In this document: piece after piece, positions 1 to 64,000 of the stretch
How the letters are laid out: each line of letters starts with the position of its first letter
How positions within the stretch are numbered: the stretch's first letter is position 1
Assembly: GCF_000378205.1 (NCBI RefSeq)
Contig: NZ_KB899418.1
Location: 62,001 to 126,000 of the forward strand
Origin: Sediminispirochaeta bajacaliforniensis DSM 16054
Lineage (GTDB): Bacteria > Spirochaetota > Spirochaetia > DSM-16054 > Sediminispirochaetaceae
Direction of reading: 5' to 3'
Length of the DNA stretch: 64,000 bases
Notes under the pieces: generated by a model
Seen by the model: the letters and a program-made list of their open reading frames with translations, nothing else
Databases searched by the model: none
Told to the model about the DNA's origin: nothing
Translations under genes and position numbers: made by a program

Positions 1-202
1 AATTCACCCGGTGAACACAGGTGATGCATTTGCGGGAGCCTTCCTCGGAAGCATTGCGGCAGAACACTCTCTTCCAGAGGCGTTAAAGGCAGCGGCATAT
101 GCAGGAGCGGCGGTCGCCTCCGTTATCGGAAATATTGCCGGAGGTAGAAGTGATCAAACGGACAAAGCCTCATATTCGGAAGGCGAAACGACAACGGTAT
201 AA
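1..202 (+). CDS. PfkB/ribokinase-superfamily sugar or nucleoside kinase, C-terminal fragment
   Basis: The left edge cuts this gene; only about the last 66 codons are present, ending in TAA at 200-202. The visible part, VNTGDAFAGAFLGSIAA followed by an alanine-rich helix, matches the C-terminal GxGD anion-hole/catalytic-base region of PfkB-type kinases, which phosphorylate sugars or nucleosides. The motif is written NTGD rather than the usual GAGD, which is closer to the GTGD seen in pyridoxal kinases; the substrate cannot be told. The tail overlaps the convergent gene ending at 154 by 49 bases. Confidence 0.6.
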   Translation, partial: IHPVNTGDAFAGAFLGSIAAEHSLPEALKAAAYAGAAVASVIGNIAGGRSDQTDKASYSEGETTTV

Positions 203-1746
203 CGCTTGAGAATTGCTACCAAAAGATCGAGGCTCTCTTCGATATCCCGGAATCGTTCCTGGATATTTCGTTTTTCAACCCCTTCGATGGCCCGTATGTT
301 GGTAACGATCCCCGGCTGGCGCTGTTTCGCATCACGATTCAGTAGCATAACAAAACGATAAAGCTTACCGAAAAGGGCTCCACTCTGCTTAACCAATTCG
401 GCAGCTTCCGTATCGAGAGTTTTTTGATACTCTTCAATGGCGGTACGGTCCTCGGCAGAAATTCCGTCGGATTGTAAAAGTGACGCAGCCTCCTTGTCCC
501 CGATCGTACGGTCCCCGATAGGTACATCACCTGCAAAGGTACAAAAGGCCTTCAAATTCGTTTCAAGCCCTTCGGCATCGCTCATGATGCGTACCAAACG
601 CTGGCCCAAGGTCGGATCGGGGAAAAAACCCTCATCAAGGAGCTTTGCAAGCTCCCGGGAAATCGAGGGGCGGTAGATGGCTTCCAAGAAGTTCGTCACC
701 GTTTCAAGGGGCAAAACATAACGAAAGCCTACAAAGCCGGCAGCAAGAAGAAGACGATCAATACCCTCCCCATATTCCTTCAACGGCCTGTAGGAAATAC
801 CGAGAAAGAGTTTCTCCGCAATCGGACGAAGTTTTTTCTCTTTTGCCGACTTCTCCAGCCGAAAGCGGTCTCGCAGAAATTTCTCTTTGATACGCTGAAT
901 CTCGTGTAGCTGACTATTCTCAGGTTTCGGATAGGTAGAGGGCTGAAAAGCGGCATCCTCTTTTTCGATTTGGAGGAGCAGGAGGAACTCCTCGGCCGAA
1001 AATCCCCTTTCCCTGGCCTCACGCAGATGATAGAGCCGCTGTTCCAGGGTATCAGAGGCCTCATCACCACTGAGAATCGATATATCCCTTTCAAAGGAAA
1101 TCGATACCTCGAAATCCTCCCAGATATAGTAGAAGTCAAGAAGCTCTTCCTCAACCTGAGTCAAGGCTATCGGTGAAAATGCCGAAACATAGCGGGGATT
1201 GAGAATACTAAATGAGGGATCGAATTGTACCAATAGGCCCTGGAAATCATAGCGGAGTAACTCTGCAAAAAGTAAAAGATGGAAAAAGCCATCCGAAAAA
1301 CCGGAAAAGCGATCACCGGAGAGGAGCGTAAGCAAAGACTCAAAACGCAGATCAAGCCTTTCAAGGGCGGCAAAGGGATCTAAAGAGGAGGAAACTTCAG
1401 CTTTCATTTTTTCGTATGAGAGGGATTCCAACAGCTCGACCGCCTCATCATCCATCCAGGAGCGAAACAAAGTTCTGGCTATCTCCGCCGTCACCTGCTC
1501 ATCCCTGCCAAAGGCAGAGAGGCGGGAAAATTCCCCGGCAAAACTGTGGATACCTCGAGCCAGCTTCAGCATGGCTGAAGCGAATCCTTCCCCAAGACGC
1601 TTTCCCGAGGAATCAAGCCAATCGGGATGGCGCTCTCTAAGGCTTTTTATAATGGCTTTTCGCTGCTTATGCTTATACCACTCCTCCTCGCTGCCCCAGA
1701 AAATTCTGGCAAAGAGTTTCAGCAGGAAATCAAATAGCGAAGCCAT
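154..1746 (-). CDS. Large conserved hypothetical protein (DUF5312-like)
   Basis: A 530-residue protein of unknown function starting at MASLFDFLLKLFARIF. That N-terminal stretch is amphipathic or weakly hydrophobic; the rest is charged and mostly helical, without any catalytic motif I recognise. It resembles the family of unknown function (DUF5312) that I recall from Treponema and relatives, but this is from memory. The open frame runs upstream to 1929, yet that extension would overlap cdd and reads like out-of-frame sequence, so the ATG at 1746, 10 bases after the cdd stop, is chosen. It is the last gene of the nucleoside-salvage run. Confidence 0.6.
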   Translation of the reverse strand: MASLFDFLLKLFARIFWGSEEEWYKHKQRKAIIKSLRERHPDWLDSSGKRLGEGFASAMLKLARGIHSFAGEFSRLSAFGRDEQVTAEIARTLFRSWMDDEAVELLESLSYEKMKAEVSSSLDPFAALERLDLRFESLLTLLSGDRFSGFSDGFFHLLLFAELLRYDFQGLLVQFDPSFSILNPRYVSAFSPIALTQVEEELLDFYYIWEDFEVSISFERDISILSGDEASDTLEQRLYHLREARERGFSAEEFLLLLQIEKEDAAFQPSTYPKPENSQLHEIQRIKEKFLRDRFRLEKSAKEKKLRPIAEKLFLGISYRPLKEYGEGIDRLLLAAGFVGFRYVLPLETVTNFLEAIYRPSISRELAKLLDEGFFPDPTLGQRLVRIMSDAEGLETNLKAFCTFAGDVPIGDRTIGDKEAASLLQSDGISAEDRTAIEEYQKTLDTEAAELVKQSGALFGKLYRFVMLLNRDAKQRQPGIVTNIRAIEGVEKRNIQERFRDIEESLDLLVAILKRYTVVVSPSEYEALSV

Positions 1747-1756
1747 TGTCGTTTGG

Positions 1757-2155
1757 CTATTCCGGTATGCTGTTAAATGGAACAGGAAGTAATTCGCCGA
1801 AGGTGTAGGTCTGTACAATCCCGGAAAGGTTTGCAACATACACGGGAGTCTCTGCCGAACAAAATTCGGAAAGCACCTGAAGGCAAACGGCACAGGGGAC
1901 AGCGGCCTGTGCGGCATCACTGACCACAAGCAGAGCTTTGACGGAAAGATGCCCCTCCTCCGACATTGCTTTCATCACTGCACCTCGTTCGGCACATATG
2001 GTGGCGCCGTAGCTCGCATTTTCCACGTTGCATCCACTGTACACCGTTTTGGAAGCACTACTTACCAGGGCCGCACCGACCTTAAAACCAGAATAGGGTG
2101 CATAGGCGTTCTCCCTTGCGGCAAGCGCCGCTTCCAAAAGCTCAGTCGTCTTCAT
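1757..2155 (-). CDS. cdd: Cytidine deaminase
   Basis: A 132-residue cytidine/deoxycytidine deaminase of the small homotetrameric type, converting cytidine to uridine in the cytoplasm. The zinc site is visible: CAERGA (one Cys ligand plus the catalytic Glu) near residue 55 and the second pair of cysteines in PCAVCLQ near residue 90. The latter is usually PCGxCRQ, so Gly to Ala and Arg to Leu are mild departures. Good ribosome site (AAAGAGGG) before ATG. It follows the M20 hydrolase gene and the BMP transporter genes on the same strand, which fits nucleoside uptake followed by deamination. Confidence 0.93.
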   Translation of the reverse strand: MKTTELLEAALAARENAYAPYSGFKVGAALVSSASKTVYSGCNVENASYGATICAERGAVMKAMSEEGHLSVKALLVVSDAAQAAVPCAVCLQVLSEFCSAETPVYVANLSGIVQTYTFGELLPVPFNSIPE

Positions 2156-2220
2156 AAAAGCCCTCTTTCATTTTTTAGGGGAAAAGGTGGCGACTATTCT
2201 CTTCCGACCAGTCGTTTCTG

Positions 2221-3414
2221 TCAAGACACACCGCTCCACCATCGCATAATAGCATCATATCCCTTCACTGCCTTACAGAGCTCTTCAATCTCAAGGTATT
2301 CATCATTAATATGGGCGCACTCCTCTCTGCCGGGTCCAAAGCCGAGGGTGGGAATACCAGCGACCCCACAACTCCAGCTACCGTTTGTACAAAAGCGATA
2401 GGTACCTTCCCCCTCAAGGACTCCCGCCTTTGAAAGAACCGCCGAAATAGTTCGGCGAAAGGGGTCATCCTCTGAAAGCAACCACGCAGGGGGGGCCTTT
2501 TCAATCTCTTCCTTTTTACCATCGGACCCCAGATATGATCCCTTTGCAATCCTGACCTCCACCTTGTACTTCGGCTCGTTCCTCTCAAATGCCGCAATAT
2601 GCTCCCGATACCTGGAAAGAACAGAACTACCGGTCTCGCCCGGAAGGGTTCTGCGGTCGATGGTTACACGACATTGGGCAGGAAGGACCGAAGCTCCGGG
2701 ATATGGAGAAGAGAGGATATCGGTTACAACCCCGATACCCGGCCCCAAAACGGGATCGACAGGAACGTCCATCTCATCCAGCGAGCTAAGCAAGCCGACC
2801 ATTGCATCAACGGCGTTCACGCCAGCTTCGGGCGAAGAGGAATGAGCCGACTTACCGATGGTCGTCAATTCAATTTCAACACGCCCCCGCTGTCCGTACA
2901 TTAATCGTCTTTTACTTGCTTCGCCGATAATAACCCCCTCAACCGAATATCCGGCAGAATGCAGCGCAGTGACTATCTTTCCGAGGGTGAAGCCTTCAAA
3001 AAGTTCTTCTCCTGCAGTACCGCAGACGACGATGCCGGAACCAGGGAGTTCTCCCTTCTCATCAACAAGTAAAGCTGCCGCGGAGATCATGGCAGCCAAA
3101 GCCCCTTTCATATCTGAGGAGCCCCGGCCGTAAAGCTTCCCGTCGCGTACGGAGCCAGTGAAAGGATCGCTGCTCCAGAGCGAAGCGTCGGCATCGACCG
3201 TATCGATATGCCCGTCGAAAAGCAAAAGTCGTTTATTTTTTCCGGGAAACAGCGCTATAAGGCTAGCCCAGCCATCTATAGAACAATCGCAGCCTCGACA
3301 AGTGGCAAGCTGATTTTGCAGAAAAGCAGCAAGTCTCGATTCTGATCCGCTTACACTCGGAATCGAAACCATCTGCTTTGCCAATTCAACGCAATCGCCA
3401 AGAATTGAGTTCAT
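2221..3414 (-). CDS. M20-family metallohydrolase (ArgE/DapE/YgeY-like)
   Basis: A 397-residue dinuclear zinc hydrolase of the M20 peptidase/deacylase family. Motifs in order: DGHIDTVDA (first metal ligands) near residue 68, GRGSSDMKGA with the bridging Asp, GTAGEELFEG with the catalytic Glu pair, a dimerisation insert, and CAHINDEYLEI with the last His ligand. Start chosen at the ATG at 3414 because GGAGG lies 5 bases before it; the frame opens 7 codons earlier. The substrate is unknown; its place between a nucleoside importer and cdd suggests an amide or N-carbamoyl bond in a base-degradation product, but this is inference. Confidence 0.8.
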   Translation of the reverse strand: MNSILGDCVELAKQMVSIPSVSGSESRLAAFLQNQLATCRGCDCSIDGWASLIALFPGKNKRLLLFDGHIDTVDADASLWSSDPFTGSVRDGKLYGRGSSDMKGALAAMISAAALLVDEKGELPGSGIVVCGTAGEELFEGFTLGKIVTALHSAGYSVEGVIIGEASKRRLMYGQRGRVEIELTTIGKSAHSSSPEAGVNAVDAMVGLLSSLDEMDVPVDPVLGPGIGVVTDILSSPYPGASVLPAQCRVTIDRRTLPGETGSSVLSRYREHIAAFERNEPKYKVEVRIAKGSYLGSDGKKEEIEKAPPAWLLSEDDPFRRTISAVLSKAGVLEGEGTYRFCTNGSWSCGVAGIPTLGFGPGREECAHINDEYLEIEELCKAVKGYDAIMRWWSGVS

Positions 3415-3492
3415 ACGTTCCTCCATCATATACACAAAAAGAAACCGGTTGTAGCATAGCCAACCGGTTTCAAAGAGACAAGATCCGATCTT

Positions 3493-4425
3493 CTATTCTT
3501 CGAGAATATATGGACTTCCCCACGCCTTCGGAGCCAGTCCGGAACCGGCAATCAAGAAAGCAATCAAGGTAAGTAGATACGGCATCATCAGAGGGAATTG
3601 GTAGGGAATGGAACTTCCCATGGCCTGAAGGTTAAGCTGAAAAGCATCGACAATTCCAAAAAAGAAGACCGTCAGGGCTGTGTATAAAGGATGGAAACGG
3701 CCGAGAATAATCGCCGCAAAACCAATATAGCCTTTTCCTGCAATCATGTTGTCGACAAAAAGCCCCAGGTCACCTATGGTCTGGCTTGCCCCCCCGATGG
3801 CAGCGAAAGCCGAAGCCCAAAGAATCGAAATGTAACGTATTTTATGGACCTTTATCCCCATGGTTTCGGCTGCTTTCGGATTTTCCCCCACCGCACGAAT
3901 CTTCAAGCCCCAGTTTGTCTTAAAAAAGATGATATAGACGACGGGAATCAAAATATAGGCAATATAGGTAAAAGGATTTTGCCGAAAGAGAACACCAATG
4001 ATGGGGATGGATGAGAGTCCCGGAATGGCAACCGCCATAAGACGCTGCCCCATAAGCTGTTGTGTATGGGCTCCGAAAAGAACACGGGAAAAAGCTCCGG
4101 TGATGCCAAGGCCAAGGATATTGACGGAAACACTCACCACTACCTGATCAACTGCAAGCGTAACGGTACAGAACGCATAGACCAGAGCAATGATCATATT
4201 AAACAGTACCGCTAATACAATTCCCTGCACCGCCCCAAGGTAGTAGCTGCCGAGAAACCCAAAAAAGGCGCCCATCAACATAAAGCCCTCAAGTCCGAGA
4301 AAAAGCACCCCGCTACGCTCGGAAAAGATACCGCCCATGGAAGCAAGCAAAAGGGGCGTTGCAAGGCGAATACAGGAAGCCAAAAAATCCTGCGAAAAGA
4401 TCATGTGTATGAGTTCGCTAAACAT
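3493..4425 (-). CDS. Nucleoside ABC transporter permease (second permease)
   Basis: A 310-residue, very hydrophobic protein with about eight membrane spans and the BPD_transp_2 fold of the RbsC/YufQ group. The conserved loop KIRAVGENPKAAETMGI, which contacts the ATPase, is near residue 175, and the N-terminal GGIFSERSGVLFLGLEG segment is typical of BMP-system permeases. It overlaps the preceding permease gene by 8 bases, indicating translational coupling, and pairs with it to form the channel through the inner membrane. Confidence 0.9.
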   Translation of the reverse strand: MFSELIHMIFSQDFLASCIRLATPLLLASMGGIFSERSGVLFLGLEGFMLMGAFFGFLGSYYLGAVQGIVLAVLFNMIIALVYAFCTVTLAVDQVVVSVSVNILGLGITGAFSRVLFGAHTQQLMGQRLMAVAIPGLSSIPIIGVLFRQNPFTYIAYILIPVVYIIFFKTNWGLKIRAVGENPKAAETMGIKVHKIRYISILWASAFAAIGGASQTIGDLGLFVDNMIAGKGYIGFAAIILGRFHPLYTALTVFFFGIVDAFQLNLQAMGSSIPYQFPLMMPYLLTLIAFLIAGSGLAPKAWGSPYILEE

Positions 4426-5488
4426 TCTGAAGTCTCCTTTTCAGCCTGCGAAAGAAACGCGGCATTCCCTGGGCCGCAATGACAAAAATAATTGCCAAAG
4501 CCTGAATGATATAGATAAATGAGACGGGAATCCCGAAATCGATTTGCAGCCCACTCGCGGCGTTACGAAGAGCACCGAAAAAGAAGGAAGAAAAGATGAT
4601 ACCCACAGGATTGAGATTGGCCAGCAAAGCAACGGCGATGGCATCATAACCGTAACCAGGCGAAAAACCTTCCATAAGACGTCGATGGACACCGAGGACC
4701 TCCACCGATCCTGCAAGACCGGCCAAGGCCCCGGAGACAACCATGGAAAGGACAAGAATCTTCCGGTAGTCGATTCCCGCATAAAGGGCCCCTTCCGGAT
4801 TGAATCCTACCGCCCTGATCTTAAAACCAAAGGTGGTTTTGTAGAGGATCACCCATACAATGACAACCATGAGAATGAAAACCCAAATTCCCTGGTGCAG
4901 GGTATAGCCTCGAATTACCTTATGCAGTAATGCGGTATCAGGGAAGGCGTCGGTCTGGGGATAGTAAGCACCCTCCGCTTTTAAAGGCCCCTGAAGAAAA
5001 AAACTGACAAGCAAGATGGCCACATAATTGAGCAGCATGGTAACAACAATTTCATTAAAGCCTTTATAAGCCTTTAGGATACCCGGTAAAAGTGCCCAGA
5101 GAGCCCCCATGATCATACCACAGATGAGAACCACCGGCAGTAAGAGGGGGGATGATTCAAGAAAACCGCTGGTAGCGACAACGGCTGTGGCAAGGGCGGC
5201 AAGCTGAAGCTGTCCCTCGGCACCTATATTGAAGATACCCGCACTGTAGCTAAAAGCAATTGCAAGACCGGTGAAACCGAGGGGAATGGCGAATACAAGG
5301 CTTTGCGAAAAATTATTCAGATTGCCGAATGCCCCATAAAAAAGCTGTCCCATAACGGTAAAAAGACTTCGGTCTTTGTTCACAATTACCAAGGATCCGA
5401 CAAGCATTCCGATCAGGACCCCGATCACGGGAATGACAACGGTTCGGAGCCTACTCCACTGTAATAGTTCTCGTAATTTTTCTTTCAT
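4418..5488 (-). CDS. Nucleoside ABC transporter permease (first permease)
   Basis: A 356-residue membrane protein of the same family as the downstream permease (YufP-like). It has a cytoplasmic N-terminus, roughly nine to ten spans, the FNIGAEGQLQLAALATAV segment typical of this family near residue 90, and the ATPase-contact loop FKIRAVGFNPEGALYAGI near residue 222. The start overlaps the ATPase stop by 4 bases (ATGA). It forms a heterodimeric channel with the next gene product. Confidence 0.9.
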   Translation of the reverse strand: MKEKLRELLQWSRLRTVVIPVIGVLIGMLVGSLVIVNKDRSLFTVMGQLFYGAFGNLNNFSQSLVFAIPLGFTGLAIAFSYSAGIFNIGAEGQLQLAALATAVVATSGFLESSPLLLPVVLICGMIMGALWALLPGILKAYKGFNEIVVTMLLNYVAILLVSFFLQGPLKAEGAYYPQTDAFPDTALLHKVIRGYTLHQGIWVFILMVVIVWVILYKTTFGFKIRAVGFNPEGALYAGIDYRKILVLSMVVSGALAGLAGSVEVLGVHRRLMEGFSPGYGYDAIAVALLANLNPVGIIFSSFFFGALRNAASGLQIDFGIPVSFIYIIQALAIIFVIAAQGMPRFFRRLKRRLQNV

Positions 5489-7029
5489 AGCTGTACACGC
5501 TCCGTCTCATCGCAGCTGCCTGGAACCTTCCTACCGGCCATCTGCAGACCAATCTCCATGGGATCGACATGATGACCGACAAGTGAGCCGGTAAACTGCC
5601 CCTCGTAGATAACCTCAATCCGATCGGAAAGCGAAAGGATTTCATCGAGCTCGGTAGAAATGAGCAGTATAGCGGCACCGGCATCACGCTGCTTGACAAG
5701 TTCCGCCCGAACGAACTCTATTGCCGAAATATCAAGTCCGCGGGTCGGCTGAACCGCAATGATGAGCTTCGGTTTTTGCTCGAATTCCCGTGCGAGAATG
5801 ACCTTCTGCTGGTTACCGCCGGAGAGCTGCTTTGCATAGGTTTCAGGAACACATCCTCGTACATCATAGGATGCTATAAGGCGTTTCGCATATTCTTTGA
5901 TGACTCTTCTTTTAAGAAAACCGAATTGGGAGAATTTGTGGTTGGAAATCTCTTTTACCACCATATTATCCTGAACGGGATAATTCAATATCAAACCTGT
6001 TCGTTGACGGTCGGGAGGAATGTGGGAAACATTCTTACCATGCAACTTTGCAGTGGACCAGTTCGTCGTCTCCTCACCAAGAATTTCGATCTTCCCGGAG
6101 GTCACGGGAGCAAGTCCTGTCAGGGCATTACCAAGCTCGAGTTGACCATTTCCATCAACACCTGCAATACCGAGAACCTCGCCGCTACGTATTTCAAAAG
6201 AGAGGCCGCGAACAGCATCTACGCCCATGCTTCCCTTCACATGAAGGTCCTGGACCCTAAGGACAACATCTCCGACCTTTTTTGTCGGCTCCGCCTCCTT
6301 GAGAAAGACTTCCCGGCCGACCATCATCTTTGCAAGCTCTGACTCGCTGGTATCCTTCACGGCAACATTACCAACAACCTTACCATCCCTTAGGACCGTA
6401 ACCGAATCACAAATTGTCATCACCTCCCCAAGTTTGTGAGTGATGAAAAGAATAGTTCTCCCTTCTTTCTTGAAGAGCTTGATGATTTCAAAGAATTCAA
6501 GAACCTCATTTGGGGTCAGTACCGCAGTAGGTTCATCAAAAATCATGATGTTTGAATGTCTGTAAAGTACTTTTAGTATTTCGACACGCTGTTGAAGTCC
6601 AACGGAGAGATCCCCTATAACGGCGTTTGGATTGATACAAAAATTATATCGATCGGAAAGCGCTTGTATCTTTTCCGCTGCCCCATGATAGTCAACCCAG
6701 GGGCCTTTTCCGCTTTTCAAACCAAGAATGACATTCTCGGTTACCGTCAACTTCTGAATCAGCATAAAATGCTGATTAACCATCCCAATTCCCAGGCGAA
6801 TAGCATCTTCACAGTTGCCGATATAGACCGGTTTTCCATCGACCAGGATTTCTCCCGAATCCATTCCGTATAATCCATACAGACAACTCATCAGGGTTGA
6901 TTTACCGGCACCATTTTCGCCGAGCAGAGCCCGAACCTCGCCTTTTTCAACCTGAAGAGAAACCTTATCGTTCGCCAATACCCGGGAAAACCTTTTGGTA
7001 AGATCCTTGATCTCTAGAATCGGTGCCAC
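5485..7029 (-). CDS. Nucleoside ABC transporter, double-domain ATPase
   Basis: A 514-residue protein with two tandem ABC domains (RbsA/YufO type) that powers nucleoside or base uptake. The first domain has a full Walker A (GENGAGKST, near residue 37), a variant signature LSVGLQQRVEIL and Walker B IMIFDEPTA. The second has a degenerate Walker A (GVDGNGQLE), a canonical LSGGNQQKV signature and LIIAVQPTRGLD. That asymmetry is normal for this family. GTG start with an AAGGA site 7 bases upstream. A hairpin separates it from the binding-protein gene. Confidence 0.92.
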   Translation of the reverse strand: MAPILEIKDLTKRFSRVLANDKVSLQVEKGEVRALLGENGAGKSTLMSCLYGLYGMDSGEILVDGKPVYIGNCEDAIRLGIGMVNQHFMLIQKLTVTENVILGLKSGKGPWVDYHGAAEKIQALSDRYNFCINPNAVIGDLSVGLQQRVEILKVLYRHSNIMIFDEPTAVLTPNEVLEFFEIIKLFKKEGRTILFITHKLGEVMTICDSVTVLRDGKVVGNVAVKDTSESELAKMMVGREVFLKEAEPTKKVGDVVLRVQDLHVKGSMGVDAVRGLSFEIRSGEVLGIAGVDGNGQLELGNALTGLAPVTSGKIEILGEETTNWSTAKLHGKNVSHIPPDRQRTGLILNYPVQDNMVVKEISNHKFSQFGFLKRRVIKEYAKRLIASYDVRGCVPETYAKQLSGGNQQKVILAREFEQKPKLIIAVQPTRGLDISAIEFVRAELVKQRDAGAAILLISTELDEILSLSDRIEVIYEGQFTGSLVGHHVDPMEIGLQMAGRKVPGSCDETERVQL

Positions 7030-7069
7030 AATACCGTCCTTCCAAATCTGTTTTCGACGTGTGGATATT

Positions 7070-7107
7070 TGCAGACAGGACGCACAGGTATACGCGCCCC
7101 GTCTGCA
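7070..7107 (-). repeat. Intercistronic hairpin between binding-protein and ATPase genes
   Basis: The outer 7-base arms TGCAGAC and GTCTGCA pair perfectly, and the inner bases extend the stem to about 15 pairs with G-U wobbles. No T-run follows on the minus strand. Such hairpins commonly protect the 3' end of binding-protein mRNA and give partial read-through to the ATPase and permeases; that role is inferred. Confidence 0.55.
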
Positions 7108-7136
7108 ATTTTACGTGATTGATTTTGGTGAAAGGG

Positions 7137-8144
7137 TTAGTTAACCCTCTTGTGCAGCGTACCAGCCTTCATAGCTTCGAAATCGGCCATAACCTCATCC
7201 TTAAGCTCGGCAGGAACCATTTTTGACCAGGTTCCAGGATATTCGACACCGTCGGCGACCCCCCATACCTTGGACATTCCCTTCCAATTTCCTTCTTTGA
7301 GCATTTTGCCCTGCATCAGGATCATATCGGGAACACTCTGGACCATGGAGGTAAGAACGATATCAGGAGCAAGACTGTTGAAATCACCGGACCATCCGAT
7401 CACATAGGCCCCCCGCTCTTTGGCCGCCTGAATGGCACCAACGTCACAAGCGTCACCGATGGCAACAATAACATCAACACCATTGGCAATCTGCGCAAGG
7501 GCCGCTTCTTTACCCTTGTTGACGTCGGTCCAGCTACCGGTATACGCAACGGTAAAACTTGCCTTGGGATTAACTTCCGCAATGGTTTCTCTCAGCATGT
7601 CGATCTCGGCCAGGGTGGTAGGAATTTCCATGGCACCGATGAAACCGATTTTGTTGGTCTTTGTAAATTTTGCGGAAAGCTTTCCAGCCAGATAAGATAA
7701 CTCGCCGAGACCAAAGACGCCGGAACCGACGTTATCGGCCTGAACTTCACCACCAACCTGATAGAATTTTACATTGGGGAACTCGGGGGCCACTTCCATG
7801 ATTGAATCACCGAATTCAAAACCGTGACCAATCACCAGGTCATATCCCCTCTGTGCATAATTCCGAAGGATAGACTTCTGCTGAGACTGAGGAACCATCT
7901 CGGTATATGCAATTTCAAAACCGAGTTCGTCCCGCAGCCGCGTTAATCCCTCGTATGCGGACGTATTCCAACCACCGTCGTTGATGGGACCGGACATCAA
8001 CATTGCAACTTTGACCTGAGCAGGCGCATCAGACGAAGTAGTATCGGCGGCTGGGGCCGCATCCTGCTGTCCGCCGGCAAACAGAACACCGGTGCACAGT
8101 ACTGCAATGACCATCATCGCAATAAGAATCTTGTTTCTCTTCAT
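7137..8144 (-). CDS. BMP-family periplasmic nucleoside-binding protein
   Basis: A 335-residue substrate-binding protein of the BMP/PnrA (TmpC) family. A signal peptide covers residues 1-23 and ends LFAGG; there is no lipobox cysteine, so unlike treponemal PnrA it is not an obvious lipoprotein. The mature part starts VKVAMLMSGPINDGGWNTSAYEGL, the family N-lobe, and ends with the typical C-lobe helix. It is the first gene of the importer operon, with a strong AAGGAG site and its own promoter upstream. PnrA-type proteins bind purine or other nucleosides; cytidine deaminase downstream suggests cytidine may be included. Confidence 0.9.
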   Translation of the reverse strand: MKRNKILIAMMVIAVLCTGVLFAGGQQDAAPAADTTSSDAPAQVKVAMLMSGPINDGGWNTSAYEGLTRLRDELGFEIAYTEMVPQSQQKSILRNYAQRGYDLVIGHGFEFGDSIMEVAPEFPNVKFYQVGGEVQADNVGSGVFGLGELSYLAGKLSAKFTKTNKIGFIGAMEIPTTLAEIDMLRETIAEVNPKASFTVAYTGSWTDVNKGKEAALAQIANGVDVIVAIGDACDVGAIQAAKERGAYVIGWSGDFNSLAPDIVLTSMVQSVPDMILMQGKMLKEGNWKGMSKVWGVADGVEYPGTWSKMVPAELKDEVMADFEAMKAGTLHKRVN

Positions 8145-8228
8145 ACCCTTTTTCTCCTTTTTTTCGGGGCTGGGTCACCCCTATGTATGTATGCAGCAAA
8201 CCGCTGCCAGGGTACTGAGCCACGGAAC

Positions 8229-8300
8229 ATCATACACCTATATGTATAGATGTATAGATGATCTTGCAAATATTATCCCCTCTTTCTCTCCTGCTGTCAA
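8229..8300 (-). promoter_or_regulatory. Promoter and putative operator of the BMP operon
   Basis: On the minus strand TTGACA (8295-8300) and GATAAT (8272-8277) are 17 bases apart, a near-consensus sigma-70 promoter. Directly downstream, at 8229-8262, is a TATAGATG-rich block containing the 12-mer TATAGATGTATA (8245-8256). The same 12-mer occurs just after the -10 box of the SDR gene promoter near 16.54 kb, suggesting one shared repressor. Confidence 0.6.
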
Positions 8301-8395
8301 CACGGACTTATTTATTTTTGAGAACGGTTTCAGATACTATATACAGAAACACACTATTTTATCCACCATAAGGGAAAAATGAATGTCACAAAGAA

Positions 8396-9610
8396 CTATC
8401 GGGCGGCGGTCCGACCTTTTCGCTCTCCCCTTGCCAAAACGCTAAGAAAGGGAATCGTCATGATAAAGAGGGCCATAGCGGCAAAGAGAACGGGAAAAGA
8501 GAAGAGGGAAAGGGCCGAGCCGAAAATGAAAATGCCAAAGGCATTTCCGCCATCAATGGCACTTTCTTGAAACGCAAGAGCCGAGGCTCGAAGCCTGGCA
8601 GGAACGGAATCGACCACCTTGGCAATCAGGAGTGCAAGAGCCCCGGCATACCCGACACCGGAAATAACGGCGGAAAGATAGTAAAGCAGACGGGGCGAAA
8701 CTTCCATAAAGGCAAGGATGGCACAACCGGCGGCAAAAGAGAGAAGAACGGGACCGAGAAGCCGGTCGCGCCCCAGCCTGTCGGAGAGGGCCCCAAGCGC
8801 CATGGTCCCCAAGGCCCCCAGGGATTCCCGTATGGTGAAATAGAAGGCTGGATTACCGATAGAGGGAAAACCAAGCGCATATCCGGTAAGAAAGGTAAGC
8901 AAAATTCCACTTGCCATGCTCAAGGCAAAAATTCCCAAATATGTGCTCCGCAGCTCCGGAATACGAAAAAGATCAAACAGCTCTCTGACGGAGACGCCTT
9001 TTTCCTCATCCGGAGAAGCTTGGTGTGGTTCTCCGATTTTTTCGGGGAGCGTAAGAATCAAAAGTGTTCCAGCCACCCCGCAAAGAGATGAAGCAATAAA
9101 AAACGATGCAAATCCAAAGTTTTGAATAAGCGTCATGCCTAGTGCAGGAGCAATCATGACCGATAAGGTAACAGCCGTTCGATACATTCCGATGCCTGTT
9201 CCCCTAAGCTCATCCGGAGTGTGGTCGGCAACGTAACTGGTTGCAGCGGAGAGAAACGTGGCCATCCCTATAGCCTGATAGACGCGAAACAGGGCCATGA
9301 CCACAAGGCTGGGGCTGAGCCAGATACCGATAGGCGCCGTGGAAAAGACAAGGGAACCGATGAGAAGAGAGAGCTTCCGGCCTCGACTGTCGGCAAGGGA
9401 TCCAAGTAGAAACCGAAAGAGTACGGAAAAGAGGGTAAAAATCGCCGCCTGTACTCCAATGGCGAAATCCCCGCCGCCTGCATGTTTGACATAGAGGGGA
9501 ATAAGCGTAAAGCTGGTCATAACCGTCGAAAGCTCGAGGAAACCGGCAAGATATACGGTACTCAGCTCTTTTCCAAATATTTCTCTTCTATGCAAGAAGA
9601 TACTATTCAT
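8396..9610 (-). CDS. MFS transporter
   Basis: A 404-residue major facilitator with 12 predicted spans. The conserved loop 2-3 motif appears as GSLADSRGRKLSLLIGS near residue 65 and its half-two counterpart as GALSDRLGRDRLLGP. The ATG at 9610 is preferred over an earlier in-frame start because GGAAG precedes it; it overlaps the amidohydrolase stop by 8 bases. Membrane efflux or uptake of a small molecule, plausibly a nucleobase or its degradation product given the neighbours. Confidence 0.82.
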   Translation of the reverse strand: MNSIFLHRREIFGKELSTVYLAGFLELSTVMTSFTLIPLYVKHAGGGDFAIGVQAAIFTLFSVLFRFLLGSLADSRGRKLSLLIGSLVFSTAPIGIWLSPSLVVMALFRVYQAIGMATFLSAATSYVADHTPDELRGTGIGMYRTAVTLSVMIAPALGMTLIQNFGFASFFIASSLCGVAGTLLILTLPEKIGEPHQASPDEEKGVSVRELFDLFRIPELRSTYLGIFALSMASGILLTFLTGYALGFPSIGNPAFYFTIRESLGALGTMALGALSDRLGRDRLLGPVLLSFAAGCAILAFMEVSPRLLYYLSAVISGVGYAGALALLIAKVVDSVPARLRASALAFQESAIDGGNAFGIFIFGSALSLFSFPVLFAAMALFIMTIPFLSVLARGERKGRTAAR

Positions 9611-11009
9611 CGCATCTTCCCATTCGTCGTCCCCACTGAACATTACCGAGGCCCGACCGACGTATCAGCGAGCTTGCAACACGTTGAGTCTCCCTCCGTA
9701 TCAAAGCCTCATCGGCAGTTACAAGTATTCCATTCTCGAGCAGGGGGCGGCCGGCAACCACCGTTGTTTCAATATTTGCCTGTGTCGAGGAATAGACCAG
9801 TGATGAAATCGGATCATGCACCGGAATCGACCGAACATGTTCGGGATTGTAGATGAAAAAATCGGCCTTTTTCCCGATCTCCAAACTTCCTATCTCCTTC
9901 TCCCTCAAGAGGGCTCTGGCCCCTCCAAGGGTAGCCATTTCAAGGACCTCCGCAGCACTGACTACCGAGGCATCCTTTGAAACAAGCTTGTGAAGAAGGG
10001 CCGTCGTCTTCAAAAGCTCAAGGGTATCCTGGCTATCGTTGCTCGCAGCCCCATCGGGGCCGAGACTGACGGGAATTCCTTCCTGCAAAAATCTCGGTAC
10101 CGGTGCGGTGCCGGAGGCAAGGATCATATTGGAGACGGGACAGTGGCAGACACTGACGCCGTATCGCTTGAAGCGTTCGATATCCCTTTCAGTCACATAG
10201 ACACTATGAACCGCCACAAAATCGGGACCCAGCATGCCGGTTTCTTCCAGAAGGTCTATCGAACCGATTCCGTAGTTGGCATGAGCATACTGATCGTCAT
10301 CTTCGGTCTCTACCAGATGCATGGTGATGGGAATTTTCCACTTATCGGCAAGTTCCCGGGTAAGCTGGTAGCCACGGCGACTCAGATCCCAGATAATTCC
10401 CGGGGCAACAGAGATGCTTATGGAGGGATGATGCTCATATCTGCAGCAGAGATCGTCGCTGTCGCGGATAAACGCATCCTCACTTTCGGTCCATTCGCAG
10501 GCAATCTCGGGGGAAAAGCCGGAAACATCGGTATGACTCTTACTCAATACCCCCCGAATACCAAGATCCTCGTAGGCATCAAGAACAGGCTGGTCGAGTC
10601 CCGGCACGGCATGGCAATACTGAAAATCCGTTACCGTTGTGGTCCCTGTTCTGAGGGCCTCTGTGAGCCCGGTCATCGCGCCCCAATACATGCATTCCGG
10701 ATCGTAGTTATGCAGCGCAACCCTCACCGAGCTGTTGAGCCACTCAAAGAGGGACTTATCCCGTCCCAGTCCCTTGAGGAGGGTCTGAAAGAGATGGGTG
10801 TGCGTGGTGATAAAACCGGGAAAGAGGAACCTTCCTGAGGCATCGATTCGTTTCTTCGCCAGATAGCGGCCGGCAAGTTCCTCATCGGGACCAAGATCGA
10901 TAATGGTGTCTTTTGCAACGGCAAGAGAACCATTTCCTATTATTCGCCGCTCGGGATCCATGGTGATCACATAATCGGCATGCTCGACAAGAAGATCGAT
11001 CTCCCTCAT
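9603..11009 (-). CDS. TRZ/ATZ-family amidohydrolase (aminohydrolase, SsnA/deaminase-like)
   Basis: A 468-residue metal-dependent amidohydrolase with the (beta/alpha)8 fold that deaminates or dechlorinates heterocycles such as guanine, 8-oxoguanine, methylthioadenosine or triazines. Metal ligands are visible: THTHLFQTLLKGLGRD near residue 69, MHLVETEDDD, AVHSVYV and LGPDGAASNDS. A small beta-sandwich is built from both ends. ATG start after GGAGAGGAGG. The exact base is unknown; context favours purine or pyrimidine breakdown. Confidence 0.82.
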   Translation of the reverse strand: MREIDLLVEHADYVITMDPERRIIGNGSLAVAKDTIIDLGPDEELAGRYLAKKRIDASGRFLFPGFITTHTHLFQTLLKGLGRDKSLFEWLNSSVRVALHNYDPECMYWGAMTGLTEALRTGTTTVTDFQYCHAVPGLDQPVLDAYEDLGIRGVLSKSHTDVSGFSPEIACEWTESEDAFIRDSDDLCCRYEHHPSISISVAPGIIWDLSRRGYQLTRELADKWKIPITMHLVETEDDDQYAHANYGIGSIDLLEETGMLGPDFVAVHSVYVTERDIERFKRYGVSVCHCPVSNMILASGTAPVPRFLQEGIPVSLGPDGAASNDSQDTLELLKTTALLHKLVSKDASVVSAAEVLEMATLGGARALLREKEIGSLEIGKKADFFIYNPEHVRSIPVHDPISSLVYSSTQANIETTVVAGRPLLENGILVTADEALIRRETQRVASSLIRRSGLGNVQWGRRMGRCDE

Positions 11010-11032
11010 TGTTTCCTCCTCTCCAAATAGGC

Positions 11033-12052
11033 TTAGTACTTGTAGCTGTTCAGATCCACTTCCCTATTCACGCCGTAAGAAAGTCTCTGTCGGGTATACA
11101 TGAAAGAGGGCCCATGCGTGGCCAGGGTAAGGAGCCTCGAATGAGGGTGAGCCTCGCAACCGAAGGGTGAGCCGCTGTTCGGGGTTATCGGCCCACCGGC
11201 AAACACCATTGAATAGTTGATGAAGAATTCATCGAGCATAGACTGCCGCATCAAAGCCGAGGTGTAACTGGGGGATTCAATCAATAAGCGATGGAATCCG
11301 GCAAGTCGAAGCAACTTCAATAGGGCGGAGGCGTCAGGCCGTACCCCTTCTCCGGTAATAAAAAGCGGAACCTCATCGGCAGAAAGAGAGGCAAGGAGCC
11401 TGGCAGCCTCCGCTCCCGCCTCCTTATCGACAGAAACAGCATTAAAGAAGGGGCCTATCTCCCGAAGCTTTCTCGGAAAGCAGGAAGCAAGATAGGAGGC
11501 ACCGGCAGGACCGGTGGCAATGGCTATGGGAAACCCCTCTTCCGGATCAATGTTGAAAATCAAATGACGAAGCGGAATATCGGTGGCGTCGAAGGAAACA
11601 ACGATATTCATGGGATGAATCGGTTTTCCCAGCAGGTTTACCCGCTCTTTCGCAAGCTCGGGATCAAAAATGTGGCTGGTGTTGTTGGCTTCCGTCTGAA
11701 GGGTTCGGGCACCGAGGATAACAGCGTCACTATAGGCCCGTAAGGCGTTCAGTATCCAGAAATCGGCAAGAGCCCCGTTTGGATCGAAGAAATTGTTTTT
11801 GGCAATAACCGGTCCTGCCGGCATATCGGCAAAGGCCATCTTTCCGTCGGAAGAGAGAACGATAGAACTCATAACATAAGGTCGATCCGCCGGTGCCGGG
11901 GGAAAAAGCAGTTCATCGTACACGGCTTTTACCTTCGGCAGGGCCGCGTCCGACGAAGATGCAGCTATAGTTCTTAGCCTCTCATCATCCCGATAGCAAA
12001 GATTAAGACTGACTTGGTCCGTCGGGAAATCAAACGTAACCAACTTCTCCAT
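11033..12052 (-). CDS. RibD C-terminal/DHFR-like reductase
   Basis: A 339-residue protein whose core (about residues 58-300) matches the RibD C-terminal domain, an NADPH-dependent reductase with a dihydrofolate-reductase fold. Signs are PYVMSSIVLSSDGKMA, the SDAVILGARTLQTEAN segment and LFITGEGVRPD followed by LRLAGFHRLLIESPS. The N-terminal extension of about 50 residues is not the deaminase half of RibD. Position after a LacI regulator and before an amidohydrolase suggests reduction of a base or pterin-like compound rather than riboflavin synthesis. Substrate unknown. Confidence 0.68.
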   Translation of the reverse strand: MEKLVTFDFPTDQVSLNLCYRDDERLRTIAASSSDAALPKVKAVYDELLFPPAPADRPYVMSSIVLSSDGKMAFADMPAGPVIAKNNFFDPNGALADFWILNALRAYSDAVILGARTLQTEANNTSHIFDPELAKERVNLLGKPIHPMNIVVSFDATDIPLRHLIFNIDPEEGFPIAIATGPAGASYLASCFPRKLREIGPFFNAVSVDKEAGAEAARLLASLSADEVPLFITGEGVRPDASALLKLLRLAGFHRLLIESPSYTSALMRQSMLDEFFINYSMVFAGGPITPNSGSPFGCEAHPHSRLLTLATHGPSFMYTRQRLSYGVNREVDLNSYKY

Positions 12053-12099
12053 AAAGCCTTTCGCCTCCTTTTACGCTCCCCCAGCAGGGGTACAGGGTT

Positions 12100-13140
12100 C
12101 TATATACTATGCAACTCGGTTGTAGAATTGCGCTGGATCAACTCCAGAGGAATGACTTTTCGAATAATTCGCCTATCCTTCAGGCGAAGGCGGCGAAGAA
12201 CGGCTCTGGCCGCAAGCCGACCAAGCCGGTAGTTGGGATATTTCAAGGTTGTCAGCGAAGGATAGATAAAGGGGCTACTTGGTGCATTATCAAAACCGGT
12301 TACCGATAGCTCTTCGGGAATTCGTATTCCAAGCTCGCGGGCCCCTGCCATCGCTCCGAGTGCGATGAGATCGGTAGAACAGATGATTGCCGAGGGACGC
12401 TGAGTTCTTTTCACCAGCCTCAGCATGGCCTCATAGCCGCCGTGAATGGACCAGTCGCAAAAGGTATTGTACTCGGGATGCCAGGGAAGTCTCAGATGAT
12501 CCAAAGCGTCTTTAAAATAGTCGAAACGTAACATGGCGGAGCTGTTCCCGAAGGCGCCTCCTATATGTCCGACCTCCTTATGGCCCAAAGCAGCAAGGTG
12601 TTCCGCCAAGAGGCGCATTCCGTACCGCTCATCGCTTACAAAAGTGTCGACCTTAGTGGGGATTTCCGGGCGGGAGATCAATGCAACCGGCATTTTTTCC
12701 GCAAGCGCATCGAAATCAAGTTCTCTTCCTGCAGAAGCGAGGAAAATGGCTCCCTCCACCATCTTATGGGGCAAGAGCTCATAAAAGGTCTGTTCCCTGG
12801 CAAAATCCTCGTTTGAATCAAAAACGATGGCGTCATAACATCCTTCATCAAGGACCTCGATGATGCCCCGCATCGCCTCGTTCATTAACGGGTTGAGAAT
12901 TGTCGGAACAACAATGGCAATAGAACCAACCTTACGGCTTCCCAGGGCCCTGGCAACCGGATTGGGAACGTATCGTAGTTCCTCTATTGCACGGTTAACC
13001 CTCAGACGTTTATCCTCGGTTACGCTTTCCGGGTTATTCAGAACCCTGCTTACTGTAGAAATTGAAACCCCAGCCAATTTGGCAACGGTTTTGATTGTGA
13101 CGGTTCCCCTTTGTTCACTGCCATCCTGTATGACGTCCAC
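12100..13140 (-). CDS. LacI-family transcriptional regulator
   Basis: A 346-residue regulator. The N-terminal helix-turn-helix and hinge (TIKTVAKLAGVSISTVSRVL, then ARALGSRKVGSIAIVVP) are classic LacI; residues 65-340 form a periplasmic-binding-protein-like effector domain. GTG start with AAGGAG 7 bases upstream; translation from this codon keeps 14 residues ahead of the HTH. It likely represses itself through two operator-like sites between its promoter and start codon, and probably controls the downstream reductase-amidohydrolase-MFS genes on the same strand. Effector unknown. Confidence 0.9.
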   Translation of the reverse strand: MDVIQDGSEQRGTVTIKTVAKLAGVSISTVSRVLNNPESVTEDKRLRVNRAIEELRYVPNPVARALGSRKVGSIAIVVPTILNPLMNEAMRGIIEVLDEGCYDAIVFDSNEDFAREQTFYELLPHKMVEGAIFLASAGRELDFDALAEKMPVALISRPEIPTKVDTFVSDERYGMRLLAEHLAALGHKEVGHIGGAFGNSSAMLRFDYFKDALDHLRLPWHPEYNTFCDWSIHGGYEAMLRLVKRTQRPSAIICSTDLIALGAMAGARELGIRIPEELSVTGFDNAPSSPFIYPSLTTLKYPNYRLGRLAARAVLRRLRLKDRRIIRKVIPLELIQRNSTTELHSI

Positions 13141-13153
13141 GAACTTTCTCCTT

Positions 13154-13214
13154 TGAAAACGTTTTTGAAAATGGTTTCAAAGGAGATTGTATCTACAACC
13201 GCCCCATCTGTCAA
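13154..13214 (-). promoter_or_regulatory. Promoter and LacI-type operators of the regulator gene
   Basis: Minus-strand TTGACA (13209-13214) and TACAAT (13186-13191) are 17 bases apart. Two adjacent operator-like palindromes follow: TGAAAATGGTTTCA (13166-13179) and TGAAAACGTTTTTG (13154-13167), the latter holding the perfect palindrome AAAACGTTTT. Both resemble the TGAAAnCGnTTnCA pattern bound by LacI/CcpA proteins and lie in the transcribed leader, so autorepression is likely. Confidence 0.7.
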
Positions 13215-13237
13215 TTTTTATACGATTCCATATACGA

Positions 13238-13585
13238 TCAAGCATCGCCCTCCGGGGGAACAATGCAGATAAAAGAAACATCACTCCCCTGATCCGCACG
13301 AAACTGGTGTTCGAGCCCGGGTGAAACATACGCGATGCTTCCCTTTTTTATCGGATATTCATGTTCACCAAGCAGCAGTGTTCCCTTGCCCGAGGTGATA
13401 TAGTTTATATGGAGCCAGCCATGGCTATGGCGAGGAGTAAAACCACCCGCTTTCAGGTGGAACTGCCGCATCACATAATCATCCCACCCTTCTTTAGGTC
13501 CGATAAGTACCTGCTTTCTCACACCCTTTAACTGATCTCCGGAAAGTTCAACCACGGGGACATCATCTTCATGCGATATAAACAT
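13238..13585 (-). CDS. Small cupin-domain protein
   Basis: A 115-residue single-domain cupin. The metal-binding motif 1 (PRHSHGWLHINYITSGKGTLLLG) is near residue 50 and motif 2 (YVSPGLEHQFRADQ) near residue 88. The ATG at 13585 has AAGGAGA ahead of it; the frame extends 23 codons further but overlaps the thioesterase gene. Such proteins act as isomerases or sensor-like metal proteins; no substrate can be given. Confidence 0.78.
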   Translation of the reverse strand: MFISHEDDVPVVELSGDQLKGVRKQVLIGPKEGWDDYVMRQFHLKAGGFTPRHSHGWLHINYITSGKGTLLLGEHEYPIKKGSIAYVSPGLEHQFRADQGSDVSFICIVPPEGDA

Positions 13586-13625
13586 AGACGCTTCTCCTTT
13601 GCTATGTATTTGCAGTTTATTTCGA

Positions 13626-14153
13626 TCAGGATTTATTTTGATCGGGCAATGCAATAGATTCGGGATCGTTCACCTCGGAAATAACACGCCAATCAAGTTC
13701 ATCCTCCAACCCTTCGCCAGTGATCTGCTCGAGACTCATCTTCAAGTAGCGACCGGTAGCCTCCACGGCGACAGTTCCGTCGGGAAGAAAGAGTTCACCA
13801 CTTCCCTCGAAGAGCCTGCCGCGATCACTGGTAATTCGTCCGACGGCACGAAGTTCGACACCAAGCGGGACAGGTTTGCGAAAGCGTGTGGTAAGGTCAA
13901 CCGTCACCCCCCACACCGTACCCCCTGCACCAACGGCAATTGCCCTGCCAATGGTCTCATCGAGGATGGAAGCGGCGATTCCCCCGTGCAGTCGGCCGGG
14001 ATAGCTCTGGTGCTCCTCTCCCGTGCTAAAAACCGCTACGAGCTCACCATGCTCAATTGAGTAGAACCGAGCCTTCAGCCCAAAAGGATTCTGCATACCG
14101 CAGACAAGACACATCCGCGAATTTTCCTGTTTTCCTGTTACCTTGTATTCCAT
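13626..14153 (-). CDS. PaaI-type hotdog thioesterase
   Basis: A 175-residue hotdog-fold protein. The N-terminus has a CLVCGMQNPFGLKARF segment, and LHGGIAASILDETIGRAI near residue 60 is the catalytic HGG helix of PaaI-type acyl-CoA thioesterases. The C-terminal 40 residues are an extra tail. No good ribosome site precedes ATG 14153; a second ATG 13 codons in has AGGAAA before it, so the start could be 14114. Divergent from the carbonic-anhydrase-like gene, with 37 bases between them. Confidence 0.75.
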   Translation of the reverse strand: MEYKVTGKQENSRMCLVCGMQNPFGLKARFYSIEHGELVAVFSTGEEHQSYPGRLHGGIAASILDETIGRAIAVGAGGTVWGVTVDLTTRFRKPVPLGVELRAVGRITSDRGRLFEGSGELFLPDGTVAVEATGRYLKMSLEQITGEGLEDELDWRVISEVNDPESIALPDQNKS

Positions 14154-14190
14154 AACGGAGCTATAGTATCATGAAAGCCGGAGGAAACCA

Positions 14191-14709
14191 ATGATTTACG
14201 ACTACCAAGGCACCTATCCGGATACCGGTGCAGGAGCTTTTATTGCGGAAAGTGCGGATATTGCCGGGGCCGTTACCGTGGGAAAAGACGCCTCTATCTG
14301 GTTCAATGTCTCGATTCGTGCAGATCTGGCTGAGATTGCTATTGGCGACAGGAGCAATATACAGGACAATGCCATCGTCCATGTCGACAAGGAGAAACCT
14401 GTTGCCATCGGTTGCGGGGTAACCATCGGACACGGAGCCATCATTCACAGCTGTACCATTGGTGACGACTCTCTTATCGGGATGGGAGCGATCATCATGA
14501 ACGGCTCTGTCATCGGAGAAGAGAGTATTGTCGGTGCCGGTGCCCTTATCACGGAACATAAAACATTTCCGGCAAGGAGTCTCATCATTGGTTCTCCGGC
14601 GAAGGCGGTCCGAACGCTTACAGAGGAAGAGATCGAAGCGATTAAAGAAAATTGCAGAGAGTATGTTGCATTGGCGGAAAAGTACCATCGCAAGGAGCGG
14701 GAGAACTAA
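14191..14709 (+). CDS. Gamma-carbonic anhydrase family protein
   Basis: A 172-residue left-handed beta-helix (hexapeptide repeat) protein of the gamma-class carbonic anhydrase/YrdA group. Repeats with Val or Ile at every sixth position run from residue 17 to 130. Zinc-ligand histidines are visible in NAIVHVD, TIGHGAIIHSC. Start ATG with GGAGG 7 bases upstream. Many family members have no proven anhydrase activity, so the reaction is uncertain. Confidence 0.85.
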   Translation: MIYDYQGTYPDTGAGAFIAESADIAGAVTVGKDASIWFNVSIRADLAEIAIGDRSNIQDNAIVHVDKEKPVAIGCGVTIGHGAIIHSCTIGDDSLIGMGAIIMNGSVIGEESIVGAGALITEHKTFPARSLIIGSPAKAVRTLTEEEIEAIKENCREYVALAEKYHRKEREN

Positions 14710-14758
14710 AACCGGGAAAACAGCACTTCGCATGCAGTTTCCCATACAAACCATAAGA

Positions 14759-15634
14759 TCAGGGGTATGGCACCGGCACTCCCCGTAATTCCACCATCTC
14801 GTCGGTATGATAAAAACTGAAGGAAAGAAGTGCCATAGACAAAATGGTATTTGTCGGCCGACGAAATCTGATGTCAGCCATGGTTGGAATTCCAGGCGGG
14901 AAAGAAACTCCGGCGGCAAGAGAACCGCCATCCCCCAGATCGGCATATTGGTACTCATTGCCTTCCCTGTCTATGATTCGTGCCGAATAAGGATAGAGAA
15001 CAAGCTTCCGTTCCTCACCTTCCCCGTTATTTCCCGTAAAGGTGATGACAAGCCGTTCCGGTCTTTTTTCTACGGCAACAAGGGTAAAGCGGATCCCATT
15101 CACCGACGAGGTAAAATCCTGCTGAACCTCGGGCGCGGCCGCTTTTCCTTGCTGCTGATCAGGCTCTGCCGTGAGGTTCTGATCAGTAGAGACAATCCCA
15201 ACACGAAAATCTACCCAACCACGGTACTCTTTCAAAGTATGCGCATCAACGAGGGAAAAACCAAGGCCGTAGCTCCCCTCCGGAATGGTCGACGGCAGGC
15301 TTATCGTCACTACCTCGGAAAAATTCCATGAAGGATCTGAACTCCTCCTGCTTACCGGCGTAAAAGGAGACGCCCAGATAATCTTTCCATCGGAACTTTG
15401 GTAGTAATATTTCCACTTAACCTGCCCCTCTCCCCATTTTACCCCGAGATTGTTGACCAGAATATACACGTACATCGTCTGACCGGGAGAAAAAAGCGGC
15501 TCAGAAACCCGCTGAAAACTTGATGCCGAGCCGGTATTTTCCTTAACGATCCACATCTGATCGACAGATTCGGCAAAGAGAGAGACGTTCCAGAAGAAGG
15601 TGAGAAAAACAATTCCCAGTATCACCTTTTTCAT
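14759..15634 (-). CDS. Secreted hypothetical protein
   Basis: A 291-residue protein with a signal peptide (residues 1-21, ending LFAES). The rest is beta-rich: an N-terminal half with VYILVNNLGVKWGEGQVKWKYYYQ that resembles an Ig-like module, a proline/glutamine linker near residue 165, and a C-terminal half with FTGNNGEGEERKLVLYPYSARIIDREGNEYQ resembling a second beta-sandwich. Probably periplasmic. I do not recognise the family. Convergent with the gamma-carbonic anhydrase gene. Confidence 0.6.
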   Translation of the reverse strand: MKKVILGIVFLTFFWNVSLFAESVDQMWIVKENTGSASSFQRVSEPLFSPGQTMYVYILVNNLGVKWGEGQVKWKYYYQSSDGKIIWASPFTPVSRRSSDPSWNFSEVVTISLPSTIPEGSYGLGFSLVDAHTLKEYRGWVDFRVGIVSTDQNLTAEPDQQQGKAAAPEVQQDFTSSVNGIRFTLVAVEKRPERLVITFTGNNGEGEERKLVLYPYSARIIDREGNEYQYADLGDGGSLAAGVSFPPGIPTMADIRFRRPTNTILSMALLSFSFYHTDEMVELRGVPVPYP

Positions 15635-15731
15635 ATTTTACTCCCATAATCCTTTGAGTGAGAGTATACACCATCCCCCGGGTTTTTCAAAAATCTTCTG
15701 TCGCTTTGCATCCGTTGAAAGTCAGAACGGA

Positions 15732-16508
15732 TTACAGCACCATGCCGCCGTCCACAGATAAGGATTGTCCCGTAAGGTATCGGCTGTCACGGGAAGCCAA
15801 AAACGATACAACTCCCGCCATTTCCCAAGGTTCGGCAAGCCGCTGCATGGGGCAGTCGCGAGCCCGCATATCGAGCCATTCCTGTGCGGTCATACCATCC
15901 CTTCCTCCGACCACCCCGGCAACCGACTTAACCATAGCTGTTAAGGTATTCCCCGGGCAAAGGGCATTGCAGGTTGCACCGTAGGGGGCAAGTTCCATTG
16001 CTACGGAACGTGTCAAACCTATTACCCCGCTTTTGCTTGCAGAGTACTCGGCAGAGGCAGGCCAGCTTGTTTTTCCCGCCATCGAAGAGACGTTGATGAT
16101 CGAACCGGACTTCTGCTTCATCATAACAGGAGCCACCGCCTGGTTGTACAGGAAGGTGCCGGTCAGATTTATATCGAGAAGGCGTTTCCACTGCTCATAG
16201 CTAACATCCGCCAGGGGAGCTCCGGTGTAAAGCCCGGCCGAGCAGACCAAGATATCAATGCTGTCGAACTGAGCAAGGACCTCCTTGATCACCGCTGCCG
16301 CCCCCGTTTTATCGGTCACATCCTTCATGATGCTTACGGCCTTCACGCCGAATTTCTCACAGGCTTCGACTGTCGACCTGTTCTCTTCCTCTTTCAGATC
16401 GACACAGACGATATTCGCCCCCTCCTCGGCAAACCGAAGGGCACAAGCCGCTCCTATACCAGTAGCCGCCCCGGTAATCAGGGCAAGTTGTCCGTTAAAA
16501 CGTTTCAT
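15732..16508 (-). CDS. Short-chain dehydrogenase/reductase
   Basis: A 258-residue NAD(P)-dependent oxidoreductase of the classical SDR family. TGAATGIGAA near residue 11 binds the cofactor; the active-site Ser is in INVSSMAGKT, and the catalytic YSASK follows about 14 residues later. LTGQSLSVDGGMVL closes the protein. The ATG at 16508 is preferred because GAGG lies 8 bases before it; an ATG 6 codons earlier has no site. Substrate unknown. Its promoter carries an operator-like palindrome shared with the BMP operon. Confidence 0.88.
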   Translation of the reverse strand: MKRFNGQLALITGAATGIGAACALRFAEEGANIVCVDLKEEENRSTVEACEKFGVKAVSIMKDVTDKTGAAAVIKEVLAQFDSIDILVCSAGLYTGAPLADVSYEQWKRLLDINLTGTFLYNQAVAPVMMKQKSGSIINVSSMAGKTSWPASAEYSASKSGVIGLTRSVAMELAPYGATCNALCPGNTLTAMVKSVAGVVGGRDGMTAQEWLDMRARDCPMQRLAEPWEMAGVVSFLASRDSRYLTGQSLSVDGGMVL

Positions 16509-16533
16509 TCCGGTGACCTCGCTCATGTATCAT

Positions 16534-16589
16534 TCATATAGATGTATATACATCATATGAATAATACCTCGTCGTGTTGTAGGTGTCAA
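16534..16589 (-). promoter_or_regulatory. Promoter and palindromic operator of the SDR gene
   Basis: Minus-strand TTGACA (16584-16589) and TATTAT (16561-16566) are 17 bases apart. Immediately downstream is the perfect 14-base palindrome GATGTATATACATC (16541-16554), flanked by TCATAT and ATATGA arms, and containing TATAGATGTATA (16537-16548) also found at the BMP promoter. Position over the start of transcription suggests repression. Confidence 0.65.
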
Positions 16590-16643
16590 TCGTAGATATT
16601 ATAAACAGAGGAACGCCTGCAAGGCCCGCTATCCGAGCGCAAC

Positions 16644-16925
16644 TTATTTCCGCTCTTTCTTCGGAAACCATCCCTTCTCAACCCGGCGTTTCTGGTGAAA
16701 GAGTTCGCCGATGCTCCAGAATGAAGAAAATCCGGCCACGCCGAGGATGGCAGAGAGAACGATCTGTCCGATATAAAGGGAAAGGCCGCAGAAAAGAAGC
16801 CCGGCGATAAGAAACAGCGGCCAAATTTTTGTTCCGAAGTGATACTCGCCCTGGATTACCAGGGGATGAAAGAGGCCAATCAATACAAAGGCGGCAAGGC
16901 CGATTAGGATGCCCTCAATGTGCAC
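16644..16925 (-). CDS. DUF4491-like small membrane protein
   Basis: A 93-residue protein with three membrane spans. It begins MHIEGILIGLAAFVLIGLFHP, then KIWPLFLIAGLLFCGLSLYI and a third span, ending in a basic tail; this pattern matches DUF4491. The GTG at 16925 is chosen because it has a strong GGAGG-rich site and gives the family N-terminus; the frame extends upstream through the ACT gene in another frame. It overlaps the ACT-protein stop by 11 bases. Function unknown. Confidence 0.7.
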   Translation of the reverse strand: MHIEGILIGLAAFVLIGLFHPLVIQGEYHFGTKIWPLFLIAGLLFCGLSLYIGQIVLSAILGVAGFSSFWSIGELFHQKRRVEKGWFPKKERK

Positions 16926-17310
16926 GGTTTGCCCCCTCCTCCTCCAGAAAGCAAAACTGCCCCAAAACCCTTCCTGCCGTTTCAATATCAGCTCCCTTGA
17001 CCAAAAGGTAATCGGTATCAAAGGTGGAAAGGGCAAACACAGGAATCCCTGCTTCGGCAAGAGGAAGGGTAAGGGAGGAGAGAATGCCGGTGAGCGAGAA
17101 TTCCAGGGGGCCTTCGACCTTGAAAGCACGCCAGCCGCCTTCCATGGTTACACCGTCGGGAACCCTCTGCTGAGAACAAACAACGGAAAGTTCATCACCG
17201 GTTCGGGTAATAGAGACAAATTTCTCGTCTCCGGTCCACGACGGCACAGGGGCATCGTGCTCCAAACGACATATCGCAAGGATCTGTGGTAGTAGCGTTA
17301 GGTGCAACAT
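16915..17310 (-). CDS. ACT-domain protein (CASTOR/ACT_7-like)
   Basis: About 131 residues forming two ACT-like modules. LTLLPQILAICRL at the start and GILSSLTLPLAEAGIPVFALSTFDTDYLLVK near residue 80 are the family's amino-acid-binding features. Such small proteins sense amino acids. No convincing ribosome site is seen for any start; ATG 17310 is taken because it gives the usual family N-terminus, and another ATG lies 4 codons upstream. Confidence 0.7.
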   Translation of the reverse strand: MLHLTLLPQILAICRLEHDAPVPSWTGDEKFVSITRTGDELSVVCSQQRVPDGVTMEGGWRAFKVEGPLEFSLTGILSSLTLPLAEAGIPVFALSTFDTDYLLVKGADIETAGRVLGQFCFLEEEGANRAH

Positions 17311-17441
17311 AGGCTTAAGCATAGCGAAAAAGGAGAGAAACGAAAAGTCCGGCCCACCCATAACAAGGCAAGCCGGACAAGAAACAGAGACAGAGACGAA
17401 CGGGCTTTGTCTATATCGTCTCAATCAATACGCATTCATAC

Positions 17442-17741
17442 TTATTCATTTGTTTCGATGTTCTCCCCTTCTTCAGCATCGGCGGCACCTTCGGTCGTGC
17501 CTTCGGAGGGCAAAACATCATCCGAATAGGATTCCTCCTGATCGGGGATTTCGAAAAGATCCTGTTCGGGGGCCACATCGGGGCTCTCGGGAGCAGGTTC
17601 GGCAAAGGCAGGAGGATTTTCGTTTTCCGGCACCGGAGCGGCGACGGTATTCTCCTCCTCATGCCGGCAGGAAAAAATGCCGACCAAAAGAAAGGATGCT
17701 GCAAGAAGCAGAAACACATGTCGTACGTTTTTCTTTATCAT
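17442..17741 (-). CDS. Small acidic lipoprotein
   Basis: A 99-residue predicted lipoprotein. Basic start MIKKNVRH, hydrophobic core and lipobox LVGIFSC near residue 24; the mature part is Pro/Glu/Ala-rich, acidic and likely disordered. ATG 17741 has a GGGGAGG-type site. It follows the fasciclin gene with a 1-base gap, so the two are probably co-expressed envelope proteins. Function unknown. Confidence 0.6.
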   Translation of the reverse strand: MIKKNVRHVFLLLAASFLLVGIFSCRHEEENTVAAPVPENENPPAFAEPAPESPDVAPEQDLFEIPDQEESYSDDVLPSEGTTEGAADAEEGENIETNE

Positions 17742-17742
17742 A

Positions 17743-18225
17743 CTATTCCTCCCCCTTTTCAACAGCGTCGGAGGGGCCGGAAACACTATACACGGAGATC
17801 AATTCGGTACCGAGATTCTTCTCGCTTGTCAAAACAAGATCACCGATATGGACACGTCCATCACTGTCAAGCGCTACCGATAGGGTGTCGCCGCCGAGGG
17901 TGATGACCTTTTCACTGGTTCGCAGTTGATCGTAGCTTAGGGCGCCTATAAGGATATGCCCCTTTAGGAATCGATCGACTGCCTCTGCATCATCGCTTGC
18001 CTGAGCCGTTATTGCCTCCAGGGTTTCATTCGGCGGAACCAAAAAGGTAAGCGCTTCATTTTCAGCAAGAAGTGCTTTGATATCACCCTCGTTAATCAGC
18101 TGGGCAAAGCGGGCGAAATCTGGATTGCTATCCATAACTTGTGTCAGGGAGTCATTAGCCGACACAGCAAAGGCCGACAATAAAAATGCGATAGATGCAC
18201 CAATAATCATTATCCGTTTCTTCAT
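17743..18225 (-). CDS. Secreted fasciclin (FAS1)-domain protein
   Basis: A 160-residue protein with a signal peptide (residues 1-24) and one FAS1 domain. The family motifs H1 (ALTFLVPPNETLEAI, near residue 58) and H2 region (LKGHILIGALSYDQL, LGGDTLSVALDSDGRVHIGD) are present. FAS1 domains mediate adhesion. ATG 18225 has a GGAG site; an in-frame ATG 5 codons upstream lacks one. Likely operon with the lipoprotein gene that follows. Confidence 0.8.
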   Translation of the reverse strand: MKKRIMIIGASIAFLLSAFAVSANDSLTQVMDSNPDFARFAQLINEGDIKALLAENEALTFLVPPNETLEAITAQASDDAEAVDRFLKGHILIGALSYDQLRTSEKVITLGGDTLSVALDSDGRVHIGDLVLTSEKNLGTELISVYSVSGPSDAVEKGEE

Positions 18226-18506
18226 ACTATTCTCCTTCATGTTAAAGTCTTTTCAATCGATCACAATTAACAAATCTTCCGGCGTATCACCTCCTTACCC
18301 GTTTTCTCAATCTACGGATAAGTTATATGCCGGATATCAAGCTGACTTGGGGTAATTGTTAAGCTTTTGCAAAGATGTAACGAGATTTCGGCCTCTTCGG
18401 TAGACAGGAGAGCGGAGCTTTGGTAGATAACAGTGCAGCGTTGATATGATTCCAAAGGGTATATGTTTTATACAGAAACGGATCTGTCAAAAACGAGGTA
18501 TGAATT

Positions 18507-19397
18507 ATGAATCGTGTGAAAAAAATTATTCTTTTCCTTCTTTTTTTTCTTTTTCTTCCCTGGATTCTATGGGCACAAGATAGCGCCACCGATGCTCCTG
18601 AGCCCTGGACACAGCACCTTTGCGGCAATGTAGTAAGCCTTTCCGAATATACTGGACAGGCCCTCTCATCACTGGCCCTGAAGCGGACCATTCTCTTTGA
18701 CGAGCATAATAGACCGCAAACAGAAAAAGGTTATGGTGATGGGGGTGCTCTTAAAAACAAAACAAGCTTTGCCTATAACGATGCGGGGCTTATTGCAGAA
18801 ATTGTGGGTTCGGGGGCGGACGGCGGTTTCCGCTGGAAGTATGCATATCAATATGATGAAAAGAACAAACTTTTGCGCGAATCCTCTTTCGATGCGCAAA
18901 TGCAGCTGGAATGGTACGATATCTATCGATATAACGAAGAAGGAATTTTAATTGAAAAAGTCAATTATCAGGCGGACGGATCGGTCAACTTGCAAAACAG
19001 CTATCAGTACGACGATCAAGGCCGCATCTCACTCTGGTTGACCCTCTACTCGGACGGAAAACTGCTCAAAAGGGTGGCTTTTTCCTACGATCAAACCGGT
19101 AAAGTTACAAAAGAGGAGCGCTATAACGCAAACGGTCTCTATGAGCAGGTCCAATACAGCTATAATGAAACGGGGCAGCAGACCAGAGCAACGGTATCCG
19201 ATCCGGAAGGCGAGATGAAAGAGACAAACACCCGCCTTTACGATGAGAGGGGCAATCTGTATCGTGAAACGGTACGAAATGTAGAGACAAAGGAAGAGAG
19301 CAGTACCTCATATATCTATGATCCGCAGGGAAACTGGGTTCGAAAGCGGGAAGCCTCGGGTAACTACATCTTGCGAGAGCTTAACTATGCCCGGTAG
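18507..19397 (+). CDS. Secreted protein with YD-type repeats
   Basis: A 296-residue protein with a signal peptide (residues 1-23, ending LWAQ). From residue 60 it carries degenerate tandem repeats of about 20-24 residues with a Tyr-x-Tyr-Asp/Asn core followed by Gly (SFAYNDAGL, AYQYDEKNK, SYQYDDQGR, AFSYDQTGK, QYSYNETGQ, RLYDERGN, SYIYDPQGN). This is the RHS/YD-repeat style, forming beta-hairpins that may bind the cell surface or carbohydrate. GAGGT precedes the ATG. It sits 10 bases before the response-regulator gene. Confidence 0.7.
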   Translation: MNRVKKIILFLLFFLFLPWILWAQDSATDAPEPWTQHLCGNVVSLSEYTGQALSSLALKRTILFDEHNRPQTEKGYGDGGALKNKTSFAYNDAGLIAEIVGSGADGGFRWKYAYQYDEKNKLLRESSFDAQMQLEWYDIYRYNEEGILIEKVNYQADGSVNLQNSYQYDDQGRISLWLTLYSDGKLLKRVAFSYDQTGKVTKEERYNANGLYEQVQYSYNETGQQTRATVSDPEGEMKETNTRLYDERGNLYRETVRNVETKEESSTSYIYDPQGNWVRKREASGNYILRELNYAR

Positions 19398-19407
19398 GAG
19401 ATGAAAG

Positions 19408-20109
19408 GTGGCGTGCATACTCTTGATCGAAGACAACCCATTTATTCGCGAGGCTTTGAGCGGATACCTCCAACTGGAGGAGCATCAGATTGTGGAGTTT
19501 GAGGGGACGAAAGGCGTTATAGAAACAATCAAACGCGATATTGCAGATCTTGTGATCCTTGACATCATGCTGCCAGATGGAAACGGCTTCTCGCTGGCAA
19601 AAACAATTCGGGAATTTTCCAATGTTCCGTTGATGTTTTTAACAGCAAAAGATTCGGAATCCGACCGCATTCTCGGCTTCGAAATGGGAGCCGACGACTA
19701 CGTAACAAAGCCCTTCTCTACAAAGGAACTGGTCCTGCGAGTGCAGGCCCTTTTAAAGCGGTATACATACGGCCGCTCGGAACTTACAGGTAAAAACAGT
19801 TGGTACTGTGAAGAGCATAAACTTGAAATCGATCAAAAGACCCATCACCTTCTCATAGACGGCAGCGAGGCATACCTGACAGGTGCCGAATGGAAAATAC
19901 TCCTTTATCTTGCAAAACAGGAAAGCATCGTCGTTTCCCGTGAAAGAATTCTGGCCGAATGTTTGAATTACTTTTTCGAAGGATCGGAAAGAACCGTTGA
20001 TACACACATTGCCAATCTCAGATCAAAATTGGGAGAAGGAGAATGGATCGAGACGGTTCGCGGCTACGGATATCGCTTTCAAGGCCATAGGGACAGGGAA
20101 GAGGGATGA
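19408..20109 (+). CDS. OmpR-family response regulator
   Basis: A 233-residue two-component regulator. Receiver domain: acidic pocket ED near residue 8, phospho-acceptor Asp52 in VILDIMLPDGNG, Thr and Lys of the switch in LTAKDSESD and DYVTKPF. Winged-helix output domain from about residue 130, ending GYGYRFQG. GTG start, AGGAG about 8 bases upstream. The kinase gene overlaps by 4 bases, so the pair is co-translated. Targets unknown; the flanking envelope genes are candidates. Confidence 0.93.
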   Translation: MACILLIEDNPFIREALSGYLQLEEHQIVEFEGTKGVIETIKRDIADLVILDIMLPDGNGFSLAKTIREFSNVPLMFLTAKDSESDRILGFEMGADDYVTKPFSTKELVLRVQALLKRYTYGRSELTGKNSWYCEEHKLEIDQKTHHLLIDGSEAYLTGAEWKILLYLAKQESIVVSRERILAECLNYFFEGSERTVDTHIANLRSKLGEGEWIETVRGYGYRFQGHRDREEG

Positions 20110-21461
20110 AAAGCATCTTTTCCAGAACCTTTTTCGGCCTCCTCGCCTCTTCTCTCTTTGTCCTCACCGTTATGTCGTTCATGGTGGGATTTGCCATAAA
20201 AGCCTCGATTCTCAATTGGAACGAGGGGAAAAAGGAGGAGCTGGAGGCCCTTCTCATACCCATCATATCCAAGGTCCACAGGCTCAACGGAGGACTGTCG
20301 GAAGGAAGCCTGGAGAGTGCACTTACCCCATACATGACCGACTCACTATACGTATATGTCTTTGATGAACAAAAACGTCCGCTCTTTCTTTTAAAACAGG
20401 GAAAACGACTTACACTTCAGGAGTTGGAAAAGGAAGAGGGACCGCTCCAGGCCCTACTTCACCAATCCCAGCCCCTGGAAATCCGGGATGGAGATAATGT
20501 AATAGGGTACCTGGCGGTAGATAGTGTCGACTTTTTTGCCTATGAGGCGAATAGACAATTTGTTGCAACAATGCGCCGGGCAGTCACCACCGGAACGATC
20601 ATCACCACAGGGCTCACGTTGGTATTTTCGCTTCTGTTCTCATCATCCTTTTCACGACAAACCAAAGGGCTCGTGAAAGGGATAACAGCCATGAGCAAAG
20701 GAGCCCGTAACGTAGATTTTCCCAGTCTGGGAACGAGGGAGATGAACAAAATTTCCCAGTCCGCCCTTGATCTCCAAAGCCAGCTGTCAAAGGAGGAAAG
20801 TCTAAGAAGGCAGTGGATGCAGGATATCTCACACGATTTGCGAACCCCCATCACCGCCATTAAGGCCCAATTCGAAGCGATGCTGGATGGGGTGCTCGAT
20901 ATCGGCAGGCCTCGTCTTGCAAATCTCCTTACGGAACTAAACCGTGTAGAGACACTGGTACGGAACCTTCAGGAACTCAGCCGATATGAGTCGCCGGAGA
21001 TGAAGATCAATGCCCACTATTTCCAGGCCTCAGCCTTTCTTGATGATATCAGGGAACGCTTTGCCCTTCTTGCCGGGCAAAAGAAGATAACGCTATGCTG
21101 CGAGGGGAAAGAGTTCTGGTTTTTGATTGATGAACACCTTATGCAGCGTTGTGTCTCCAATATTGTTCAGAATGCCCTTCAGCACACGCAGCCAGGCGGA
21201 ACCATTCGAGTAACATTGGAATCGGAGGTGAAGGATGTCGTCCTGATCGTCGAAAACAGCGGCCACATTGCAGCACGTGATCTTGATCGAATGTTTGATC
21301 GTCTCTATCGGGGCAACAGTGCCCGTATGGGAGGCGGATCGGGTTTGGGGCTTTCGATAGCAAAAGCCATTGTAGATCTTCATCACGGCAGAATCCGGGC
21401 GGAAAACAGCGAAACAACGGCACGATTTATTCTTTTCTTTCCCGATCGAAGGCGATTATAG
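20106..21461 (+). CDS. Membrane sensor histidine kinase
   Basis: A 451-residue kinase with two membrane spans (about 8-30 and 160-182) flanking a 130-residue periplasmic sensor region. A HAMP-like linker follows, then HisKA with DISHDLRTP (His243), and an ATPase domain with an N-box (QRCVSNIVQNALQHT), VENSG, and GGGSGLGLSIAKAIVDLH. It partners the OmpR-type regulator just upstream. Signal unknown. Confidence 0.92.
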   Translation: MKSIFSRTFFGLLASSLFVLTVMSFMVGFAIKASILNWNEGKKEELEALLIPIISKVHRLNGGLSEGSLESALTPYMTDSLYVYVFDEQKRPLFLLKQGKRLTLQELEKEEGPLQALLHQSQPLEIRDGDNVIGYLAVDSVDFFAYEANRQFVATMRRAVTTGTIITTGLTLVFSLLFSSSFSRQTKGLVKGITAMSKGARNVDFPSLGTREMNKISQSALDLQSQLSKEESLRRQWMQDISHDLRTPITAIKAQFEAMLDGVLDIGRPRLANLLTELNRVETLVRNLQELSRYESPEMKINAHYFQASAFLDDIRERFALLAGQKKITLCCEGKEFWFLIDEHLMQRCVSNIVQNALQHTQPGGTIRVTLESEVKDVVLIVENSGHIAARDLDRMFDRLYRGNSARMGGGSGLGLSIAKAIVDLHHGRIRAENSETTARFILFFPDRRRL

Positions 21462-21563
21462 GATAAAGTTATGGTGTCGATAGCTTCACTCGCATGTATC
21501 ACCAATATTCGGAACACTACATATATGCTACACTCCACACGATATCGAAAAAAGGAGAACATT

Positions 21564-22979
21564 GTGAAACCTTGCATTCTACCAGTACTTGTAGCAATTA
21601 TCTTGGTCCTAAGCGGTTGTGTAAGCAGCAATACACTTTCTGAGAATAGACCAGCCCCTCAGGCTGATGAGACCAGTGAAAAAAGCCCCGGGGCAGAGAC
21701 AGCAGAAACAATAGACCAACGTCCGAAAGAAGAGCCTTTTTTTCAGGACGGCCTGTATCTCTACAATTTTGAGAAGGCCACGACATCCCCGGAGCAGGAA
21801 GCCCAGTATGCCCAATCGGGGATCCTGCTGAAACAGTCGACCATCAATATCTACGATAATGTTGTGGTTGCGGTCAAAGCGGGGCAATTTACCGATCCCG
21901 TTTCCATGCTCCACTTTACAGTGGCGGAAGACGGCTCGATGAGGTGCAGCGAAACCCCAAGCATTACAGGAAAACTTCAGGAGGACGGCTCCTTTCTTTG
22001 GGGAGGTTATCTTGAACAATTCGATTCCTTATACAAAGTTGAGGTTGAAGGATCGCTTCAGCTGGTGAAAGAAAACCTGCGGGCATCCTCCGGTTATAAC
22101 GGTGTCTATCACATCACCGAATCCATGGGAGACAAGGCCTTGGAGGCAACGGTAAAGGATGGATATCTCATCTATCGTCCCATTAATCCGGAGGAAGCCG
22201 ACGAAACATTCCAGGGCTGGCCCACCTTGGTACACCCCGACGGCAGCTTCAGCTCGAAGCTGGAGATCATCGTACGAACAGAGATGGGCTATTCTCTCAC
22301 GGGGGACGGTGAGAACATGCAAACACAGAGCGCCGACAATACCACCTACATCATTTCAGAAGGTCATGTAGACCCGAGCGAGGGCCTGGTTCTCAACTAT
22401 GCAGCATCCTTTAACACCGCCATCGACGACACATCGGGAGAGGGTACAAGGGTCTATGCAGGTATGAAGGTCGGCGACGCCCAGCTGGGAAATCTTGATC
22501 GATCCGGTTATCCGGCCCCCATGGTAAAAACGGCGGTGCAGGACGGAAAGGCAAAAACAACAGCATATTATCCCGACTGGTATCTTAGCCCTCCGCTCTT
22601 AGCCGACAAGCTTACTGCGGCGGGGGCACGACATCTATCGGACCAAGAGGGAGCATTACGTTCCGCAGAGACCATTGCAATCGGTGAGATGGCCTTTCAG
22701 CTGCAAGTCAGTCTAAAGAGTGCGGTAAACCGCTATTTTACCGAAGAAAGCTCCGGAGAAGAGCACGATAGCCAGGAATCTGTGGAGGCGATAACAGAAC
22801 AGGCCTCTCAACTCCAATTCGACTATGCCGTTATCCGGTCGGAATACGACCAAGAAAGCCAAACAGCCTTCGTCCTCATCTCAGTGGATAAGGCAAAGGC
22901 CAGGGAACAGGTACGAAACTTTTTAGAAAAACAAGGGCTTGGAGACAGGTCAGAAGAAATCGTCGATACGATGGAATAA
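21564..22979 (+). CDS. Large lipoprotein of unknown function
   Basis: A 471-residue predicted lipoprotein. GTG start at 21564 after AAAGGAGA; signal sequence VKPCILPVLVAIILVLSGC gives a lipobox ending at Cys19. The mature part is mainly beta and Ser/Thr/Glu-rich, with a VHPDGSFSSKLEI region and a final helix-rich 100 residues. I recognise no family. It follows the two-component genes on the same strand, separated by about 100 bases, and could be their target. Confidence 0.65.
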   Translation: MKPCILPVLVAIILVLSGCVSSNTLSENRPAPQADETSEKSPGAETAETIDQRPKEEPFFQDGLYLYNFEKATTSPEQEAQYAQSGILLKQSTINIYDNVVVAVKAGQFTDPVSMLHFTVAEDGSMRCSETPSITGKLQEDGSFLWGGYLEQFDSLYKVEVEGSLQLVKENLRASSGYNGVYHITESMGDKALEATVKDGYLIYRPINPEEADETFQGWPTLVHPDGSFSSKLEIIVRTEMGYSLTGDGENMQTQSADNTTYIISEGHVDPSEGLVLNYAASFNTAIDDTSGEGTRVYAGMKVGDAQLGNLDRSGYPAPMVKTAVQDGKAKTTAYYPDWYLSPPLLADKLTAAGARHLSDQEGALRSAETIAIGEMAFQLQVSLKSAVNRYFTEESSGEEHDSQESVEAITEQASQLQFDYAVIRSEYDQESQTAFVLISVDKAKAREQVRNFLEKQGLGDRSEEIVDTME

Positions 22980-22989
22980 TCTTCCATCG
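22969..22989. terminator. Hairpin between convergent genes
   Basis: Arms CGATGGAA and TTCCATCG pair perfectly with loop TAATC. The plus-strand lipoprotein stop codon lies in the loop and the convergent PTS gene ends 10 bases away. There is no T-run on either side, so this may be a weak bidirectional terminator or an RNA 3'-end stabiliser. Confidence 0.35.
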
Positions 22990-22999
22990 CACCATCCGG

Positions 23000-25528
23000 C
23001 TACCGGCCCTCCTCCAGCTCTTTAAGTAAGGAACGTATAGCCTTCGCACTCCCTTCTTGCTCCAGGCGGGGAAGAAGGGACAGGAGCTTGGACCGATCAA
23101 GGGATCTGATACGTTCTTTTGCCTCGGGTATTTTTGCAGGACTCATGCTGATCTCATCCACCCCGAGAGCCAGCAATGCGGCGATTCCGTCTCGATCGCT
23201 ACCCATCTCTCCGCAGACGCCGATCCTTTTACCCTGCCGGTGTGCCGCCTCGACAGCCAGCTTGATCGCAGATAACACCGCAGGATGAAGAGGATCGGAA
23301 AAGTGAACCAGATCGGGGTTTCCCCGTTCGGCAGCCATGACATATTGGGTTAGATCGTTTGATCCGATACTGAAAAAGTCCACAGAGCTTGCCAGTTTTT
23401 CTGCAAGAAGCGCGGCCGCCGGTGTTTCGATCATAGCCCCTATCGGCAATGGCCAGCGATGCTTAACCCCTTCCCTCTCCAGATCGTTATGGATCTCTTC
23501 GATAGCGCTTCGGATTCGGATACACTCGTCAACCTCGACGACCATCGGGACCATGATCTGAAAATTGAAAGAAAAAGCCGCCCGAAGAATCGCACGAATA
23601 TGGGCCGTAAAAAGCTCGCGATGGGTTTCATAGAGCCGTAGTCCCCTCACTCCGAGAAAGGGATTTGCCTCACTGGGAAGCCTCATATAGTCGATCTGCT
23701 TATCCCCGCCGATATCAAAGGTACGGATGATAACGGGCTTTTCTCCGAAAGCTTCACCGACTTTTACAAACGCCCCGAACTGCTCCTCCTCGGTCGGCGC
23801 CGTTTTTCTATTGAGAAAGAGGAATTCGGTTCGAAACAGGCCGCTTCCCTCTGCCCCGTTACGTATTGCCAGCTCGGCATCACGAGGCGATGCAATATTG
23901 GCAAAAACCTCCACCAGGCTTCCATCGATGCTGATTGCCGCTTCTTCCGCTTTTTGCCGCAACCTCTCAAGCTCTTCGCGCTTCTGCCTTTCCGCTTCCC
24001 GGGCCTCGGCAAGTTCCCCTTCCTGCGGGTCTATGGATACGGCCCCCACTTTGCCGTCGATGATGACCATCGTCCCATCGGCAACAGATTCCATGTCGGC
24101 GAATCCGCCGACAGCCGGTATGCCCAGGGCCCTGCACAGAATCGCGGTATGTGAAGTGGGCCCTCCGAAACGGGTAACCACCCCCTTTACAATGGAAAAA
24201 TCAAAGGAAGCGGTCTGGGTCGGCGTCAGATCATCGGCAAAAAGGATTACCGGCGAGGATATCCCCGTCAGGAGCTCCCCGGAGCCATCCTTGCCGATAA
24301 GTGCATCATGAAGCTGAACCCCTACATCCCGTACATCCTTTGCCCGTTGCCTGAGATAGGCATCCGAAAGGGTCTCATACGCCTGGCTCACCTTTTTAAC
24401 GCGAAGACCCCAAGCGTATGCGGCTTTATATCCTCCATCGGCGATCAACCGTAAGGTCTCATCAAAGAGCTCAGGATCTCTCAACAGGATCGCATGGGCA
24501 TCAAAGATTTCGAGCTCCTGTTCAGAGAGCCTTGAGACAAGCATTCGCTTTTTCGCCGCGAGATCGGCCTCCACTCTTTCGACGGCTTCGGTAAAAAGCC
24601 TGGCCTCGGTATCCCTATCTTCGGCAAAAGCCTTTTCGGCTTCGAACCCATGGCTGGTAAGTAAGAAGGCCTTTCCAATCGCAATACCATCGGAGATGCC
24701 GATCAATCCTTCCGGGTTTTTCGACTCCGGCTGAGGGAGAGATTCGAGCTGCTCTTCCGATTCCCCGAAATTATCGTCGACCAAGGCCTCCACCGCATCA
24801 AGAAGGGAGGCGGCCTCGGGACCCGAAACAGAAAATCGTACCCGCTCGTTTTGCAGGACATTCAGTGAAGAAAGCCTGTTTAGGCTCCGCCCCGACACCG
24901 GACCAAGTTTCCTTGAGAGATTGGAGACCTCCACATCCGCATCGAAGGAACCGATCAATCGTATCAGCTTCGCAGCAGGGCGGGCATGCAGGCCATGCAC
25001 ATTGGTGATGGTCATCACCCGCTCGACACGATTGCCGGTCTCAGGGCCGAAAGAGCCGCTTGCAGCAGAGGGCGTCTCTGTCCCGGAAGCAGTATCGGCA
25101 GAAGAGGATGATGTTTCAGGTTGGTCCAGGTGCTCCTGTTTAGGCACAAGCCCGCCACGTGCCTCAAGTTCCACATCCTGAAGAGAAGACCCCAATCCGA
25201 TCTGAACCGCCGCCGAGACCGCCCCCTCGACAAGAGGAGCCGAAGAGATCCGGATATGCGGTTTTTGTTCGTCGGGGAGAAATTCCAGGGCAAGTTCGGC
25301 ACTCAGTACGGCACTTCCAAGGTCGGTGAGAACCAGTACCCCCTCGTCGGAATAAACGGAACCGATGGCATCCACAATGTCGCCGGCATCCGTTCCGAGT
25401 TCCTGGGCCCCCTCGCCCACTCCACCTGTCGCAACCATGGGTATAGCCTCGTTGCCGGTTCCCCGTATCAGAGAGGCCAGCGCCTCGGCAAGCTTCCGGC
25501 TGTGAGAAACAATAACAAGTCCGACCAT
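23000..25528 (-). CDS. dhaM: DhaM-HPr-Enzyme I fusion phosphotransferase
   Basis: An 842-residue multidomain PTS protein. Domain 1 (about 1-130) is the EIIA-Man-like DhaM with active His9 in VIVSHSRKLAE. A Ser/Glu-rich linker leads to an HPr domain (about 165-255) with NVHGLHARPA. Enzyme I follows (about 270-842) with GGPTSHTAILCRALG as active-site His, RTFDIGGDKQIDY and GSNDLTQYVMA in the PEP-binding barrel, and the Cys-containing GVCGEMGSD. It passes phosphate from PEP through EI and HPr to DhaM, then to DhaL-bound ADP, for dihydroxyacetone phosphorylation. The same architecture occurs in E. coli DhaM, where EI is truncated; here EI appears full length. Confidence 0.93.
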   Translation of the reverse strand: MVGLVIVSHSRKLAEALASLIRGTGNEAIPMVATGGVGEGAQELGTDAGDIVDAIGSVYSDEGVLVLTDLGSAVLSAELALEFLPDEQKPHIRISSAPLVEGAVSAAVQIGLGSSLQDVELEARGGLVPKQEHLDQPETSSSSADTASGTETPSAASGSFGPETGNRVERVMTITNVHGLHARPAAKLIRLIGSFDADVEVSNLSRKLGPVSGRSLNRLSSLNVLQNERVRFSVSGPEAASLLDAVEALVDDNFGESEEQLESLPQPESKNPEGLIGISDGIAIGKAFLLTSHGFEAEKAFAEDRDTEARLFTEAVERVEADLAAKKRMLVSRLSEQELEIFDAHAILLRDPELFDETLRLIADGGYKAAYAWGLRVKKVSQAYETLSDAYLRQRAKDVRDVGVQLHDALIGKDGSGELLTGISSPVILFADDLTPTQTASFDFSIVKGVVTRFGGPTSHTAILCRALGIPAVGGFADMESVADGTMVIIDGKVGAVSIDPQEGELAEAREAERQKREELERLRQKAEEAAISIDGSLVEVFANIASPRDAELAIRNGAEGSGLFRTEFLFLNRKTAPTEEEQFGAFVKVGEAFGEKPVIIRTFDIGGDKQIDYMRLPSEANPFLGVRGLRLYETHRELFTAHIRAILRAAFSFNFQIMVPMVVEVDECIRIRSAIEEIHNDLEREGVKHRWPLPIGAMIETPAAALLAEKLASSVDFFSIGSNDLTQYVMAAERGNPDLVHFSDPLHPAVLSAIKLAVEAAHRQGKRIGVCGEMGSDRDGIAALLALGVDEISMSPAKIPEAKERIRSLDRSKLLSLLPRLEQEGSAKAIRSLLKELEEGR

Positions 25529-25542
25529 ACGAGTTTTAGTTC

Positions 25543-26169
25543 CTATTTCCAGGTCTCAAGAGCGGCCTTCAGCAGATAGCAGGAAGATGTTGCCCCCGGA
25601 TCCTGGTGTCCTTTGCTCCGCTCGCCGAGATAACTCGCCCTTCCTTTCTTCGCGACCATTTCGATCGTCGATGCAAGTCCCGCTTCGGCCGCCTCCACGG
25701 CGCCACCCAACAGTGTGGATATATCCTTACCTTCACCTGCGAGGACTTCCATTTTCTCCACGGCGGGAACCAGGGCATCAAGCATGGTTTTATCGCCCAC
25801 ATGGGCCTTCCCCCGTTTTTTGATCGCCTCCAGACCAGCCCGAAAAGCTGCAGCGACATCTGCACTTTCTGCCGTATCCTTACCGTCCAGAGCTTTTGAG
25901 AAATCAAGAAAAAAACTACCGTAAAGGGGACCGGAGGCCCCCCCGACCGTTCGTATCAGGACAAACGCCGTCGATTTCAAGGCGGCGCTTATCGAAGAGG
26001 GGGACTGTTTGTCGAGCTCGGCACAAACAGCGGAAAATCCTCTGTTCATGTTGATGCCGTGGTCGGCATCCCCAATCTCAGAATCCAGTCTTGTCAGGTA
26101 CTCTTTCTGTTCGGCATATACCCGTCCAAGCTCCCGCAGCCACTTTTCTGTCATTTCCAGTGTCAGCAT
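25543..26169 (-). CDS. dhaL: Dihydroxyacetone kinase ADP-binding subunit DhaL
   Basis: A 208-residue all-helical subunit that holds ADP/ATP as a cofactor and transfers phosphate to dihydroxyacetone bound on DhaK. Visible are the Mg-ligand cluster LDSEIGDADHGINMNRG near residue 30, GGASGPLYGSFFLDF near residue 75 and the closing GRASYLGERSKGHQDPGATS. ATG 26169 has GGAGGG; the longer frame runs through the intergenic space. dhaM follows after 14 bases. Confidence 0.95.
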   Translation of the reverse strand: MLTLEMTEKWLRELGRVYAEQKEYLTRLDSEIGDADHGINMNRGFSAVCAELDKQSPSSISAALKSTAFVLIRTVGGASGPLYGSFFLDFSKALDGKDTAESADVAAAFRAGLEAIKKRGKAHVGDKTMLDALVPAVEKMEVLAGEGKDISTLLGGAVEAAEAGLASTIEMVAKKGRASYLGERSKGHQDPGATSSCYLLKAALETWK

Positions 26170-26206
26170 ACATTCCCTCCGATCGTTTGTAAAAAATTCT
26201 CTGAAG

Positions 26207-27208
26207 TCAGATCCCCCAACGCAGGCCCGCGGTATGTACAGGAGCGTCCCACAAAGCAAGCAGCTTTTCATCAGCCTTTACCGCAGAGATGGAAAACCCT
26301 TGCATTTCAAGGGAGGTAATGTAATTACCTACAAGGCGGCGTACGATTTTCAAGCCTTTTGCCTTGCAGAACTGCTCGAACTCATTGTAGAGGAGATAAA
26401 GTTCGATGAGAGGAGTACCGCCCATTCCGTTGAGCAGGACAATAAGCTCGTCACCCTTTTTATACGGAATATCGGAAACAACGGCCTCACCCATCATCTG
26501 AATATATTCATGAGCTGTTTTCTGCTTCATCCTTTCGCGACCAGGCTCACCATGAATGCCGACCCCCATCTCAATCTCATCAGCACCGATTTCAAAGGTA
26601 GGCTTGCCGGCGGAAGGAACGGTACAGGATGTCAGGGCCATTCCCATAGACCTGCCGACCTCGTTGACCCGACGACAGAATTCGGCGGTCTTCTTGAGAT
26701 CATCACCACGTTCTGCAGCAGCGCCTGCAATCTTTTCCGCAATGACGGTGCAGCCTACGCCCCGTCTTCCCTCGGTATATAAGCTATCTTTTACGGCAAC
26801 ATCGTCGTCGATAATAACGGACTCAACGGTTATCCCTGCCTCACCACAAAGATCGGCGGCCATTTCGAAATTCATCACATCACCGGAATAGTTTTTCACG
26901 ATGTGAAGAACACCGGCACCTCCGTCCACAGCCTTTGTCGCCTCTTCCATCTGATCGGGAGTCGGAGAGGTAAAGACGGCACCGGGACAGGCGGCATCAA
27001 GCATTCCCAACCCTACAAAACCGCCATGTAACGGCTCATGGCCACTTCCACCGCCTGAAATAACCGCAACCTTTCCTTTCCGTGTCTTGCTGCTACGCGT
27101 AATAAAGTTCGGATCACGGTGGACCTTAAGGATATCGGAATGAGCGAGCTCCATTCCCGTCAAGGCCTCTTTAATGACATCATCAGGCGCATTGATCAAT
27201 TTCTTCAT
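26207..27208 (-). CDS. dhaK: Dihydroxyacetone kinase substrate-binding subunit DhaK
   Basis: A 333-residue subunit that binds dihydroxyacetone covalently as a hemiaminal on a histidine, here in the segment GVGIHGEPGRER near residue 218. Other family marks are ISGGGSGHEPLHGGFVG near residue 50, HIVKNYSGDVMNFEMA and LLNGMGGTPLIELYLLY. ATG 27208 with GGAGG 7 bases upstream. First gene of dhaK-dhaL-dhaM, with its own promoter. It feeds dihydroxyacetone phosphate into glycolysis. Confidence 0.95.
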   Translation of the reverse strand: MKKLINAPDDVIKEALTGMELAHSDILKVHRDPNFITRSSKTRKGKVAVISGGGSGHEPLHGGFVGLGMLDAACPGAVFTSPTPDQMEEATKAVDGGAGVLHIVKNYSGDVMNFEMAADLCGEAGITVESVIIDDDVAVKDSLYTEGRRGVGCTVIAEKIAGAAAERGDDLKKTAEFCRRVNEVGRSMGMALTSCTVPSAGKPTFEIGADEIEMGVGIHGEPGRERMKQKTAHEYIQMMGEAVVSDIPYKKGDELIVLLNGMGGTPLIELYLLYNEFEQFCKAKGLKIVRRLVGNYITSLEMQGFSISAVKADEKLLALWDAPVHTAGLRWGI

Positions 27209-27267
27209 GGTAACCTCCGAAAGTTTTGCTATTTTTTTTTGCAACACCAGGATGGTAGTTCAATCCC

Positions 27268-27295
27268 ATTATAAAACAGAATGAACATTTGTCAA
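27268..27295 (-). promoter_or_regulatory. Promoter of the dha operon
   Basis: Minus-strand TTGACA (27290-27295) and consensus TATAAT (27268-27273) are 16 bases apart, about 60 bases upstream of the dhaK start codon. No clear inverted repeat was found around it, so the binding site of the presumed regulator is not identified. Confidence 0.65.
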
Positions 27296-27384
27296 ATTAG
27301 TATTAACACAATTTCACTCTTCACTATCGTTCGTATGTTGCGCTACTTCAGGAATGTGATAAGAAAGAGTACCCTATGATAGAT

Positions 27385-28551
27385 CTATGTATATCGATTA
27401 AAGTGGTCGTCAATTACAATAGTTGCAGCACCCAAAAGATTTTCATTTTCTTTGATGTTTGTCATATGGATATCGACAGTGAAAAAATTCCTCGCAATGT
27501 AAGAACCGAGTACATACTTTTTTACTGCATCCAAAAACATTTCCGGTCTATACACGACAAAACCGGAAAGAATCACCTTATCCAGGGCCATCAGGTTGAC
27601 GGCATTTACAACGGCGATAGAAAAAATTCCCGCATAGTGATCAATGATATCGATAAAATAACGCTCACCAGCATAAGCTTTGTCTACGATCTGCTCCCAG
27701 GAGACAATATCCGGAACATCTTTCTGTACAGCCTTCAAAATATTAGTGATTCCATAATATTGGTATAAACATCCTCGATTTCCGCAAGCACAGGGTTCTC
27801 CGTCGAATTTAATAGACATGTGGCCCAATTCCGGCGTCAAACCGAGCTTTCCGCTATACAATTGCCGATCTTTCACAATACCAAATCCGATACCAACATA
27901 CGATATTATGCACATGAAATCATCAAGGTGTTTTCCGTAGCCAAAATACAATTCCGCTAAGCTGACTGCATTTGCATCCCGTTCCAGGCAGATATCCACA
28001 TCAAAATATTTTTTGAACGCCTCAACGATGTGAAAACCATGCCATAATGAAAAATCCGGAATATCACTGTCGATAATGCCATTCATGGTATCAACAGGGC
28101 CTGGGGTTGTGATCCCCAGGCCTAAGAGCGAACCCTTTTTGCATTCCGGCAGAATCGTGTTCTTTATCGCATCACTTATGATCTTTACCGCCGTTTCGGG
28201 GCTATCGGCTCTGTCAAGTGCAACTGGTTCGGAAATAAGAACAGCACCTCCAAATTCAACCAAACCAATCGTACAGCCATCTCGTGCAATATCGACACCT
28301 ATGATTGTATAGCGATCGGAAACAATCTCTAAGGTTTTCGGATTACGTCCGACCCTGTTGTTTTTTACGTTAACGTCCGATTCCCGGATAAGACCTTCTT
28401 CGATTAATTCGTCAACAAGATTCGTGATTGTTGCCCGGGTTAGGCCTGTCAACCTTGCGAACTCAGCCCGTGAAAAATTCTTTTTAAAAAGATTACGAAT
28501 AATCAAGTGCCGGTTATAGATTTTGTTGTAAGGTGAATTTCTCGCATGCAT
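27385..28551 (-). CDS. ROK-family transcriptional regulator
   Basis: A 388-residue protein with an N-terminal winged helix (FSRAEFARLTGLTRATITNLVDELIEEGLI, residues 25-55) and a C-terminal sugar-kinase-like ROK domain: GVDIARDGCTIGLVE, GITTPGPVDTMNGII, LTPELGHMSIKF and the zinc motif CACGNRGCL. Most such proteins are sugar-responsive repressors; its place just upstream of dhaK on the same strand suggests dha control. Its ATG lies only 4 bases from the presumed prophage end and no ribosome site is seen before it, so the native 5' region has probably been displaced and expression may be altered. Confidence 0.85.
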   Translation of the reverse strand: MHARNSPYNKIYNRHLIIRNLFKKNFSRAEFARLTGLTRATITNLVDELIEEGLIRESDVNVKNNRVGRNPKTLEIVSDRYTIIGVDIARDGCTIGLVEFGGAVLISEPVALDRADSPETAVKIISDAIKNTILPECKKGSLLGLGITTPGPVDTMNGIIDSDIPDFSLWHGFHIVEAFKKYFDVDICLERDANAVSLAELYFGYGKHLDDFMCIISYVGIGFGIVKDRQLYSGKLGLTPELGHMSIKFDGEPCACGNRGCLYQYYGITNILKAVQKDVPDIVSWEQIVDKAYAGERYFIDIIDHYAGIFSIAVVNAVNLMALDKVILSGFVVYRPEMFLDAVKKYVLGSYIARNFFTVDIHMTNIKENENLLGAATIVIDDHFNRYT

Positions 28552-28555
28552 ATTC

Positions 28556-28664
28556 TGTAGCGGCGCGAGAAAACTCGGGCGATATGACGGGATAATCTAC
28601 CAGCCTCATGTATGCACCTGCTGAAAACATCTATTCACTTTTGCTTGGTCGCGAGACAAATACC
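28556..28664. other. Presumed prophage terminus with transposase-site-like repeats
   Basis: The host ROK gene ends its upstream side at 28551, and phage sequence appears to begin TGTAGCGGCGCGAGAAAAC at 28556. A TG start is the rule for Mu-type ends (TG...CA). The element CGCGAGA plus A-rich bases recurs at 28564-28574 and 28650-28660, as would be expected for paired transposase sites. The exact base and the 5-bp duplication (candidate TATTC, 28551-28555) need the other end for confirmation. Confidence 0.5.
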
Positions 28665-29695
28665 ACCTCGCTCATCACCTGCCTCCGGAGCCGAAAGGTG
28701 TTGGCGTGACTGGAATGAGCAATCCATGAGTGAACTGCGGCTCGCACACGATCTATATCGATGCGCCCATACTTGTATTCCGCAGCCAGTCTCTTAAGCC
28801 TCTTTCTCATACGCTTGACAGAGTCTTTTCTCAGCTTCCTATGCGTTGGCCAGATCCGGTATCCGAGAAAATCCAACGGTCTGCCGCCGAATCTCCGCAA
28901 CGGAAACACTTGGGTTTTCCCGTTTGTATGCAGGAGCAACCTGTCCTGCAGAAACCCCTCAATCCGGCGCCTGAGATCCTGCAGGTGCTGTTTGTCGTGG
29001 TGCAGTATCACGAAATCATCCATGTACCTGACGTAGTGCCGCTCTCTGAGATCGTACTTGACGAATTTATCCAGCTCGTGGAGGTAGATGTTGGCAAACA
29101 GCTGGCTGGTCAGATTCCCGATAGGGATACCACGAGGCCGACAAGCCCCTTCCTCCACGTACGAATCTATGATGTTGTCCAGAAGCCGCAGAGTTGGCTT
29201 GCAGGCTATTCTCTTCCTCAGTAGGCGCTTGAGGATCTCGTGGTCTACACTCGGAAAATACTTCGAGATATCGGCCTTGAGAGCATAGACAGCCCCATGC
29301 TCACGTCGCACCTTTCGCATCATCCGTTCGGCAGTATCGGCTCCGGCGTGCGTTCCTTTGCCTGGCCTGCAGGCGTAGCTATCCTTGATGAAACGAACCT
29401 CCCAGATGGGCTCGATAACCGACACAATTGAGTGATGCACGACCCTGTGCCGGAACGGCAGAGACGCAACCACTCTGGTTTTCGGCTCATGCACCGTGAA
29501 TAGCCGATAACCGGAGGTATCGTACTCCTCCCAGATCAACTCATTCTGGAGCTGTATCAGCTCCTCCTCGAGGCCGGCCGTGAACCGGACCACTTCATTC
29601 TGGTACCGCTTGCCCTTACGGGCTTTTCGGTAGGCTTCATGGAGAGCTTCAAATGAGTATATCTGTGGGTAGAGATTATTGTACGTCTTCGCCAT
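28631..29695 (-). CDS. DGR reverse transcriptase
   Basis: A 354-residue reverse transcriptase. Visible blocks: KADISKYFPSVDH (first catalytic Asp, near residue 142), GIPIGNLTSQLFANIYLHELD (near 190) and RYMDDFVILHHD (catalytic YMDD near 224-227), then a thumb region rich in Arg/Lys. The IGNLTSQ motif, with SQ in place of the QGxxxSP of group II intron enzymes, is the signature of DGR reverse transcriptases. There is no maturase or endonuclease domain. ATG 29695 has AGGGA 5 bases upstream; a GTG just before it is too close to that site. It copies the template-repeat RNA with adenine-specific errors, with Avd as partner. Confidence 0.96.
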   Translation of the reverse strand: MAKTYNNLYPQIYSFEALHEAYRKARKGKRYQNEVVRFTAGLEEELIQLQNELIWEEYDTSGYRLFTVHEPKTRVVASLPFRHRVVHHSIVSVIEPIWEVRFIKDSYACRPGKGTHAGADTAERMMRKVRREHGAVYALKADISKYFPSVDHEILKRLLRKRIACKPTLRLLDNIIDSYVEEGACRPRGIPIGNLTSQLFANIYLHELDKFVKYDLRERHYVRYMDDFVILHHDKQHLQDLRRRIEGFLQDRLLLHTNGKTQVFPLRRFGGRPLDFLGYRIWPTHRKLRKDSVKRMRKRLKRLAAEYKYGRIDIDRVRAAVHSWIAHSSHANTFRLRRQVMSEVVFVSRPSKSE

Positions 29696-29858
29696 CACGT
29701 TCCCTATAGAAAATCGGGGCGCCCAGAGGGGTCGGCTTCAGCCTACTGTCCCAGGCACCCCTGTTTATGTCTTTCGGCGCTTGGCCGAGGAGCACGGGTC
29801 CTTTTGATACTGCACTGGATGCGAGCCCATGAGCCCGCGCCTTCTCGCAGTTTTCAAG

Positions 29859-29974
29859 AGCCGGGCGGAACCCGATGTTGTTGTTCGAGTTCGACCGCAG
29901 GTTGTTCAAGTTCAACGTGAACACCCCGGCATCCGCCGCGTTGTTCCAGTTGCCACCCCGGATCGGCAGGCGCT
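29859..29974 (-). repeat. DGR template repeat (TR)
   Basis: A non-coding 116-base template, 8 bases after the avd stop and 164 bases before the reverse transcriptase start. It aligns without gaps to 30398-30513 (constant offset 539). On the sense (minus) strand it has 25 adenines, mostly as AAC codons in the reading frame of the target gene, the usual design because AAC can mutate to many amino acids but not to a stop. The 91 non-adenine positions are identical to the variable repeat. Confidence 0.97.
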
Positions 29975-29981
29975 ACATGCT

Positions 29982-30326
29982 TTAACCCGAGCCCCTTTGG
30001 ATTGCCTTAAACCAACCTCCGATCATACGCCCGATCTCGTTCAGAAGCATCGACCAGTAGTGATACTTCTTGAAAGGGAGATACTCCAACTCCTTTGCGA
30101 GACGGATTTGCGCCCGGAGCAGGTCCAGTTCAGCATCCAAGTCTTGCATCGTTGTTTTCTTGTGGTACCTGTGGTTGCACACAATGATCAGTCGCAGCAG
30201 GCGCCACATCGTGTCACGGATCTCTTGGCTTAGAACGTGCCGCTCCGACTTTGGGAACTGCCGAATTGCCGTGTATCCGTAGGCTATCATATCCTCGGTC
30301 TTCTGTCGGATTTTCAGGTCGTCCAT
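29982..30326 (-). CDS. avd: DGR accessory variability determinant (Avd)
   Basis: A 114-residue, mostly helical basic protein (for example TIDLDAELDLLRAQIRLAKELEYLP-like helix pattern around residues 60-85; C-terminal KYHYWSMLLNEIGRMIGGWFKA). This matches the four-helix-bundle Avd family, related to 23S rRNA intervening-sequence proteins, which forms a pentamer that binds the reverse transcriptase and template RNA. It lies between target gene and template repeat, as expected. The ribosome site is weak. Confidence 0.9.
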   Translation of the reverse strand: MDDLKIRQKTEDMIAYGYTAIRQFPKSERHVLSQEIRDTMWRLLRLIIVCNHRYHKKTTMQDLDAELDLLRAQIRLAKELEYLPFKKYHYWSMLLNEIGRMIGGWFKAIQRGSG

Positions 30327-30339
30327 GTTACTTCAGGAT

Positions 30340-30361
30340 GGGCCGGGCTATCGCCCGGCCC
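30340..30361 (-). repeat. GC-rich hairpin downstream of the variable repeat
   Basis: Perfect 9-base arms GGGCCGGGC (30340-30348) and GCCCGGCCC (30353-30361). Read on the target-gene strand the 4-base loop is GATA. It begins 36 bases beyond the 3' end of the variable repeat. DGR target sites in phages carry such hairpins or cruciforms with GC-rich stems and GRNA tetraloops, needed for efficient retrohoming; GATA fits GRNA. No T-run follows, so a terminator is unlikely. Confidence 0.85.
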
Positions 30362-30382
30362 CCAGATACCACACCCCAGATA

Positions 30383-31474
30383 TCAGATCCCAACAAAAGC
30401 CGGGCGGAACCCGAAGATGTGGCTCGAGTACGACCGCAGGCTGTTCAAGTGCAACGCGAACACCCCGGCAACCGCCGCGATGTGCCAGTAGCCACCCCGG
30501 AACGGCAGGCGCTCGCCTACGTTCCGCATATATATGTTGTCGCCACCCAGAGATGTAAGGCCCGGAAAGAGCCCCAATTGCTTAGCAAGATCCGGTACCG
30601 TAATCCCGGCGTCGGCGGTCATGGATTCAAAATCCATACTGGCGCTTGTCGACCCGTCGCTCTGGCTGGTCACGGTGTCGTTTAACAGCACATCGCCGCT
30701 GCCTGTGGCACCGGTAGCGTCGTACTTCAACGTACCACTAGTACCAGGAGCCACAAGTGACCCGTCTTGCGCTATCGCCTTCCATTCACTCGACCCGGCA
30801 GACTGATCCTTGCTGTTGTCAGCTGCATTGTTTGACGCCAGGATCTGAATCTCACCGTCTACCAGCCGAAGACCACCAACCCACTCCCATACGTTACCAT
30901 TCAGATCCGCGATCCCCGCGAAGGTATGATCGTGACGCCAGGTCGCCGGGCCGGAGCCGGTAAGGATTCGGGCGCTGCCGATCGCCTGGCCCGGTGCATA
31001 CTGATCTCCGTCCTGGCGAGTGCCGGTTTCGTACGTGGCAGCGTGATCCCTACCGTAGTTGTTGTTGCCGTTCGGCATAGTGCCGTTCTTATGAGCCCAG
31101 AGAGCGATCGCGGCCCATTCGGCATTGGTCAGCAAGTGCCACCCCGCGCCTTTGGCCGAGCAGTACCCACGGGCCTGATCGGCGTCGGTGTACACCCTGG
31201 GGTCTTGTCCTGGCAAGGCCAAGGCGCGCCCGTCATGGACGACCGCCTGATACTGGCCGACCCAGATCTCGCTCTTTTCGACGCCGTTCACCAGGAAGGC
31301 GGGATGCACCCCAGACCCAAGGGACGCATCGATATCCTCGATGTTGAACTTGGGAATCCGCACCATGTAGCTGGGATATCCCTTGTCGTCGTACATAATC
31401 GTAACACGTCCGCCGGTCGCCGCTTCGACAGCCTGCCTGGCTGTATCCTTAATACTGATAATCAACCCACTCAT
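30383..31474 (-). CDS. DGR target: variable tail-associated C-type-lectin/FGE-like protein
   Basis: A 363-residue protein. Residues about 35-200 look like the formylglycine-generating-enzyme/sulfatase-modifying-factor type of C-type lectin fold (SEIWVGQYQAVV, GWHLLTNAEWAAIALW, IADLNGNVWEWVGGL), followed by a Ser/Gly-rich insert and a C-terminal segment RLPFRGGYWHIAAVAGVF...GFRPA that is the diversified ligand-binding surface. Residues 321-359 are encoded by the variable repeat. ATG overlaps the preceding stop (TAATG) and has GGAGGA. Position after tail-fibre genes suggests the phage receptor-binding protein, analogous to Mtd of BPP-1. The catalytic cysteines of true FGE are not expected here. 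Confidence 0.93.
   Translation of the reverse strand: MSGLIISIKDTARQAVEAATGGRVTIMYDDKGYPSYMVRIPKFNIEDIDASLGSGVHPAFLVNGVEKSEIWVGQYQAVVHDGRALALPGQDPRVYTDADQARGYCSAKGAGWHLLTNAEWAAIALWAHKNGTMPNGNNNYGRDHAATYETGTRQDGDQYAPGQAIGSARILTGSGPATWRHDHTFAGIADLNGNVWEWVGGLRLVDGEIQILASNNAADNSKDQSAGSSEWKAIAQDGSLVAPGTSGTLKYDATGATGSGDVLLNDTVTSQSDGSTSASMDFESMTADAGITVPDLAKQLGLFPGLTSLGGDNIYMRNVGERLPFRGGYWHIAAVAGVFALHLNSLRSYSSHIFGFRPAFVGI
30398..30513 (-). repeat. DGR variable repeat (VR)
   Basis: A 116-base copy of the template repeat inside the 3' end of the target gene. Thirteen positions differ (30415, 30417, 30421, 30423, 30430, 30441, 30451, 30457, 30471, 30480, 30484, 30490, 30502), each opposite a template adenine: seven A to T, three A to C, three A to G. 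They change codons 325, 329, 331, 332, 335, 340, 342, 345, 349, 351, 352, 353 and 354. The invariant GC-rich 3' end, coding GFRPA, is the expected site where mutagenic homing starts. Confidence 0.97.
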
Positions 31475-31839
31475 TACTCATCTCCTCCTTCGCTGTTTTC
31501 CGGTGCGGGAGGCAAGGCCCACACATTTACGACCACTTGATCCAGGTTCACCGGCTGTTTTTCCATCTCCATGATGGCGGATCCTGATTCCGGATCTGCC
31601 TCTCCGGTTTCGACCTCAAGGTAAGCCGCCGGCGGGAGTGTTACGTTAGCCACATACCAGCCCGCCCCTTTACCTTCTACCACCTGGCCCTCATGATCGA
31701 GCGACAAGTCGATCGTGATTGCCTGGTCTTGTTGCCGTGCGGCAACATCGATCTGATACCCACCTACTTTGAGATACTTAGTTCCCATCGTGATCGGCAG
31801 GTACTCGCCTTCTGTCTGATAGAGAATCTCTATACCCAT
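31474..31839 (-). CDS. Small phage protein upstream of the DGR target
   Basis: A 121-residue beta-rich, acidic protein starting MGIEILYQTEGEYLPITMG. The ATG at 31839 is chosen for its AAGGAGGAG site; an earlier ATG overlaps the tail-fibre gene. It ends in an overlap with the target-gene start, so the two are translated together. I recognise no family; by position it could be a connector or chaperone for the variable receptor-binding protein. Confidence 0.65.
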   Translation of the reverse strand: MGIEILYQTEGEYLPITMGTKYLKVGGYQIDVAARQQDQAITIDLSLDHEGQVVEGKGAGWYVANVTLPPAAYLEVETGEADPESGSAIMEMEKQPVNLDQVVVNVWALPPAPENSEGGDE

Positions 31840-31849
31840 GAACTCCTCC

Positions 31850-32746
31850 TTATCCCTTGTTGACATTTAGCAGCGTCCAGCGCAACGCCACATTGTCGGC
31901 GCTACCCTCATGACGGATCTTGAAGCCATTTTGCTGCTTCTCGACCACCTTGACCGCGCCGATCATCCCGAAGTCCGTTGCGCTCTCGACCGTGAGATTC
32001 ACGTCGTACTCAGGTGCGTTTATCGCAGGAAACGGAAGTGCAACATACACGTCCTGTACGGTGCTGATCGTGAATCCGTTCCAGCCCTGCACAATCCGAC
32101 GGTCGGTGAGTGTTACCGCATCAATACTGTCCGTAGTGTCACCGGCCGGTACCGTGATCTCGTACAGCTTGAGGCCGGAGTCCGGGATCTCTTTGGCGAT
32201 GCTGACACGATATCCACTCCCATCGTGCCAAAGGTATGCCCAGTACGTCTCCGCAGCTGATCCGGGATTTTGGGGAACCGTGACGTGGTAGTCATCATCA
32301 GGGACATACCGAACATCTCCATCGATATACGCGATAGACCGATCCCCTGATACATACGCACCCGTCCGTGTCAGATGAAGAGCACGGATATCGCTTTTCA
32401 CCAAGATGACCCCCTCAACCACCCATTTGTTTTTGAGTACCGCCGTTCCCTGACTAAGCACCCGCTCACGGAGATCCGTGATACCCTTCCGGTTCACCCC
32501 AACGCCGGACAGTGCCTGCGCAATAGCTGAAATGATGGCATTCTGCGCTTCATCGTCGATACCTTGCTGTAGGTTCTGCAGTTCTCCGTCCGTCTGGTCC
32601 ACACGCCCCTTCAGGTACACAGTCCTGTTCGCAAGTTGCTTTGCCTGCAGATTACTGATTCCGTCTGGGCCGCCCAGCACTGGGTCCGTGGTCTCGATCT
32701 GGTATATACCGCCTTCCCAGACCGATGATTCTTGTACATTTGCCAT
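31850..32746 (-). CDS. Tail fibre protein
   Basis: A 298-residue protein whose first 60 residues (SSVWEGGIYQIETTDPVLGGPDGISNLQAKQLANRTVYLKGRV) match the baseplate-attaching N-terminus of P2/Mu-type tail fibres. A short coiled-coil follows, then a beta-rich shaft ending in an Ig-like or lectin-like C-terminus. Strong AAGGAGG site. It likely carries the variable DGR product to the tail tip. Confidence 0.8.
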   Translation of the reverse strand: MANVQESSVWEGGIYQIETTDPVLGGPDGISNLQAKQLANRTVYLKGRVDQTDGELQNLQQGIDDEAQNAIISAIAQALSGVGVNRKGITDLRERVLSQGTAVLKNKWVVEGVILVKSDIRALHLTRTGAYVSGDRSIAYIDGDVRYVPDDDYHVTVPQNPGSAAETYWAYLWHDGSGYRVSIAKEIPDSGLKLYEITVPAGDTTDSIDAVTLTDRRIVQGWNGFTISTVQDVYVALPFPAINAPEYDVNLTVESATDFGMIGAVKVVEKQQNGFKIRHEGSADNVALRWTLLNVNKG

Positions 32747-32772
32747 GGATCACTCCTCCTTTATGGCTTGGT

Positions 32773-33216
32773 TTAGAAGATGATCAGCCATTGTCCCTCG
32801 ATGCTGATATCCGATTCTTTTTCGATCGCCTTCGTTCGATGTTTTCGTGCAAACAAAGCGCCGTCGGCCGTGAGAAGCCCAAATTCCCCGATCGACATAC
32901 CGTTCGCTTCGGTGACCAAAAGATTCCAGGCAATCTCAACCTGACCAGGCGCCGGATACGAGAATGCCTGCACCGGCTTCATATAAGCCGATGTGATTCC
33001 GGTATCACCTGGCGTTGGAGTCGACTGGTTGGTCCCGAAGGCGATTCTGTCAATACTTCTTCCGCTTACCTCACCAGAAATCAACCTCGCCATCACCGAA
33101 CGCGCCGCGTCGACGATTAGATTCCGGTCTTGATACTCAAGAACCAACTGTTCGCCTCGATATACCTGCATACGAAAATCGCCCCGCACAGGCACCACCT
33201 CTCTTTGTGTAATCAT
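32773..33216 (-). CDS. Phage tail-tip/fibre-associated protein
   Basis: A 147-residue beta-rich protein with NLIVDAARSVMARLISG near residue 32, IDRIAFGTNQSTPTPGDTGI, and a C-terminal EFGLLTADGALFARKH segment. This pattern recurs in small tail-collar or fibre-attachment proteins of Myoviridae-type tails. GGAGG site before ATG; overlaps the gp48-like gene by 4 bases. Exact role not known. Confidence 0.6.
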   Translation of the reverse strand: MITQREVVPVRGDFRMQVYRGEQLVLEYQDRNLIVDAARSVMARLISGEVSGRSIDRIAFGTNQSTPTPGDTGITSAYMKPVQAFSYPAPGQVEIAWNLLVTEANGMSIGEFGLLTADGALFARKHRTKAIEKESDISIEGQWLIIF

Positions 33217-34280
33217 GCAACCTCCTCTCTGTAGAACTCGTCTCCCTCATAAAAGATGCCGTCGTAGTAGCTCTTGACACCGTCATGCCGCAATAGTCCA
33301 TCGTACGGACTGCACCAGTAGCGCATCCGTCCATCAAACCTCCGGTGATGACGAACAATAAATGGCATTGAAGTGTCGATAATCGCGTCTTGGACGCTGC
33401 CGTAGGAAAGCCCTTGATACAACAACCGACCGTCGTGGTGCGCCACAATCGTTGCGCGATCAGACAGTGAAACGTCCACTTCGGCCTGCAGAACGTCTCC
33501 GCCCGTACTGCTATACGTCGCCGGGTTCGGAATTGTTAGTGGCACCAAGAGCAATGAACTCCCGATGTAGTCAATCTCTGCTCCGTATGTTCGGGATCCC
33601 TGGTACTGTTCTGGGATCGCGACCTCATCCAGCATGGTTCCTACCACAGGGTGAAACTGGTTATGCAACCAGCCGCCACCATAAGTGGCGGCACCGTCAA
33701 ACATCTGCCTGAAACCATGGTCGTGGCGGATGCGACTGTTGTATCGCAGGCCACGCGGGTAAACGTCGCGATCCTTCGTGATTACCGACACCAAAGACTG
33801 ATCGCCAAGCACAACTCGCTCCACGTACCGAAACCAGTCCGCTATGGTGAGCTCAACGTTCGGATTGAGTGTTTCGTCCAGGAAGCTCCATAGCCACATA
33901 CGGTCTGCATCGCTGAGGTTCAGAACCTTGACATAGACTTGGAGAAACTCCTCTGTAAGTAGATACCTGTCGCCAAAATGCCCGGTCAGCTGCCCTTTGA
34001 CGTATACTCGCTCACCGGCCTTGGATAGAAAATAAGAGGCTGCAGTGACACGCAGCCGGTATTCCTCTGAGGTATCTCCCGGGAGGCGAGGAACAAACAG
34101 CGCTTTTCCGTGCTTATTAAGCGCGGCATCGTCACAGAGGTATGGATACCGAGCAAACAACGCCGTCTGGGCATCGTTTCTTACCACGCCAAACACCTTG
34201 CCCAAAACGGAGAACAGGCTCCCGCGATTCTTTTTTTCTATCCCTGGCGGCGCCACAGCTTCCTTGATCCATTCGATCAT
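33213..34280 (-). CDS. Tail protein in the Mu gp48 position (tail protein I-like)
   Basis: A 355-residue protein following the baseplate J gene, where Mu has gp48. The N-terminal half (RNDAQTALFARYPYLCDDAALNKHGKALFVPRLPGDTSEEYRLRV) resembles tail protein I/gp48 baseplate wedge proteins; the C-terminal 180 residues are beta-rich and Tyr/Asp/Gly-rich (FDGAATYGGGWLHNQFHP, HHRRFDGRMRYWCSPYDG) and longer than usual. ATG 34280 follows AAGGTGG. It overlaps the J-gene stop. Confidence 0.65.
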   Translation of the reverse strand: MIEWIKEAVAPPGIEKKNRGSLFSVLGKVFGVVRNDAQTALFARYPYLCDDAALNKHGKALFVPRLPGDTSEEYRLRVTAASYFLSKAGERVYVKGQLTGHFGDRYLLTEEFLQVYVKVLNLSDADRMWLWSFLDETLNPNVELTIADWFRYVERVVLGDQSLVSVITKDRDVYPRGLRYNSRIRHDHGFRQMFDGAATYGGGWLHNQFHPVVGTMLDEVAIPEQYQGSRTYGAEIDYIGSSLLLVPLTIPNPATYSSTGGDVLQAEVDVSLSDRATIVAHHDGRLLYQGLSYGSVQDAIIDTSMPFIVRHHRRFDGRMRYWCSPYDGLLRHDGVKSYYDGIFYEGDEFYREEVA

Positions 34281-35332
34281 CACGTAGCCACCTTAGTTGC
34301 AGTGACAGAAGCGGTAATTATGCCGGATTCGTCCGGCTCGACGTCTCGGTCGGGGCTGAGTATCTCGACGGTATCGACATCAACATCATCATAGAGAGCG
34401 TACAGATCTCTGATCGCGAAACGACTACCGATACCAAGGCCGTAGACATAATTCTCAGCGATCAATCGGACATCCGCATCGGTGGCCGCGCCAGTAAACT
34501 CTATCTGCACGGAAATAGTCGTGGTGTCAGGAGGTTTGACCTGCACGTCGAACCCCATCAGCTCATGATCGTGCAATGCGGCATCGACAGCCGATAGCAA
34601 TTCAGATCCAGGAACTCCGTTCACTGCTGCAATGATTACGTCCGTGCTACCGGGACCTCGAGGCGTGCGAATGATCTTTGCTTCCAAAACCCCGTCGACA
34701 GATGTTGCGTAGAACTTGTATGCCGCTCGGGTGTCGCCGAGACTCTGGCTCTGCCATCTATCCTTTATCCGGCTTCGATACGGCGCATCTTCCTCCGCAT
34801 CTGTTCCAAGAGCCTCAATCCAGTCTGTGGGAACGGTGAGCAACTCCACGCCGTTGACCACCTTGGTAAGATAGATGGACGTGCCCGGAGATACGTTGTA
34901 CTCAGAACCAGGTATCGCAGCGGTCACCGGAAGGGAAAACTCGCCCGCTTGAAACGTAATATCCTGCGATACCCGGAACCTTAAATCAGTACCGGTTACC
35001 GCAACCCAGCTTCCTGCCGAAATAGCGCCGGCGGCGTACGCCTGTCCAATGAACGACCCGGTTGTCCTTTCGGCTTGTTTTCGCGTAACACCAAGCAATA
35101 CTCCCCACATTGCCAAAAAATCACCGGAGGCATCGTCGAGTGTCGCATTTAGATAGATCGGATTGATATCCGATTCGTACAACTGTTTTATCGACGCGAC
35201 AATCGTCTCCAGAAACCCCCGAAGTACTCCGGTAGACTTGAAGTTTGAGATCCCCGTCTCCTGTGTGGCAATTGCGAAGACTTCCTGCCTGATCTCCTCT
35301 TCCGTCTTCTCCAGAAATGATGGATCGCTCAT
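34280..35332 (-). CDS. Baseplate J-like protein (Mu gp47)
   Basis: A 350-residue baseplate wedge protein. TEEEIRQEVFAIATQETG near the start, LDDASGDFLAMWGVLLGVTRKQAERTTG near residue 65 and APYRSRIKDRWQSQSLGDTRAAYKFYATSVDGV near residue 180 are the J-family landmarks. GGAGGT before ATG. Forms the baseplate with the gp46- and gp48-like products. Confidence 0.9.
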   Translation of the reverse strand: MSDPSFLEKTEEEIRQEVFAIATQETGISNFKSTGVLRGFLETIVASIKQLYESDINPIYLNATLDDASGDFLAMWGVLLGVTRKQAERTTGSFIGQAYAAGAISAGSWVAVTGTDLRFRVSQDITFQAGEFSLPVTAAIPGSEYNVSPGTSIYLTKVVNGVELLTVPTDWIEALGTDAEEDAPYRSRIKDRWQSQSLGDTRAAYKFYATSVDGVLEAKIIRTPRGPGSTDVIIAAVNGVPGSELLSAVDAALHDHELMGFDVQVKPPDTTTISVQIEFTGAATDADVRLIAENYVYGLGIGSRFAIRDLYALYDDVDVDTVEILSPDRDVEPDESGIITASVTATKVAT

Positions 35333-35715
35333 TCATTACCTCCGCCGAACAAGTCCGCCAGGTCGAACCTGAGCGCCTCCTGAGTGACGGCGGACAGCGG
35401 GCGAAACACCAACTGAAACCGACCGTCCTCGAGGCGAGAGCCACGAACCGAGGAGGCGTCCACCCGGGGATCCTTTAGCGCCAGGCGCTCGAGCTCCTGG
35501 ATTATCCCTTCTTCACTTGCTGTTGGATCGTTAAGGAAGTTGTAGAGCTCACTCCCTGCCTCCAGGTCCCACTTCACGCTTCCACGTGGGATAGACGCCT
35601 CCTCGGCGATATCCTGAGCGACTAACGCGCCGCCGGATATGGTCTCCACATCTCCCGCCGGCAAAAAGACCAGATCCCGATCATCACCCAGTTTGATATC
35701 AGTCCCGTAGTTCAC
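35329..35715 (-). CDS. Baseplate protein (Mu gp46/GPW_gp25-like)
   Basis: A 128-residue protein: DIKLGDDRDLVFLPAGDVETISGGALVAQDIAEEASIPRG is the usual start of gp46-type baseplate proteins, ending with a beta-rich RFQLVFRPLSAVTQEALRFDL. GTG start coupled to the preceding stop by a GTGA overlap; its own stop overlaps the J-gene start. Confidence 0.85.
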   Translation of the reverse strand: MNYGTDIKLGDDRDLVFLPAGDVETISGGALVAQDIAEEASIPRGSVKWDLEAGSELYNFLNDPTASEEGIIQELERLALKDPRVDASSVRGSRLEDGRFQLVFRPLSAVTQEALRFDLADLFGGGNE

Positions 35716-36008
35716 GACAGACCGCCTTTGCCGGCGAGCTCATATCCCTCATTTGGAGTTGTTATACTTCCAGTTACCGGCGTTCCAGTTCCATCAAGCA
35801 ACGTCGTGTTGTACGCGCCTGGAGGTGTCGGCGGCAAAATCGCCACATCCTGCCCGGCGTCAATAGTCACTGACACATGCGCCGAGGCTATGTGCTCGGT
35901 GATAATGTTCGCCAAGCGCTCCACAAACTGGTCCTCGTTGACCGTCCGGTCGTGGTAGAGCGTCCTGAGCTGGTCTTTGAATGTCGCGTCATGGTCTACC
36001 ATCCCCAT
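35712..36008 (-). CDS. Small baseplate-region protein
   Basis: A 98-residue protein, helical at first (FKDQLRTLYHDRTVNEDQFVERLANIITEHI) and then beta/Gly/Pro-rich. Good AAGGAG site. It is placed between the spike (gp45) and gp46 genes; Mu has no equivalent that I recognise. Possibly a spike-tip or assembly factor. Confidence 0.55.
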   Translation of the reverse strand: MGMVDHDATFKDQLRTLYHDRTVNEDQFVERLANIITEHIASAHVSVTIDAGQDVAILPPTPPGAYNTTLLDGTGTPVTGSITTPNEGYELAGKGGLS

Positions 36009-36011
36009 CGT

Positions 36012-36578
36012 CTACTCCTTGAATAGCTGACCGATTGTCAGCTTCAATTTCTGCAATTTGACCACTGTATCCGGGGACACCGTATGCTGGGGCGGCGGGC
36101 CGATAGTCTTCATGGCAATCACCTCGTCCACGAAGTTTTCCATGATCACCTTCAGGCTCTGAGACCCGTTCAAGATCCCAAATAGCGACCCATCAATCTT
36201 GATCACCGCCCCTTTGCCGTCGGTCAACACCAGGGCATTCTCGGTACCGTCCGCCGGGGTATACTCGTCCCCCGCGAATCCCGCCACGTACGGGTAGGCC
36301 CGGTTGAACCCGACAAACCCCACCACAATCAACTGCCCAGCCTCCGGGGGAGCAAAGAGCCCCCGGCCATCAGCCCCCATCCATATCGGCGGGAGTGGGA
36401 TCTCCTTCAAAAGTTCTCCGGTCTCCTCGAGAGTGGCTGGATTCACCACCTGAGCGTCCACGCAGTACCCGCCGGCGGACTGCTTGATATACCCTTTCTC
36501 AACCTTCGCCTTGACCGGGGCGGCCATCCCTTCCAGGACTCGCTCCCGGAGGCGCTCAATCACCGGCCGCTCGCTCAT
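36012..36578 (-). CDS. Baseplate spike protein (Mu gp45/gpV-like)
   Basis: A 188-residue protein with an OB-fold N-terminal half (VKAKVEKGYIKQSAGGYCVDAQVV, then FAPPEAGQLIVVGFVGFNRAYPYVAGF) and a C-terminal beta-helix/trimer stretch. It forms the membrane-piercing spike under the tail tube. Overlaps the hub gene stop by 4 bases. Confidence 0.88.
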   Translation of the reverse strand: MSERPVIERLRERVLEGMAAPVKAKVEKGYIKQSAGGYCVDAQVVNPATLEETGELLKEIPLPPIWMGADGRGLFAPPEAGQLIVVGFVGFNRAYPYVAGFAGDEYTPADGTENALVLTDGKGAVIKIDGSLFGILNGSQSLKVIMENFVDEVIAMKTIGPPPQHTVSPDTVVKLQKLKLTIGQLFKE

Positions 36579-37324
36579 AGCGCCTCCAGGACAAGCCCGG
36601 CGCGATACCGCCCCGGCTGAATATCCAGCCGGGCGTTGGTGCAGAGCCGGTCTTCATCGCCCACACTCACCACCTGGTTGTAGCCGACGGGAAAAGCAAA
36701 GGTATTGAAGTTGTCTCCGGCCCGCAGGATCACGTTCACCCCGGTTTCCAGCGCTACCGGAGACGCAACTTCCCGACGGATCTCCTCGAGGGGGCCGAGA
36801 TACAGCACGCCATCCGGTCCTACAACCCGACCCGTAAGTATTCCGGCCGCTTCTCTGACTGCATGTTCCAGCGCCTGGAGCGCCCAGTGTCTCGAGCACT
36901 GCGGAACACTGAACCGGCGAAGCTCAACATCCGGCCACGCCGATAGATCGGTGTCAAACGGATTGTCCGCCGATTTCAGGATCTCTTCGGCAATGTTGCC
37001 GCTACGCTCTTTCCGCCAAGAGGAGGGCTCCACGATTTCTCGGAGTGCTCGCCGTGGTGCCGGCTCCAGGATGTACCGCCGCTTCCCGTGGTGCGGATAC
37101 ACCTCGGAAACGGTCCCGGTAAAGATCGTCTCCGGCCCATTCCCTGGATCCAGCTGAATCTCTACCTGAGAATCCGCATCTATCTCATCGGGCCGAGGAA
37201 CAACCAACACAGCCATTGAGAACCCGGCGGTGGAGGTGACCGTCAGTCGGGACCAAGACTCCACTCGGGAACCTTCAGCTGCCACCCTGACCTTCGGCCT
37301 GTAGAATGTACGAGCCTCAGCCAT
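36575..37324 (-). CDS. Baseplate hub protein (Mu gp44/gpP, late control D-like)
   Basis: A 249-residue protein matching the gpD/gp27-type hub: FTGTVSEVYPHHGKRRYILEPAPRRAL, EILKSADNPFDTDLS and the C-terminal VILRAGDNFNTFAFPVGYNQVVS. ATG 37324 has a GGAGG site; the longer frame reaches 37381 but would overlap the previous gene deeply. It connects tube and spike. Confidence 0.82.
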   Translation of the reverse strand: MAEARTFYRPKVRVAAEGSRVESWSRLTVTSTAGFSMAVLVVPRPDEIDADSQVEIQLDPGNGPETIFTGTVSEVYPHHGKRRYILEPAPRRALREIVEPSSWRKERSGNIAEEILKSADNPFDTDLSAWPDVELRRFSVPQCSRHWALQALEHAVREAAGILTGRVVGPDGVLYLGPLEEIRREVASPVALETGVNVILRAGDNFNTFAFPVGYNQVVSVGDEDRLCTNARLDIQPGRYRAGLVLEAL

Positions 37325-37865
37325 AGAGATCCTCCATATCTCGGAGACGGCTCCAGTCTGCTTCGTCACCAGCTCGTTCAATCACTGTCTCTTCCGGCGT
37401 AGACGCAGCAGCTTCTTCCGTCTCTACATTTTGCCGCTGCACCAGCCCCACCACCGGATCATGCTCGGTAAAGTTGATCGACAGCTCCACCGCGTCCCGG
37501 CCGCTGTCGTCTGTCACGTCGAGACCCGCAAACAGCACCTGCCGGATATTCAGAGAAGAGGCCAGTTGAGACTCCAGGGCGTAAATTACCGGCAATCCGT
37601 CTTCCAGCTGTTTAAACGCCTCGTTCACGGTGCGCAGGTGATCGTAGCGACTGACCAGCCGCTCGTTCGGCTCGTAGATTGTCGCGTCAATCGACAGATC
37701 CCAGTCGTCCCAGCCGTCAAACACCTTGCGGCGACCACTGGACCCTTCTATCTTGGATGAGTCGATTACGATCTTCCCACGGCAGCCGACGCGATTGACG
37801 ATGCACGGGAGCGGTACCCCATCCATCCTCAATACGCCATTCTTTCCGATTGCGATCCTGCTCAC
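37317..37865 (-). CDS. Tail protein in the gp43 (N) position
   Basis: A 182-residue protein between tape measure and hub genes, where Mu has the much longer gp43 (DNA circularisation N). It begins RIAIGKNGVLRMDGVPLPCIVNRVGCRGKIVIDSSKIEGSSG and has a beta-rich centre with IYEPNERLVSRYDHLRTVNEAF. A short baseplate/hub-loading protein is likely. GTG start, GGAGG site, 4-base overlap with tape measure. Confidence 0.6.
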   Translation of the reverse strand: MSRIAIGKNGVLRMDGVPLPCIVNRVGCRGKIVIDSSKIEGSSGRRKVFDGWDDWDLSIDATIYEPNERLVSRYDHLRTVNEAFKQLEDGLPVIYALESQLASSLNIRQVLFAGLDVTDDSGRDAVELSINFTEHDPVVGLVQRQNVETEEAAASTPEETVIERAGDEADWSRLRDMEDLYG

Positions 37866-40297
37866 GATACATCCTCCACCTGCTCCCGGAGCTCTTCCAC
37901 AAACCGAGTCAGGTCGGCCGCCTCGGAGAACTGCACGTAGAGATTCTCGACTTGAATAGGCCGCTCATTCTTGCCACCGTCCGTACCACCGGAGCCGATC
38001 CTGTTGACCAGATCCCGGAGCACCCCGGAGATACCGGAATCCTGCTGTCGATCAACCGCCTGTACATCCAGCCGCTCGCCGGAGGGAAACTGCAGGACGT
38101 TGTTCACCTGGGCAAACTGGCTGCGCGCCGCATCCGGGAGCCCGTTCCCGGCCCGCATACCATCAGCCATCGTCTCAGGGATCGCCCTGCCTGCGGCGGT
38201 CAAGGTAGAGAACGGACCTTCTTTGGCGTCCGAGTGGGGTAGCAGATCACCCACCCGGGCAAAGGCGCCACGCACTCCGTCAACCAGACGCCGCCCCCCC
38301 TCGGCCACCCCGGAGCCCACGGTCTGGAAGATCCCTTCACCGCTGGTAAGGAAGTCCGGGAGCAACTCCTGCACCCGCTCCTTGACCGCCCGGAAGGGCG
38401 CCAGGATACGGTCCACCGCACCGGTAGCCAGGCTCACGATCGAGTCCCACAGACCTGCAAAGAACTCCCGAATAGAGTCCCAGTTCTGAATGATCTGGCC
38501 GATAATGGTGTAGTCGGACCATATACCCTTGATAAAATCCCAGGCACCCGAGAAGACGTTCGTAACGCCTTCCCACAACCCGGAGAAGAACTGAGTAATA
38601 GGCTCCCAGTTCTGCACGATGATCCCGATCGGGTGATAGGTCAGGAACAGATTCTTGATCCAGTCCCAGACCGTGGCAAACACGTTCTTGATCCCCTCCC
38701 AGAGATTCACAAAGAACTCGGTGACCGTATCCCAGTTACGCACGACCCAGACCGCACCGGCGGCCACCGCCGCCACCCCGGCCACCACCGCGTAGATCGG
38801 CCAGTAGGCGGCCATATGCGCCGCCGCTACGCCCCACATCGTACCCATCCAGCTGATCGCCGACGGGATAAACCCGATCACCGCCCGACCGGCGTTGAGG
38901 ATCCCGGTCCCCAAAGCCTTCACCTGGACGCCTACCAGCGCCATGGAGGAGCGCATCATCCCGGCAATACTGCCGAAACGGTCCATCAGCATCGTGAAGC
39001 TCAAGAGCCCGGTAGACATCTGCAGCACGGTCGAGAAACCGCCGGCCATCGCACCGCCCACCTCCAGGGTAGCGCCCGCGATTCCCGCCAGATTCTCCCC
39101 GACCAGAGGAAGGCTCGTGGCCCAGTTGAGGAAGCGCACTCCCGCGGTGGCGGCCTCAACCCCGAGACCCTTCACCGCGTTGGCCCCGCCGCCGATCCGC
39201 TCCTGGAACACCGCCCAGGAGTTATTGAGCCCCTCCTGCCGCCGGGTGAGGGTGTCAGCCATCTTTCCGGCGTTATCCAGCGTCACCCCGGCGGAGTTGC
39301 TTACCGCATCGAAGCCCGCCTCGAGATCCCCGAGGTTGGCCGTCAAGAGACTGACCGCCGGGCCCGCCTCGGTACCGAAGCCCCCGATCAAATCGTCGGA
39401 GGAGTACCCGGCGGCCGAGATATTGCGGAGGGTCTGCATCAGATCGATACCACCCTCACTGGTCCGAGCCACGTCGAACCCGAGGCGCTCGCTGGCGGTC
39501 GACATCTGTGCCAGGGCGCTCTTCATCGCCGTCCCCGCCTCAGCGCCGGTGATCATATTGGTGTTGAGCTGCCCGAGAGCCGCCGCCACTTGCTCCAGGG
39601 GAGCCTGAGCGCTGACCGCCAGACCGCTCACGTTGGCAAAGCCCTGGGTAAACTGACCGAGATTCTCAAAGGCAAAGTAGTTCTGGGTGCCGGCGACGAT
39701 ATCGGAGAGCCGCTGCATCTCCGTGCCCGCCTCGGCGGACTTGTCGCCCATGTTGTTGAAGATACCGGTGAGAGCGCTGGCGGCTTCCTGCAGGGATCCC
39801 CCGGTAGCCTGCGCCAGGAGCGCCGCCTGTTCGGTGGCCGCAATACCCTGTTCAACAGTCAAACCGGAGGAGAGCATCGTATAGACCGAGTCGGCAAACT
39901 CCCTCGCCCCAACCGATGCAATACTTCCCGCCTCACTGATCCCGCCGGCCATCTCTGCAGCGGCCTCCGCGATCCGCTCCATACTGCCGGCGGTGTCCCC
40001 GCCGATCGCGTTGGTGTCGTTCAGGACGGTGGAAACCCGGGCCATTGAGACCTCGAACTCCGCAGCCACTTGACCTGGAACAGCCGTCAACTGCTGGAAG
40101 TTCCGGGCGAGCTCGCCCACCTCCATGGAGACCATCGACATATCGGCGGCAACGTCCAGCATACCGCCCGACTTTATTTCATCGGCGTACCCGTGAATTT
40201 CTCCCCGCAGCTCTTCGATCCGGCCTGCCGCCTGGCTGAAGCCGGAGGTAAACTGATCGCGGAAGAGTAGGGTTACCGATGTAACAAAGTCGCTCAC
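37862..40297 (-). CDS. Tail tape measure protein
   Basis: An 811-residue protein. Residues 60-370 match the TP901-type tape-measure core (helical, Ala/Gly-rich: MERIAEAAAEMAGGISEAGSIASVGAREFADSVYTMLSSGLTVEQGIA). Hydrophobic segments lie near 395-420 and 500-525 (AVVAGVAAVAAGAVWVV), then tandem W-x-N/G repeats around 530-640 (LWEGIKNVF, LWEGVTNVF, LWDSIVSLA). It sets tail length and enters the membrane on injection. GTG start 9 bases after the frameshifted chaperone stop. Confidence 0.92.
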   Translation of the reverse strand: MSDFVTSVTLLFRDQFTSGFSQAAGRIEELRGEIHGYADEIKSGGMLDVAADMSMVSMEVGELARNFQQLTAVPGQVAAEFEVSMARVSTVLNDTNAIGGDTAGSMERIAEAAAEMAGGISEAGSIASVGAREFADSVYTMLSSGLTVEQGIAATEQAALLAQATGGSLQEAASALTGIFNNMGDKSAEAGTEMQRLSDIVAGTQNYFAFENLGQFTQGFANVSGLAVSAQAPLEQVAAALGQLNTNMITGAEAGTAMKSALAQMSTASERLGFDVARTSEGGIDLMQTLRNISAAGYSSDDLIGGFGTEAGPAVSLLTANLGDLEAGFDAVSNSAGVTLDNAGKMADTLTRRQEGLNNSWAVFQERIGGGANAVKGLGVEAATAGVRFLNWATSLPLVGENLAGIAGATLEVGGAMAGGFSTVLQMSTGLLSFTMLMDRFGSIAGMMRSSMALVGVQVKALGTGILNAGRAVIGFIPSAISWMGTMWGVAAAHMAAYWPIYAVVAGVAAVAAGAVWVVRNWDTVTEFFVNLWEGIKNVFATVWDWIKNLFLTYHPIGIIVQNWEPITQFFSGLWEGVTNVFSGAWDFIKGIWSDYTIIGQIIQNWDSIREFFAGLWDSIVSLATGAVDRILAPFRAVKERVQELLPDFLTSGEGIFQTVGSGVAEGGRRLVDGVRGAFARVGDLLPHSDAKEGPFSTLTAAGRAIPETMADGMRAGNGLPDAARSQFAQVNNVLQFPSGERLDVQAVDRQQDSGISGVLRDLVNRIGSGGTDGGKNERPIQVENLYVQFSEAADLTRFVEELREQVEDVS

Positions 40298-40306
40298 GCT
40301 GATACC

Positions 40307-40830
40307 TCACCTACGTCCAAACGCCTGGGAGAGGACCGTAGCGATCGCCTCCGTCATGACGTTTACTTCGATGGACCGGGCCGCCTCGGCCTCGGCCATC
40401 TTCGCGTCTACCGTCTCGAGGCTGAGCCCCGAGACATCCTCACCAAGAAACCGCCGGATAAACAGCCGGCGGTAGGTGAAGGCGTTTACAGCTTGCGCTT
40501 GGTCACGCTGGTGCTGTTGCCGCCGCCGAAAAAAGGGACAATGTTCTGGTCGTTGAACTTACCGACCGCCAGGGGATAGTCCTTGAGCTCCTTCATCACC
40601 TCGATCGGCTCGGGGTGCACGATGAGAGAGGCCAGGAGGTTCTGGTTGGCGGCCATAGGGTCACGACCGGCCCCCTGCATCATCACTTCGGCGTCCGCGT
40701 TGGTCGGCTCCCGGAAGATGAACTCCACCTTCTGAAGCTCGTCGTTGCGGTCCTTGTAGGTAATGGAACCCTCGTAGACGGTCCCGTGGGCGGCTTTCAG
40801 CTCAGCCAGTTTTTCCTTTGTCACATCCAT
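40307..40830 (-). CDS. Tail assembly chaperone, long product by -1 frameshift
   Basis: If ribosomes slip back one base on T TTT TTC at 40534-40528, translation of the 114-residue chaperone continues in the -1 frame for 73 residues to TGA at 40307-40309, giving about 174 residues. The extension reads QAVNAFTYRRLFIRRFLG, then VDAKMAEAEAARSIEV and ends AFGRR. It has no start codon of its own with a ribosome site and fills an otherwise empty gap before the tape measure gene. This mirrors the conserved frameshift of Mu gp41 and lambda G/GT. Confidence 0.8.
40486..40830 (-). CDS. Tail assembly chaperone, short product (Mu gp41-like)
   Basis: A 114-residue protein between tail tube and tape measure genes: MDVTKEKLAELKAAHGTVYEG, then VEFIFREPTNADAEVMMQ, typical of gp41/E-type tail chaperones that keep the tape measure soluble during tube assembly. 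AAGGAG site before ATG. The zero-frame stop is at 40486-40488, after a slippery site 14 codons upstream. Confidence 0.85.
   Translation of the reverse strand: MDVTKEKLAELKAAHGTVYEGSITYKDRNDELQKVEFIFREPTNADAEVMMQGAGRDPMAANQNLLASLIVHPEPIEVMKELKDYPLAVGKFNDQNIVPFFGGGNSTSVTKRKL
40528..40534 (-). promoter_or_regulatory. Slippery heptamer for programmed -1 frameshift
   Basis: On the minus strand the zero-frame codons CCT TTT TTC contain T TTT TTC, a perfect X XXY YYZ slippery site. The -1 frame is open from here to 40309. A G/C-rich stretch (GGCGGCGGC) follows at once and could slow the ribosome. Confidence 0.8.
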
Positions 40831-40865
40831 TGATCATTGCTCCTTTGTGTCACGCCGGATCCGGC

Positions 40866-41297
40866 CTACGGAATAGGAATGTAGGCCGGCTGTCCGTTCA
40901 GAATCGGGATGGTCACCTGCTTACCGGTGATCTCCATCATCACTTCACTGTCCTTGCTGCTCTTTCGCGGCACCTCGGTGATCTTCACCGTGATGGTGTC
41001 CACTATCGGCGCCTGGCCAACCGCCCCGTAGGTGATCACCACCGGTATCGGCGGCGCCCCCAGGATGCCGGTGGCGGCCATCGACTTGTTGAGCAGCTCG
41101 AACTCCGCTAGGGACATAGTCGCCTTGAAGTCGCCCTCAAAGGCTTTGTGCACCACACCCCGGGGGGTGCCGGTCTTGTCCGTCTGCACATCCACGTCCT
41201 TTTTCACGCTGTAGCTCACGTCCTCCAGGCTCATCACCATGCCGGTCGGGAGCATCACCTTGGCCGACTCGTGGTCGTATACGACTCCGTTAATCAT
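40866..41297 (-). CDS. Tail tube protein (Mu gpM-like)
   Basis: A 143-residue protein starting MINGVVYDHESAKVMLPTGMVMSLEDVSYSVKKDVDVQTDKTGTPRGVV, a typical beginning of Mu M-type tubes, with a beta-sheet core (PIPVVITYGAVGQAPIVDTITVKITEV). GGAGG site. Rings of it stack inside the sheath made by the preceding gene. Confidence 0.88.
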   Translation of the reverse strand: MINGVVYDHESAKVMLPTGMVMSLEDVSYSVKKDVDVQTDKTGTPRGVVHKAFEGDFKATMSLAEFELLNKSMAATGILGAPPIPVVITYGAVGQAPIVDTITVKITEVPRKSSKDSEVMMEITGKQVTIPILNGQPAYIPIP

Positions 41298-41307
41298 CCG
41301 TTACCTC

Positions 41308-42735
41308 CTACGCCAGCAGCGGGTTGTGATACGAGATCACGTTCTCGATGTGGCTCATCTTTCCAAGCGGGGTGATCCGAATCCGAGTCACGATCTGCTC
41401 GGTCGAGAGAATGTCCTGCATTGGATCGATGTACACCGTCCCGCCGGAGATCTCACCGCCGTTCACCATCTGGTCAAGCGGCTGCTCGGAGATCTTCTTG
41501 AACATCTCGATGCCTTCCAGGGAGCCGTCCGCGCCCACCTCCACCGTGTCATTGAGGTAGGTCATCTGCGCATCCCGCACCAGCTTGCACGCCTTGTCCA
41601 TCACCCGGCGCCGCTCCTCCAGCTTGTAATCGCTAACGTCTTCGGCGAGCATCTTGCCGCTGGTGATGTAGGTCCCGGTGAGCCCGATGTAGTGCCGGGC
41701 AGTCACATACCCGGCGTCCGCCAGGGCCTTGATATGGCCCTCGTTCAGGTCGGTCGGAAGGATCTCGACTACGCCGGGGATCCCGCCGTACTTCACCGCA
41801 TCGATCGGCTCGTGCGGCTCCCGCCGTGCGGAAAGCCCGGTCCCCAGACCAATCAGCCCCCGCTCATCCACGGCGCCGGCCGGATCAACTTCCATCACCC
41901 ATCCGGCGTACACCTGCACCCGACCGCCCACGGTACTGCCGCGCTCGGATCCGGCCAGGGCCGCCACCCACTCGCTGGTGGTCTCGGCGTCTCCCACATA
42001 CCGCGCCTGGCACTTGAAGTGGATGTAGCGGTGGTTCGCTTCGGCACCGGCCGCTTTCACCGCCAGGGAAGCCCACAACGGGGACGCACTCACCCCGGCG
42101 ATGCTGATCCACTCGTAGGCGTATGCGCTCTCGAGCAGGGTATCCACCGCCGCCAGAACCTCGGCGTTGGTCGCCGTCGGAGCGGTAGCGGAGAAGCTCC
42201 ACTCGTCATCCACCTCAAACTGCGCTTCGTCGCCGCTGGGCGTGCCTTCTGAGAAGGTGAGGGTGATACCAGTCCCGGGAATCTCAAAGGTCCCCGGCGT
42301 GTCGGGAACCGTATACTTCTTGCTCAACACCCCGTCGATCTCCACCCGGAAGACCGCCTCGTTCAGGGCGCCGGCTTCCACGATCACGACCTTCACGTCG
42401 TACTCGTTCCGCGGCGTTCCCGCCGCCGCAACCGATCCGACGCCCGCGTTGGCGCTGCCGGCGGTAACCGACCCGACCGTACCCGGCGTGGTGCCCTCCA
42501 GGGCCACCGCGTAGCAGATCGTCCCGGCCACGCTCAAGGCGCTGACCACAAGATCCCGCAGGGGACCGTCGCCCAGAGCCTCGGCCGCGTCTCCGGGATC
42601 GGTGAAAATCTGAATCCCGCCGCCGTAATTGGCGGCCACCCCGACCGCGCCAAAGATGCCGGTCGCATCGGCGCCACGGGCGCCCAGGGCGCCGTCGAGG
42701 ATCTTGTTCTTTACATCAGGAAGCCCGCTTGCCAT
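41308..42735 (-). CDS. Contractile tail sheath protein (Mu gpL-like)
   Basis: A 475-residue sheath subunit. The C-terminal half carries the conserved sheath domain (DVSDYKLEERRRVMDKACKLVRDAQMTYLNDTVEVGADGSLEGIEM) and ends with the MSHIENVISYHNPLLA strand that locks neighbours. A long Ala/Gly/Val-rich insert (residues 90-200) is surface-exposed. Strong ribosome site. This shows the phage has a contractile myovirus-type tail. Confidence 0.9.
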   Translation of the reverse strand: MASGLPDVKNKILDGALGARGADATGIFGAVGVAANYGGGIQIFTDPGDAAEALGDGPLRDLVVSALSVAGTICYAVALEGTTPGTVGSVTAGSANAGVGSVAAAGTPRNEYDVKVVIVEAGALNEAVFRVEIDGVLSKKYTVPDTPGTFEIPGTGITLTFSEGTPSGDEAQFEVDDEWSFSATAPTATNAEVLAAVDTLLESAYAYEWISIAGVSASPLWASLAVKAAGAEANHRYIHFKCQARYVGDAETTSEWVAALAGSERGSTVGGRVQVYAGWVMEVDPAGAVDERGLIGLGTGLSARREPHEPIDAVKYGGIPGVVEILPTDLNEGHIKALADAGYVTARHYIGLTGTYITSGKMLAEDVSDYKLEERRRVMDKACKLVRDAQMTYLNDTVEVGADGSLEGIEMFKKISEQPLDQMVNGGEISGGTVYIDPMQDILSTEQIVTRIRITPLGKMSHIENVISYHNPLLA

Positions 42736-42985
42736 CTACTCCCCCTTTCTCGAAAGCCCAGACCGCCGCATCGAAGGTCTTCTTGTCCACCTTCTTGCCG
42801 GCGCTCCATCGCTGTGCCTCACAGACCCCGGCAAATACCGCAGGATCCAGCGCGGCGCCCAGTTCCTCGATTGGATATCTGGCGCTCTGGCTGCCCTTGG
42901 CCTCCTTGGTCTCCTCTTTCTTTCCGGTCGCCGTAGCATCTGCGCTCTTTGCGTCCGTTGTGCTCGAGCCGCTCTTATCGGCCAT
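42716..42985 (-). CDS. Small tail-region protein (gp38 position)
   Basis: An 89-residue protein: a Ser/Thr/Lys/Glu-rich disordered first half and then ARYPIEELGAALDPAVFAGVCEAQRWSAGKKVDKKTFDAAVWAFEKG, a helical domain. GGAGGG before ATG 42985. Located just before the sheath gene, where Mu has the small gp38. Related short proteins occur next to many sheath genes; role unknown. Confidence 0.6.
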   Translation of the reverse strand: MADKSGSSTTDAKSADATATGKKEETKEAKGSQSARYPIEELGAALDPAVFAGVCEAQRWSAGKKVDKKTFDAAVWAFEKGGVDGKRAS

Positions 42986-42987
42986 GA

Positions 42988-43914
42988 TCACGTCCCTCCT
43001 TCATCTGGGTTGGTATCTGCATCCCGGATCACCGGCACCTGCTCGGCCGGGCCAGCCAGGACCCCATTCATCTCCACCTCGGCGCCTGCAACGTAGGCCC
43101 CGTGAGACTCCTTATATTGGGCGCTCATCTTACGGACTTTCACCGGCTGGCTCTGGTCCAGGTACACCCACTCCCGGGGAAGCTCGCCCACAAACGCCAG
43201 GAGCGCCTCGTCCGCCTCCGCCTCGCTTCGGGCCCAGAACTCCACCGTCACCGGCCAGCTCCGAAGCCCTCGGGACTCCCGCTTCCACAGGTTGTCCTGC
43301 TCGTCCCGGAACTTGCACGTACTCGCTCCCTTGGTGGTGATCGACCCATCACCATGGGTCACCGTCACAAAGGGAAGCGGCCCGGTCTGCAGCAGCCTGC
43401 GCCGCTCATGCTCGGTATAGCCAAAGAGCCACACCCCTGCCCCTCCCGGAACGCAGGAGGCCAACACCCCGTCAAAAAAGGTGTTCGCCGCGCCCACCAG
43501 GCTGGAGTCCACCACCGGCGGATCACCCCACGCCAGGGGAGGCCAGGCAGTAGTCACCGCCCACAACGTGGCGCCGACTTTCCCGATCTTCGCGTCGTAC
43601 AGACTCTGGGTCTGCACATCCAGCGGCGCCCGGTCAACTCCCGGGAGACTCCGCAACGTCTCCTCCACCGTGTCCAGGATCGGAAGCAGATCCGGCCCGT
43701 TGGGCCGTCCCAGGACATACACCGCCAGGCGTATACCGTCCTCGGCTCGCCCCAACACCGCCACCAGGACCGCCGGCAGCGTACTGAACCGCCGCCGGAT
43801 CTCCTCCTCATCCATCGCCCCGGGGTGCACATCCACGTACACCTTCGGGCGGCGCCCGGAAAACGCCGTCGTCAGCGCCGCCGCCGCGCTCGTTCTCGCT
43901 TCGGTCAGCGTCAC
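42988..43914 (-). CDS. Mu gp37-like tail terminator fused to a second domain
   Basis: A 308-residue protein. Residues 1-135 match the DUF1834/gp37 family, thought to cap the tail (LPAVLVAVLGRAEDG, VEETLRSLPGVD). Residues 150-300 form a separate beta-rich domain (GYTEHERRRLLQTGPLPFVTVTHGDGSITTKG; WPVTVEFWARSEAEADEALLAF) that gp37 lacks. The second half looks like another tail-completion/head-tail protein. GTG start, GTG/TGA overlap with the G-like gene. Confidence 0.65.
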   Translation of the reverse strand: MTLTEARTSAAAALTTAFSGRRPKVYVDVHPGAMDEEEIRRRFSTLPAVLVAVLGRAEDGIRLAVYVLGRPNGPDLLPILDTVEETLRSLPGVDRAPLDVQTQSLYDAKIGKVGATLWAVTTAWPPLAWGDPPVVDSSLVGAANTFFDGVLASCVPGGAGVWLFGYTEHERRRLLQTGPLPFVTVTHGDGSITTKGASTCKFRDEQDNLWKRESRGLRSWPVTVEFWARSEAEADEALLAFVGELPREWVYLDQSQPVKVRKMSAQYKESHGAYVAGAEVEMNGVLAGPAEQVPVIRDADTNPDEGGT

Positions 43915-44381
43915 AGCATCCCCCCGGATGTTCGTCTCACAAACTCAGTCATAACCGTCACCAGGTCCTCCTGATTTTCCCGGGAGATCCCCAGGTACGG
44001 CCGGGCCGGAATGTTTTTCGCCGGCCACCCTTCCTGGTGGACCCCGGCGTAGACCAGCCGACTCCCGATGGAAAGCCTTCCGCCGGAGACCCGGCTGGAG
44101 ATACTTTCGTACAGCCCGGGGCCCCCGCCTCTCAGGATCGATGCACCCGGGTTGTACTTCCGCTGCCGCTCGGCGTAGCGGGGGCTCCATGACTTCCAGG
44201 CGCTGCCGTCCGGCCCCACCTTCTCGTCAAACCGTTCCTTGGTCTGGCCCTCCAGCTCGACACCGAGCTCGTGGAGCAACTGCGCCTGATCCATGGTCTT
44301 GAGGCGGTTCATCGCCACCGCCAGATCACCGGTCAGACCGTCAAGCTCTGAAAGATCCAGTTCAAAGGCTGAACCTGGCAC
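43911..44381 (-). CDS. Virion morphogenesis protein (Mu gpG-like)
   Basis: A 156-residue protein with ELGVELEGQTKERFDEKVGPDGSAWKSWSPRYAERQRK and ILRGGGPGLYESISSRVSGGRLSIGSRLVYAGVHQEG, ending PARPYLGIS; this is the gpG/P2 gpS-type tail completion family. In Mu, G lies next to F; here it lies after gp36. GTG start, GGAGG site. Confidence 0.88.
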   Translation of the reverse strand: MPGSAFELDLSELDGLTGDLAVAMNRLKTMDQAQLLHELGVELEGQTKERFDEKVGPDGSAWKSWSPRYAERQRKYNPGASILRGGGPGLYESISSRVSGGRLSIGSRLVYAGVHQEGWPAKNIPARPYLGISRENQEDLVTVMTEFVRRTSGGML

Positions 44382-44384
44382 CGC

Positions 44385-44789
44385 TTACACCTCCGGCTCT
44401 TCGCCGCGGATCCACGTCGCCGATCCCTCGACAATCGCCGCCTCAACCGCGTCGGACTGGTACGCATCCATACCGCCGCCGAGCTCGCTGAGCATCCGCA
44501 TGGACGCCGCGTGCCGCTTTGCCAGGACATCCTCCCCGCCGGTCGTCGCATCGAAGATAGAGAACAACGCCAGATCCAGAGAGATCGACCGCAGCACCCC
44601 CTCCAGTCGGGCGGGGGGCGCGATCGGCGTACCATCATCGGCCAGGAGCTCCGGCAGATACGCCCGAATCACTCCGGCGGCATCCTCAATCGCCGCCTCG
44701 ATCCGGGTGGTATCAGGGTCCCCGTTGGCATCCCGGGGGACATGATCGCCCGCCCGGGTAAGAAACTCACTGACCGTGATGTAGGTCAT
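44385..44789 (-). CDS. Mu gp36-like protein (DUF1320)
   Basis: A 134-residue helical protein, YITVSEFLTRAGD at the start and IEAAIEDAAGVIRAYLPELLAD near residue 30, matching DUF1320 head-tail connector proteins. It overlaps the gp35-like stop by 4 bases. Confidence 0.85.
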   Translation of the reverse strand: MTYITVSEFLTRAGDHVPRDANGDPDTTRIEAAIEDAAGVIRAYLPELLADDGTPIAPPARLEGVLRSISLDLALFSIFDATTGGEDVLAKRHAASMRMLSELGGGMDAYQSDAVEAAIVEGSATWIRGEEPEV

Positions 44790-45103
44790 GCAGCGTCACC
44801 TCCGGTATCACCGGAACCGTCACCGCCCTCGGACCCGTCGTCACCGGAAGACCCGCTTCCGCCGCCGGCGGCCGCCGCCGCGTCGTCGGGAGTCTTCAGG
44901 TCCAGGTGCGGGTCCACCATCAGAAGCGCCAGGGTCTCCCGGTCGGTGGTGTACTCGGCCATCTGCCGGGTAAACACCAGTCCGCCCCGCCGGTACTTGG
45001 GGTAGGGAGTCGTATGGCGCCCCTGGAAGGTCAGCTTTTCGCCGCCCTTCTTGTCGTTGGAGGCGGAGCCCGAGGGCCCCGCCTTGCTATTCTTTGCAGC
45101 CAT
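44786..45103 (-). CDS. Mu gp35-like head-region protein
   Basis: A 105-residue protein. The middle (EKLTFQGRHTTPYPKYRRGGLVFTRQMAEYTTDRETLALLMVDPHLDL) matches gp35/HI1506-type proteins encoded after the major head gene. Both ends are low-complexity: Ser/Lys/Gly first, Gly/Asp/Ser last. Possibly head decoration. Confidence 0.72.
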   Translation of the reverse strand: MAAKNSKAGPSGSASNDKKGGEKLTFQGRHTTPYPKYRRGGLVFTRQMAEYTTDRETLALLMVDPHLDLKTPDDAAAAAGGGSGSSGDDGSEGGDGSGDTGGDAA

Positions 45104-45116
45104 CAGTTCACCTCAC

Positions 45117-46028
45117 CTACGCCAGCCAGGGAGTCACGAGCACGTCAACCGCCTTGTAGTTGGGGTTGCTCGCACCGTCCGCCTTGTACTGGGCGAGGAT
45201 GAGCTCGTTGGCGGTCGCCCGCAGCGACGGCGGAACCACCAGAAGATCGGGAGTCAGGTTCAGCGGATCACCGCCGTCGGCCTTGAACTCCATCATCATC
45301 TTCATCGCCGCGTTGAAGTTGGTCTCGCTCAGAGTGTCCCGAGCGGCCACGGCCATCTGCCAGAACCCGTACCCGAAGGCCCGACGTGCGCGCACGCCGT
45401 AGAGGTACTTGTCCTTCATGAACACCGTGTCCTGCTTGGGATCGGTGATCGTCTCGAACTCCGCCTTGGTCCGCTCCTGGAAAATGAGCGGCTTTACCGG
45501 CTTCTTGGTGTGAAGCAGGAACCACGCCGGTTCTGTGGTTGTTCCGGGGTTGAGGATGTTGGCGGTCGCCGTGTCGGAACCGCTGCCGTCTACCTCATCG
45601 TTCACCGGATGGTCGGTGTCGAAGAAGTTCTGCCCGTCGTAGCAGAGCGCCGCGAATCCGCCGACCAGGAGGGCGTAGATGTTGCGGTCGATGTGGTTCA
45701 TCGCCTCCTCGCCCATGCTCTCGACGATCGGGGCGTACATGCCCAGGTTGTCGTCCTCGATGTCCGCCCGGTCTACGTCCACGGTGGACTCGAACTTCTT
45801 GTTCGCCAGGCTGTAGGCGTGCTCCGCCATACTCTTGAGCACACGATCGCCTACCCATTCCCGCATCGCCGGGAACTTGCCGAGCCACCCGTAGGTGTTC
45901 TCCGCGCCGCCGGAGGGGATCCGGGTTGCCAGGCGCTTCCACTCCTGGGGAGCGCTGCCGAGCCCTTTCTGGAACAGCTTGCTGAACTGCTTCCGCAGGG
46001 CCTCAATAGTTGAATCTTTGACGATCAC
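45117..46028 (-). CDS. Major head subunit (Mu gpT-like)
   Basis: A 303-residue capsid protein of the Mu T family: KDSTIEALRKQFSKLFQKGLGSAPQEWKRLATRIPSGGAENTYGWLGKFPAMREWVGDR at the start, FDTDHPVNDEVDGSG in the middle and LLVVPPSLRATANELILAQ toward the end. GTG start with GAGGAGG; overlaps the protease stop by 4 bases. Confidence 0.93.
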   Translation of the reverse strand: MIVKDSTIEALRKQFSKLFQKGLGSAPQEWKRLATRIPSGGAENTYGWLGKFPAMREWVGDRVLKSMAEHAYSLANKKFESTVDVDRADIEDDNLGMYAPIVESMGEEAMNHIDRNIYALLVGGFAALCYDGQNFFDTDHPVNDEVDGSGSDTATANILNPGTTTEPAWFLLHTKKPVKPLIFQERTKAEFETITDPKQDTVFMKDKYLYGVRARRAFGYGFWQMAVAARDTLSETNFNAAMKMMMEFKADGGDPLNLTPDLLVVPPSLRATANELILAQYKADGASNPNYKAVDVLVTPWLA

Positions 46029-47011
46029 GAGTTGTCCTCCTCTTCATTGAGCCCCAGCTGCCGGGCGATCTCCGCCTCCTCGGCGTTGAGCTCTTTGGTG
46101 TCCGCCGCACTACCGGCCGGCGCCACACTGGTGCCGGAGACCACTTCCGGGGCGGTCTTCACAAACTCACTGAAGGCGTTGAGGCCCTCACGAGTCGTGC
46201 ACTGCGCCGCGTAGTAGTCCTTGGACGCCGGAGCGATCTTCCGGGAGGCGATCGCCGCGTTGATCGCGGTCTCTGCCTCCGCCTTGAGCTCGGCGCTTTC
46301 CTTGTCCTTGAGGGCCTTCTCGGCCTCCTCAGCACGATTGAGAACCGTCTGGTAGTCCGCCTTGGGTACCATGTCGTTCTTCCCTTCCGCCGGCGATCCG
46401 CCGGCCCCTTGCGCGTTCTGCGCCGTTTTCAGGCGTTCAACCGCCTGCAGCGCCTGCGCCTCGTCGGCGTCGGCGTTCAAGCCCAGCGCCTTCAAAATCT
46501 TCTCGAGCACGTTTTCTCCTCCTTCGTCCGTCTCGCTATTGAGTCCGGGGACTTCCAGATTTGGGTTGTTGGTGAGCGCCACGGACTTGACGAACAGGAT
46601 CTCGCCGTCCGGGCCCAGTCGATATGCTGGTGAGTAGTAGCGGTACTCCGCCGCCTCCAGGGCGCCCTTGCCCCGCTCGGTCCATTCCACCCTGCCCATG
46701 AGAGCGCCGTCGGACTCCGAGAGCTCCGTGATCCAGCCGTAGGCCGGGGAGGGATCTCCCAAAGGAGCCTTGAGCTCCTGGGCGTGATTGACATCGATCG
46801 GGATGTGGAGACTCCGTTCCTGGAACGCCTGGATGAGCCGGGCCGGGCCGGGGTTTCTAAAACTCCGCCCGTCCCGCCCCACCACTACGGCGCCGGCAGG
46901 AACCAGTGGAATCCACTCAGGCAAGGAGGCCGGAACCTGAGGTAGCTGGTTGTTAAGCCCGAGGGCTATTGCCGTTTTCACGCTTCCCACGATAGCCGCG
47001 GGGGAGGTCAA
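46025..47011 (-). CDS. Head maturation protease and scaffold (Mu gpI/Z-like)
   Basis: A 328-residue protein. The N-terminal 150 residues form the protease (PEWIPLVPAGAVVVGRDGRSFRNPGP, HIPIDVNHAQELKAP, GWITELSESDGALMGRVEWT), then a Glu/Ala/Lys-rich coiled scaffold (residues 185-260) and a short C-terminal tail. The start is uncertain: TTG at 47011 lacks a well-placed ribosome site; GTG at 46978 (VKTAIALG) fits the family N-terminus but also has no good site. First gene of the second late block. Confidence 0.85.
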   Translation of the reverse strand: MTSPAAIVGSVKTAIALGLNNQLPQVPASLPEWIPLVPAGAVVVGRDGRSFRNPGPARLIQAFQERSLHIPIDVNHAQELKAPLGDPSPAYGWITELSESDGALMGRVEWTERGKGALEAAEYRYYSPAYRLGPDGEILFVKSVALTNNPNLEVPGLNSETDEGGENVLEKILKALGLNADADEAQALQAVERLKTAQNAQGAGGSPAEGKNDMVPKADYQTVLNRAEEAEKALKDKESAELKAEAETAINAAIASRKIAPASKDYYAAQCTTREGLNAFSEFVKTAPEVVSGTSVAPAGSAADTKELNAEEAEIARQLGLNEEEDNS

Positions 47012-47028
47012 ACATAACGTACGACCCC

Positions 47029-47048
47029 TTAGTAATTGTCCCTACTAA
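47029..47048. promoter_or_regulatory. Inverted repeat upstream of the protease gene
   Basis: Arms TTAGTA and TACTAA separated by 8 bases, 18 bases before the protease start and just after the early-operon terminator. It is the likely activator site for late transcription, by analogy with the dyad elements bound by Mor/C activators; no clear -10/-35 pair was found, as is usual for activator-dependent Mu promoters. Confidence 0.4.
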
Positions 47049-47091
47049 CGGGCCGCAATCGGCTCGCCCGGCAGCGATTTCCTCCGGGCAC

Positions 47092-47116
47092 AAAAAAAGC
47101 ACCCTCTCTGGGGTGC
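47092..47116 (-). terminator. Rho-independent terminator of the early operon
   Basis: On the minus strand GCACCC and GGGTGC form a stem (extended by one pair) with loop CAGAGA, followed by seven T. It separates the Mor-like gene from the protease gene. Confidence 0.85.
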
Positions 47117-47205
47117 CTGGTGGTCTGAGCCTCTCGGCAGATTCTTTTATAAAGGTTTTACAACCGCCTCACAGCGGCTTTCGGCGGAAACTGGTACTTG
47201 GACCC

Positions 47206-47508
47206 TTACTCGAAGTCCAAACGCCCCTGAGCGGACGTATTGCGGCCGCTGCGCTTGGCGCGGATGATCTCGTAGAGGCGCTGGATGGTAATGTCGAAAG
47301 AGCGCACAACCTCCTTGTGGTTGTGGCCGTTGAACGCCTGGTAGATCGCCTCGTCGATCTCCTCCCGAAAGGCGCTCTCGGTCTTCGGGAGGTAGACCTG
47401 CATGCCGCCGAAGTAATCCAGAATCCGGCGCACCACCATCTTTGAAAGCTCCCGGTCGTCCAGGACCTTGTCCACCACATCAATCATCTCTTGTACCGTC
47501 TCTGTCAC
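47206..47508 (-). CDS. Mor-family middle/late transcription activator
   Basis: A 100-residue protein of the Mor/C family: MIDVVDKVLDDRELSKMVVRRILDYFGGMQVYLPK gives the dimerisation part with the typical GGMQVYLPK turn, and AIYQAFNGHNHKEVVRSFDITIQRLYEIIR is the DNA-binding helix-turn-helix. GTG start. As the last gene of the early operon it should switch on late genes. Confidence 0.88.
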   Translation of the reverse strand: MTETVQEMIDVVDKVLDDRELSKMVVRRILDYFGGMQVYLPKTESAFREEIDEAIYQAFNGHNHKEVVRSFDITIQRLYEIIRAKRSGRNTSAQGRLDFE

Positions 47509-47969
47509 GTCCCCTCCCGTTGTTCGTGCTCAAGGCGGTCTATCCACTGCTTGAGGCTTTCGATCACCATCGACAACTGGTCACGTCGATACAGATCCTG
47601 ATCCCCCGCCATCCGGTGCACGTAGCTGAGCATCGAACCGTAGCGCTTGCTCTGCACCGCGCCCAGCTCGTAGAGCCGGCACCACAGGGCGTAACACTTG
47701 CCCAGCTGGGGATTCTCCACCTTCGGCCGCCGGGACTTCTGAAACCCGAGGCGCTTGAAGGCATCCAGGACCGCCGCATACTGGCGATAGGTCTCGATGT
47801 CCGCCGCCGACCGGACCCCCGCGGCCCCCTCCAGAAGCGCCCGGTAGGACTCGTCGTCCAGCCCCAACTCCTTCTTTGCCACGTGGATTATCGCCATTTT
47901 GCGCCGGCGATCGGAGAGCCCCCCGGCCCCCCGATCATCCGTTTCAACCCGTTCCGCTGCCGCCACCAT
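47505..47969 (-). CDS. Mu gp16-like protein (DUF1018)
   Basis: About 154 residues. MAIIHVAKKELGLDDESYRALLEGAAGVRSAADI and FKRLGFQKSRRPKVENPQLGKCYALWCRLYELGAVQSKRYGSMLSYVHRMAG match DUF1018, an early Mu-type protein of unknown role. Start at 47969 has AAGGAGAGA close by (GTG just after is also possible). Overlaps the Mor-like gene by 4 bases. Confidence 0.82.
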   Translation of the reverse strand: MVAAAERVETDDRGAGGLSDRRRKMAIIHVAKKELGLDDESYRALLEGAAGVRSAADIETYRQYAAVLDAFKRLGFQKSRRPKVENPQLGKCYALWCRLYELGAVQSKRYGSMLSYVHRMAGDQDLYRRDQLSMVIESLKQWIDRLEHEQREGT

Positions 47970-47983
47970 TCTCTCCTTCGGCG

Positions 47984-48601
47984 CTACACCGCCGCGATAT
48001 CCAACGCCAGCTGGTGGTAGTTCCCTTCGTCGTCCCGCTGGTAGAGCCGGATATACTCCTTGCTCACCGCCACCGTCACGCTGTCGCTGATCGCCTCCAT
48101 GGCCCGCTGCCACTCGTCGTCAGTGATATCCAGGCGCCGGAGGCCCAGGATACGCTTCGTGTCCACCTTGCCCTGTTTGTCCACCTTGAAGGCGTCCTCC
48201 ACCAGCACCTTGATCTCAGACCGTGACCCCTTGCTCCACCGGCGGATGCAGCTGTCGATCAGCTCCTTGGCCACCTGGAGACGCTCGTCAAAGGTCACAT
48301 AGTCGTTCACCGAGATCTGCACCTTGAAGGCGCCGTCGTAGCTCGTGAGCGTCACATTGCCCTTGGCGCCGCCCATCTCAACACCGTACTCCTCGGCGGA
48401 CCGCGCCACAAAGCCCTTGACCGCCTCCATCGCCTCCATCTTGAACGCGCTCAGCGTGGTGTGCACGTCCCGCGCCTTCTTCACCAGGTCCCGCACCAGA
48501 TCGTCACGATCGCGGTCCACCGGCTTCACCTTGTTCTTCGGCACCAGCCGCCCCTGGGGGTCCATCATGTATCCCTTGGGGATCTCCATCGTTGTGTGCA
48601 T
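47984..48601 (-). CDS. DUF3164-family early phage protein
   Basis: A 205-residue protein matching DUF3164: GYMMDPQGRLVPKNKVKPVDRDRDDLVRDLV, GGAKGNVTLTSYDGAFKVQI and ILGLRRLDITDDEWQRAMEAISDSVTVAVSKEYIRLYQR. The family is common in the early operons of transposable phages, function unknown. ATG 48601 with GGAGGAG; the longer frame adds 10 codons without a site. Confidence 0.85.
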   Translation of the reverse strand: MHTTMEIPKGYMMDPQGRLVPKNKVKPVDRDRDDLVRDLVKKARDVHTTLSAFKMEAMEAVKGFVARSAEEYGVEMGGAKGNVTLTSYDGAFKVQISVNDYVTFDERLQVAKELIDSCIRRWSKGSRSEIKVLVEDAFKVDKQGKVDTKRILGLRRLDITDDEWQRAMEAISDSVTVAVSKEYIRLYQRDDEGNYHQLALDIAAV

Positions 48602-48630
48602 CGTCTCCTCCTTCTGCACGTATGATTTCA

Positions 48631-49749
48631 TCAGGCGGAAAGCACCGTCTCCGCATCGATCCGCGATTGACCGATCTCCGCCGCCAGATTCATGCTTCGT
48701 TTGACCAGGTTGTTCACCGTCAGCGGGTAGGCGAGGCTGATCGCCTGGCCGCCCCGGGTCCGCCGGGCAAGGCGTTCCCGCATGGCGTTGTAGGCGCTCT
48801 CGTCCACCAGCTCCTTGACATCCCGGCCGATCCGCTTCATCTTCAACTGCAGGTAGGCTTCAAGTTCGCCTGGTCGGGCCAGAGACTCGATCTCGGCAAC
48901 TTCAACCCGCCTGATTATTTCCCTGGCTTCCCAGTTCCGAGACTCGTCCAACTTACTTTTGAGCTCGGGCTGGGCTATCAGGATAATCGCCAGCAGTTTC
49001 TTGAACCCGTCTTCCAGCTCCCAGAACCGCTTCAAATACTTGAGAGTCGCAATCGCCAGATCGTGAGCCTCCTCAATCACCAGCACGTGGCTCCATCCCG
49101 CCCGGCTGCTTGCGGTAAGGATCCGCTCCACCTGCCGCGCCTTCGCCTCCAGGGTGCGCTTGGGCCGCTCGGTGCTGCAGTCCTCCACAATCGCATCGGC
49201 GATGCTGGTCGCCGTGAGCCGGGTCTTGTCGATGGTCCGGGGGAAGATCACCTTCACCTTGAGCCCCTCCTGGTTGATCCGGTCGCTCATATACCGCCGC
49301 AGAGTCGTCTTGCCGCTGCCGGACTCCCCCAGCACCGCAAGCATCCCGCCCACCTTGGCGGTCATGTACATGTACTCCGCCACATACCGGCTGGAGTCGC
49401 CCAGATAGACATCCTCCTGCCCGTTCACATCATCCACAAAGGGATCCTGAAAAACCCCGAACTGCCGCTTGGCCGCCTGACTCAACATAACGTTGACCTC
49501 CTGTTCTGCCTCGTCTTCGTCGTTGTTCTCGTCCCGGCCGTCCAGAAATCTCCAGATACCGGTGACATCCACGTTCCGGGCGGTGAGGATTCCATTCACC
49601 GTATCCCGAACTTCTTTCTGCTTGCGCCCTTTGGGAAACCGACCGTGGTTCACAATCAAGCTGACCGAGGCAATGCTCATACCGAGCTCGCTGGCCAGCC
49701 TGGTGTGGCTGATCTTCGCTTCCCGCAGCGCATCCTTTACCGTGCGCAC
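48631..49749 (-). CDS. MuB-like transposition ATPase
   Basis: A 372-residue AAA+ ATPase. An N-terminal helix-turn-helix (SHTRLASELGMSIASVSLIVNHGRFPKG) is followed by Walker A GESGSGKT (141-148) and Walker B HVLVIEEAHD (221-230). It would bind target DNA and deliver it to the transposase. GTG start with GGGAGGGG; overlaps the transposase stop by 13 bases. Confidence 0.9.
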   Translation of the reverse strand: MRTVKDALREAKISHTRLASELGMSIASVSLIVNHGRFPKGRKQKEVRDTVNGILTARNVDVTGIWRFLDGRDENNDEDEAEQEVNVMLSQAAKRQFGVFQDPFVDDVNGQEDVYLGDSSRYVAEYMYMTAKVGGMLAVLGESGSGKTTLRRYMSDRINQEGLKVKVIFPRTIDKTRLTATSIADAIVEDCSTERPKRTLEAKARQVERILTASSRAGWSHVLVIEEAHDLAIATLKYLKRFWELEDGFKKLLAIILIAQPELKSKLDESRNWEAREIIRRVEVAEIESLARPGELEAYLQLKMKRIGRDVKELVDESAYNAMRERLARRTRGGQAISLAYPLTVNNLVKRSMNLAAEIGQSRIDAETVLSA

Positions 49750-51464
49750 GCTTCCCCTCCCTCAAGGTCACCCAGAAAGGCGTCGAGCTCCGGCTCCGTC
49801 ACCCCTTCCGGGAACCGTCGTTTAATCTCGGCAAAGTAGGACGGGTCCCACCCGTGACCCAGCCGTGCCATCACGTACTTGGCCGCCTCCACATGGTTGA
49901 GCGTCCTCACCGGTTCACGCCGCGTATCTATCACCGCCCCCCGCCGGGGGAAGGGCAGCATCGAGCCGCCCTCGTCGGCGATCGCGTCCACCGCCCGCAG
50001 ACCCGCTCCGTCGTTGAACTCCTCCATCGGTACCGCTCCCGGCCCGGTGAGGTTGTCCAGTTTCTTGTGAATCAAGTCCACGTAGGTCTCCGGGTTGCGC
50101 TTGTAGTTCTCGCCCCACACCGGCGCGTCCAGCGGCTGCCCGAGCTCGTCCATCTCCACCGGATAGACCGTCTCGGTGACCGTCTGTCCCTCCCAGTCGT
50201 GGCGGATCCGCAAGGCTCCGAGCTCGTCCATCAACAGCGCCTGCACCTCTACGGTGGCGCCCACACGTACCCCCGGAACCCCGCCCACGCGGTAGACCGC
50301 CCGGCGCTTTATTCGCGGGTGCACAAAGGTGATCGTCAGATCCCCGGCAACCTTCCGGGTCTCCGGCTGGTAGGCCAGAAGCTCCTTGGCCTCTTCCGGC
50401 AGCTCCCTGAGCTCCTCCGGGCGGATCGCCAGCCACGCCTCCAGGCGGGCAAACTTGACCCCCCGGCGCTCCAGGCGCGTATCCACACCCTTGATCCGGT
50501 TGGCGTTGTACAGCGCCGCCCAGCGCTCCGCCGCCTCGTTGAGCTCCTCCACCGATGCCACCGGCTGGAAGCGCAGGCGACTCTCAAAGAGCGTCTCCAC
50601 CAGGTTGTTGGCGTTCTCAACGGACCCCTTCACCCGGGGCTTACCCGGCAGGTGCACGTGGGTCTTTACATCCAGCCCCTCCAGTGCGTTCTGGATCGGC
50701 TTTGAGGTGTTGGCGCTGCCGGCGTCCCAGATCAGCCACTCCGGCACCCCGTGAAAGGCGTAGAGCGGATCATCCTTCGGGCTCCAGGCGTACATCAGAA
50801 AGTCCCACAGCGCCGTCATGCTCTCACCCGGCTGCTGGTAGTAGCGCAGTGAGATCGAGCCGGTGCGGTGGTCGGTGAGCACGTAGCGCCACACCTTCAG
50901 CTCCCCCTTCTTCTCCATGAAGGGCTTATTCTTGTACGCCTCGGAGTCCTCGATGATCCGCTGACGCTGCTTGGGAAGTCGCTTCATCCCCTGGGTCTTG
51001 TCCGGCAGGTAGTACAGCAGGCACAAACTCGGGTCCACCAGGTGAACATGGTTGGGGTGGAGGCTGCGCATGTTGATATGCGCCGTCTCGCTCTTGCTCT
51101 GCGTCCCCAGGTCCATCCCCCGGGCCCGCAAAAGCCGCGCCAGGTGCTCGTTGCTCGCCCCGTTGAAGTTGACCCCGTTGGCCTCAAGGATCTGCCGCGC
51201 CGTGGGGATGTACAGGGTTGCCTTGCCGTTCTGCCGCACCGCCGCGTTCATCGCCGCCGCCAGAATCTCCAGGCTGTCGGAGGGAACTTCCGTGTCTCCG
51301 GCGTCCCGGCGCCGGCGTCGGCCGGACTCCCACCCGGCGGCCTTCAGCTTGCGGTAGAGTTGCTTCGTATCCATCCTGAGCTGACCCGCCCAGGTCTTGA
51401 TCATCGTCGAGCGTCGGGCCGGGTCCTCGACGCCTTCCAGTAGCCGCACATACTCCTCAAGCAT
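49737..51464 (-). CDS. MuA-like DDE transposase
   Basis: A 575-residue transposase. The rve core shows the catalytic triad: Asp144 in NHVHLVDPSLCLLYYL, Asp247 in EWLIWDAGSANTS and Glu284 in VKGSVENANNLVE. A helical DNA-binding region precedes it, and the C-terminal 250 residues contain the Mu-transposase C-domain beta-barrel (RAVYRVGGVPGVRVGATVEVQALLMDELGALRIRHDW). It lacks a long N-terminal enhancer-binding part like that of Mu A (about 660 residues). It would catalyse replicative transposition of the phage. Confidence 0.92.
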   Translation of the reverse strand: MLEEYVRLLEGVEDPARRSTMIKTWAGQLRMDTKQLYRKLKAAGWESGRRRRRDAGDTEVPSDSLEILAAAMNAAVRQNGKATLYIPTARQILEANGVNFNGASNEHLARLLRARGMDLGTQSKSETAHINMRSLHPNHVHLVDPSLCLLYYLPDKTQGMKRLPKQRQRIIEDSEAYKNKPFMEKKGELKVWRYVLTDHRTGSISLRYYQQPGESMTALWDFLMYAWSPKDDPLYAFHGVPEWLIWDAGSANTSKPIQNALEGLDVKTHVHLPGKPRVKGSVENANNLVETLFESRLRFQPVASVEELNEAAERWAALYNANRIKGVDTRLERRGVKFARLEAWLAIRPEELRELPEEAKELLAYQPETRKVAGDLTITFVHPRIKRRAVYRVGGVPGVRVGATVEVQALLMDELGALRIRHDWEGQTVTETVYPVEMDELGQPLDAPVWGENYKRNPETYVDLIHKKLDNLTGPGAVPMEEFNDGAGLRAVDAIADEGGSMLPFPRRGAVIDTRREPVRTLNHVEAAKYVMARLGHGWDPSYFAEIKRRFPEGVTEPELDAFLGDLEGGEACAR

Positions 51465-51467
51465 CGG

Positions 51468-52442
51468 TCATTCCTCATCCGGCTCGGTCGGCTCTGGGAA
51501 ATACCCCACAAACTCGTCGCTAAAGTGCTCGGCGTACTCCTCTCGGAGGATCTTCGCCCGCTCTTCCACATCTTCCATCTGGAAGGTCAGCTTGGTGGGA
51601 ACGTGCCCCGCCTGCACGTAGAAGCGGATCGACTGGAACCGCTGAAAGAGCTCCTCGGCGATCCCGGAGAGCTTCTGGTTCAGGTGAAACTGCGCCCCGT
51701 CCCACTCGCCGGGCTCGATCTCCCGCAGACGCCCGAGGATGTAGTCGATCCGGTTCTGCAGCCGGGCGCCTTCCATCCATACCACGTCGATCTCCGCCGA
51801 GAGGCGCTCGGCCTCCGGCTCCCAGCTATGCGGGTACAGGAGCTTCCGGTTGGCCTGCTCCAGCTCGGTGATCCGCTCCTCCTTCTTCTGGATCCGCTCG
51901 GAGTAGGCGATCGCGTCCTGCCGCCGCTCCTCCCGCTCGGCCCGGAGGATCTTCCGCAGCTCCGTGGGGCTCATCCGCTGGATATCGTCCAGGCTCTTGC
52001 CCGCCAGGGTGCCCCCTTCCTCCAGCGCCTCCAGGTCCTCGTCGTCCATCATCGCCAGCTCGTAGACCTTGGTGACGGAGTCCAAATGGGCGACCAGTCG
52101 CCCTTTTGGGTTTGGCTCACCGTTGTCGCCTATAAACTTTCTGGCGGCCCGCATCATGCTTTTGGCAACGGAATGGCTAATTCCGATATTTTCCTCGACG
52201 TACTTCATGAAGTTACCGTGTGACTCATGCTCCTTGAGCTGGATCAACCGGCGCCCCGCCTGGAGCATCGCCATCACTCCCTGGTGGAGATAGAACTTCA
52301 CCTCACCCACGATCCGCCCGGCGTCGTAGGGCAGGTTGTCCCCGTAGGTCTCGTCTATTTCGTGGATATTCTTGGCTACGATCGCCTGTGCTTCCGGCGT
52401 TACGTCCCGCGCCGCTTCATTGTTCCGCTTAGTATTCGCCAT
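51468..52442 (-). CDS. DUF3102-domain early protein
   Basis: A 324-residue protein. Residues 40-115 (GEVKFYLHQGVMAMLQAGRRLIQLKEHESHGNFMKYVEENIGISHSVAKSMMRAARKFI) match DUF3102, which contains a helix-turn-helix-like fold; a long coiled coil follows (residues 160-200), and the C-terminal 120 residues are unassigned. It lies directly upstream of the transposase gene, 3 bases apart, and could regulate or assist it. Confidence 0.75.
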   Translation of the reverse strand: MANTKRNNEAARDVTPEAQAIVAKNIHEIDETYGDNLPYDAGRIVGEVKFYLHQGVMAMLQAGRRLIQLKEHESHGNFMKYVEENIGISHSVAKSMMRAARKFIGDNGEPNPKGRLVAHLDSVTKVYELAMMDDEDLEALEEGGTLAGKSLDDIQRMSPTELRKILRAEREERRQDAIAYSERIQKKEERITELEQANRKLLYPHSWEPEAERLSAEIDVVWMEGARLQNRIDYILGRLREIEPGEWDGAQFHLNQKLSGIAEELFQRFQSIRFYVQAGHVPTKLTFQMEDVEERAKILREEYAEHFSDEFVGYFPEPTEPDEE

Positions 52443-52749
52443 ACTGACTTTCCCCCTGGATGTACTCGATGTTCAGACGGTTCACCTTCTCCATCACCGT
52501 CATGATGTTGCGCTGCACCACCCGCATCAGCTCCGCAAAGGTCGGGGTGATCCGCCAGCCGCCGGAGGGCAGCTTCTCCGCCCAGCCCACCGCCTCCAGG
52601 TTCTTCAGGTCCCGGAAGATCGCCGTAGTGCCGCCGCCGATCTCGCCGGCCAGCTCCCCCGCGGTAATGCCGTCCAGCTCATGGCCCACCAGGTGCTGCA
52701 TCACCTTGATCAGCCGCTGTTGTCCGTTGTTGAGGTAGTTCTCAGCCAT
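52429..52749 (-). CDS. Winged-helix early protein
   Basis: A 106-residue protein with an IclR/MarR-type winged helix: GQQRLIKVMQHLVGHELDGITAGELAGEIGGGTTAIFRDLKNLEAVGWAEKLPSGGWRITP. Likely DNA-binding. GGAGGG site; overlaps the following gene by 14 bases. Confidence 0.75.
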   Translation of the reverse strand: MAENYLNNGQQRLIKVMQHLVGHELDGITAGELAGEIGGGTTAIFRDLKNLEAVGWAEKLPSGGWRITPTFAELMRVVQRNIMTVMEKVNRLNIEYIQGESQYGEY

Positions 52750-53065
52750 GGGCGCCCTCCACCGGCATGGCGATGGTGGTGAGGTAGGTCCCGTGGTGAC
52801 TGCCCATCTCTATGTAGCTCACCAGCCGGTAGCCGATCGCCGCCACCGCCTTCACCATCACCTCCATGGTCACGTCCAGGTTGTCCCGCCGGGGCGGCTC
52901 GATCACCTCGATGATCACCACGCCCATCCCCTGGGGGTTGATCCGCGCCACAAATCCGTAGTCCCGCAGGTGACTCTCCATCCGCGCTTTCAGCGCCCTG
53001 CGCATCAGCCCCGGATCGGGGACGGTTTCGGTCCTGGTCTCGATAGCCGTTGTCTGTGTAACCAT
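52742..53065 (-). CDS. Early phage protein of unknown function
   Basis: A 107-residue protein with an alpha/beta pattern (LMRRALKARMESHLRDYGFVARINPQGMGVVIIEVIEPPRRDNLDVTMEVMVKAVAAIGYRLVSYIEM). GGAGG site. Overlaps the winged-helix gene by 8 bases, so it is translationally coupled. I do not recognise the family. Confidence 0.6.
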   Translation of the reverse strand: MVTQTTAIETRTETVPDPGLMRRALKARMESHLRDYGFVARINPQGMGVVIIEVIEPPRRDNLDVTMEVMVKAVAAIGYRLVSYIEMGSHHGTYLTTIAMPVEGAHG

Positions 53066-53070
53066 GCTGA

Positions 53071-53343
53071 TTACCTCCTCTGGTCTTCGTATGTCCTCGT
53101 CAACAGGTGGCCCCAGCGCTGGGTGTAGGCCAGTGCCGCCCGGACGTAGGCTTCATGGGTTGCGGGGTCCCGACTCACCCGGCTGCGCAGCTCCGCCAGG
53201 TGCGCCGTATCCATCCGATACCGGACCGCCCGCACCCCGGAGGTGATCATCACCTTCCACACCGCCCAGGCCCGGATAATCCGGCCCACAAGAGACCCCA
53301 GGTGAAAGAAGGTGAACGCCACCAGTCGCTGCTTTCGCCTCAT
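53071..53343 (-). CDS. Small basic early protein
   Basis: A 90-residue protein rich in Arg with one hydrophobic segment (LVAFTFFHLGSLVGRIIRAWAVWKVMI) and a helical C-terminus. The true start is taken as ATG 53343 (GGAG upstream, coupled to the preceding gene by overlap); the longer frame is low-complexity shadow sequence. Function unknown; membrane association is possible. Confidence 0.5.
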   Translation of the reverse strand: MRRKQRLVAFTFFHLGSLVGRIIRAWAVWKVMITSGVRAVRYRMDTAHLAELRSRVSRDPATHEAYVRAALAYTQRWGHLLTRTYEDQRR

Positions 53344-53531
53344 GCCATGAGCTCCTTCTGTACCGCGCTGATCTCCTGCCCCAGGGCGTCGATCCGATCG
53401 TTCACCCGGTCGAGCTCGGCCTCGCTCATCGCCTCGCTCTGCTTGCGCTTGTACAGCTCGTGCAGGTTCACCCGCAGCTCCTTGAGCCGATCCTTTGCCG
53501 GCCGCGTTGTCGCTTCTGGATTCCACTTCAT
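53340..53531 (-). CDS. Small coiled-coil early protein
   Basis: A 63-residue charged helical protein (AKDRLKELRVNLHELYKRKQSEAMSEAELDRVNDRIDALGQEISAVQKEL), probably a helical hairpin. Strong AAGGAGG site. Overlaps the next gene by 4 bases. Function unknown. Confidence 0.6.
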   Translation of the reverse strand: MKWNPEATTRPAKDRLKELRVNLHELYKRKQSEAMSEAELDRVNDRIDALGQEISAVQKELMA

Positions 53532-53547
53532 ACTCGCTCCTCCTTCT

Positions 53548-53841
53548 TCACCACAGCTCCAGCTGGTCCCGTTGCGTAACGATCCGCCACGTCTTGGCCA
53601 GCTTCCCGGTCACCTCGCAGCGGCGCTTGCCGCTCTCGGTGATCACACCCTTGTCCAACAGCTCCGTCCGACGGGGGCGTATCTGGTTGGGGTCCCCCGC
53701 GCCGGCCAGCTGGGCAAGCTCCCGGTCGGTGTGCTCCGGGTATCGTCGGATCAGCTCGTACACCAGATGCTGCCGTTCCCCGAGGGTCTCGAGGATCTCG
53801 TGGTAGCTCTCCACTGATGTGACGGCGATCCGCTTCCTCAT
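53548..53841 (-). CDS. Winged-helix early protein
   Basis: A 97-residue protein with a winged helix (ERQHLVYELIRRYPEHTDRELAQLAGAGDPNQIRPRRTELLDKGVITESGKRRC), a type seen in phage early or replication regions. Likely DNA-binding. Starts 3 bases after the preceding stop. Confidence 0.65.
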   Translation of the reverse strand: MRKRIAVTSVESYHEILETLGERQHLVYELIRRYPEHTDRELAQLAGAGDPNQIRPRRTELLDKGVITESGKRRCEVTGKLAKTWRIVTQRDQLELW

Positions 53842-53844
53842 CCG

Positions 53845-54147
53845 CTACGCCCCCTTGACCATCGACGGATCAATCTGGGTGCGCCCGGCAAGGATCGCCT
53901 CCCGCTCGCCCGCTGCCCGGTCGTACCGGAGCATCGCGTCGATGATCGCGTCACGGTAGAAATCCCCTTTCTTGAGATGGTGATTCCTCTTGAAAAACGC
54001 CTCCATCGCCTCGCGGTCGCCTTTCCTCAGGATTGCCGACACCGAGACGTAGTTCACGTCAGCCGGTCGCGGCTTCCGTGCGCTCTGCCCGGACTTCTTC
54101 GCCGTAGTACGCTTCCGTTTCCACCACAACAACCTGGATAGCTTCAT
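53845..54147 (-). CDS. Ribbon-helix-helix-like early protein, second copy
   Basis: A 100-residue basic protein. AFFKRNHHLKKGDFYRDAIIDAMLRYDR (residues 50-78) is nearly the same as the core of the preceding gene product, so the two are paralogues. The spacing and charge suggest a ribbon-helix-helix DNA-binding fold. GAGGAGG site, 4-base overlap with the first copy. Confidence 0.6.
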   Translation of the reverse strand: MKLSRLLWWKRKRTTAKKSGQSARKPRPADVNYVSVSAILRKGDREAMEAFFKRNHHLKKGDFYRDAIIDAMLRYDRAAGEREAILAGRTQIDPSMVKGA

Positions 54148-54344
54148 ACCGCCTCCTCGACGCCCTCCGACGCCTTTCTCTTCTGGTACCGACGGATCTC
54201 ACGGATGATCGCGTCCCGGTAGAAATCCCCTTTCTTGAGCCGCCGGTTCTTCTGAAAGAACCGCTCCAGCTCCTCCAGGTCTTCCGGCAGCCAGGCGGGG
54301 GTGATTGCTCTGTACACCCTATTATTGGTCAACCGCTTGTTCAT
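54144..54344 (-). CDS. Ribbon-helix-helix-like early protein, first copy
   Basis: A 66-residue protein starting MNKRLTNNRVYRAITPAWLPEDLEELERFFQKNRRLKKGDFYRDAIIREIRRYQ. It is the first gene of the early operon, in the place Mu has ner. The ATG at 54344 begins 6 bases after the -10 box of the early promoter, so the mRNA may be leaderless; an in-frame GTG at about residue 9 is an alternative. Operator site 1 lies within its coding sequence. Confidence 0.6.
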   Translation of the reverse strand: MNKRLTNNRVYRAITPAWLPEDLEELERFFQKNRRLKKGDFYRDAIIREIRRYQKRKASEGVEEAV

Positions 54345-54415
54345 GCCCTTATTATCGGTTAACCGTTGGGAAATGTCAAGATTTTTATGTATTTTTTTGG
54401 TTAACCGATTATAAT
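54321..54415. promoter_or_regulatory. Lysis-lysogeny control region: early promoter, repressor promoter and three operators
   Basis: Early promoter on the minus strand: TTGACA (54374-54379), 17 bases, GATAAT (54351-54356). On the plus strand TATAAT at 54410-54415 serves the repressor; its -35 is weak. Three copies of a palindrome: GGTCAACC (54327-54334), CGGTTAACCG (54356-54365) and GGTTAACC (54399-54406), each with an AT-rich ATTAT-type flank. The middle one lies between the early -35 and -10, and the third overlaps the repressor promoter. A repressor bound here would silence the early operon. Confidence 0.75.
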
Positions 54416-54443
54416 GCCGATAAGGAGGGGGAGAGGTATGTAG

Positions 54444-54833
54444 GTGGGACGCCAAGACACGAGGAAGCGGCACAGGTTCAAGGAGACTCTATCTCACGAG
54501 CTACAGAAGGCTCGTGGGATTCAATCTCGAGTTGCCAGAGAAGCGGATGTGAAGCAGTCGTCAATTAGCTACTGGACCAACCCGGAAACCACCGCTCTTC
54601 CCACCGTCGAGCAGGCGTACGATATCGCCCGGGCTCTCGGCGTTTCCCTGGAATACCTTATTACCGGCGAGGGCGCCGAGCCGCCACCGGCACAACCGAG
54701 GCTGTCAAAGCAGGAGGAGCGACTGGTAGCCGCCTTCCGGCGCCTCACGCCGGATCAGCGTAGCCAGATCGTCGCCATGATAGAGACCTTCCTCCCTCGG
54801 GAGGATACCGGCAATCAAGAGGAGGCGGGATGA
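54444..54833 (+). CDS. XRE-family phage repressor
   Basis: A 129-residue protein with a helix-turn-helix (residues 12-75: ETLSHELQKARGIQSRVAREADVKQSSISYWTNPETTALPTVEQAYDIARALGVSLEYLITG) and a charged C-terminal helix that may dimerise. No peptidase domain, so it is not a LexA-type self-cleaving repressor. GTG start; the GGAGGGGG site is about 11 bases away. Divergent from the early operon and most likely the lysogeny repressor. Confidence 0.82.
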   Translation: MGRQDTRKRHRFKETLSHELQKARGIQSRVAREADVKQSSISYWTNPETTALPTVEQAYDIARALGVSLEYLITGEGAEPPPAQPRLSKQEERLVAAFRRLTPDQRSQIVAMIETFLPREDTGNQEEAG

Positions 54834-54910
54834 TCGGGGCGGGGTCTGGTACGCAAAGCCCTCCGGCGGTAATCCTGGAGTTTCCCACCGGGCGGCGGGT
54901 GGAGTAAGGC

Positions 54911-55013
54911 AAAAACGAAACTGGTTTCGTTTTTCAACCCCCTCTTGGGGCGGCGAATGCAATACTGGTTTTGAATTTCGGCACAACGAAAAGGGCAACT
55001 GGTTTCCCTTTTC
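54911..55013. repeat. Hairpins and ACTGGTTT repeats between repressor and moron gene
   Basis: A perfect inverted repeat, AAAAACGAAA (54911-54920) and TTTCGTTTTT (54925-54934) with loop CTGG, could end repressor transcription. A second stem, GAAAAGGG (54988-54995) and CCCTTTTC (55006-55013), follows. The octamer ACTGGTTT occurs three times, at 54920, 54964 and 54998, all in one orientation, ahead of the accessory gene at 55041. Confidence 0.55.
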
Positions 55014-55040
55014 AGGCAATACATACACCAGGAGGTATCT

Positions 55041-55667
55041 ATGAAAAAGGCATTGAAGTGGATCGGCGGGGCGGTCGTCGTCATTATCGTAATCTCCGCA
55101 ATCTTTAGTGGTGGCGGAGAAGAGTCAGCCACACCGGTAGAACGTACTGTGTCCCCGTCGGAACCGGCCCAAGAACAACCGGAAGAATCCCGCGCCCAGC
55201 GCGTCCGCGCCGGGATGCACAAGGTTGGAACCGATATTCCGCCAGGCGAATACCTCGCCTTCGCCAACAACCGCGCCGGCGGCTACTGGCAAGTGAGCTC
55301 CGACAGCACCGGAGACATGGACTCCATCATCGCCAACGACAACTTCACCACCTTTGCCTACGTCCAGGTTGAAGACGGTGAGTACCTCACCCTCACCAAC
55401 TCCCACGCCTTCCCTCGGGACCAGTACACCGACCCCCTCGTCGAGCCCGGCGAAAAGCCTGGACCCGGCACGTACAAAGTCGGCGTGGACATCGAACCAG
55501 GCGAGTACCGCCTCGTCGCCGATGATGATCAAGCCTACTACCACCGCGCCCGCAGCCCCCGGGGCGTCATGGACTCCATCATCACCAACGAACTGTTCAG
55601 CGGCTCAACCTACGCCACCATCCAGTCCGGCGAATACTTCAAGATCCAGGGCGCCCACATCGAGTAG
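55041..55667 (+). CDS. Membrane-anchored protein with two DIPPGEY-type repeats (moron)
   Basis: A 208-residue protein with an N-terminal membrane anchor (residues 8-23, WIGGAVVVIIVISAIF), a Glu/Pro/Ser linker, and two copies of a 65-residue beta-rich domain: MHKVGTDIPPGEYLAFANN...MDSIIANDNF...VEDGEYLTL and TYKVGVDIEPGEYRLVADD...MDSIITNELF...IQSGEYFKI. The same domain occurs in many Gram-positive surface proteins; function unknown. AGGAGG site. Rightward, apart from phage operons, so probably expressed in the lysogen, perhaps changing the cell surface or blocking superinfection. Confidence 0.7.
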   Translation: MKKALKWIGGAVVVIIVISAIFSGGGEESATPVERTVSPSEPAQEQPEESRAQRVRAGMHKVGTDIPPGEYLAFANNRAGGYWQVSSDSTGDMDSIIANDNFTTFAYVQVEDGEYLTLTNSHAFPRDQYTDPLVEPGEKPGPGTYKVGVDIEPGEYRLVADDDQAYYHRARSPRGVMDSIITNELFSGSTYATIQSGEYFKIQGAHIE

Positions 55668-55694
55668 GGCGCCGGATCACTACCCCGGCGGGAG

Positions 55695-55718
55695 AAAGTG
55701 GTGACTGGTCACTACTTT
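55695..55718 (+). terminator. Hairpin after the moron gene
   Basis: Arms AAAGTGGTGAC and GTCACTACTTT pair with one mismatch around a 2-base centre; a short T-run ends the second arm. It lies 28 bases after the stop codon and may terminate that gene. Confidence 0.4.
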
Positions 55719-55756
55719 GGGGAATGCCGGTAGAACGGTAGGGGAAGGAGGAGGAG

Positions 55757-56017
55757 ATGGATAAGGAAAAGGCAATGAAGAACCTGGGAAAGATGGGAGA
55801 GCGGCACGCTCAGAACATGGACACGTTCGCTGACAAGTATGTCGACATTCAGCTCGGCAAGGCGGTCAAACATCTCGCAGAGCAGGGTACGGAAGTCACA
55901 ACGGAATCGATAGTTCAGTACCTGAAAGAAGAGATTGAAAGACGATCGCTGATACCCGGCGAGGACGTGTATGCAGAATCGGCGCGGAGAGCGATCGCCT
56001 TACTCAACAGGCAATAA
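55757..56017 (+). CDS. Small helical accessory protein
   Basis: An 86-residue charged, helical protein (NLGKMGERHAQNMDTFADKYVDIQLGKAVKHLAEQGTEVTTESIVQYLKEEIERR). Very good AAGGAGGAGG site. It overlaps the convergent gene at 56000 by 18 bases. I do not recognise it; it lies in the accessory segment between terminators. Confidence 0.6.
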   Translation: MDKEKAMKNLGKMGERHAQNMDTFADKYVDIQLGKAVKHLAEQGTEVTTESIVQYLKEEIERRSLIPGEDVYAESARRAIALLNRQ

Positions 56018-56371
56018 CGTGTAGCGAACCAACGCACCAAGAACCGCGAGCTTCCGCTTTTCGTCGTTGCTTTCAAGCAGCTCTTTGACACGGGAGTCTA
56101 TCTCAGCGTCGAGCGTTTCTTGTGTGATCTTCTGCTGGTCGAATCCGTCTCGGCCATATTCAGAATCCGGCCCGAACCTCGTCACGAAAAATCGAGTAAG
56201 TGCATCTTGCGGGGCGCTGGTTTCAATTAATCGCTCCGCAATCTTTTCGGGGGGCATTCCTTCTTCGAGCGCCTCAGCAATTGGGATTGCCATCGGCTGA
56301 CGCGACCGCCGCTCTATGTTGTTTAACTCGTCCAAGAGCCTGATCGCCATGTCGTCATCTCGGTCCGGCAT
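56000..56371 (-). CDS. Accessory helical protein of unknown function
   Basis: A 123-residue acidic, helical protein (MAIRLLDELNNIERRSRQPMAIPIAEALEEGMPPEKIAERLIETSAPQDALTRFFVTRFG; DAEIDSRVKELLESNDEKRKLAVLGALVRYTLL). ATG 56371 with GGAGG 7 bases before it. Coupled to the 55-residue zinc-ribbon gene just upstream and convergent with the gene at 55757. Function unknown. Confidence 0.6.
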   Translation of the reverse strand: MPDRDDDMAIRLLDELNNIERRSRQPMAIPIAEALEEGMPPEKIAERLIETSAPQDALTRFFVTRFGPDSEYGRDGFDQQKITQETLDAEIDSRVKELLESNDEKRKLAVLGALVRYTLLPVE

Positions 56372-56373
56372 CT

Positions 56374-56541
56374 TCACTCCTCCACGGCGTAGTTCGCCGT
56401 CAACACAACAACGATATGCTCAGTCTCAGCGCGGCAGTCCGGGCACGGAAACTCGGCATAGTCTCCGGTATCAAGCGGTACGGTGGAGTCTTGTTGCTCC
56501 TCATGATAGCACCCGCAAACCGTGCATCGTACTTCAATCAT
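56374..56541 (-). CDS. 55-residue zinc-ribbon protein
   Basis: A short gene: MIEVRCTVCGCYHEE, then FPCPDCRAETEHIVVVL, with two CxxC pairs (Cys6/Cys9 and Cys33/Cys36) forming a probable zinc ribbon. Size and pattern recall the Com translation regulator of Mu, which controls mom, but no mom-like gene is adjacent. Its stop is 2 bases before the next start, so the two genes are co-translated. Confidence 0.65.
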   Translation of the reverse strand: MIEVRCTVCGCYHEEQQDSTVPLDTGDYAEFPCPDCRAETEHIVVVLTANYAVEE

Positions 56542-56603
56542 GCTTCCCAGTATCCTCCCGCCGGAGGCTCATTCCCACGTACGAGCACTTAGTATTTGGA
56601 CGC

Positions 56604-56630
56604 AAAAAAGCCGCCCGTTTCCAGGCGGCT
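56604..56630 (-). terminator. Rho-independent terminator after the packaging/head operon
   Basis: On the minus strand AGCCGCC and GGCGGCT pair around an 8-base loop, followed by six T. It ends the first late block, 27 bases after the small gene at 56657. Confidence 0.88.
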
Positions 56631-56656
56631 CTTCCGTCGTTCCGGCCCTCGGGGCC

Positions 56657-56872
56657 TCACGGTTCATCGATCGGGTTTTCATAGTCGGGAATACCCTCTT
56701 CATCCAGCGGATACAGCTTCCCATCGATCCGCGCCGCTTCCCGGCCGTCATCCAGCACCACCACCACGTCGTAGACCGGTAGTCCACTGGTATCCGCCGC
56801 CGCGATCTCCTCCTCGGTAAACCGCCGCACCGGGCGGCCGGAGTAGTCGCTGTCTAATCCTTTTTCAGCCAT
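56657..56872 (-). CDS. Small acidic phage protein
   Basis: A 71-residue protein (MAEKGLDSDYSGRPVRRFTEEEIAAADTSGLPVYDVVVVLDDGREAARIDGKLYPLDEEGIPDYENP). It overlaps the end of the F-like gene and closes that operon. No family recognised; possibly a head-assembly accessory or a partner of the adjoining metallopeptidase domain. Confidence 0.55.
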   Translation of the reverse strand: MAEKGLDSDYSGRPVRRFTEEEIAAADTSGLPVYDVVVVLDDGREAARIDGKLYPLDEEGIPDYENPIDEP

Positions 56873-58287
56873 CCCATCACCTCAAACAACGTGTCGATCT
56901 CCTGGGCGATCGGCACAAACTCATCGTGTGTCCACTGTTGAAGTCTAATACCCGGATGCTCCGACTGCAACGTCGTATCCAGCTGATCCTTCATCGTCTG
57001 GTTGCCGCTCTTCCAGGCGATGTACTGGGAGTACGCCCGGGCCCAGAGCTCTTCATTACTCTGCAGGTACCGCCGGAACTTCGGGTCCTGAATCGCCGAC
57101 AATCCCCGGACGGTATCGGTATCCCTGATCCGGTCAATCACCCGCCGCATCTCCGGCATGCTCTGATTGACCGATTCAAACCCTCGTCCGGGTAAGCCGT
57201 TGTGGTCGATAAAGTGCCCCACCTCGTGAGCCGCCGTCATCTCCGGGTGGGGGCCGCGGGCCATCTTGATCTTGTTCGCGGTACCGTCTGGATAGAAACT
57301 GAATGCGCCGTAGTAGCTTTTTGCCTGGCTTCGCGCTACATCGATCTTCGGCAGCGGCCCGTCTCCGTGCACGCTTTCAATCGCCCGGAGCGCCTGCCGT
57401 GTCGCGTCTCCCAGGTCCCCATGGACCCGCACATTCAACGCATCCGATACCGGCGTACCGGACGGTCCCGCCGGGCTCACCGTCTGGGTGAAGCTCACAT
57501 CCTTCTCCCGGAAGATCTCACCCAGCTGCTCCATCCGCCCGGCGCCGGCGTTATGTTCAAATCCCGGGTCTATCCCCTCGTATCCGGTGTACCTCTCGCC
57601 GGTGCGCTTGTTCACATACTCCCGGGGATTTCGCTTCGGCGCCGTCGTCTGGATCGGCTTGCGCCCCGGCTGCCCGTCGCCCTGTACCGGGGCGGGGATC
57701 CCGCTCCGCTGGTAGCGCTGAAACTGCGCTTCGCTCACAAATCGGGTGGTGCACTTACACCCCCACCCGTTACGGGGGTTGTGGGTACTCCAGAACGAAT
57801 CATCCTTCGGGAGAATCAGTCCGTCCCAGGAGAGGTGCTCCGGCCGGTGCTCCTTGCTCGCCCCCACTCGGTACATCACGTAGGGGTGGCTCGCCGAGCG
57901 TTGCCCCCGCTCCCAGACTCCCGCCTGGTACGCCTGGCCAAGGTTGACATCCCAGATCGTCTTGAGCCGCCGGGAGCTGCCCAGCTGTGCCTCAACCCGC
58001 TCTCCCGTCTCGGGATCGGTAACCTCCTGCCGCCCCCACCAGCCCCGACGGGAGAGGTTGTCCGCCATCTCGTTCCGCCACTGTCGGAACGGCTTTCCTT
58101 CCGACATCGCGGTGGTGAGAGACTCACGGATATCCGAGAGGAGATCCAGATCCATCGCCTTGGCCACGGTAAACGCATGGTTGTGCTCCTCCCGCCACAC
58201 GTCCTGGTAGCTAAACGCCGGCCGGAGATTCTTCCGGTCCAGGTAGTCGATCGCCTCTTGCGGCAGCGGCCCTACGTTGTCACTCAT
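56854..58287 (-). CDS. Head morphogenesis protein (Mu gpF-like) fused to a zincin metallopeptidase domain
   Basis: A 477-residue protein. Residues 30-190 are gpF-type (QWRNEMADNLSRRGWWG; HLSWDGLILPKDDSFWSTHNPRNGWGCKCTTRF). From about 285 a second domain follows with HEVGH at 354-358 (zinc ligands plus catalytic Glu) and NEELWARAYSQYIA at 411-424 supplying a probable third ligand, the pattern of gluzincin-like peptidases. Overlaps the portal gene by 8 bases. Confidence 0.85.
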   Translation of the reverse strand: MSDNVGPLPQEAIDYLDRKNLRPAFSYQDVWREEHNHAFTVAKAMDLDLLSDIRESLTTAMSEGKPFRQWRNEMADNLSRRGWWGRQEVTDPETGERVEAQLGSSRRLKTIWDVNLGQAYQAGVWERGQRSASHPYVMYRVGASKEHRPEHLSWDGLILPKDDSFWSTHNPRNGWGCKCTTRFVSEAQFQRYQRSGIPAPVQGDGQPGRKPIQTTAPKRNPREYVNKRTGERYTGYEGIDPGFEHNAGAGRMEQLGEIFREKDVSFTQTVSPAGPSGTPVSDALNVRVHGDLGDATRQALRAIESVHGDGPLPKIDVARSQAKSYYGAFSFYPDGTANKIKMARGPHPEMTAAHEVGHFIDHNGLPGRGFESVNQSMPEMRRVIDRIRDTDTVRGLSAIQDPKFRRYLQSNEELWARAYSQYIAWKSGNQTMKDQLDTTLQSEHPGIRLQQWTHDEFVPIAQEIDTLFEVMGWLKKD

Positions 58288-59869
58288 CAGCCTGGAACTC
58301 CGCGTCCCCCAGCGCCCGGGCCTTGAACATATCCAGCGCCAGCGCCCTGGTCACGCCGGTGGTATCGATCCGTGCCAAGAGCTCCGGCAGCCGCCGCTCA
58401 AACTCCCCGTAGGAGTTGCACTCCGTCGAGAGCTCCGCCACCGCCTTGTGGAGCGGCTTCACAAGCGGCTTCCACTCGGTCGCCTCTGCGATCATCTCCA
58501 GCTCATCGTTTGCCTCGGACGCCGCGTTCATCGCCGCCGCGGCGCCTTCCGCGTTCCCGGCAGTCGCCTGTTCTTTTGCCGGGGCGCCCTCCGAGTTGGC
58601 CGGTTGTTCCACCGGCGCGGACCCGCCCACCAGTACCTCGTCGTCATCGCCCGGCTCGGTCAGTCCGAGCTTGGCGTAGAGCTCGCTCCGTTTCACCGGG
58701 AATCCGAGCGGCACCAGCTTGGAGACGTTATCCACCAGGCCGTTGACATCCTCCGGCCGTGGGACCGGGAGGCGGAGTTTCGGGTACTGCTCCTGGGGTC
58801 CGAAGTTGAGATTGATATACGGGATCACCAGGTCCCGGTTCAGCGTGGTCTCAAGCTGACGGGCGTCCGCCTCCATAATGTCCAGCCGAACCTCGTGCTG
58901 AGCGTCCTCGTTTCCCAGCTTCCCGGGAGTCCCCTCGGTCGTGGCTGTCTGGCCGAGAATACCCTTCGACAATTGCGCGTCCACCCACCTCGCCAGCTTC
59001 TCGAAGTGATCGGTACTACCGCCGGGCTTCACTCCTTCAACGATCTCGATCGCCATGGCATCAGGGATCACCGCGCCAATGTCCCGGCCGATGTTCCGTA
59101 CCGCCCGCTTGAGCACGTCAATATCGTTCTTGGTAGCGTTCTTCCCGTACTTCCCCACCCGGATCGGGTAGCCGAACACCTCCACAAACGCCGCCCACCC
59201 GGCAACGTCGAAGCTCTTGATCAGGTGGTAGTACGCCGCAACCAGGGCAAAGCCGCCCCGGATCGGGAGCCCCGACTTCAACAGCGGCTCGTGTTTCACG
59301 AACTTGTAGAGCGGCAGTTCAACCTTGTCCGCCCCTTCCCGCAGGAGCAGCTTCCGCCCGGTCACCGTATCGTAGTCAAACCACCGAGGGTCCCGCCACT
59401 CGTACCGCGCCGGCCGCCAGGGGGTACGATCGGTATCCCACATGATTTCATTCACCGAAAACCCTTTCCCAAGGGCATCCAGGGCGTTGGTCACCAGCTC
59501 GGCAAACTCCGGGCGGTCTATAATGTTCTGCTTTACGCTCTCAGCCATCTCATGAGCGGTGTCCGAGTCGTCCGCGGGTGTCACCGTCGGATCCAGTCCC
59601 ACGATCGAGAGCTTCCGTGTCCCGAGGACGCTCCGGTAGTGCAGGTCCCGCTCTTCCATCTCTTCCGCAAGGGTCAGGTAGTCCTGGATATCACCAGCCT
59701 TCGCTCCCTGGATCAGGGTTGCCAGTCGGGAGGGATCGAGAGTTGCCGCCACCTCGCTGGCGTTCCATCCCTGCCGAACACTGAAGGCGTCCGGGCCGGA
59801 TACCTCCTCACTCAGAGATTGCTTATTCAAGCCTTTCAGCGCATCGCGCAGCCGCTTACCAATCGTCAT
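58280..59869 (-). CDS. Portal protein (DUF935, Mu gp29-like)
   Basis: A 529-residue portal. Landmarks: EEMEERDLHYRSVLGTRKLSIVGLDPTV near residue 70, INEIMWD-type segment near 138 (FSVNEIMWDTDRTPWRPARYEWRDPRWFDYD) and LPLYKFVKHEPLLKSGLPIRGG. The C-terminal 130 residues are Ala/Glu-rich. It forms the dodecameric DNA gate. Overlaps the terminase stop by 14 bases. Confidence 0.92.
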   Translation of the reverse strand: MTIGKRLRDALKGLNKQSLSEEVSGPDAFSVRQGWNASEVAATLDPSRLATLIQGAKAGDIQDYLTLAEEMEERDLHYRSVLGTRKLSIVGLDPTVTPADDSDTAHEMAESVKQNIIDRPEFAELVTNALDALGKGFSVNEIMWDTDRTPWRPARYEWRDPRWFDYDTVTGRKLLLREGADKVELPLYKFVKHEPLLKSGLPIRGGFALVAAYYHLIKSFDVAGWAAFVEVFGYPIRVGKYGKNATKNDIDVLKRAVRNIGRDIGAVIPDAMAIEIVEGVKPGGSTDHFEKLARWVDAQLSKGILGQTATTEGTPGKLGNEDAQHEVRLDIMEADARQLETTLNRDLVIPYINLNFGPQEQYPKLRLPVPRPEDVNGLVDNVSKLVPLGFPVKRSELYAKLGLTEPGDDDEVLVGGSAPVEQPANSEGAPAKEQATAGNAEGAAAAMNAASEANDELEMIAEATEWKPLVKPLHKAVAELSTECNSYGEFERRLPELLARIDTTGVTRALALDMFKARALGDAEFQADE

Positions 59870-61358
59870 TGTCGCCTTGCCTCCATGGGTTGGGTGCCGT
59901 CACCGGCTCGTACTGATACGGCTGGTAGGTGTTGTCGTCGTTCACCTGGGCGTACACCGCCATAACTCCGGCAATCACCGCATCGCCGTGCCGCTTTTTC
60001 CCGTCGGCGTCCCGGGTATGCTCGGCGATCATCGGAATCCCTCGGTCCATCACCACCGCTCGGTGGTCGTCCAGGATTCCGGCGTGCTTCGGGATCCGTA
60101 TCGCGTCGTCCTCAAACTTCGCCTTGTACTTCGGCATGTACTCCAGATAGAACTGCCGGGCAATCATCACCTGGTGCACATATGCAGGGCCGTACCTCTG
60201 CGCCGCCAGCTCGGCAATCATCTGTCCGTTACCCCGGGCATCGATCGCCGCACACGAGAATCCCGGCAGCTTGTCCGCCGCGTAGCAAAACACCTGGAAC
60301 TGCTGCATGAACGGTATGTTCCGCAGCTCCACATACGCAATCGCCTCGAGGGCAAGCTCGGAGCTTTCGAGAAACAGCCCGATCACCGACAGGTCTCCCG
60401 ATCGGGCAAAGTCCATGCCGATATACCCTCGGGGGCGTCGCCCGCTCTCTGCCGACCGTAGCCGCGCCGCGGTAAGTGCCGGCGCCAGGCTGTCGGCGAT
60501 CCAGTCTTCGGTGTCCGCCGTCCTTCTGGCGTCCGCAAGATAGGTGAACTCGTCGCTCTGCTCGTAGGCGGCAACCGGTATCGTCTGATCCATCGACCGT
60601 TCAACCAGAGCCCTGGGAAAATACTTCGACCCGCTCCGGCTCGGAATACAGAATAGCTCCTCGTCGGCGCCGTCGCCGTAGAACTCCACCAACTCCTCGA
60701 GCCACCGTTGTTCACCCTCGGCGGTCCATACTGCATTCTCTTTCTTGGACGCGTTGCGCATCTCGAGGATCCGGCGATAGAGTCCTTGCTCAATCGCCTC
60801 GTCGATCGTGATCCGGTGAAGGCTGTAAGGGCGCTTCCCGGCGCGGATGTCCTTTATCAGCTCGTTGAACGGATTGTCCTCGCCGTTGTGGGTGCTGATT
60901 ATCCGCACGCTACCGCCCCACATAAGGAGTGCCATCGCCGCCTTGAGCACCTCGGCGAGGTTCTCTACAAATGCCGCCTCGTCCAGAATCACCCGACCCT
61001 GGCGTCCGCGAAGCGTCGTTGGCCGGGAGGGTAGGCCCATGATCCGACGGCCGCTGGGAAAGGCGATCTTGTAGGCGGTAATGTCCTTGTCTTCGTCCCG
61101 GACGATCTCCTCTTCCATATCGCTCGCCGCGTACTGGAAGTTCCGGGCCCACTCGGCACAAGTGAGGATAAAGTCCTTGGTGAACTCCATATTGTAGGAG
61201 ATATAGAACACGTCGGTACCGTTGTCCGCCGCAGCGGTAAGCACCGCGTCCGCCGCCTCCGCCCAGGTAAGACCTACCCGTCGGGACTTCTCGGCAACCT
61301 TTACCTGAGCATCATCCTCGATCCATTTTTGTTGATAGGGAAGCAGCACCGCATCCAT
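59856..61358 (-). CDS. Terminase large subunit (Mu gp28-like)
   Basis: A 500-residue packaging motor. ATPase: Walker A-like EKSRRVGLTW at 23-32, Walker B RVILDEAAF near 122-130. Nuclease half: GYIGMDFARSGDLSVIGLF and IDARGNGQMIAE (RNase-H-like fold acidic residues). Mu-type headful packaging is expected. Confidence 0.93.
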   Translation of the reverse strand: MDAVLLPYQQKWIEDDAQVKVAEKSRRVGLTWAEAADAVLTAAADNGTDVFYISYNMEFTKDFILTCAEWARNFQYAASDMEEEIVRDEDKDITAYKIAFPSGRRIMGLPSRPTTLRGRQGRVILDEAAFVENLAEVLKAAMALLMWGGSVRIISTHNGEDNPFNELIKDIRAGKRPYSLHRITIDEAIEQGLYRRILEMRNASKKENAVWTAEGEQRWLEELVEFYGDGADEELFCIPSRSGSKYFPRALVERSMDQTIPVAAYEQSDEFTYLADARRTADTEDWIADSLAPALTAARLRSAESGRRPRGYIGMDFARSGDLSVIGLFLESSELALEAIAYVELRNIPFMQQFQVFCYAADKLPGFSCAAIDARGNGQMIAELAAQRYGPAYVHQVMIARQFYLEYMPKYKAKFEDDAIRIPKHAGILDDHRAVVMDRGIPMIAEHTRDADGKKRHGDAVIAGVMAVYAQVNDDNTYQPYQYEPVTAPNPWRQGDNDDW

Positions 61359-61367
61359 CGCGCCCCC

Positions 61368-61922
61368 TTACGAGATCCCGAGGATACGGTTCTTGATGAG
61401 GAGTATCGTCTCCGGTTTCACCCCGGCGGTCTTTGCCGTCTTGGCTACATCCTCGGCCGCAACCGCCACCTCCTGCTTCAGCTTCCGCTCCCGCTCAGCA
61501 TTAGTGTGCGCCGCCTGCTCCAGATCCCGAACACCCCGTGCCACCTTGTTGATCAGGTTCGCCAGGGCGGGAATCCGCTCTTCGGGATCACCGTCCTGGA
61601 GCTCCTGCAGGTTGAGCATGAGATCAAAGACTACAAGCCGCAGCTGGTGGTTGATCACTTTCCCGAGTTGGTTCTGCTTTTCTTCTCCGTACTTGTCCAG
61701 ATAGGCATCCGCCAACTCTCGGGCTTGCCGGTTCCGTTCGGTAAACTGCCGCATCTTCAGCGCATAACGGTTGACAGCTGACTTACTCACCACCTTCTCG
61801 CCGGCAGCATCGTTGATCGTGTCGGCAATTGCTTGCTGGGTAACGTTGGGATCGTTCAGGAGCTCAATCAGGGTACTGCGAAGCTCCGGGTCAAGTCGGT
61901 CGATACTCGATTTTCCGCCCAT
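61368..61922 (-). CDS. Terminase small subunit-like (DUF3486, Mu gp27)
   Basis: A 184-residue helical protein: SSIDRLDPELRSTLIELLNDPNVTQQAIADTINDAAGEKVVSKSAVNRYALKM is the helix-turn-helix DNA-recognition part of DUF3486, followed by a long coiled helix. Works with the large subunit encoded 9 bases downstream. Confidence 0.9.
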   Translation of the reverse strand: MGGKSSIDRLDPELRSTLIELLNDPNVTQQAIADTINDAAGEKVVSKSAVNRYALKMRQFTERNRQARELADAYLDKYGEEKQNQLGKVINHQLRLVVFDLMLNLQELQDGDPEERIPALANLINKVARGVRDLEQAAHTNAERERKLKQEVAVAAEDVAKTAKTAGVKPETILLIKNRILGIS

Positions 61923-61925
61923 GAC

Positions 61926-62216
61926 TCACTCCGGGATAGGGCGGTCCACACCCTCCACGCGAGCATGGCCTTTCGCTACATCCAGCCCGAGCCTGGTGAG
62001 CTTTGCAACGATGATACCGTTCCCCAGATCCTCGGCGGCTACAAGGTTCTGCTCCTTCAACCACTGGATCTGCTCATTCACCTGGGAAACACCGACGCCG
62101 TGACCATAGGCCACCAGGAGGCGCTGGAGCATCTCGTTGCTCAAGGAGTAGTCGTTGTCGTTTTCCATCCCCTGCAGCATGATGATCCGCTGGTTGGGAC
62201 CGAAGATATCTTTCAT
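61926..62216 (-). CDS. Mu gp26-like protein
   Basis: A 96-residue protein with a winged-helix look: EMLQRLLVAYGHGVGVSQVNEQIQWLKEQNLVAAEDLGNGIIVAKLTRLGLDVAKGHARVEGVDRP. The GLDVAxG...VEGVxRP end is typical of the gp26 family, located before the small terminase in Mu-like phages. GGAGG site; function unknown. Confidence 0.85.
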   Translation of the reverse strand: MKDIFGPNQRIIMLQGMENDNDYSLSNEMLQRLLVAYGHGVGVSQVNEQIQWLKEQNLVAAEDLGNGIIVAKLTRLGLDVAKGHARVEGVDRPIPE

Positions 62217-62605
62217 CCATCCTCCTTACGTCGCGCCATAAAGCGCTCCTGCAGGACCCGCACGATGTTACTGATACCCTTGAGCTCCCCCTCCATGTTG
62301 GATAGTCGGTCCAGCAGGGTGGTGAACGTCCGGTTCTCCAGATTGCTCACCCGTACATGCAGCTTGTTCACATCGTCGCTTCGTTTCTGCTCCATTCGAT
62401 CGATCCGAGCATTGATCTTCTCCTCAAGCTCGTCCAGGTTCGTCTCGAGCTTCTCATGTAGTCCGTCGACGGCTTTTTGCAGGCTACTGGTCACCTGCTC
62501 CTGGTGCTCCCGCTTGTCCTTGCGGAGTCGGTGGTTGAGGCTCAGAAATGCCACGATCAACCCTGACAGGCTGATTCCGGTGCTGATCCATACGCTGTAG
62601 TCCAC
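62213..62605 (-). CDS. Mu gp25-like membrane protein (DUF2730)
   Basis: A 130-residue protein with one N-terminal membrane span (residues 5-23) and a long coiled coil (residues 35-115), matching DUF2730. GTG start with AAGGAGG; 4-base overlap with the gp26-like gene. Role unclear; part of the lysis/packaging segment. Confidence 0.82.
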   Translation of the reverse strand: MDYSVWISTGISLSGLIVAFLSLNHRLRKDKREHQEQVTSSLQKAVDGLHEKLETNLDELEEKINARIDRMEQKRSDDVNKLHVRVSNLENRTFTTLLDRLSNMEGELKGISNIVRVLQERFMARRKEDG

Positions 62606-62883
62606 TACTCCTCCTTTCCGCGATAGAACTCCAGGGTGTCCCGAAGGTCTGCAATCTCCCGCCGATACTCGATGATGTTGTACCGGAGCGCCCGGTAGTC
62701 ATCGTAGGTCAACAGGAGTCCGCTGAGCTCCGGCACATCCTTAAAGTGCACCGGCTTGATATCCGCCGGCGCCGGGAGAGGAGGGTGTACCGCCTCCGGT
62801 TCCGCTACGCTCTCAATCGTCTGACAGCTTGTCAGGAAAGAGAGCGTTAGCGTCATGAAACAGATCGGAATCATCCGTTTCAT
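62605..62883 (-). CDS. Outer-membrane spanin-like lipoprotein (Rz1 type)
   Basis: A 92-residue protein with signal sequence and lipobox LTSC (MKRMIPICFMTLTLSFLTSC), then a proline-rich stretch (EAVHPPLPAPADIKP) and a short helix. It starts inside the upstream inner-membrane gene in another frame, the classic embedded Rz/Rz1 arrangement. Together they would fuse inner and outer membranes in the last step of lysis of a diderm host. Confidence 0.72.
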   Translation of the reverse strand: MKRMIPICFMTLTLSFLTSCQTIESVAEPEAVHPPLPAPADIKPVHFKDVPELSGLLLTYDDYRALRYNIIEYRREIADLRDTLEFYRGKEE

Positions 62884-63106
62884 CCACACGCCGCTTCTCA
62901 TCCGCAGCCTCCTGTCTGTTCTCTTGGCGATCTCCCATGAGATCCTGCATATCGTCCAGTTTGTCGTTCGCCCGATCAATCGCCGCCTCGGCCGCTCGGT
63001 TCTCCTCCCGAAGCCGTGCGTTCCGCTTGAACAGAAACCACAGCAGACCGAACTCGAGAGCTACCACCCCAAGCAGTACCAGTACCGCCGTAACACCGAT
63101 ACTCAC
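62813..63106 (-). CDS. Inner-membrane spanin-like protein (Rz type)
   Basis: A 97-residue protein: N-terminal membrane span (residues 3-24, VTAVLVLLGVVALEFGLLWFLF) and a charged coiled coil (RNARLREENRAAEAAIDRANDKLDDMQDLMGDRQENRQEAADEKR). GTG start at 63106; the longer frame is shadow of the holin-like gene. Its 3' 71 bases overlap the lipoprotein gene. Confidence 0.7.
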   Translation of the reverse strand: MSIGVTAVLVLLGVVALEFGLLWFLFKRNARLREENRAAEAAIDRANDKLDDMQDLMGDRQENRQEAADEKRRVDETDDSDLFHDANALFPDKLSDD

Positions 63107-63516
63107 GCGCCCGCCTTGGCTGCGCCGTCCGTACTGGTCGCCGCCTTGTTGGCCTTCATCCCGGCAATCATGATCGCGATAATCCCCACGATCCCCGGCC
63201 CGAGAAAACCGATCGCCAGCTCGAGGTTCATCCCACTGAGCTCCTGCCGGACAATCGTCACCACAAAGATCGCCCCCATGAGCGCCATCGCGATCCAGTA
63301 TTTCCACATGTCAGCTCGCTGGTACTGCCCCTTCGGGAGCTCACCGGTACTCTTGACGATCGCCCGGAGATCCAGCGCGGTATAGGCTGAGGCCGCCGCC
63401 AGGAACGCCCCGGCCATCGCGCCGATCACCGAGGTGCTGCCGAGGTACCAGATCGAGAGCGCCGTAATGATCGCCGCAAAGATAAGCAGGCTCAGCTGCT
63501 TGTGTCGTACCTTCAT
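63103..63516 (-). CDS. Holin-like membrane protein
   Basis: A 137-residue protein with four predicted membrane spans (about 9-28, 33-52, 75-92, 103-121) and a charged Lys/Ala tail. Position between endolysin and spanin genes and its membrane pattern suggest a holin. ATG 63516 with AAGGAG 5 bases before it. No sequence family recognised, so the role rests on context. Confidence 0.6.
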   Translation of the reverse strand: MKVRHKQLSLLIFAAIITALSIWYLGSTSVIGAMAGAFLAAASAYTALDLRAIVKSTGELPKGQYQRADMWKYWIAMALMGAIFVVTIVRQELSGMNLELAIGFLGPGIVGIIAIMIAGMKANKAATSTDGAAKAGA

Positions 63517-63529
63517 AACCACTCCTTTT

Positions 63530-64000
63530 TCAGACCGCCGATCGGATCACGTGGGCCCACTTCTTCCGATCGCCGGATCGCTTCATGATCCGCATGAAGT
63601 CGATCGGGCTCATCGGCGTGTTGTTGCCGTGGTGATCCGTGTAGCTGGTCAGGTAATTTCCGTATGGGTCGTCGATAAACAGCTGGGTCAGCTGCTCAAA
63701 CTTCGGCGGAAAGTGATCCTGCTCGTTCCCTTGCGGGTAGGCGATCCGGCACCCGGCCAGGCTCACCACGTGACTGAGCTCGCCGCCTCCCTGCAGCGGG
63801 AACAAGCCAGACAGCACGATCCCCGCGCCGTCGGTCAGCTCATGGATCAACACGTCCAGATCCCAGTCCACCCGGAAGGTACTCACCTCTTCGCCGAGGA
63901 GCTCGTTCACTCCCCAGCTCAACACGGCGTGTACCTCATTCGGAGGATAGAGCGCTTCACCTGTCGCCTTGTCAATCGCCCAGGGCGTCAACCGCCGCAG
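63530..64000 (-). CDS. C39-like papain-fold peptidase, probable endolysin (cut by window edge)
   Basis: At least 156 residues; the frame stays open to the right edge and no proper start is inside the window. GGGELSHVVSLAG carries a probable catalytic His and FIDDPYGNYLTSYTDHHGNN a probable catalytic Asp, then MSPIDFMRIMKR; this is the C39-like (NlpC-related papain fold) peptidase pattern of phage lysins. The catalytic Cys should be in the missing N-terminal part. It heads the visible lysis cluster. Confidence 0.65.
   Translation of the reverse strand: MRRLTPWAIDKATGEALYPPNEVHAVLSWGVNELLGEEVSTFRVDWDLDVLIHELTDGAGIVLSGLFPLQGGGELSHVVSLAGCRIAYPQGNEQDHFPPKFEQLTQLFIDDPYGNYLTSYTDHHGNNTPMSPIDFMRIMKRSGDRKKWAHVIRSAV

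Follow-up and report, generated by a model that had tools for sequence, protein, structure and literature searches.

Several described systems resemble the locus reported here. In BPP-1, mtd with VR1 is followed by Bbp7 (Avd), TR, and brt, with a published hairpin behind VR and a spacer RNA between TR and the reverse transcriptase (RT) gene. Phage DGR hairpins are described as GC-rich stems of 7-10 bp with 4-nt GRNA loops, located 4-34 bp behind VR (PMC3240598). The BPP-1 spacer is reported to recruit bRT-Avd, and an adenine within the spacer is reported to prime cDNA synthesis (PMC12875486). Prophage 2 of Thermus aquaticus Y51MC23 is described as having genes annotated as Mu-like together with a DGR RT (PMC6328139, PMC4605624). 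TaqVP (PDB 5VF4), the variable protein of that prophage DGR, is reported to have its VR at the very C-terminus, in a CLec fold that holds a putative ligand site (PMC6328139). In Vibrio phage VHML, a gene for a DUF323/FGE-type protein lies upstream of a phage RT. Lastly, the near-identical Bacuni phages of Bacteroides uniformis are reported to differ mostly in VR (18/24 SNPs, F1 vs F4) and to infect different hosts (PMC8143477).

We found a DGR in a window of 64,000 nucleotides (the whole stretch of DNA that was analysed) from Sediminispirochaeta bajacaliforniensis DSM 16054. The DGR is complete, having RT, Avd, TR, VR, and a target of the CLec type, and its gene order and strand logic are those of BPP-1. 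It is of a known, textbook kind and apparently intact. It differs from the BPP-1 DGR in that its target belongs to the TaqVP sequence family and not the Mtd family, its spacer matches the Rfam family RT-14 and not RF03022, and its host phage is Mu-like. We are highly confident that a Mu-like prophage here carries a complete DGR of the BPP-1 kind, with the homing cycle and tail-tip target proposed below. It adds to the known phages one whose target is of the TaqVP type and whose TR and VR form a clean pair.

The cassette and its prophage

Every element of the cassette lies on the minus strand, in the order target with VR, hairpin, avd, TR, spacer RNA, RT. The target gene (30383..31474) encodes a CLec/FGE-type protein of 363 aa with a C-terminal VR (30398..30513). 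Behind VR are the hairpin (30340..30361) and avd (29982..30326; 114 aa). TR (29859..29974) begins 7 nt past the avd stop and is followed by a structured spacer RNA, the 3' part of the DGR RNA (29716..29860), and by the RT gene (28631..29695); the spacer between TR and RT is ~160 nt. The original prediction had RT and Avd genes flanking the repeats. Both genes are indeed there, but avd lies between TR and VR, and RT alone lies outside.

The translated RT contains IGNLTSQ and an intact YMDD, and it matched RVT_1 (PF00078, 6.4e-22), phrog_1423 (5.5e-145), and nine PDB entries grouped under 8ub7 (E 7e-66). Read from the ATG at 29695, it is 39% identical to BPP-1 Brt. Avd matched bAvd (PF22296, 9.9e-35) and phrog_3206 (1.1e-44), and is 22% identical to BPP-1 Avd/Bbp7 (E 7e-7). 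An accessory gene such as avd is common in DGRs, though not universal. We also searched 98 whole genomes (the host's own and those of relatives) with the RT. No close relative of the RT turned up in the host's relatives: 32 of the 98 gave hits at E <= 0.001, and beyond the host's own genome the best hit is 45% identical; many of the matches in host relatives look like group II intron RTs. The single other genome of the genus had no RT match at E <= 0.001.

The target matched phrog_2889 (7.8e-147), FGE-sulfatase (9.7e-6), and one solved sequence alone, 5vf4 (TaqVP, E 3.5e-103), over residues 3-361. By sequence, the target is a full-length relative of TaqVP, and its putative CLec fold is carried over from TaqVP. 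The VR sequence of the T. aquaticus DGR differs from that of the window; the comparison of the two systems covered the target and the published descriptions. There was no similarity between the target and Mtd by BLASTP (best E 0.29). VHML is like the window in the arrangement of its RT and DUF323/FGE-type genes, but it has P2-like tail genes, and its DNA is remote (11% of the query covered).

By analogy, the most likely role of the target is that of a tail-tip protein that binds the receptor. It matched phrog_5302, a tail protein (5.7e-12), and its gene comes after genes for a tail fibre-like protein (31850..32746, minus strand; phrog_3100, 4.8e-20, and phrog_4209, 4e-17, tail fiber protein, N-terminal part) and a baseplate J protein (34280..35332, minus strand; PF04865, 9.3e-40), all on the same strand in a run that includes two genes of unknown function. 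Both the match and the gene order argue against the idea that the target is some other phage or host-facing CLec protein, for example a secreted binding protein. In favour of this idea, which we consider an unlikely alternative to a tail-tip protein, phrog_2889 is of unknown function, and the word 'tail' was not found in the main text of the paper describing TaqVP.

The hairpin, like the spacer RNA, was absent from the original prediction and is added here. It is a GC hairpin or cruciform with a 9-bp GC stem and a GATA loop, in agreement with the published stem size and the GRNA loop rule. Measured from the 116-nt repeat it is 36 nt away, 2 more than the upper limit of the published 4-34; measured from the 120-nt form of the repeat (see below), it is 32 nt away. 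A DNA fold of positions 30330-30400 gave a z of -3.88. In the 42 loci described below, window included, we searched the 70 nt following the repeat for similar stems of 7 bp or more closed by a 4-nt loop. A hairpin was found after VR in 32 of the 42, and 26 of these had GRNA loops. In contrast, the same search found a hairpin after TR in 1/42 loci and in 0.2% of shuffles.

The cassette sits at one end of the prophage. Protein families matched in the prophage include MuA- and MuB-type proteins, the Mu I protease, the major head protein, and gp27, as well as portal, terminase, sheath, tape measure, and baseplate J. The MuA-type transposase is encoded at 49737..51464 on the minus strand (phrog_310, 9.1e-66) and a DNA transposition protein at 48631-49749 (phrog_296, 7.1e-57). 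Judging from these protein matches, the element is a Mu-like transposable phage. GC content is ~60% in 28631-56000 compared to 50% in the first 28.5 kb of the window. Within 48631-61922, genes for gp27, terminase, portal, and a minor head protein (phrog_220) are upstream of the MuA/MuB-type genes, and the protease, head, and tail genes come after, a gene order that is presumably unusual relative to Mu. At the other side of the cassette, a ROK-family gene starts ~80 bases past the RT stop. The prophage end may adjoin the start of this ROK-family regulator (28551-28631) and could part the gene from its promoter. A search with the flank of the insertion site gave no hit in the single other congeneric genome examined.

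Adenine substitution and the history of homing

TR (29974-29859) and VR (30513-30398), both read on the minus strand, are 116-nt copies that align without gaps, and they make up the longest direct repeat listed within 27000-34000 (120 nt at 88%). Our recount agrees with the original prediction: 13 of the 116 positions differ, 13/13 of these are at template adenines (n=25), and the 91 non-A positions are the same in TR and VR. The adenines were changed to T (seven), C (three), and G (three). The hypergeometric p for 13 of 13 differences falling on 25 A among 116 positions is 9.5e-11, with a penalty of at most a factor of 8 for the post-hoc choice of base and copy. In the 4.57-Mb genome (75 contigs) there was one TR and one VR; otherwise a search with TR at E up to 10 gave just seven chance matches of 14-19 nt. 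The absence of differences at the 91 non-A positions means that VR was rewritten from this TR later than any previous drift.

All 25 template adenines are at codon positions 1 and 2; of the 13 that are changed in VR, eight occupy position 1 and the other five position 2. The prediction of 4^25 (~10^15) possible sequences is arithmetically right (1.1e15), as a count of DNA and not of protein sequences. For proteins, we counted the 24 adenines in complete VR codons, omitting the first A, which lies right at the repeat boundary. These are in ten AAC codons (15 residues each) and four other codons (4 residues each), giving a coding range of ~1.5e14 proteins with no stop codon possible. The locus is also a useful test system, one where no template A can yield a stop codon.

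By analogy to BPP-1, we propose the following cycle. Transcription would yield Avd, TR together with the folded spacer RNA, and RT. RT and Avd would bind the spacer RNA, and cDNA synthesis would be primed beside the 3' end of TR. TR would be copied with random bases placed opposite A, and the erroneous copy would be pasted into the target gene. TR itself would be left unaltered, so the cycle could be repeated. Given that the target is most likely a receptor-binding protein, the expected outcome would be new host-surface specificities, with the phage trying new targets.

We compared the TR/VR pair to those of related loci. A search of viral contigs with the target protein yielded 109 loci, and the best 80 were used to look for TR/VR pairs. 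No pair was found in 33 of the 80. We left out of the count L002 (the same as the window), L036 (not TR-like), and four partial pairs (L015, L060, L070, L081), in which 27/29 mismatches were at A. In the resulting 42 loci, including the window (from the best 80 of 109), 497/524 TR/VR mismatches were at template A. Per site, 497/976 A sites were changed compared to 27/3832 other sites. The share of A in the relatives is favoured because the programs used to find TR/VR pairs tolerate A mismatches; in the viral-locus search, T in place of A and the opposite choice of template copy were tried as well. The original prediction had counted substitutions at non-adenine positions in relatives against itself. 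Such substitutions are present, but at the low rate given above, and we do not take them as a refutation. Three pairs are comparatively rich in non-A mismatches (L021, 8/25; L061, 7/22; L044, 6/12) and are candidates for inactive DGRs.

These counts are difficult to reconcile with the notion that the two copies arose without retrohoming, by an ordinary duplication of the gene and biased drift or by deaminase hypermutation. Nothing beyond the existence of two similar copies speaks for this notion. Adenines in the window were changed to three different bases and not to one, template A dominates the mismatches across the 42 loci, and RT, and mostly the spacer RNA too, adjoin TR in the relatives. 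We regard duplication or deamination as extremely improbable and, in our view, refuted by the substitution counts.

At non-A sites, VR in the relatives follows its own TR. The target of L003 is 82% identical to that of the window, and the DNA is about 70% identical. The TRs of the two loci have 11 non-A differences, and at 11/11 of these each VR has the base of its own TR. In all pairs of loci with TR identity of at least 60%, VR tracked its own TR at 10346/10720 non-A sites (the pairs are not independent). The tracking in L003 and the window shows repeated homing within the lineage, as opposed to present-day activity.

We also compared near-identical loci, in five pairs at 94-100% DNA identity, leaving out three at 88-90%. 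L010 and L012 have 16 differences in 6666 bases; 15 are in VR, and 13 are at template A. This pair resembles the Bacuni phages, as these are described, in being near-identical with differences mostly in VR; the Bacuni phages differ in having DUF1566-type targets and two target genes. L022 and L027 have 45 differences in 11109 bases, 12 of them in VR and all 12 at A. L045 and L051 have 656 differences, with 16 in VR (15 at A) and identical TRs. L062 and L066 have 392 differences, with 27 in VR (20 at A) and TRs that differ at 8 positions. L020 and L023 are identical, VR included. That is, template-A differences are enriched in VR in four of the five pairs and dominant in one. The enrichment in these four pairs indicates that DGRs of this kind are at work in nature.

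The same cannot be said of the window's own copy. We found one second record of its prophage, L002, which is identical over 4170 bases, VR included, and may be from the same strain. From this one other record there is no sign of current VR variation in this isolate. The original prediction took the lack of drift to imply recent or ongoing retrohoming. That prediction was correct in its numbers and in the family it named. Overwriting of VR from TR holds, as does repeated homing in the lineage, so the implication is half borne out; ongoing activity of this copy is no more than a possibility.

It is possible, though we think it the less likely case, that the DGR homed formerly and is silent now, with its genes intact and VR frozen in a prophage that is dormant or defective and not expressing them. 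This reading overlaps with the one we prefer (the same machine, not running). It fits with the identical VR in L002 and with decay in some relatives, such as the non-A mismatches of L021 and L061. Unlike those two, the window has no difference at its 91 non-A positions, and every part of the DGR is present with open frames. In addition, long open frames in the prophage match head, tail, and transposition families, in a scan that took chosen open frames only. An apparently intact DGR of the BPP-1 kind remains our preferred reading.

The spacer RNA and the Rfam family RT-14

The spacer of the window matched the Rfam family RT-14 (RF02921) at 29860-29716. The match covered the full length of the model (1-144) with a score of 46.3 bits (E 2.4e-5 in a search of 401 bases), 1.8 bits below the Rfam gathering cut-off of 48.1. 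The family Phage_DGR (RF03022), which gave 104.7 bits on the BPP-1 spacer, had no match in positions 28000-32000 of the window at E up to 1. Folded alone, the spacer RNA (z -1.15) was not clearly better than shuffled sequences, 26/200 of which were equally good.

The relatives gave clearer results. We ran Rfam on 34 of the 41 relatives in the TR/VR count, and RT-14 was above the cut-off in 22 (12/18 and 10/16 of those given). All but one (L019) of these 22 matches begin at most 11 nt from the end of TR. We then made a model, R1, from 27 spacers. R1 gave 78.3 bits on the window spacer, which is one of its 27 training rows.

The R1 RNA was associated with RTs similar to that of the window. We ran R1 on 79 RT loci that a search of a genome collection with nothing but the RT protein had yielded (the best 80 of 121), and scored a match of at least 20 bits ending at most 200 nt before the RT start in the 74 loci with more than 200 nt upstream. 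Among these, a match was present in 33/33 loci with RT identity of at least 50%, 10/17 at 40-49%, and 3/24 at 30-39%. We searched 47 R1 sites for TR, from 150 nt before to 15 nt into each RNA. At 40 sites there was a TR that ended at most 12 nt from the RNA start and was paired with a VR within the locus, and 518/547 mismatches in these 40 pairs were at A. The seven sites without a TR/VR pair in the locus were those of L103, L111, and L128 and four second sites (in L085, L089, L096, and L099; see below). R1 also matched 20 of 54 further viral loci at E <= 0.1. Many of the unmatched viral loci may end ahead of TR; L005 is a true miss, since R1 failed to match it despite its TR/VR pair.

The structure of the RNA is conserved in the relatives. 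In an alignment of 45 spacers, 44 of them distinct (alignment A3), 17/18 base pairs had two-sided changes, compared to 14.9 in shuffles, and 5/500 shuffles reached 17. Paired cells made up 93.6% vs 57.3% in shuffles, and covariation was 0.909 vs 0.240 when shuffled and at most 0.202 when slid. The pair counts lean towards the structure because A3 was fitted to it, its rows were chosen for strong matches, and 12 of the 45 are R1 training rows.

RNAs of the RT-14 type are not universal among DGRs. There was no RT-14 match in BPP-1 or phage Bise in an Rfam scan at E up to 1, and R1 misses both too. The VHML spacer scored 37.6 bits with RT-14, below the cut-off, and 30.1 bits with R1.

Based on its place and structure, and on the role reported for the BPP-1 spacer (PMC12875486), we infer that RT-14 is the same part, the DGR spacer RNA, in this clade. 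More broadly, RT-14 is probably the cDNA-priming spacer RNA of a large, multi-phylum clade of DGRs, distinct from the RF03022 type. If the RNA and Avd mark the template, then the avd-TR-RNA module could be duplicated, as it appears to have been in four betaproteobacterial relatives. We take the name RT-14 to mean just 'found near reverse transcriptases'. A full-text literature search for RT-14 or RF02921 found no paper; the paper in which the family was described is outside the range of that search. An Rfam family whose name carries no function would thereby gain one. RT-14 can also serve as a marker, of sequence plus structure, that can locate the template of a DGR even where its VR lies far away, as happened here.

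DGRs with two avd-template modules

Four loci (L085, L089, L096, and L099, at about 5980-6700) have one RT and two modules of avd, TR, and spacer RNA. In each, there is a second R1 match ~510 nt past the RT match (21.6, 16.2, 20.8, and 40.3 bits, respectively). Each second RNA is preceded by a second avd and a second TR (TR2) of 102 nt; there is also an avd ahead of the first TR. We searched the four genomes for copies of TR2 and found one remote copy (VR2) in each. Mismatches between TR2 and VR2 were at template A in 53/55 cases (15/15, 13/13, 10/11, and 15/16).

In the two cases that were examined, one with VR2 ~56 kb away and one with it on another contig, VR2 forms the end of a protein (321 or 325 aa) that matches phrog_5302, a tail protein. 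A RecE-like gene is near VR2 in both, and in L199 there is an Erf gene too. In Pigmentiphaga humi (the genome of L099), VR2 and TR2 share a contig and are ~56 kb apart; in the remaining three genomes (L085, L089, L096) VR2 is on another contig. Eight of nine scanned proteins from the stretch between TR2 and VR2 in P. humi match head, packaging, or tail families, which suggests that TR2 and VR2 belong to a single large prophage or to adjacent prophages.

Elements of such an arrangement have been described. In Stenotrophomonas, one DGR is reported to have two TRs and six VRs (PMC6642488), and DGR parts that act in trans are reported from Thiohalocapsa (PMC10907252). Our literature search covered two-template DGRs and not a second avd, and we make no claim that the two-module type is unpublished. 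DGRs in which two avd-template modules share one RT are a natural experiment in template choice by the RT and in how templates locate their own targets. The process of retrohoming is described as still incompletely understood (PMC12875486).

Other relatives have additional features near the DGR. The viral-collection contig L044 has a CRISPR-DR2 array (8077-9563, minus strand; 22 listed repeats) ~1.3 kb past the DGR spacer RNA. In L019, the RT-14 match is ~290 nt past a second TR-like copy. Additional TR-like copies are present in L015 (6745-6969; two, 142 nt apart) and L019 (5935-6966), and these are possibly second targets.

Follow-up and report, generated by a model that had tools for sequence, protein, structure and literature searches.

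TaqVP, the variable protein of a Thermus aquaticus prophage (PDB 5VF4; PMC6328139), belongs over its full length to the same family as the DGR target described here, has the same fold and is encoded in the same target-avd-TR-RT order. Its nine variable positions are common to our target, which has four more (331, 340, 352 and 354); the paper on TaqVP does not treat a fibre, a small protein or the manner of attachment. Fifty-seven phage DGR targets have been related to TaqVP, with their role left to be determined (PMC6199706). In the DGR of Bordetella phage BPP-1 the target-avd-TR-RT order, a hairpin after VR and a C-type-lectin fold for VR are likewise present, but mtd directly follows the tail-fibre gene with no gene between, whereas a small gene intervenes here; BPP-1 is also not a phage of the contractile Mu type, and Mtd is only remotely like our target. 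The antireceptor DGR of Pseudoalteromonas phages ACA1 and ACA2 and of Vibrio phage VHML (PMC10612066) has a homologue of the target (37–40%, with 37% identity for the ACA1/ACA2 homologue) together with avd, TR and RT in phages with contractile tails, although these are P2-like or VHML-type, unlike the Mu-like phage analysed here. We detected neither the small gene nor the fibre docking domain in VHML.

The same order as in our locus (J, tail protein, hypothetical, fibre, small, target, Avd, RT) is found in Pseudomonas phage Bise (OR683401), for which we found no paper in the literature searched. The Bise target is 59% identical to ours, and both its fibre domain and its small protein match, but its host is Pseudomonas aeruginosa and its head genes lie on the other strand. 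Phage Mu switches host range at fibre genes that follow its baseplate wedge genes, a position like the one here, by inverting the G segment between two fixed fibres, in contrast to the open-ended mutagenesis of a DGR; this likeness is by gene position only.

A DGR in the tail operon of a Mu-like prophage

The window is the whole stretch of DNA that was analysed, 64,000 nt of Sediminispirochaeta bajacaliforniensis DSM 16054 (contig NZ_KB899418.1), and all coordinates refer to it. The phage genes that place the locus are as follows.

37862-40297, minus strand: tape measure, in the tail operon
34280..35332, minus strand: baseplate J-like protein (PF04865, E 9e-40)
33213-34283 and 32773-33216, minus strand: two further tail-operon proteins
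49737..51464, minus strand: MuA-like transposase, phage type (phrog_310, E 9e-66)

Long open frames encode MuA-like, MuB-like (phrog_296), portal, terminase, major head, contractile sheath (phrog_907) and baseplate proteins, and since these genes are open, we take the element to be a Mu-like, contractile-tailed prophage which, judging from its sequence, looks complete. An identical prophage sequence is present in IMG/VR (L003). The tail operon runs in the order tape measure, baseplate J, two proteins, fibre, small protein, target, avd, TR and RT, so that the target, with its small companion gene, comes directly after the tail fibre, the one recognised fibre gene in the operon, and before the DGR machinery. 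The initial annotation had described the target as following the tail fibre of a contractile-tailed Mu-like phage in a spirochaete; the open frames, sheath, tape measure, baseplate J, MuA and MuB-like genes agree with this, and three matches to FlaA (PF04620) in the genome, against none in 14 control genomes, support the spirochaete host.

The head genes are divided by MuA/MuB (49737-61358), terminase, portal and minor head upstream and protease and major head downstream, an arrangement from which the gene order of phage Mu differs; in Bise the corresponding head genes, on the opposite strand, are at one end. A ROK-family regulator (27385-28551) directly follows RT, which puts the DGR at the extreme end of the prophage, beside a host gene.

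The DGR itself comprises the following features.

30383..31474, minus strand: DGR target, TaqVP-type, 363 aa (phrog_2889, E 8e-147); putative receptor-binding fibre tip
30394..30513, minus strand: VR, codons 321-361, with 13 A-to-N changes within codons 325-354
30340..30361, minus strand: hairpin 3′ of VR, stem GGGCCGGGC of 9 bp, loop GATA
29982..30326, minus strand: Avd accessory protein, 114 aa (bAvd PF22296, E 1e-34; phrog_3206; NF033474 DivGenRetAVD)
29855..29974, minus strand: TR, the 120-nt template
28631..29698, minus strand: DGR reverse transcriptase (RT), 355 aa (PF00078; phrog_1423, E 5e-145)

VR and TR are 88% identical over 120 nt, and 13 of the 25 template adenines are changed in VR, compared with 1 of the 95 other bases (Fisher p 7e-10). 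The 13 adenine changes (7 to T, 3 to C and 3 to G) fall one each in codons 325, 329, 331, 332, 335, 340, 342, 345, 349, 351, 352, 353 and 354, just as the initial annotation had counted them, and the sole change at another base is a C-to-T in codon 360, close to the 3′ edge. Template adenines also account for 833 of 928 TR/VR mismatches across 69 relatives, and the 4.57 Mb genome has no TR/VR copies beyond these two. Avd exceeds the cut-offs of both PF22296 and NF033474, and YMDD and IGNLTSQ motifs could be read in the RT sequence. DGR-type RTs have a motif of their own in place of QGxxxSP.

Phage DGRs follow a rule in which a 7-10 bp GC-rich stem with a GRNA loop is located 4-34 bp past VR (PMC3240598), and the hairpin here, with its 9-bp stem and GATA loop starting 32 nt 3′ of VR, conforms to it. 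In 43 of 98 relatives a GRNA loop on a stem of 7 bp or more occurs at this place, versus 1 of 980 control windows. The locus thus combines an adenine-biased TR/VR pair, a DGR-type RT, Avd and the hairpin, as expected of a DGR. What is visible is a record of past changes; mutagenic retrohoming may be active at present.

The cassette varies in layout among relatives. Two to four tandem TR/VR-like copies, rather than one, lie between avd and RT in L016 (7679-8253), L020 (7851-8258) and L071 (7809-8216), possibly as several template repeats within one DGR. VR and TR are separated by ~1172 nt in L086, L090 and L097, versus the usual ~560, and something therefore appears to be inserted in the cassette.

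The target has the fold of TaqVP

A target profile built from 82 relatives matched TaqVP over its full length (E 2e-129). The AlphaFold2 model of the target (mean pLDDT 94.7, pTM 0.93) is a single-domain TaqVP fold that superposes on 5VF4 with a Foldseek E of 5e-54, a TM-score of 0.94 and an rmsd of 1.8 Å. This full-length match in both sequence and fold, with VR at the C-terminus, identifies the target as TaqVP-type and is in keeping with the FGE/C-type-lectin-like scaffold that had been proposed from the sequence. The initial annotation had further reasoned by analogy with BPP-1 Mtd; the idea of a variable protein for host recognition is supported, but TaqVP is the closer comparator, as Mtd gives a Foldseek E of 2e-3, 12% identity and a TM-score of 0.3, a remote relation.

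The C-terminal alignment of the target with TaqVP has no gaps and a constant offset of 19. TaqVP residues 344, 348, 351, 354, 361, 364, 368, 370 and 372 are variable and all nine are solvent-exposed (PMC6328139); they align with target residues 325, 329, 332, 335, 342, 345, 349, 351 and 353, every one of which is changed. Exposure, which is taken from the TaqVP crystal paper, is thereby covered for nine of the 13 sites, and the earlier concern that the diversified residues might be buried does not hold for these nine, because all align with exposed TaqVP residues. The other four sites have no variable equivalent in TaqVP; target residue 352 aligns with TaqVP W371, a fixed aromatic within the binding site. 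We considered and dropped the idea that site 340, Thr in TR and Ala in VR, had been selected back to the Ala of the family: this site is mutable in 12 of 60 relatives, and varies.

A fibre domain and a small protein are linked to the target

Upstream of the target are two genes whose products may connect it to the phage particle.

31850..32746, minus strand: tail fibre, 298 aa; residues 1-97 match the tail-fibre families phrog_3100 and phrog_4209, C-terminus matches phrog_9010
31853..32077, minus strand: fibre C-terminal domain of ~75 residues, conserved beside the small gene and target; putative socket for the variable protein
31474..31866, minus strand: small protein, 130 aa (phrog_8734); putative adaptor of the target or partner in its assembly

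The small gene and the start of the target have one base in common, in line with the coupling of the two genes noted originally. We observed that the fibre C-terminal ~75 residues, the small gene and the target form a near-obligate linked unit. Of the 98 loci that carry the target and extend 900 nt or more upstream of it, 74 have both the small gene immediately upstream and the fibre domain and 22 have neither, while the fibre domain occurs without the small gene in 2 and the small gene without the fibre domain in none. The fibre varies in length from ~137 to 558 aa across loci but retains the C-terminal domain. Loci lacking the unit occupy several separate places in the target tree, with at least 3 forced changes, and mostly have other target N-termini.

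The linkage also holds when approached from the fibre. A scan of IMG/VR with one conserved motif of the fibre domain, in which the best 80 matches were kept, yielded 78 new loci, 55 of them on contigs absent from the target search. The small gene and target follow the fibre domain in 75 of these 78, and the remaining three (L194, L234 and L239) stop at a contig edge, so that the arrangement is present in 75 of the 75 loci that continue; because the scan used one motif and the best 80 matches, more distant fibre domains may exist without a target. Among named phages, all 6 records that matched the fibre domain of a relative by BLAST also carry the target, whereas the fibre domain and small protein of the window itself had no BLAST matches among 50,697 phage records.

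The small protein shows very little conservation in its alignment and is predicted to be all-beta (pLDDT 85, pTM 0.71). Its model matched no solved structure (best E 0.17), and its one resemblance was to the model A0A8S5V8Y3 (E 1e-7), an uncharacterised viral protein. Profile hits in the PDB to PII proteins for the small protein, and to the Qbeta coat for the fibre, were taken as chance.

Two contigs, 2517572150_000001 (L067 and L070) and 2651869844_000001 (L048 and L079), have two TaqVP-type targets each; the N-terminus of the second is short, and neither the fibre domain nor the small gene goes with it. Two targets have been published for phage Lagaffe. Aeromonas phage phiARM81mr (L247, 4278-6014) has the target homologue as the C-terminal portion of a ~578-aa protein annotated as a virion protein, which by analogy would represent fusion in place of docking through separate proteins.

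Segments of the target co-vary with different partners

We compared pairwise distances by rank partial correlation across 51 non-redundant loci, taking 24-residue segments of the target against each partner with the rest of the target held constant. Two segments stood out.

31403..31474, minus strand: target residues 1-24; partial correlation with the fibre domain 0.38-0.49; putative contact
31193..31264, minus strand: target residues 71-94, the peak of 61-94; partial correlation with the small protein 0.45-0.59; putative contact

Residues 1-24 gave 0.38 with the fibre domain and 0.11 with the small protein, and residues 71-94 gave 0.57 with the small protein and 0.41 with the fibre domain; baseplate J had no peak at either segment (0.08 and 0.10, respectively). 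The two signals separated once the other partner was accounted for: with baseplate J and the small protein held constant, the fibre domain gave 0.49 at 1-24 and 0.08 at 71-94, and with baseplate J and the fibre domain held constant, the small protein gave 0.45 at 71-94 and −0.16 at 1-24. Segments from residue 111 onward, VR included, were mostly near zero or negative, with a weak small-protein signal of ~0.2 around residues 151-204. With Avd, RT and baseplate J all controlled for, 0.41 remained for the fibre domain at 1-24 and 0.55 for the small protein at 71-94, each reached in 0 of 1000 permutations, a figure to be read with both segments having been picked after the profile was seen and with the permutation leaving some shared ancestry. 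Stricter redundancy cut-offs left the picture unchanged. Target residues 1-54 show co-variation with RT and Avd too, and the N-terminal signal is therefore less specific than that at 71-94. Co-variation is not contact, and from these sequence comparisons we infer how the fibre, the small protein and the variable tip might dock.

A proposed fibre-tip role for the target

We consider it quite probable that the target varied by this phage-borne TaqVP-type DGR forms the tip with which the tail fibre binds receptors; its place in the virion and its binding of a host receptor are suggested by gene position, shared with the isolated phage Bise, and by the ACA phages, whose homologous antireceptor was detected in phage preparations. 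The initial annotation had put the protein at the tail tip; the end of a tail fibre is probable given gene position and partner co-variation, but the tail tip proper is not. RT and Avd would make an error-prone cDNA of TR, the errors falling at adenines, and this would replace VR with help from the downstream hairpin, altering residues that would make up a single exposed face of a C-type-lectin domain of FGE type. The fibre would be anchored to the baseplate by its N-terminus and continue through a shaft to a C-terminal socket, the 75-residue domain, which may hold target residues 1-24. The 130-aa small protein would touch the target around residues 61-94 as an adaptor or assembly partner, and the variable lectin face would stay free. 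It counts against this scheme that TaqVP is a monomer in the crystal (PMC6328139), whereas the fibre is presumably trimeric. Each round of retrohoming would then give phages with a changed tip and a chance at altered or new host cells. These genes lie where Mu has its invertible fibre genes, so mutagenesis may replace inversion here, a suggestion based on gene position only.

With a likelihood a little short of even, the small protein acts only transiently, as a chaperone of assembly in the manner of Mu gp50 or the Tfa type, and is not a structural adaptor. Its gene directly follows the fibre gene, as does the fibre assembly gene of Mu (PMC11915804), and chaperones too co-vary with their clients, but the protein matched no chaperone family and no solved fold. 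At even odds, in our estimate, the unit is a portable self-diversifying cartridge, in which TaqVP-type targets would be mounted through a dedicated, exchangeable pair of fibre domain and ~130-aa all-beta protein that grip residues ~1-24 and ~61-94, respectively, and phages of many hosts would swap the shaft and keep the socket.

The virion-borne target might also bind something other than a receptor, such as mucus, particles or other cells, or serve as an auxiliary adhesin while a different protein binds the receptor. Mucus adherence has been suggested for other phage DGR targets (PMC6199706), and the literature searched records no receptor for any TaqVP-type protein. We regard this as unlikely, given that the target follows the sole tail-fibre gene recognised in the operon and that ACA1 and ACA2, which have different hosts and do not cross-infect, have antireceptors that differ mostly in VR (PMC10612066).

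That the target is instead a product of lysogeny, displayed on the bacterial surface or secreted, like Treponema TvpA or the variable lipoproteins of Legionella, seems to us very improbable. TvpA is a spirochaete DGR target of related fold (Foldseek E 4e-6), yet the relation is distant at 13% identity. The ACA1/ACA2 antireceptor was found by mass spectrometry of phage preparations that had cellular contamination, and the variant detected, with high spectrum counts, was that of the resident prophage (PMC10612066), as might be expected of such a product. Against this, inspection of target residues 1-24 by eye shows neither a hydrophobic signal sequence nor a lipobox, and the gene is within the tail operon in near-obligate linkage to a tail-fibre domain. 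Finally, a formylglycine-generating enzyme, hinted at by a weak Pfam FGE-sulfatase match and a GNVWEW motif, can be practically dismissed, as the equivalents of human FGE Ser333 and Cys336 are Tyr329 and Ile332, inside the hypermutated face, so that the catalytic Ser/Cys/Cys triad is lacking, and FGE activity of TaqVP itself was judged unlikely by its authors (PMC6328139).

Implications

The system is of a known kind, a TaqVP-type variable protein in a phage DGR, most likely located at the end of a tail fibre. For the three-protein unit and its co-variation map we found no description in the literature searched, and we regard them as undescribed. TaqVP-type proteins had lacked a place in the virion, a question made testable, with the proteins of phage Bise, by the two linked partners and the target segments that they seem to contact. 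The proposed role of the target as a fibre tip would place DGR-driven variation of tropism in a spirochaete prophage.
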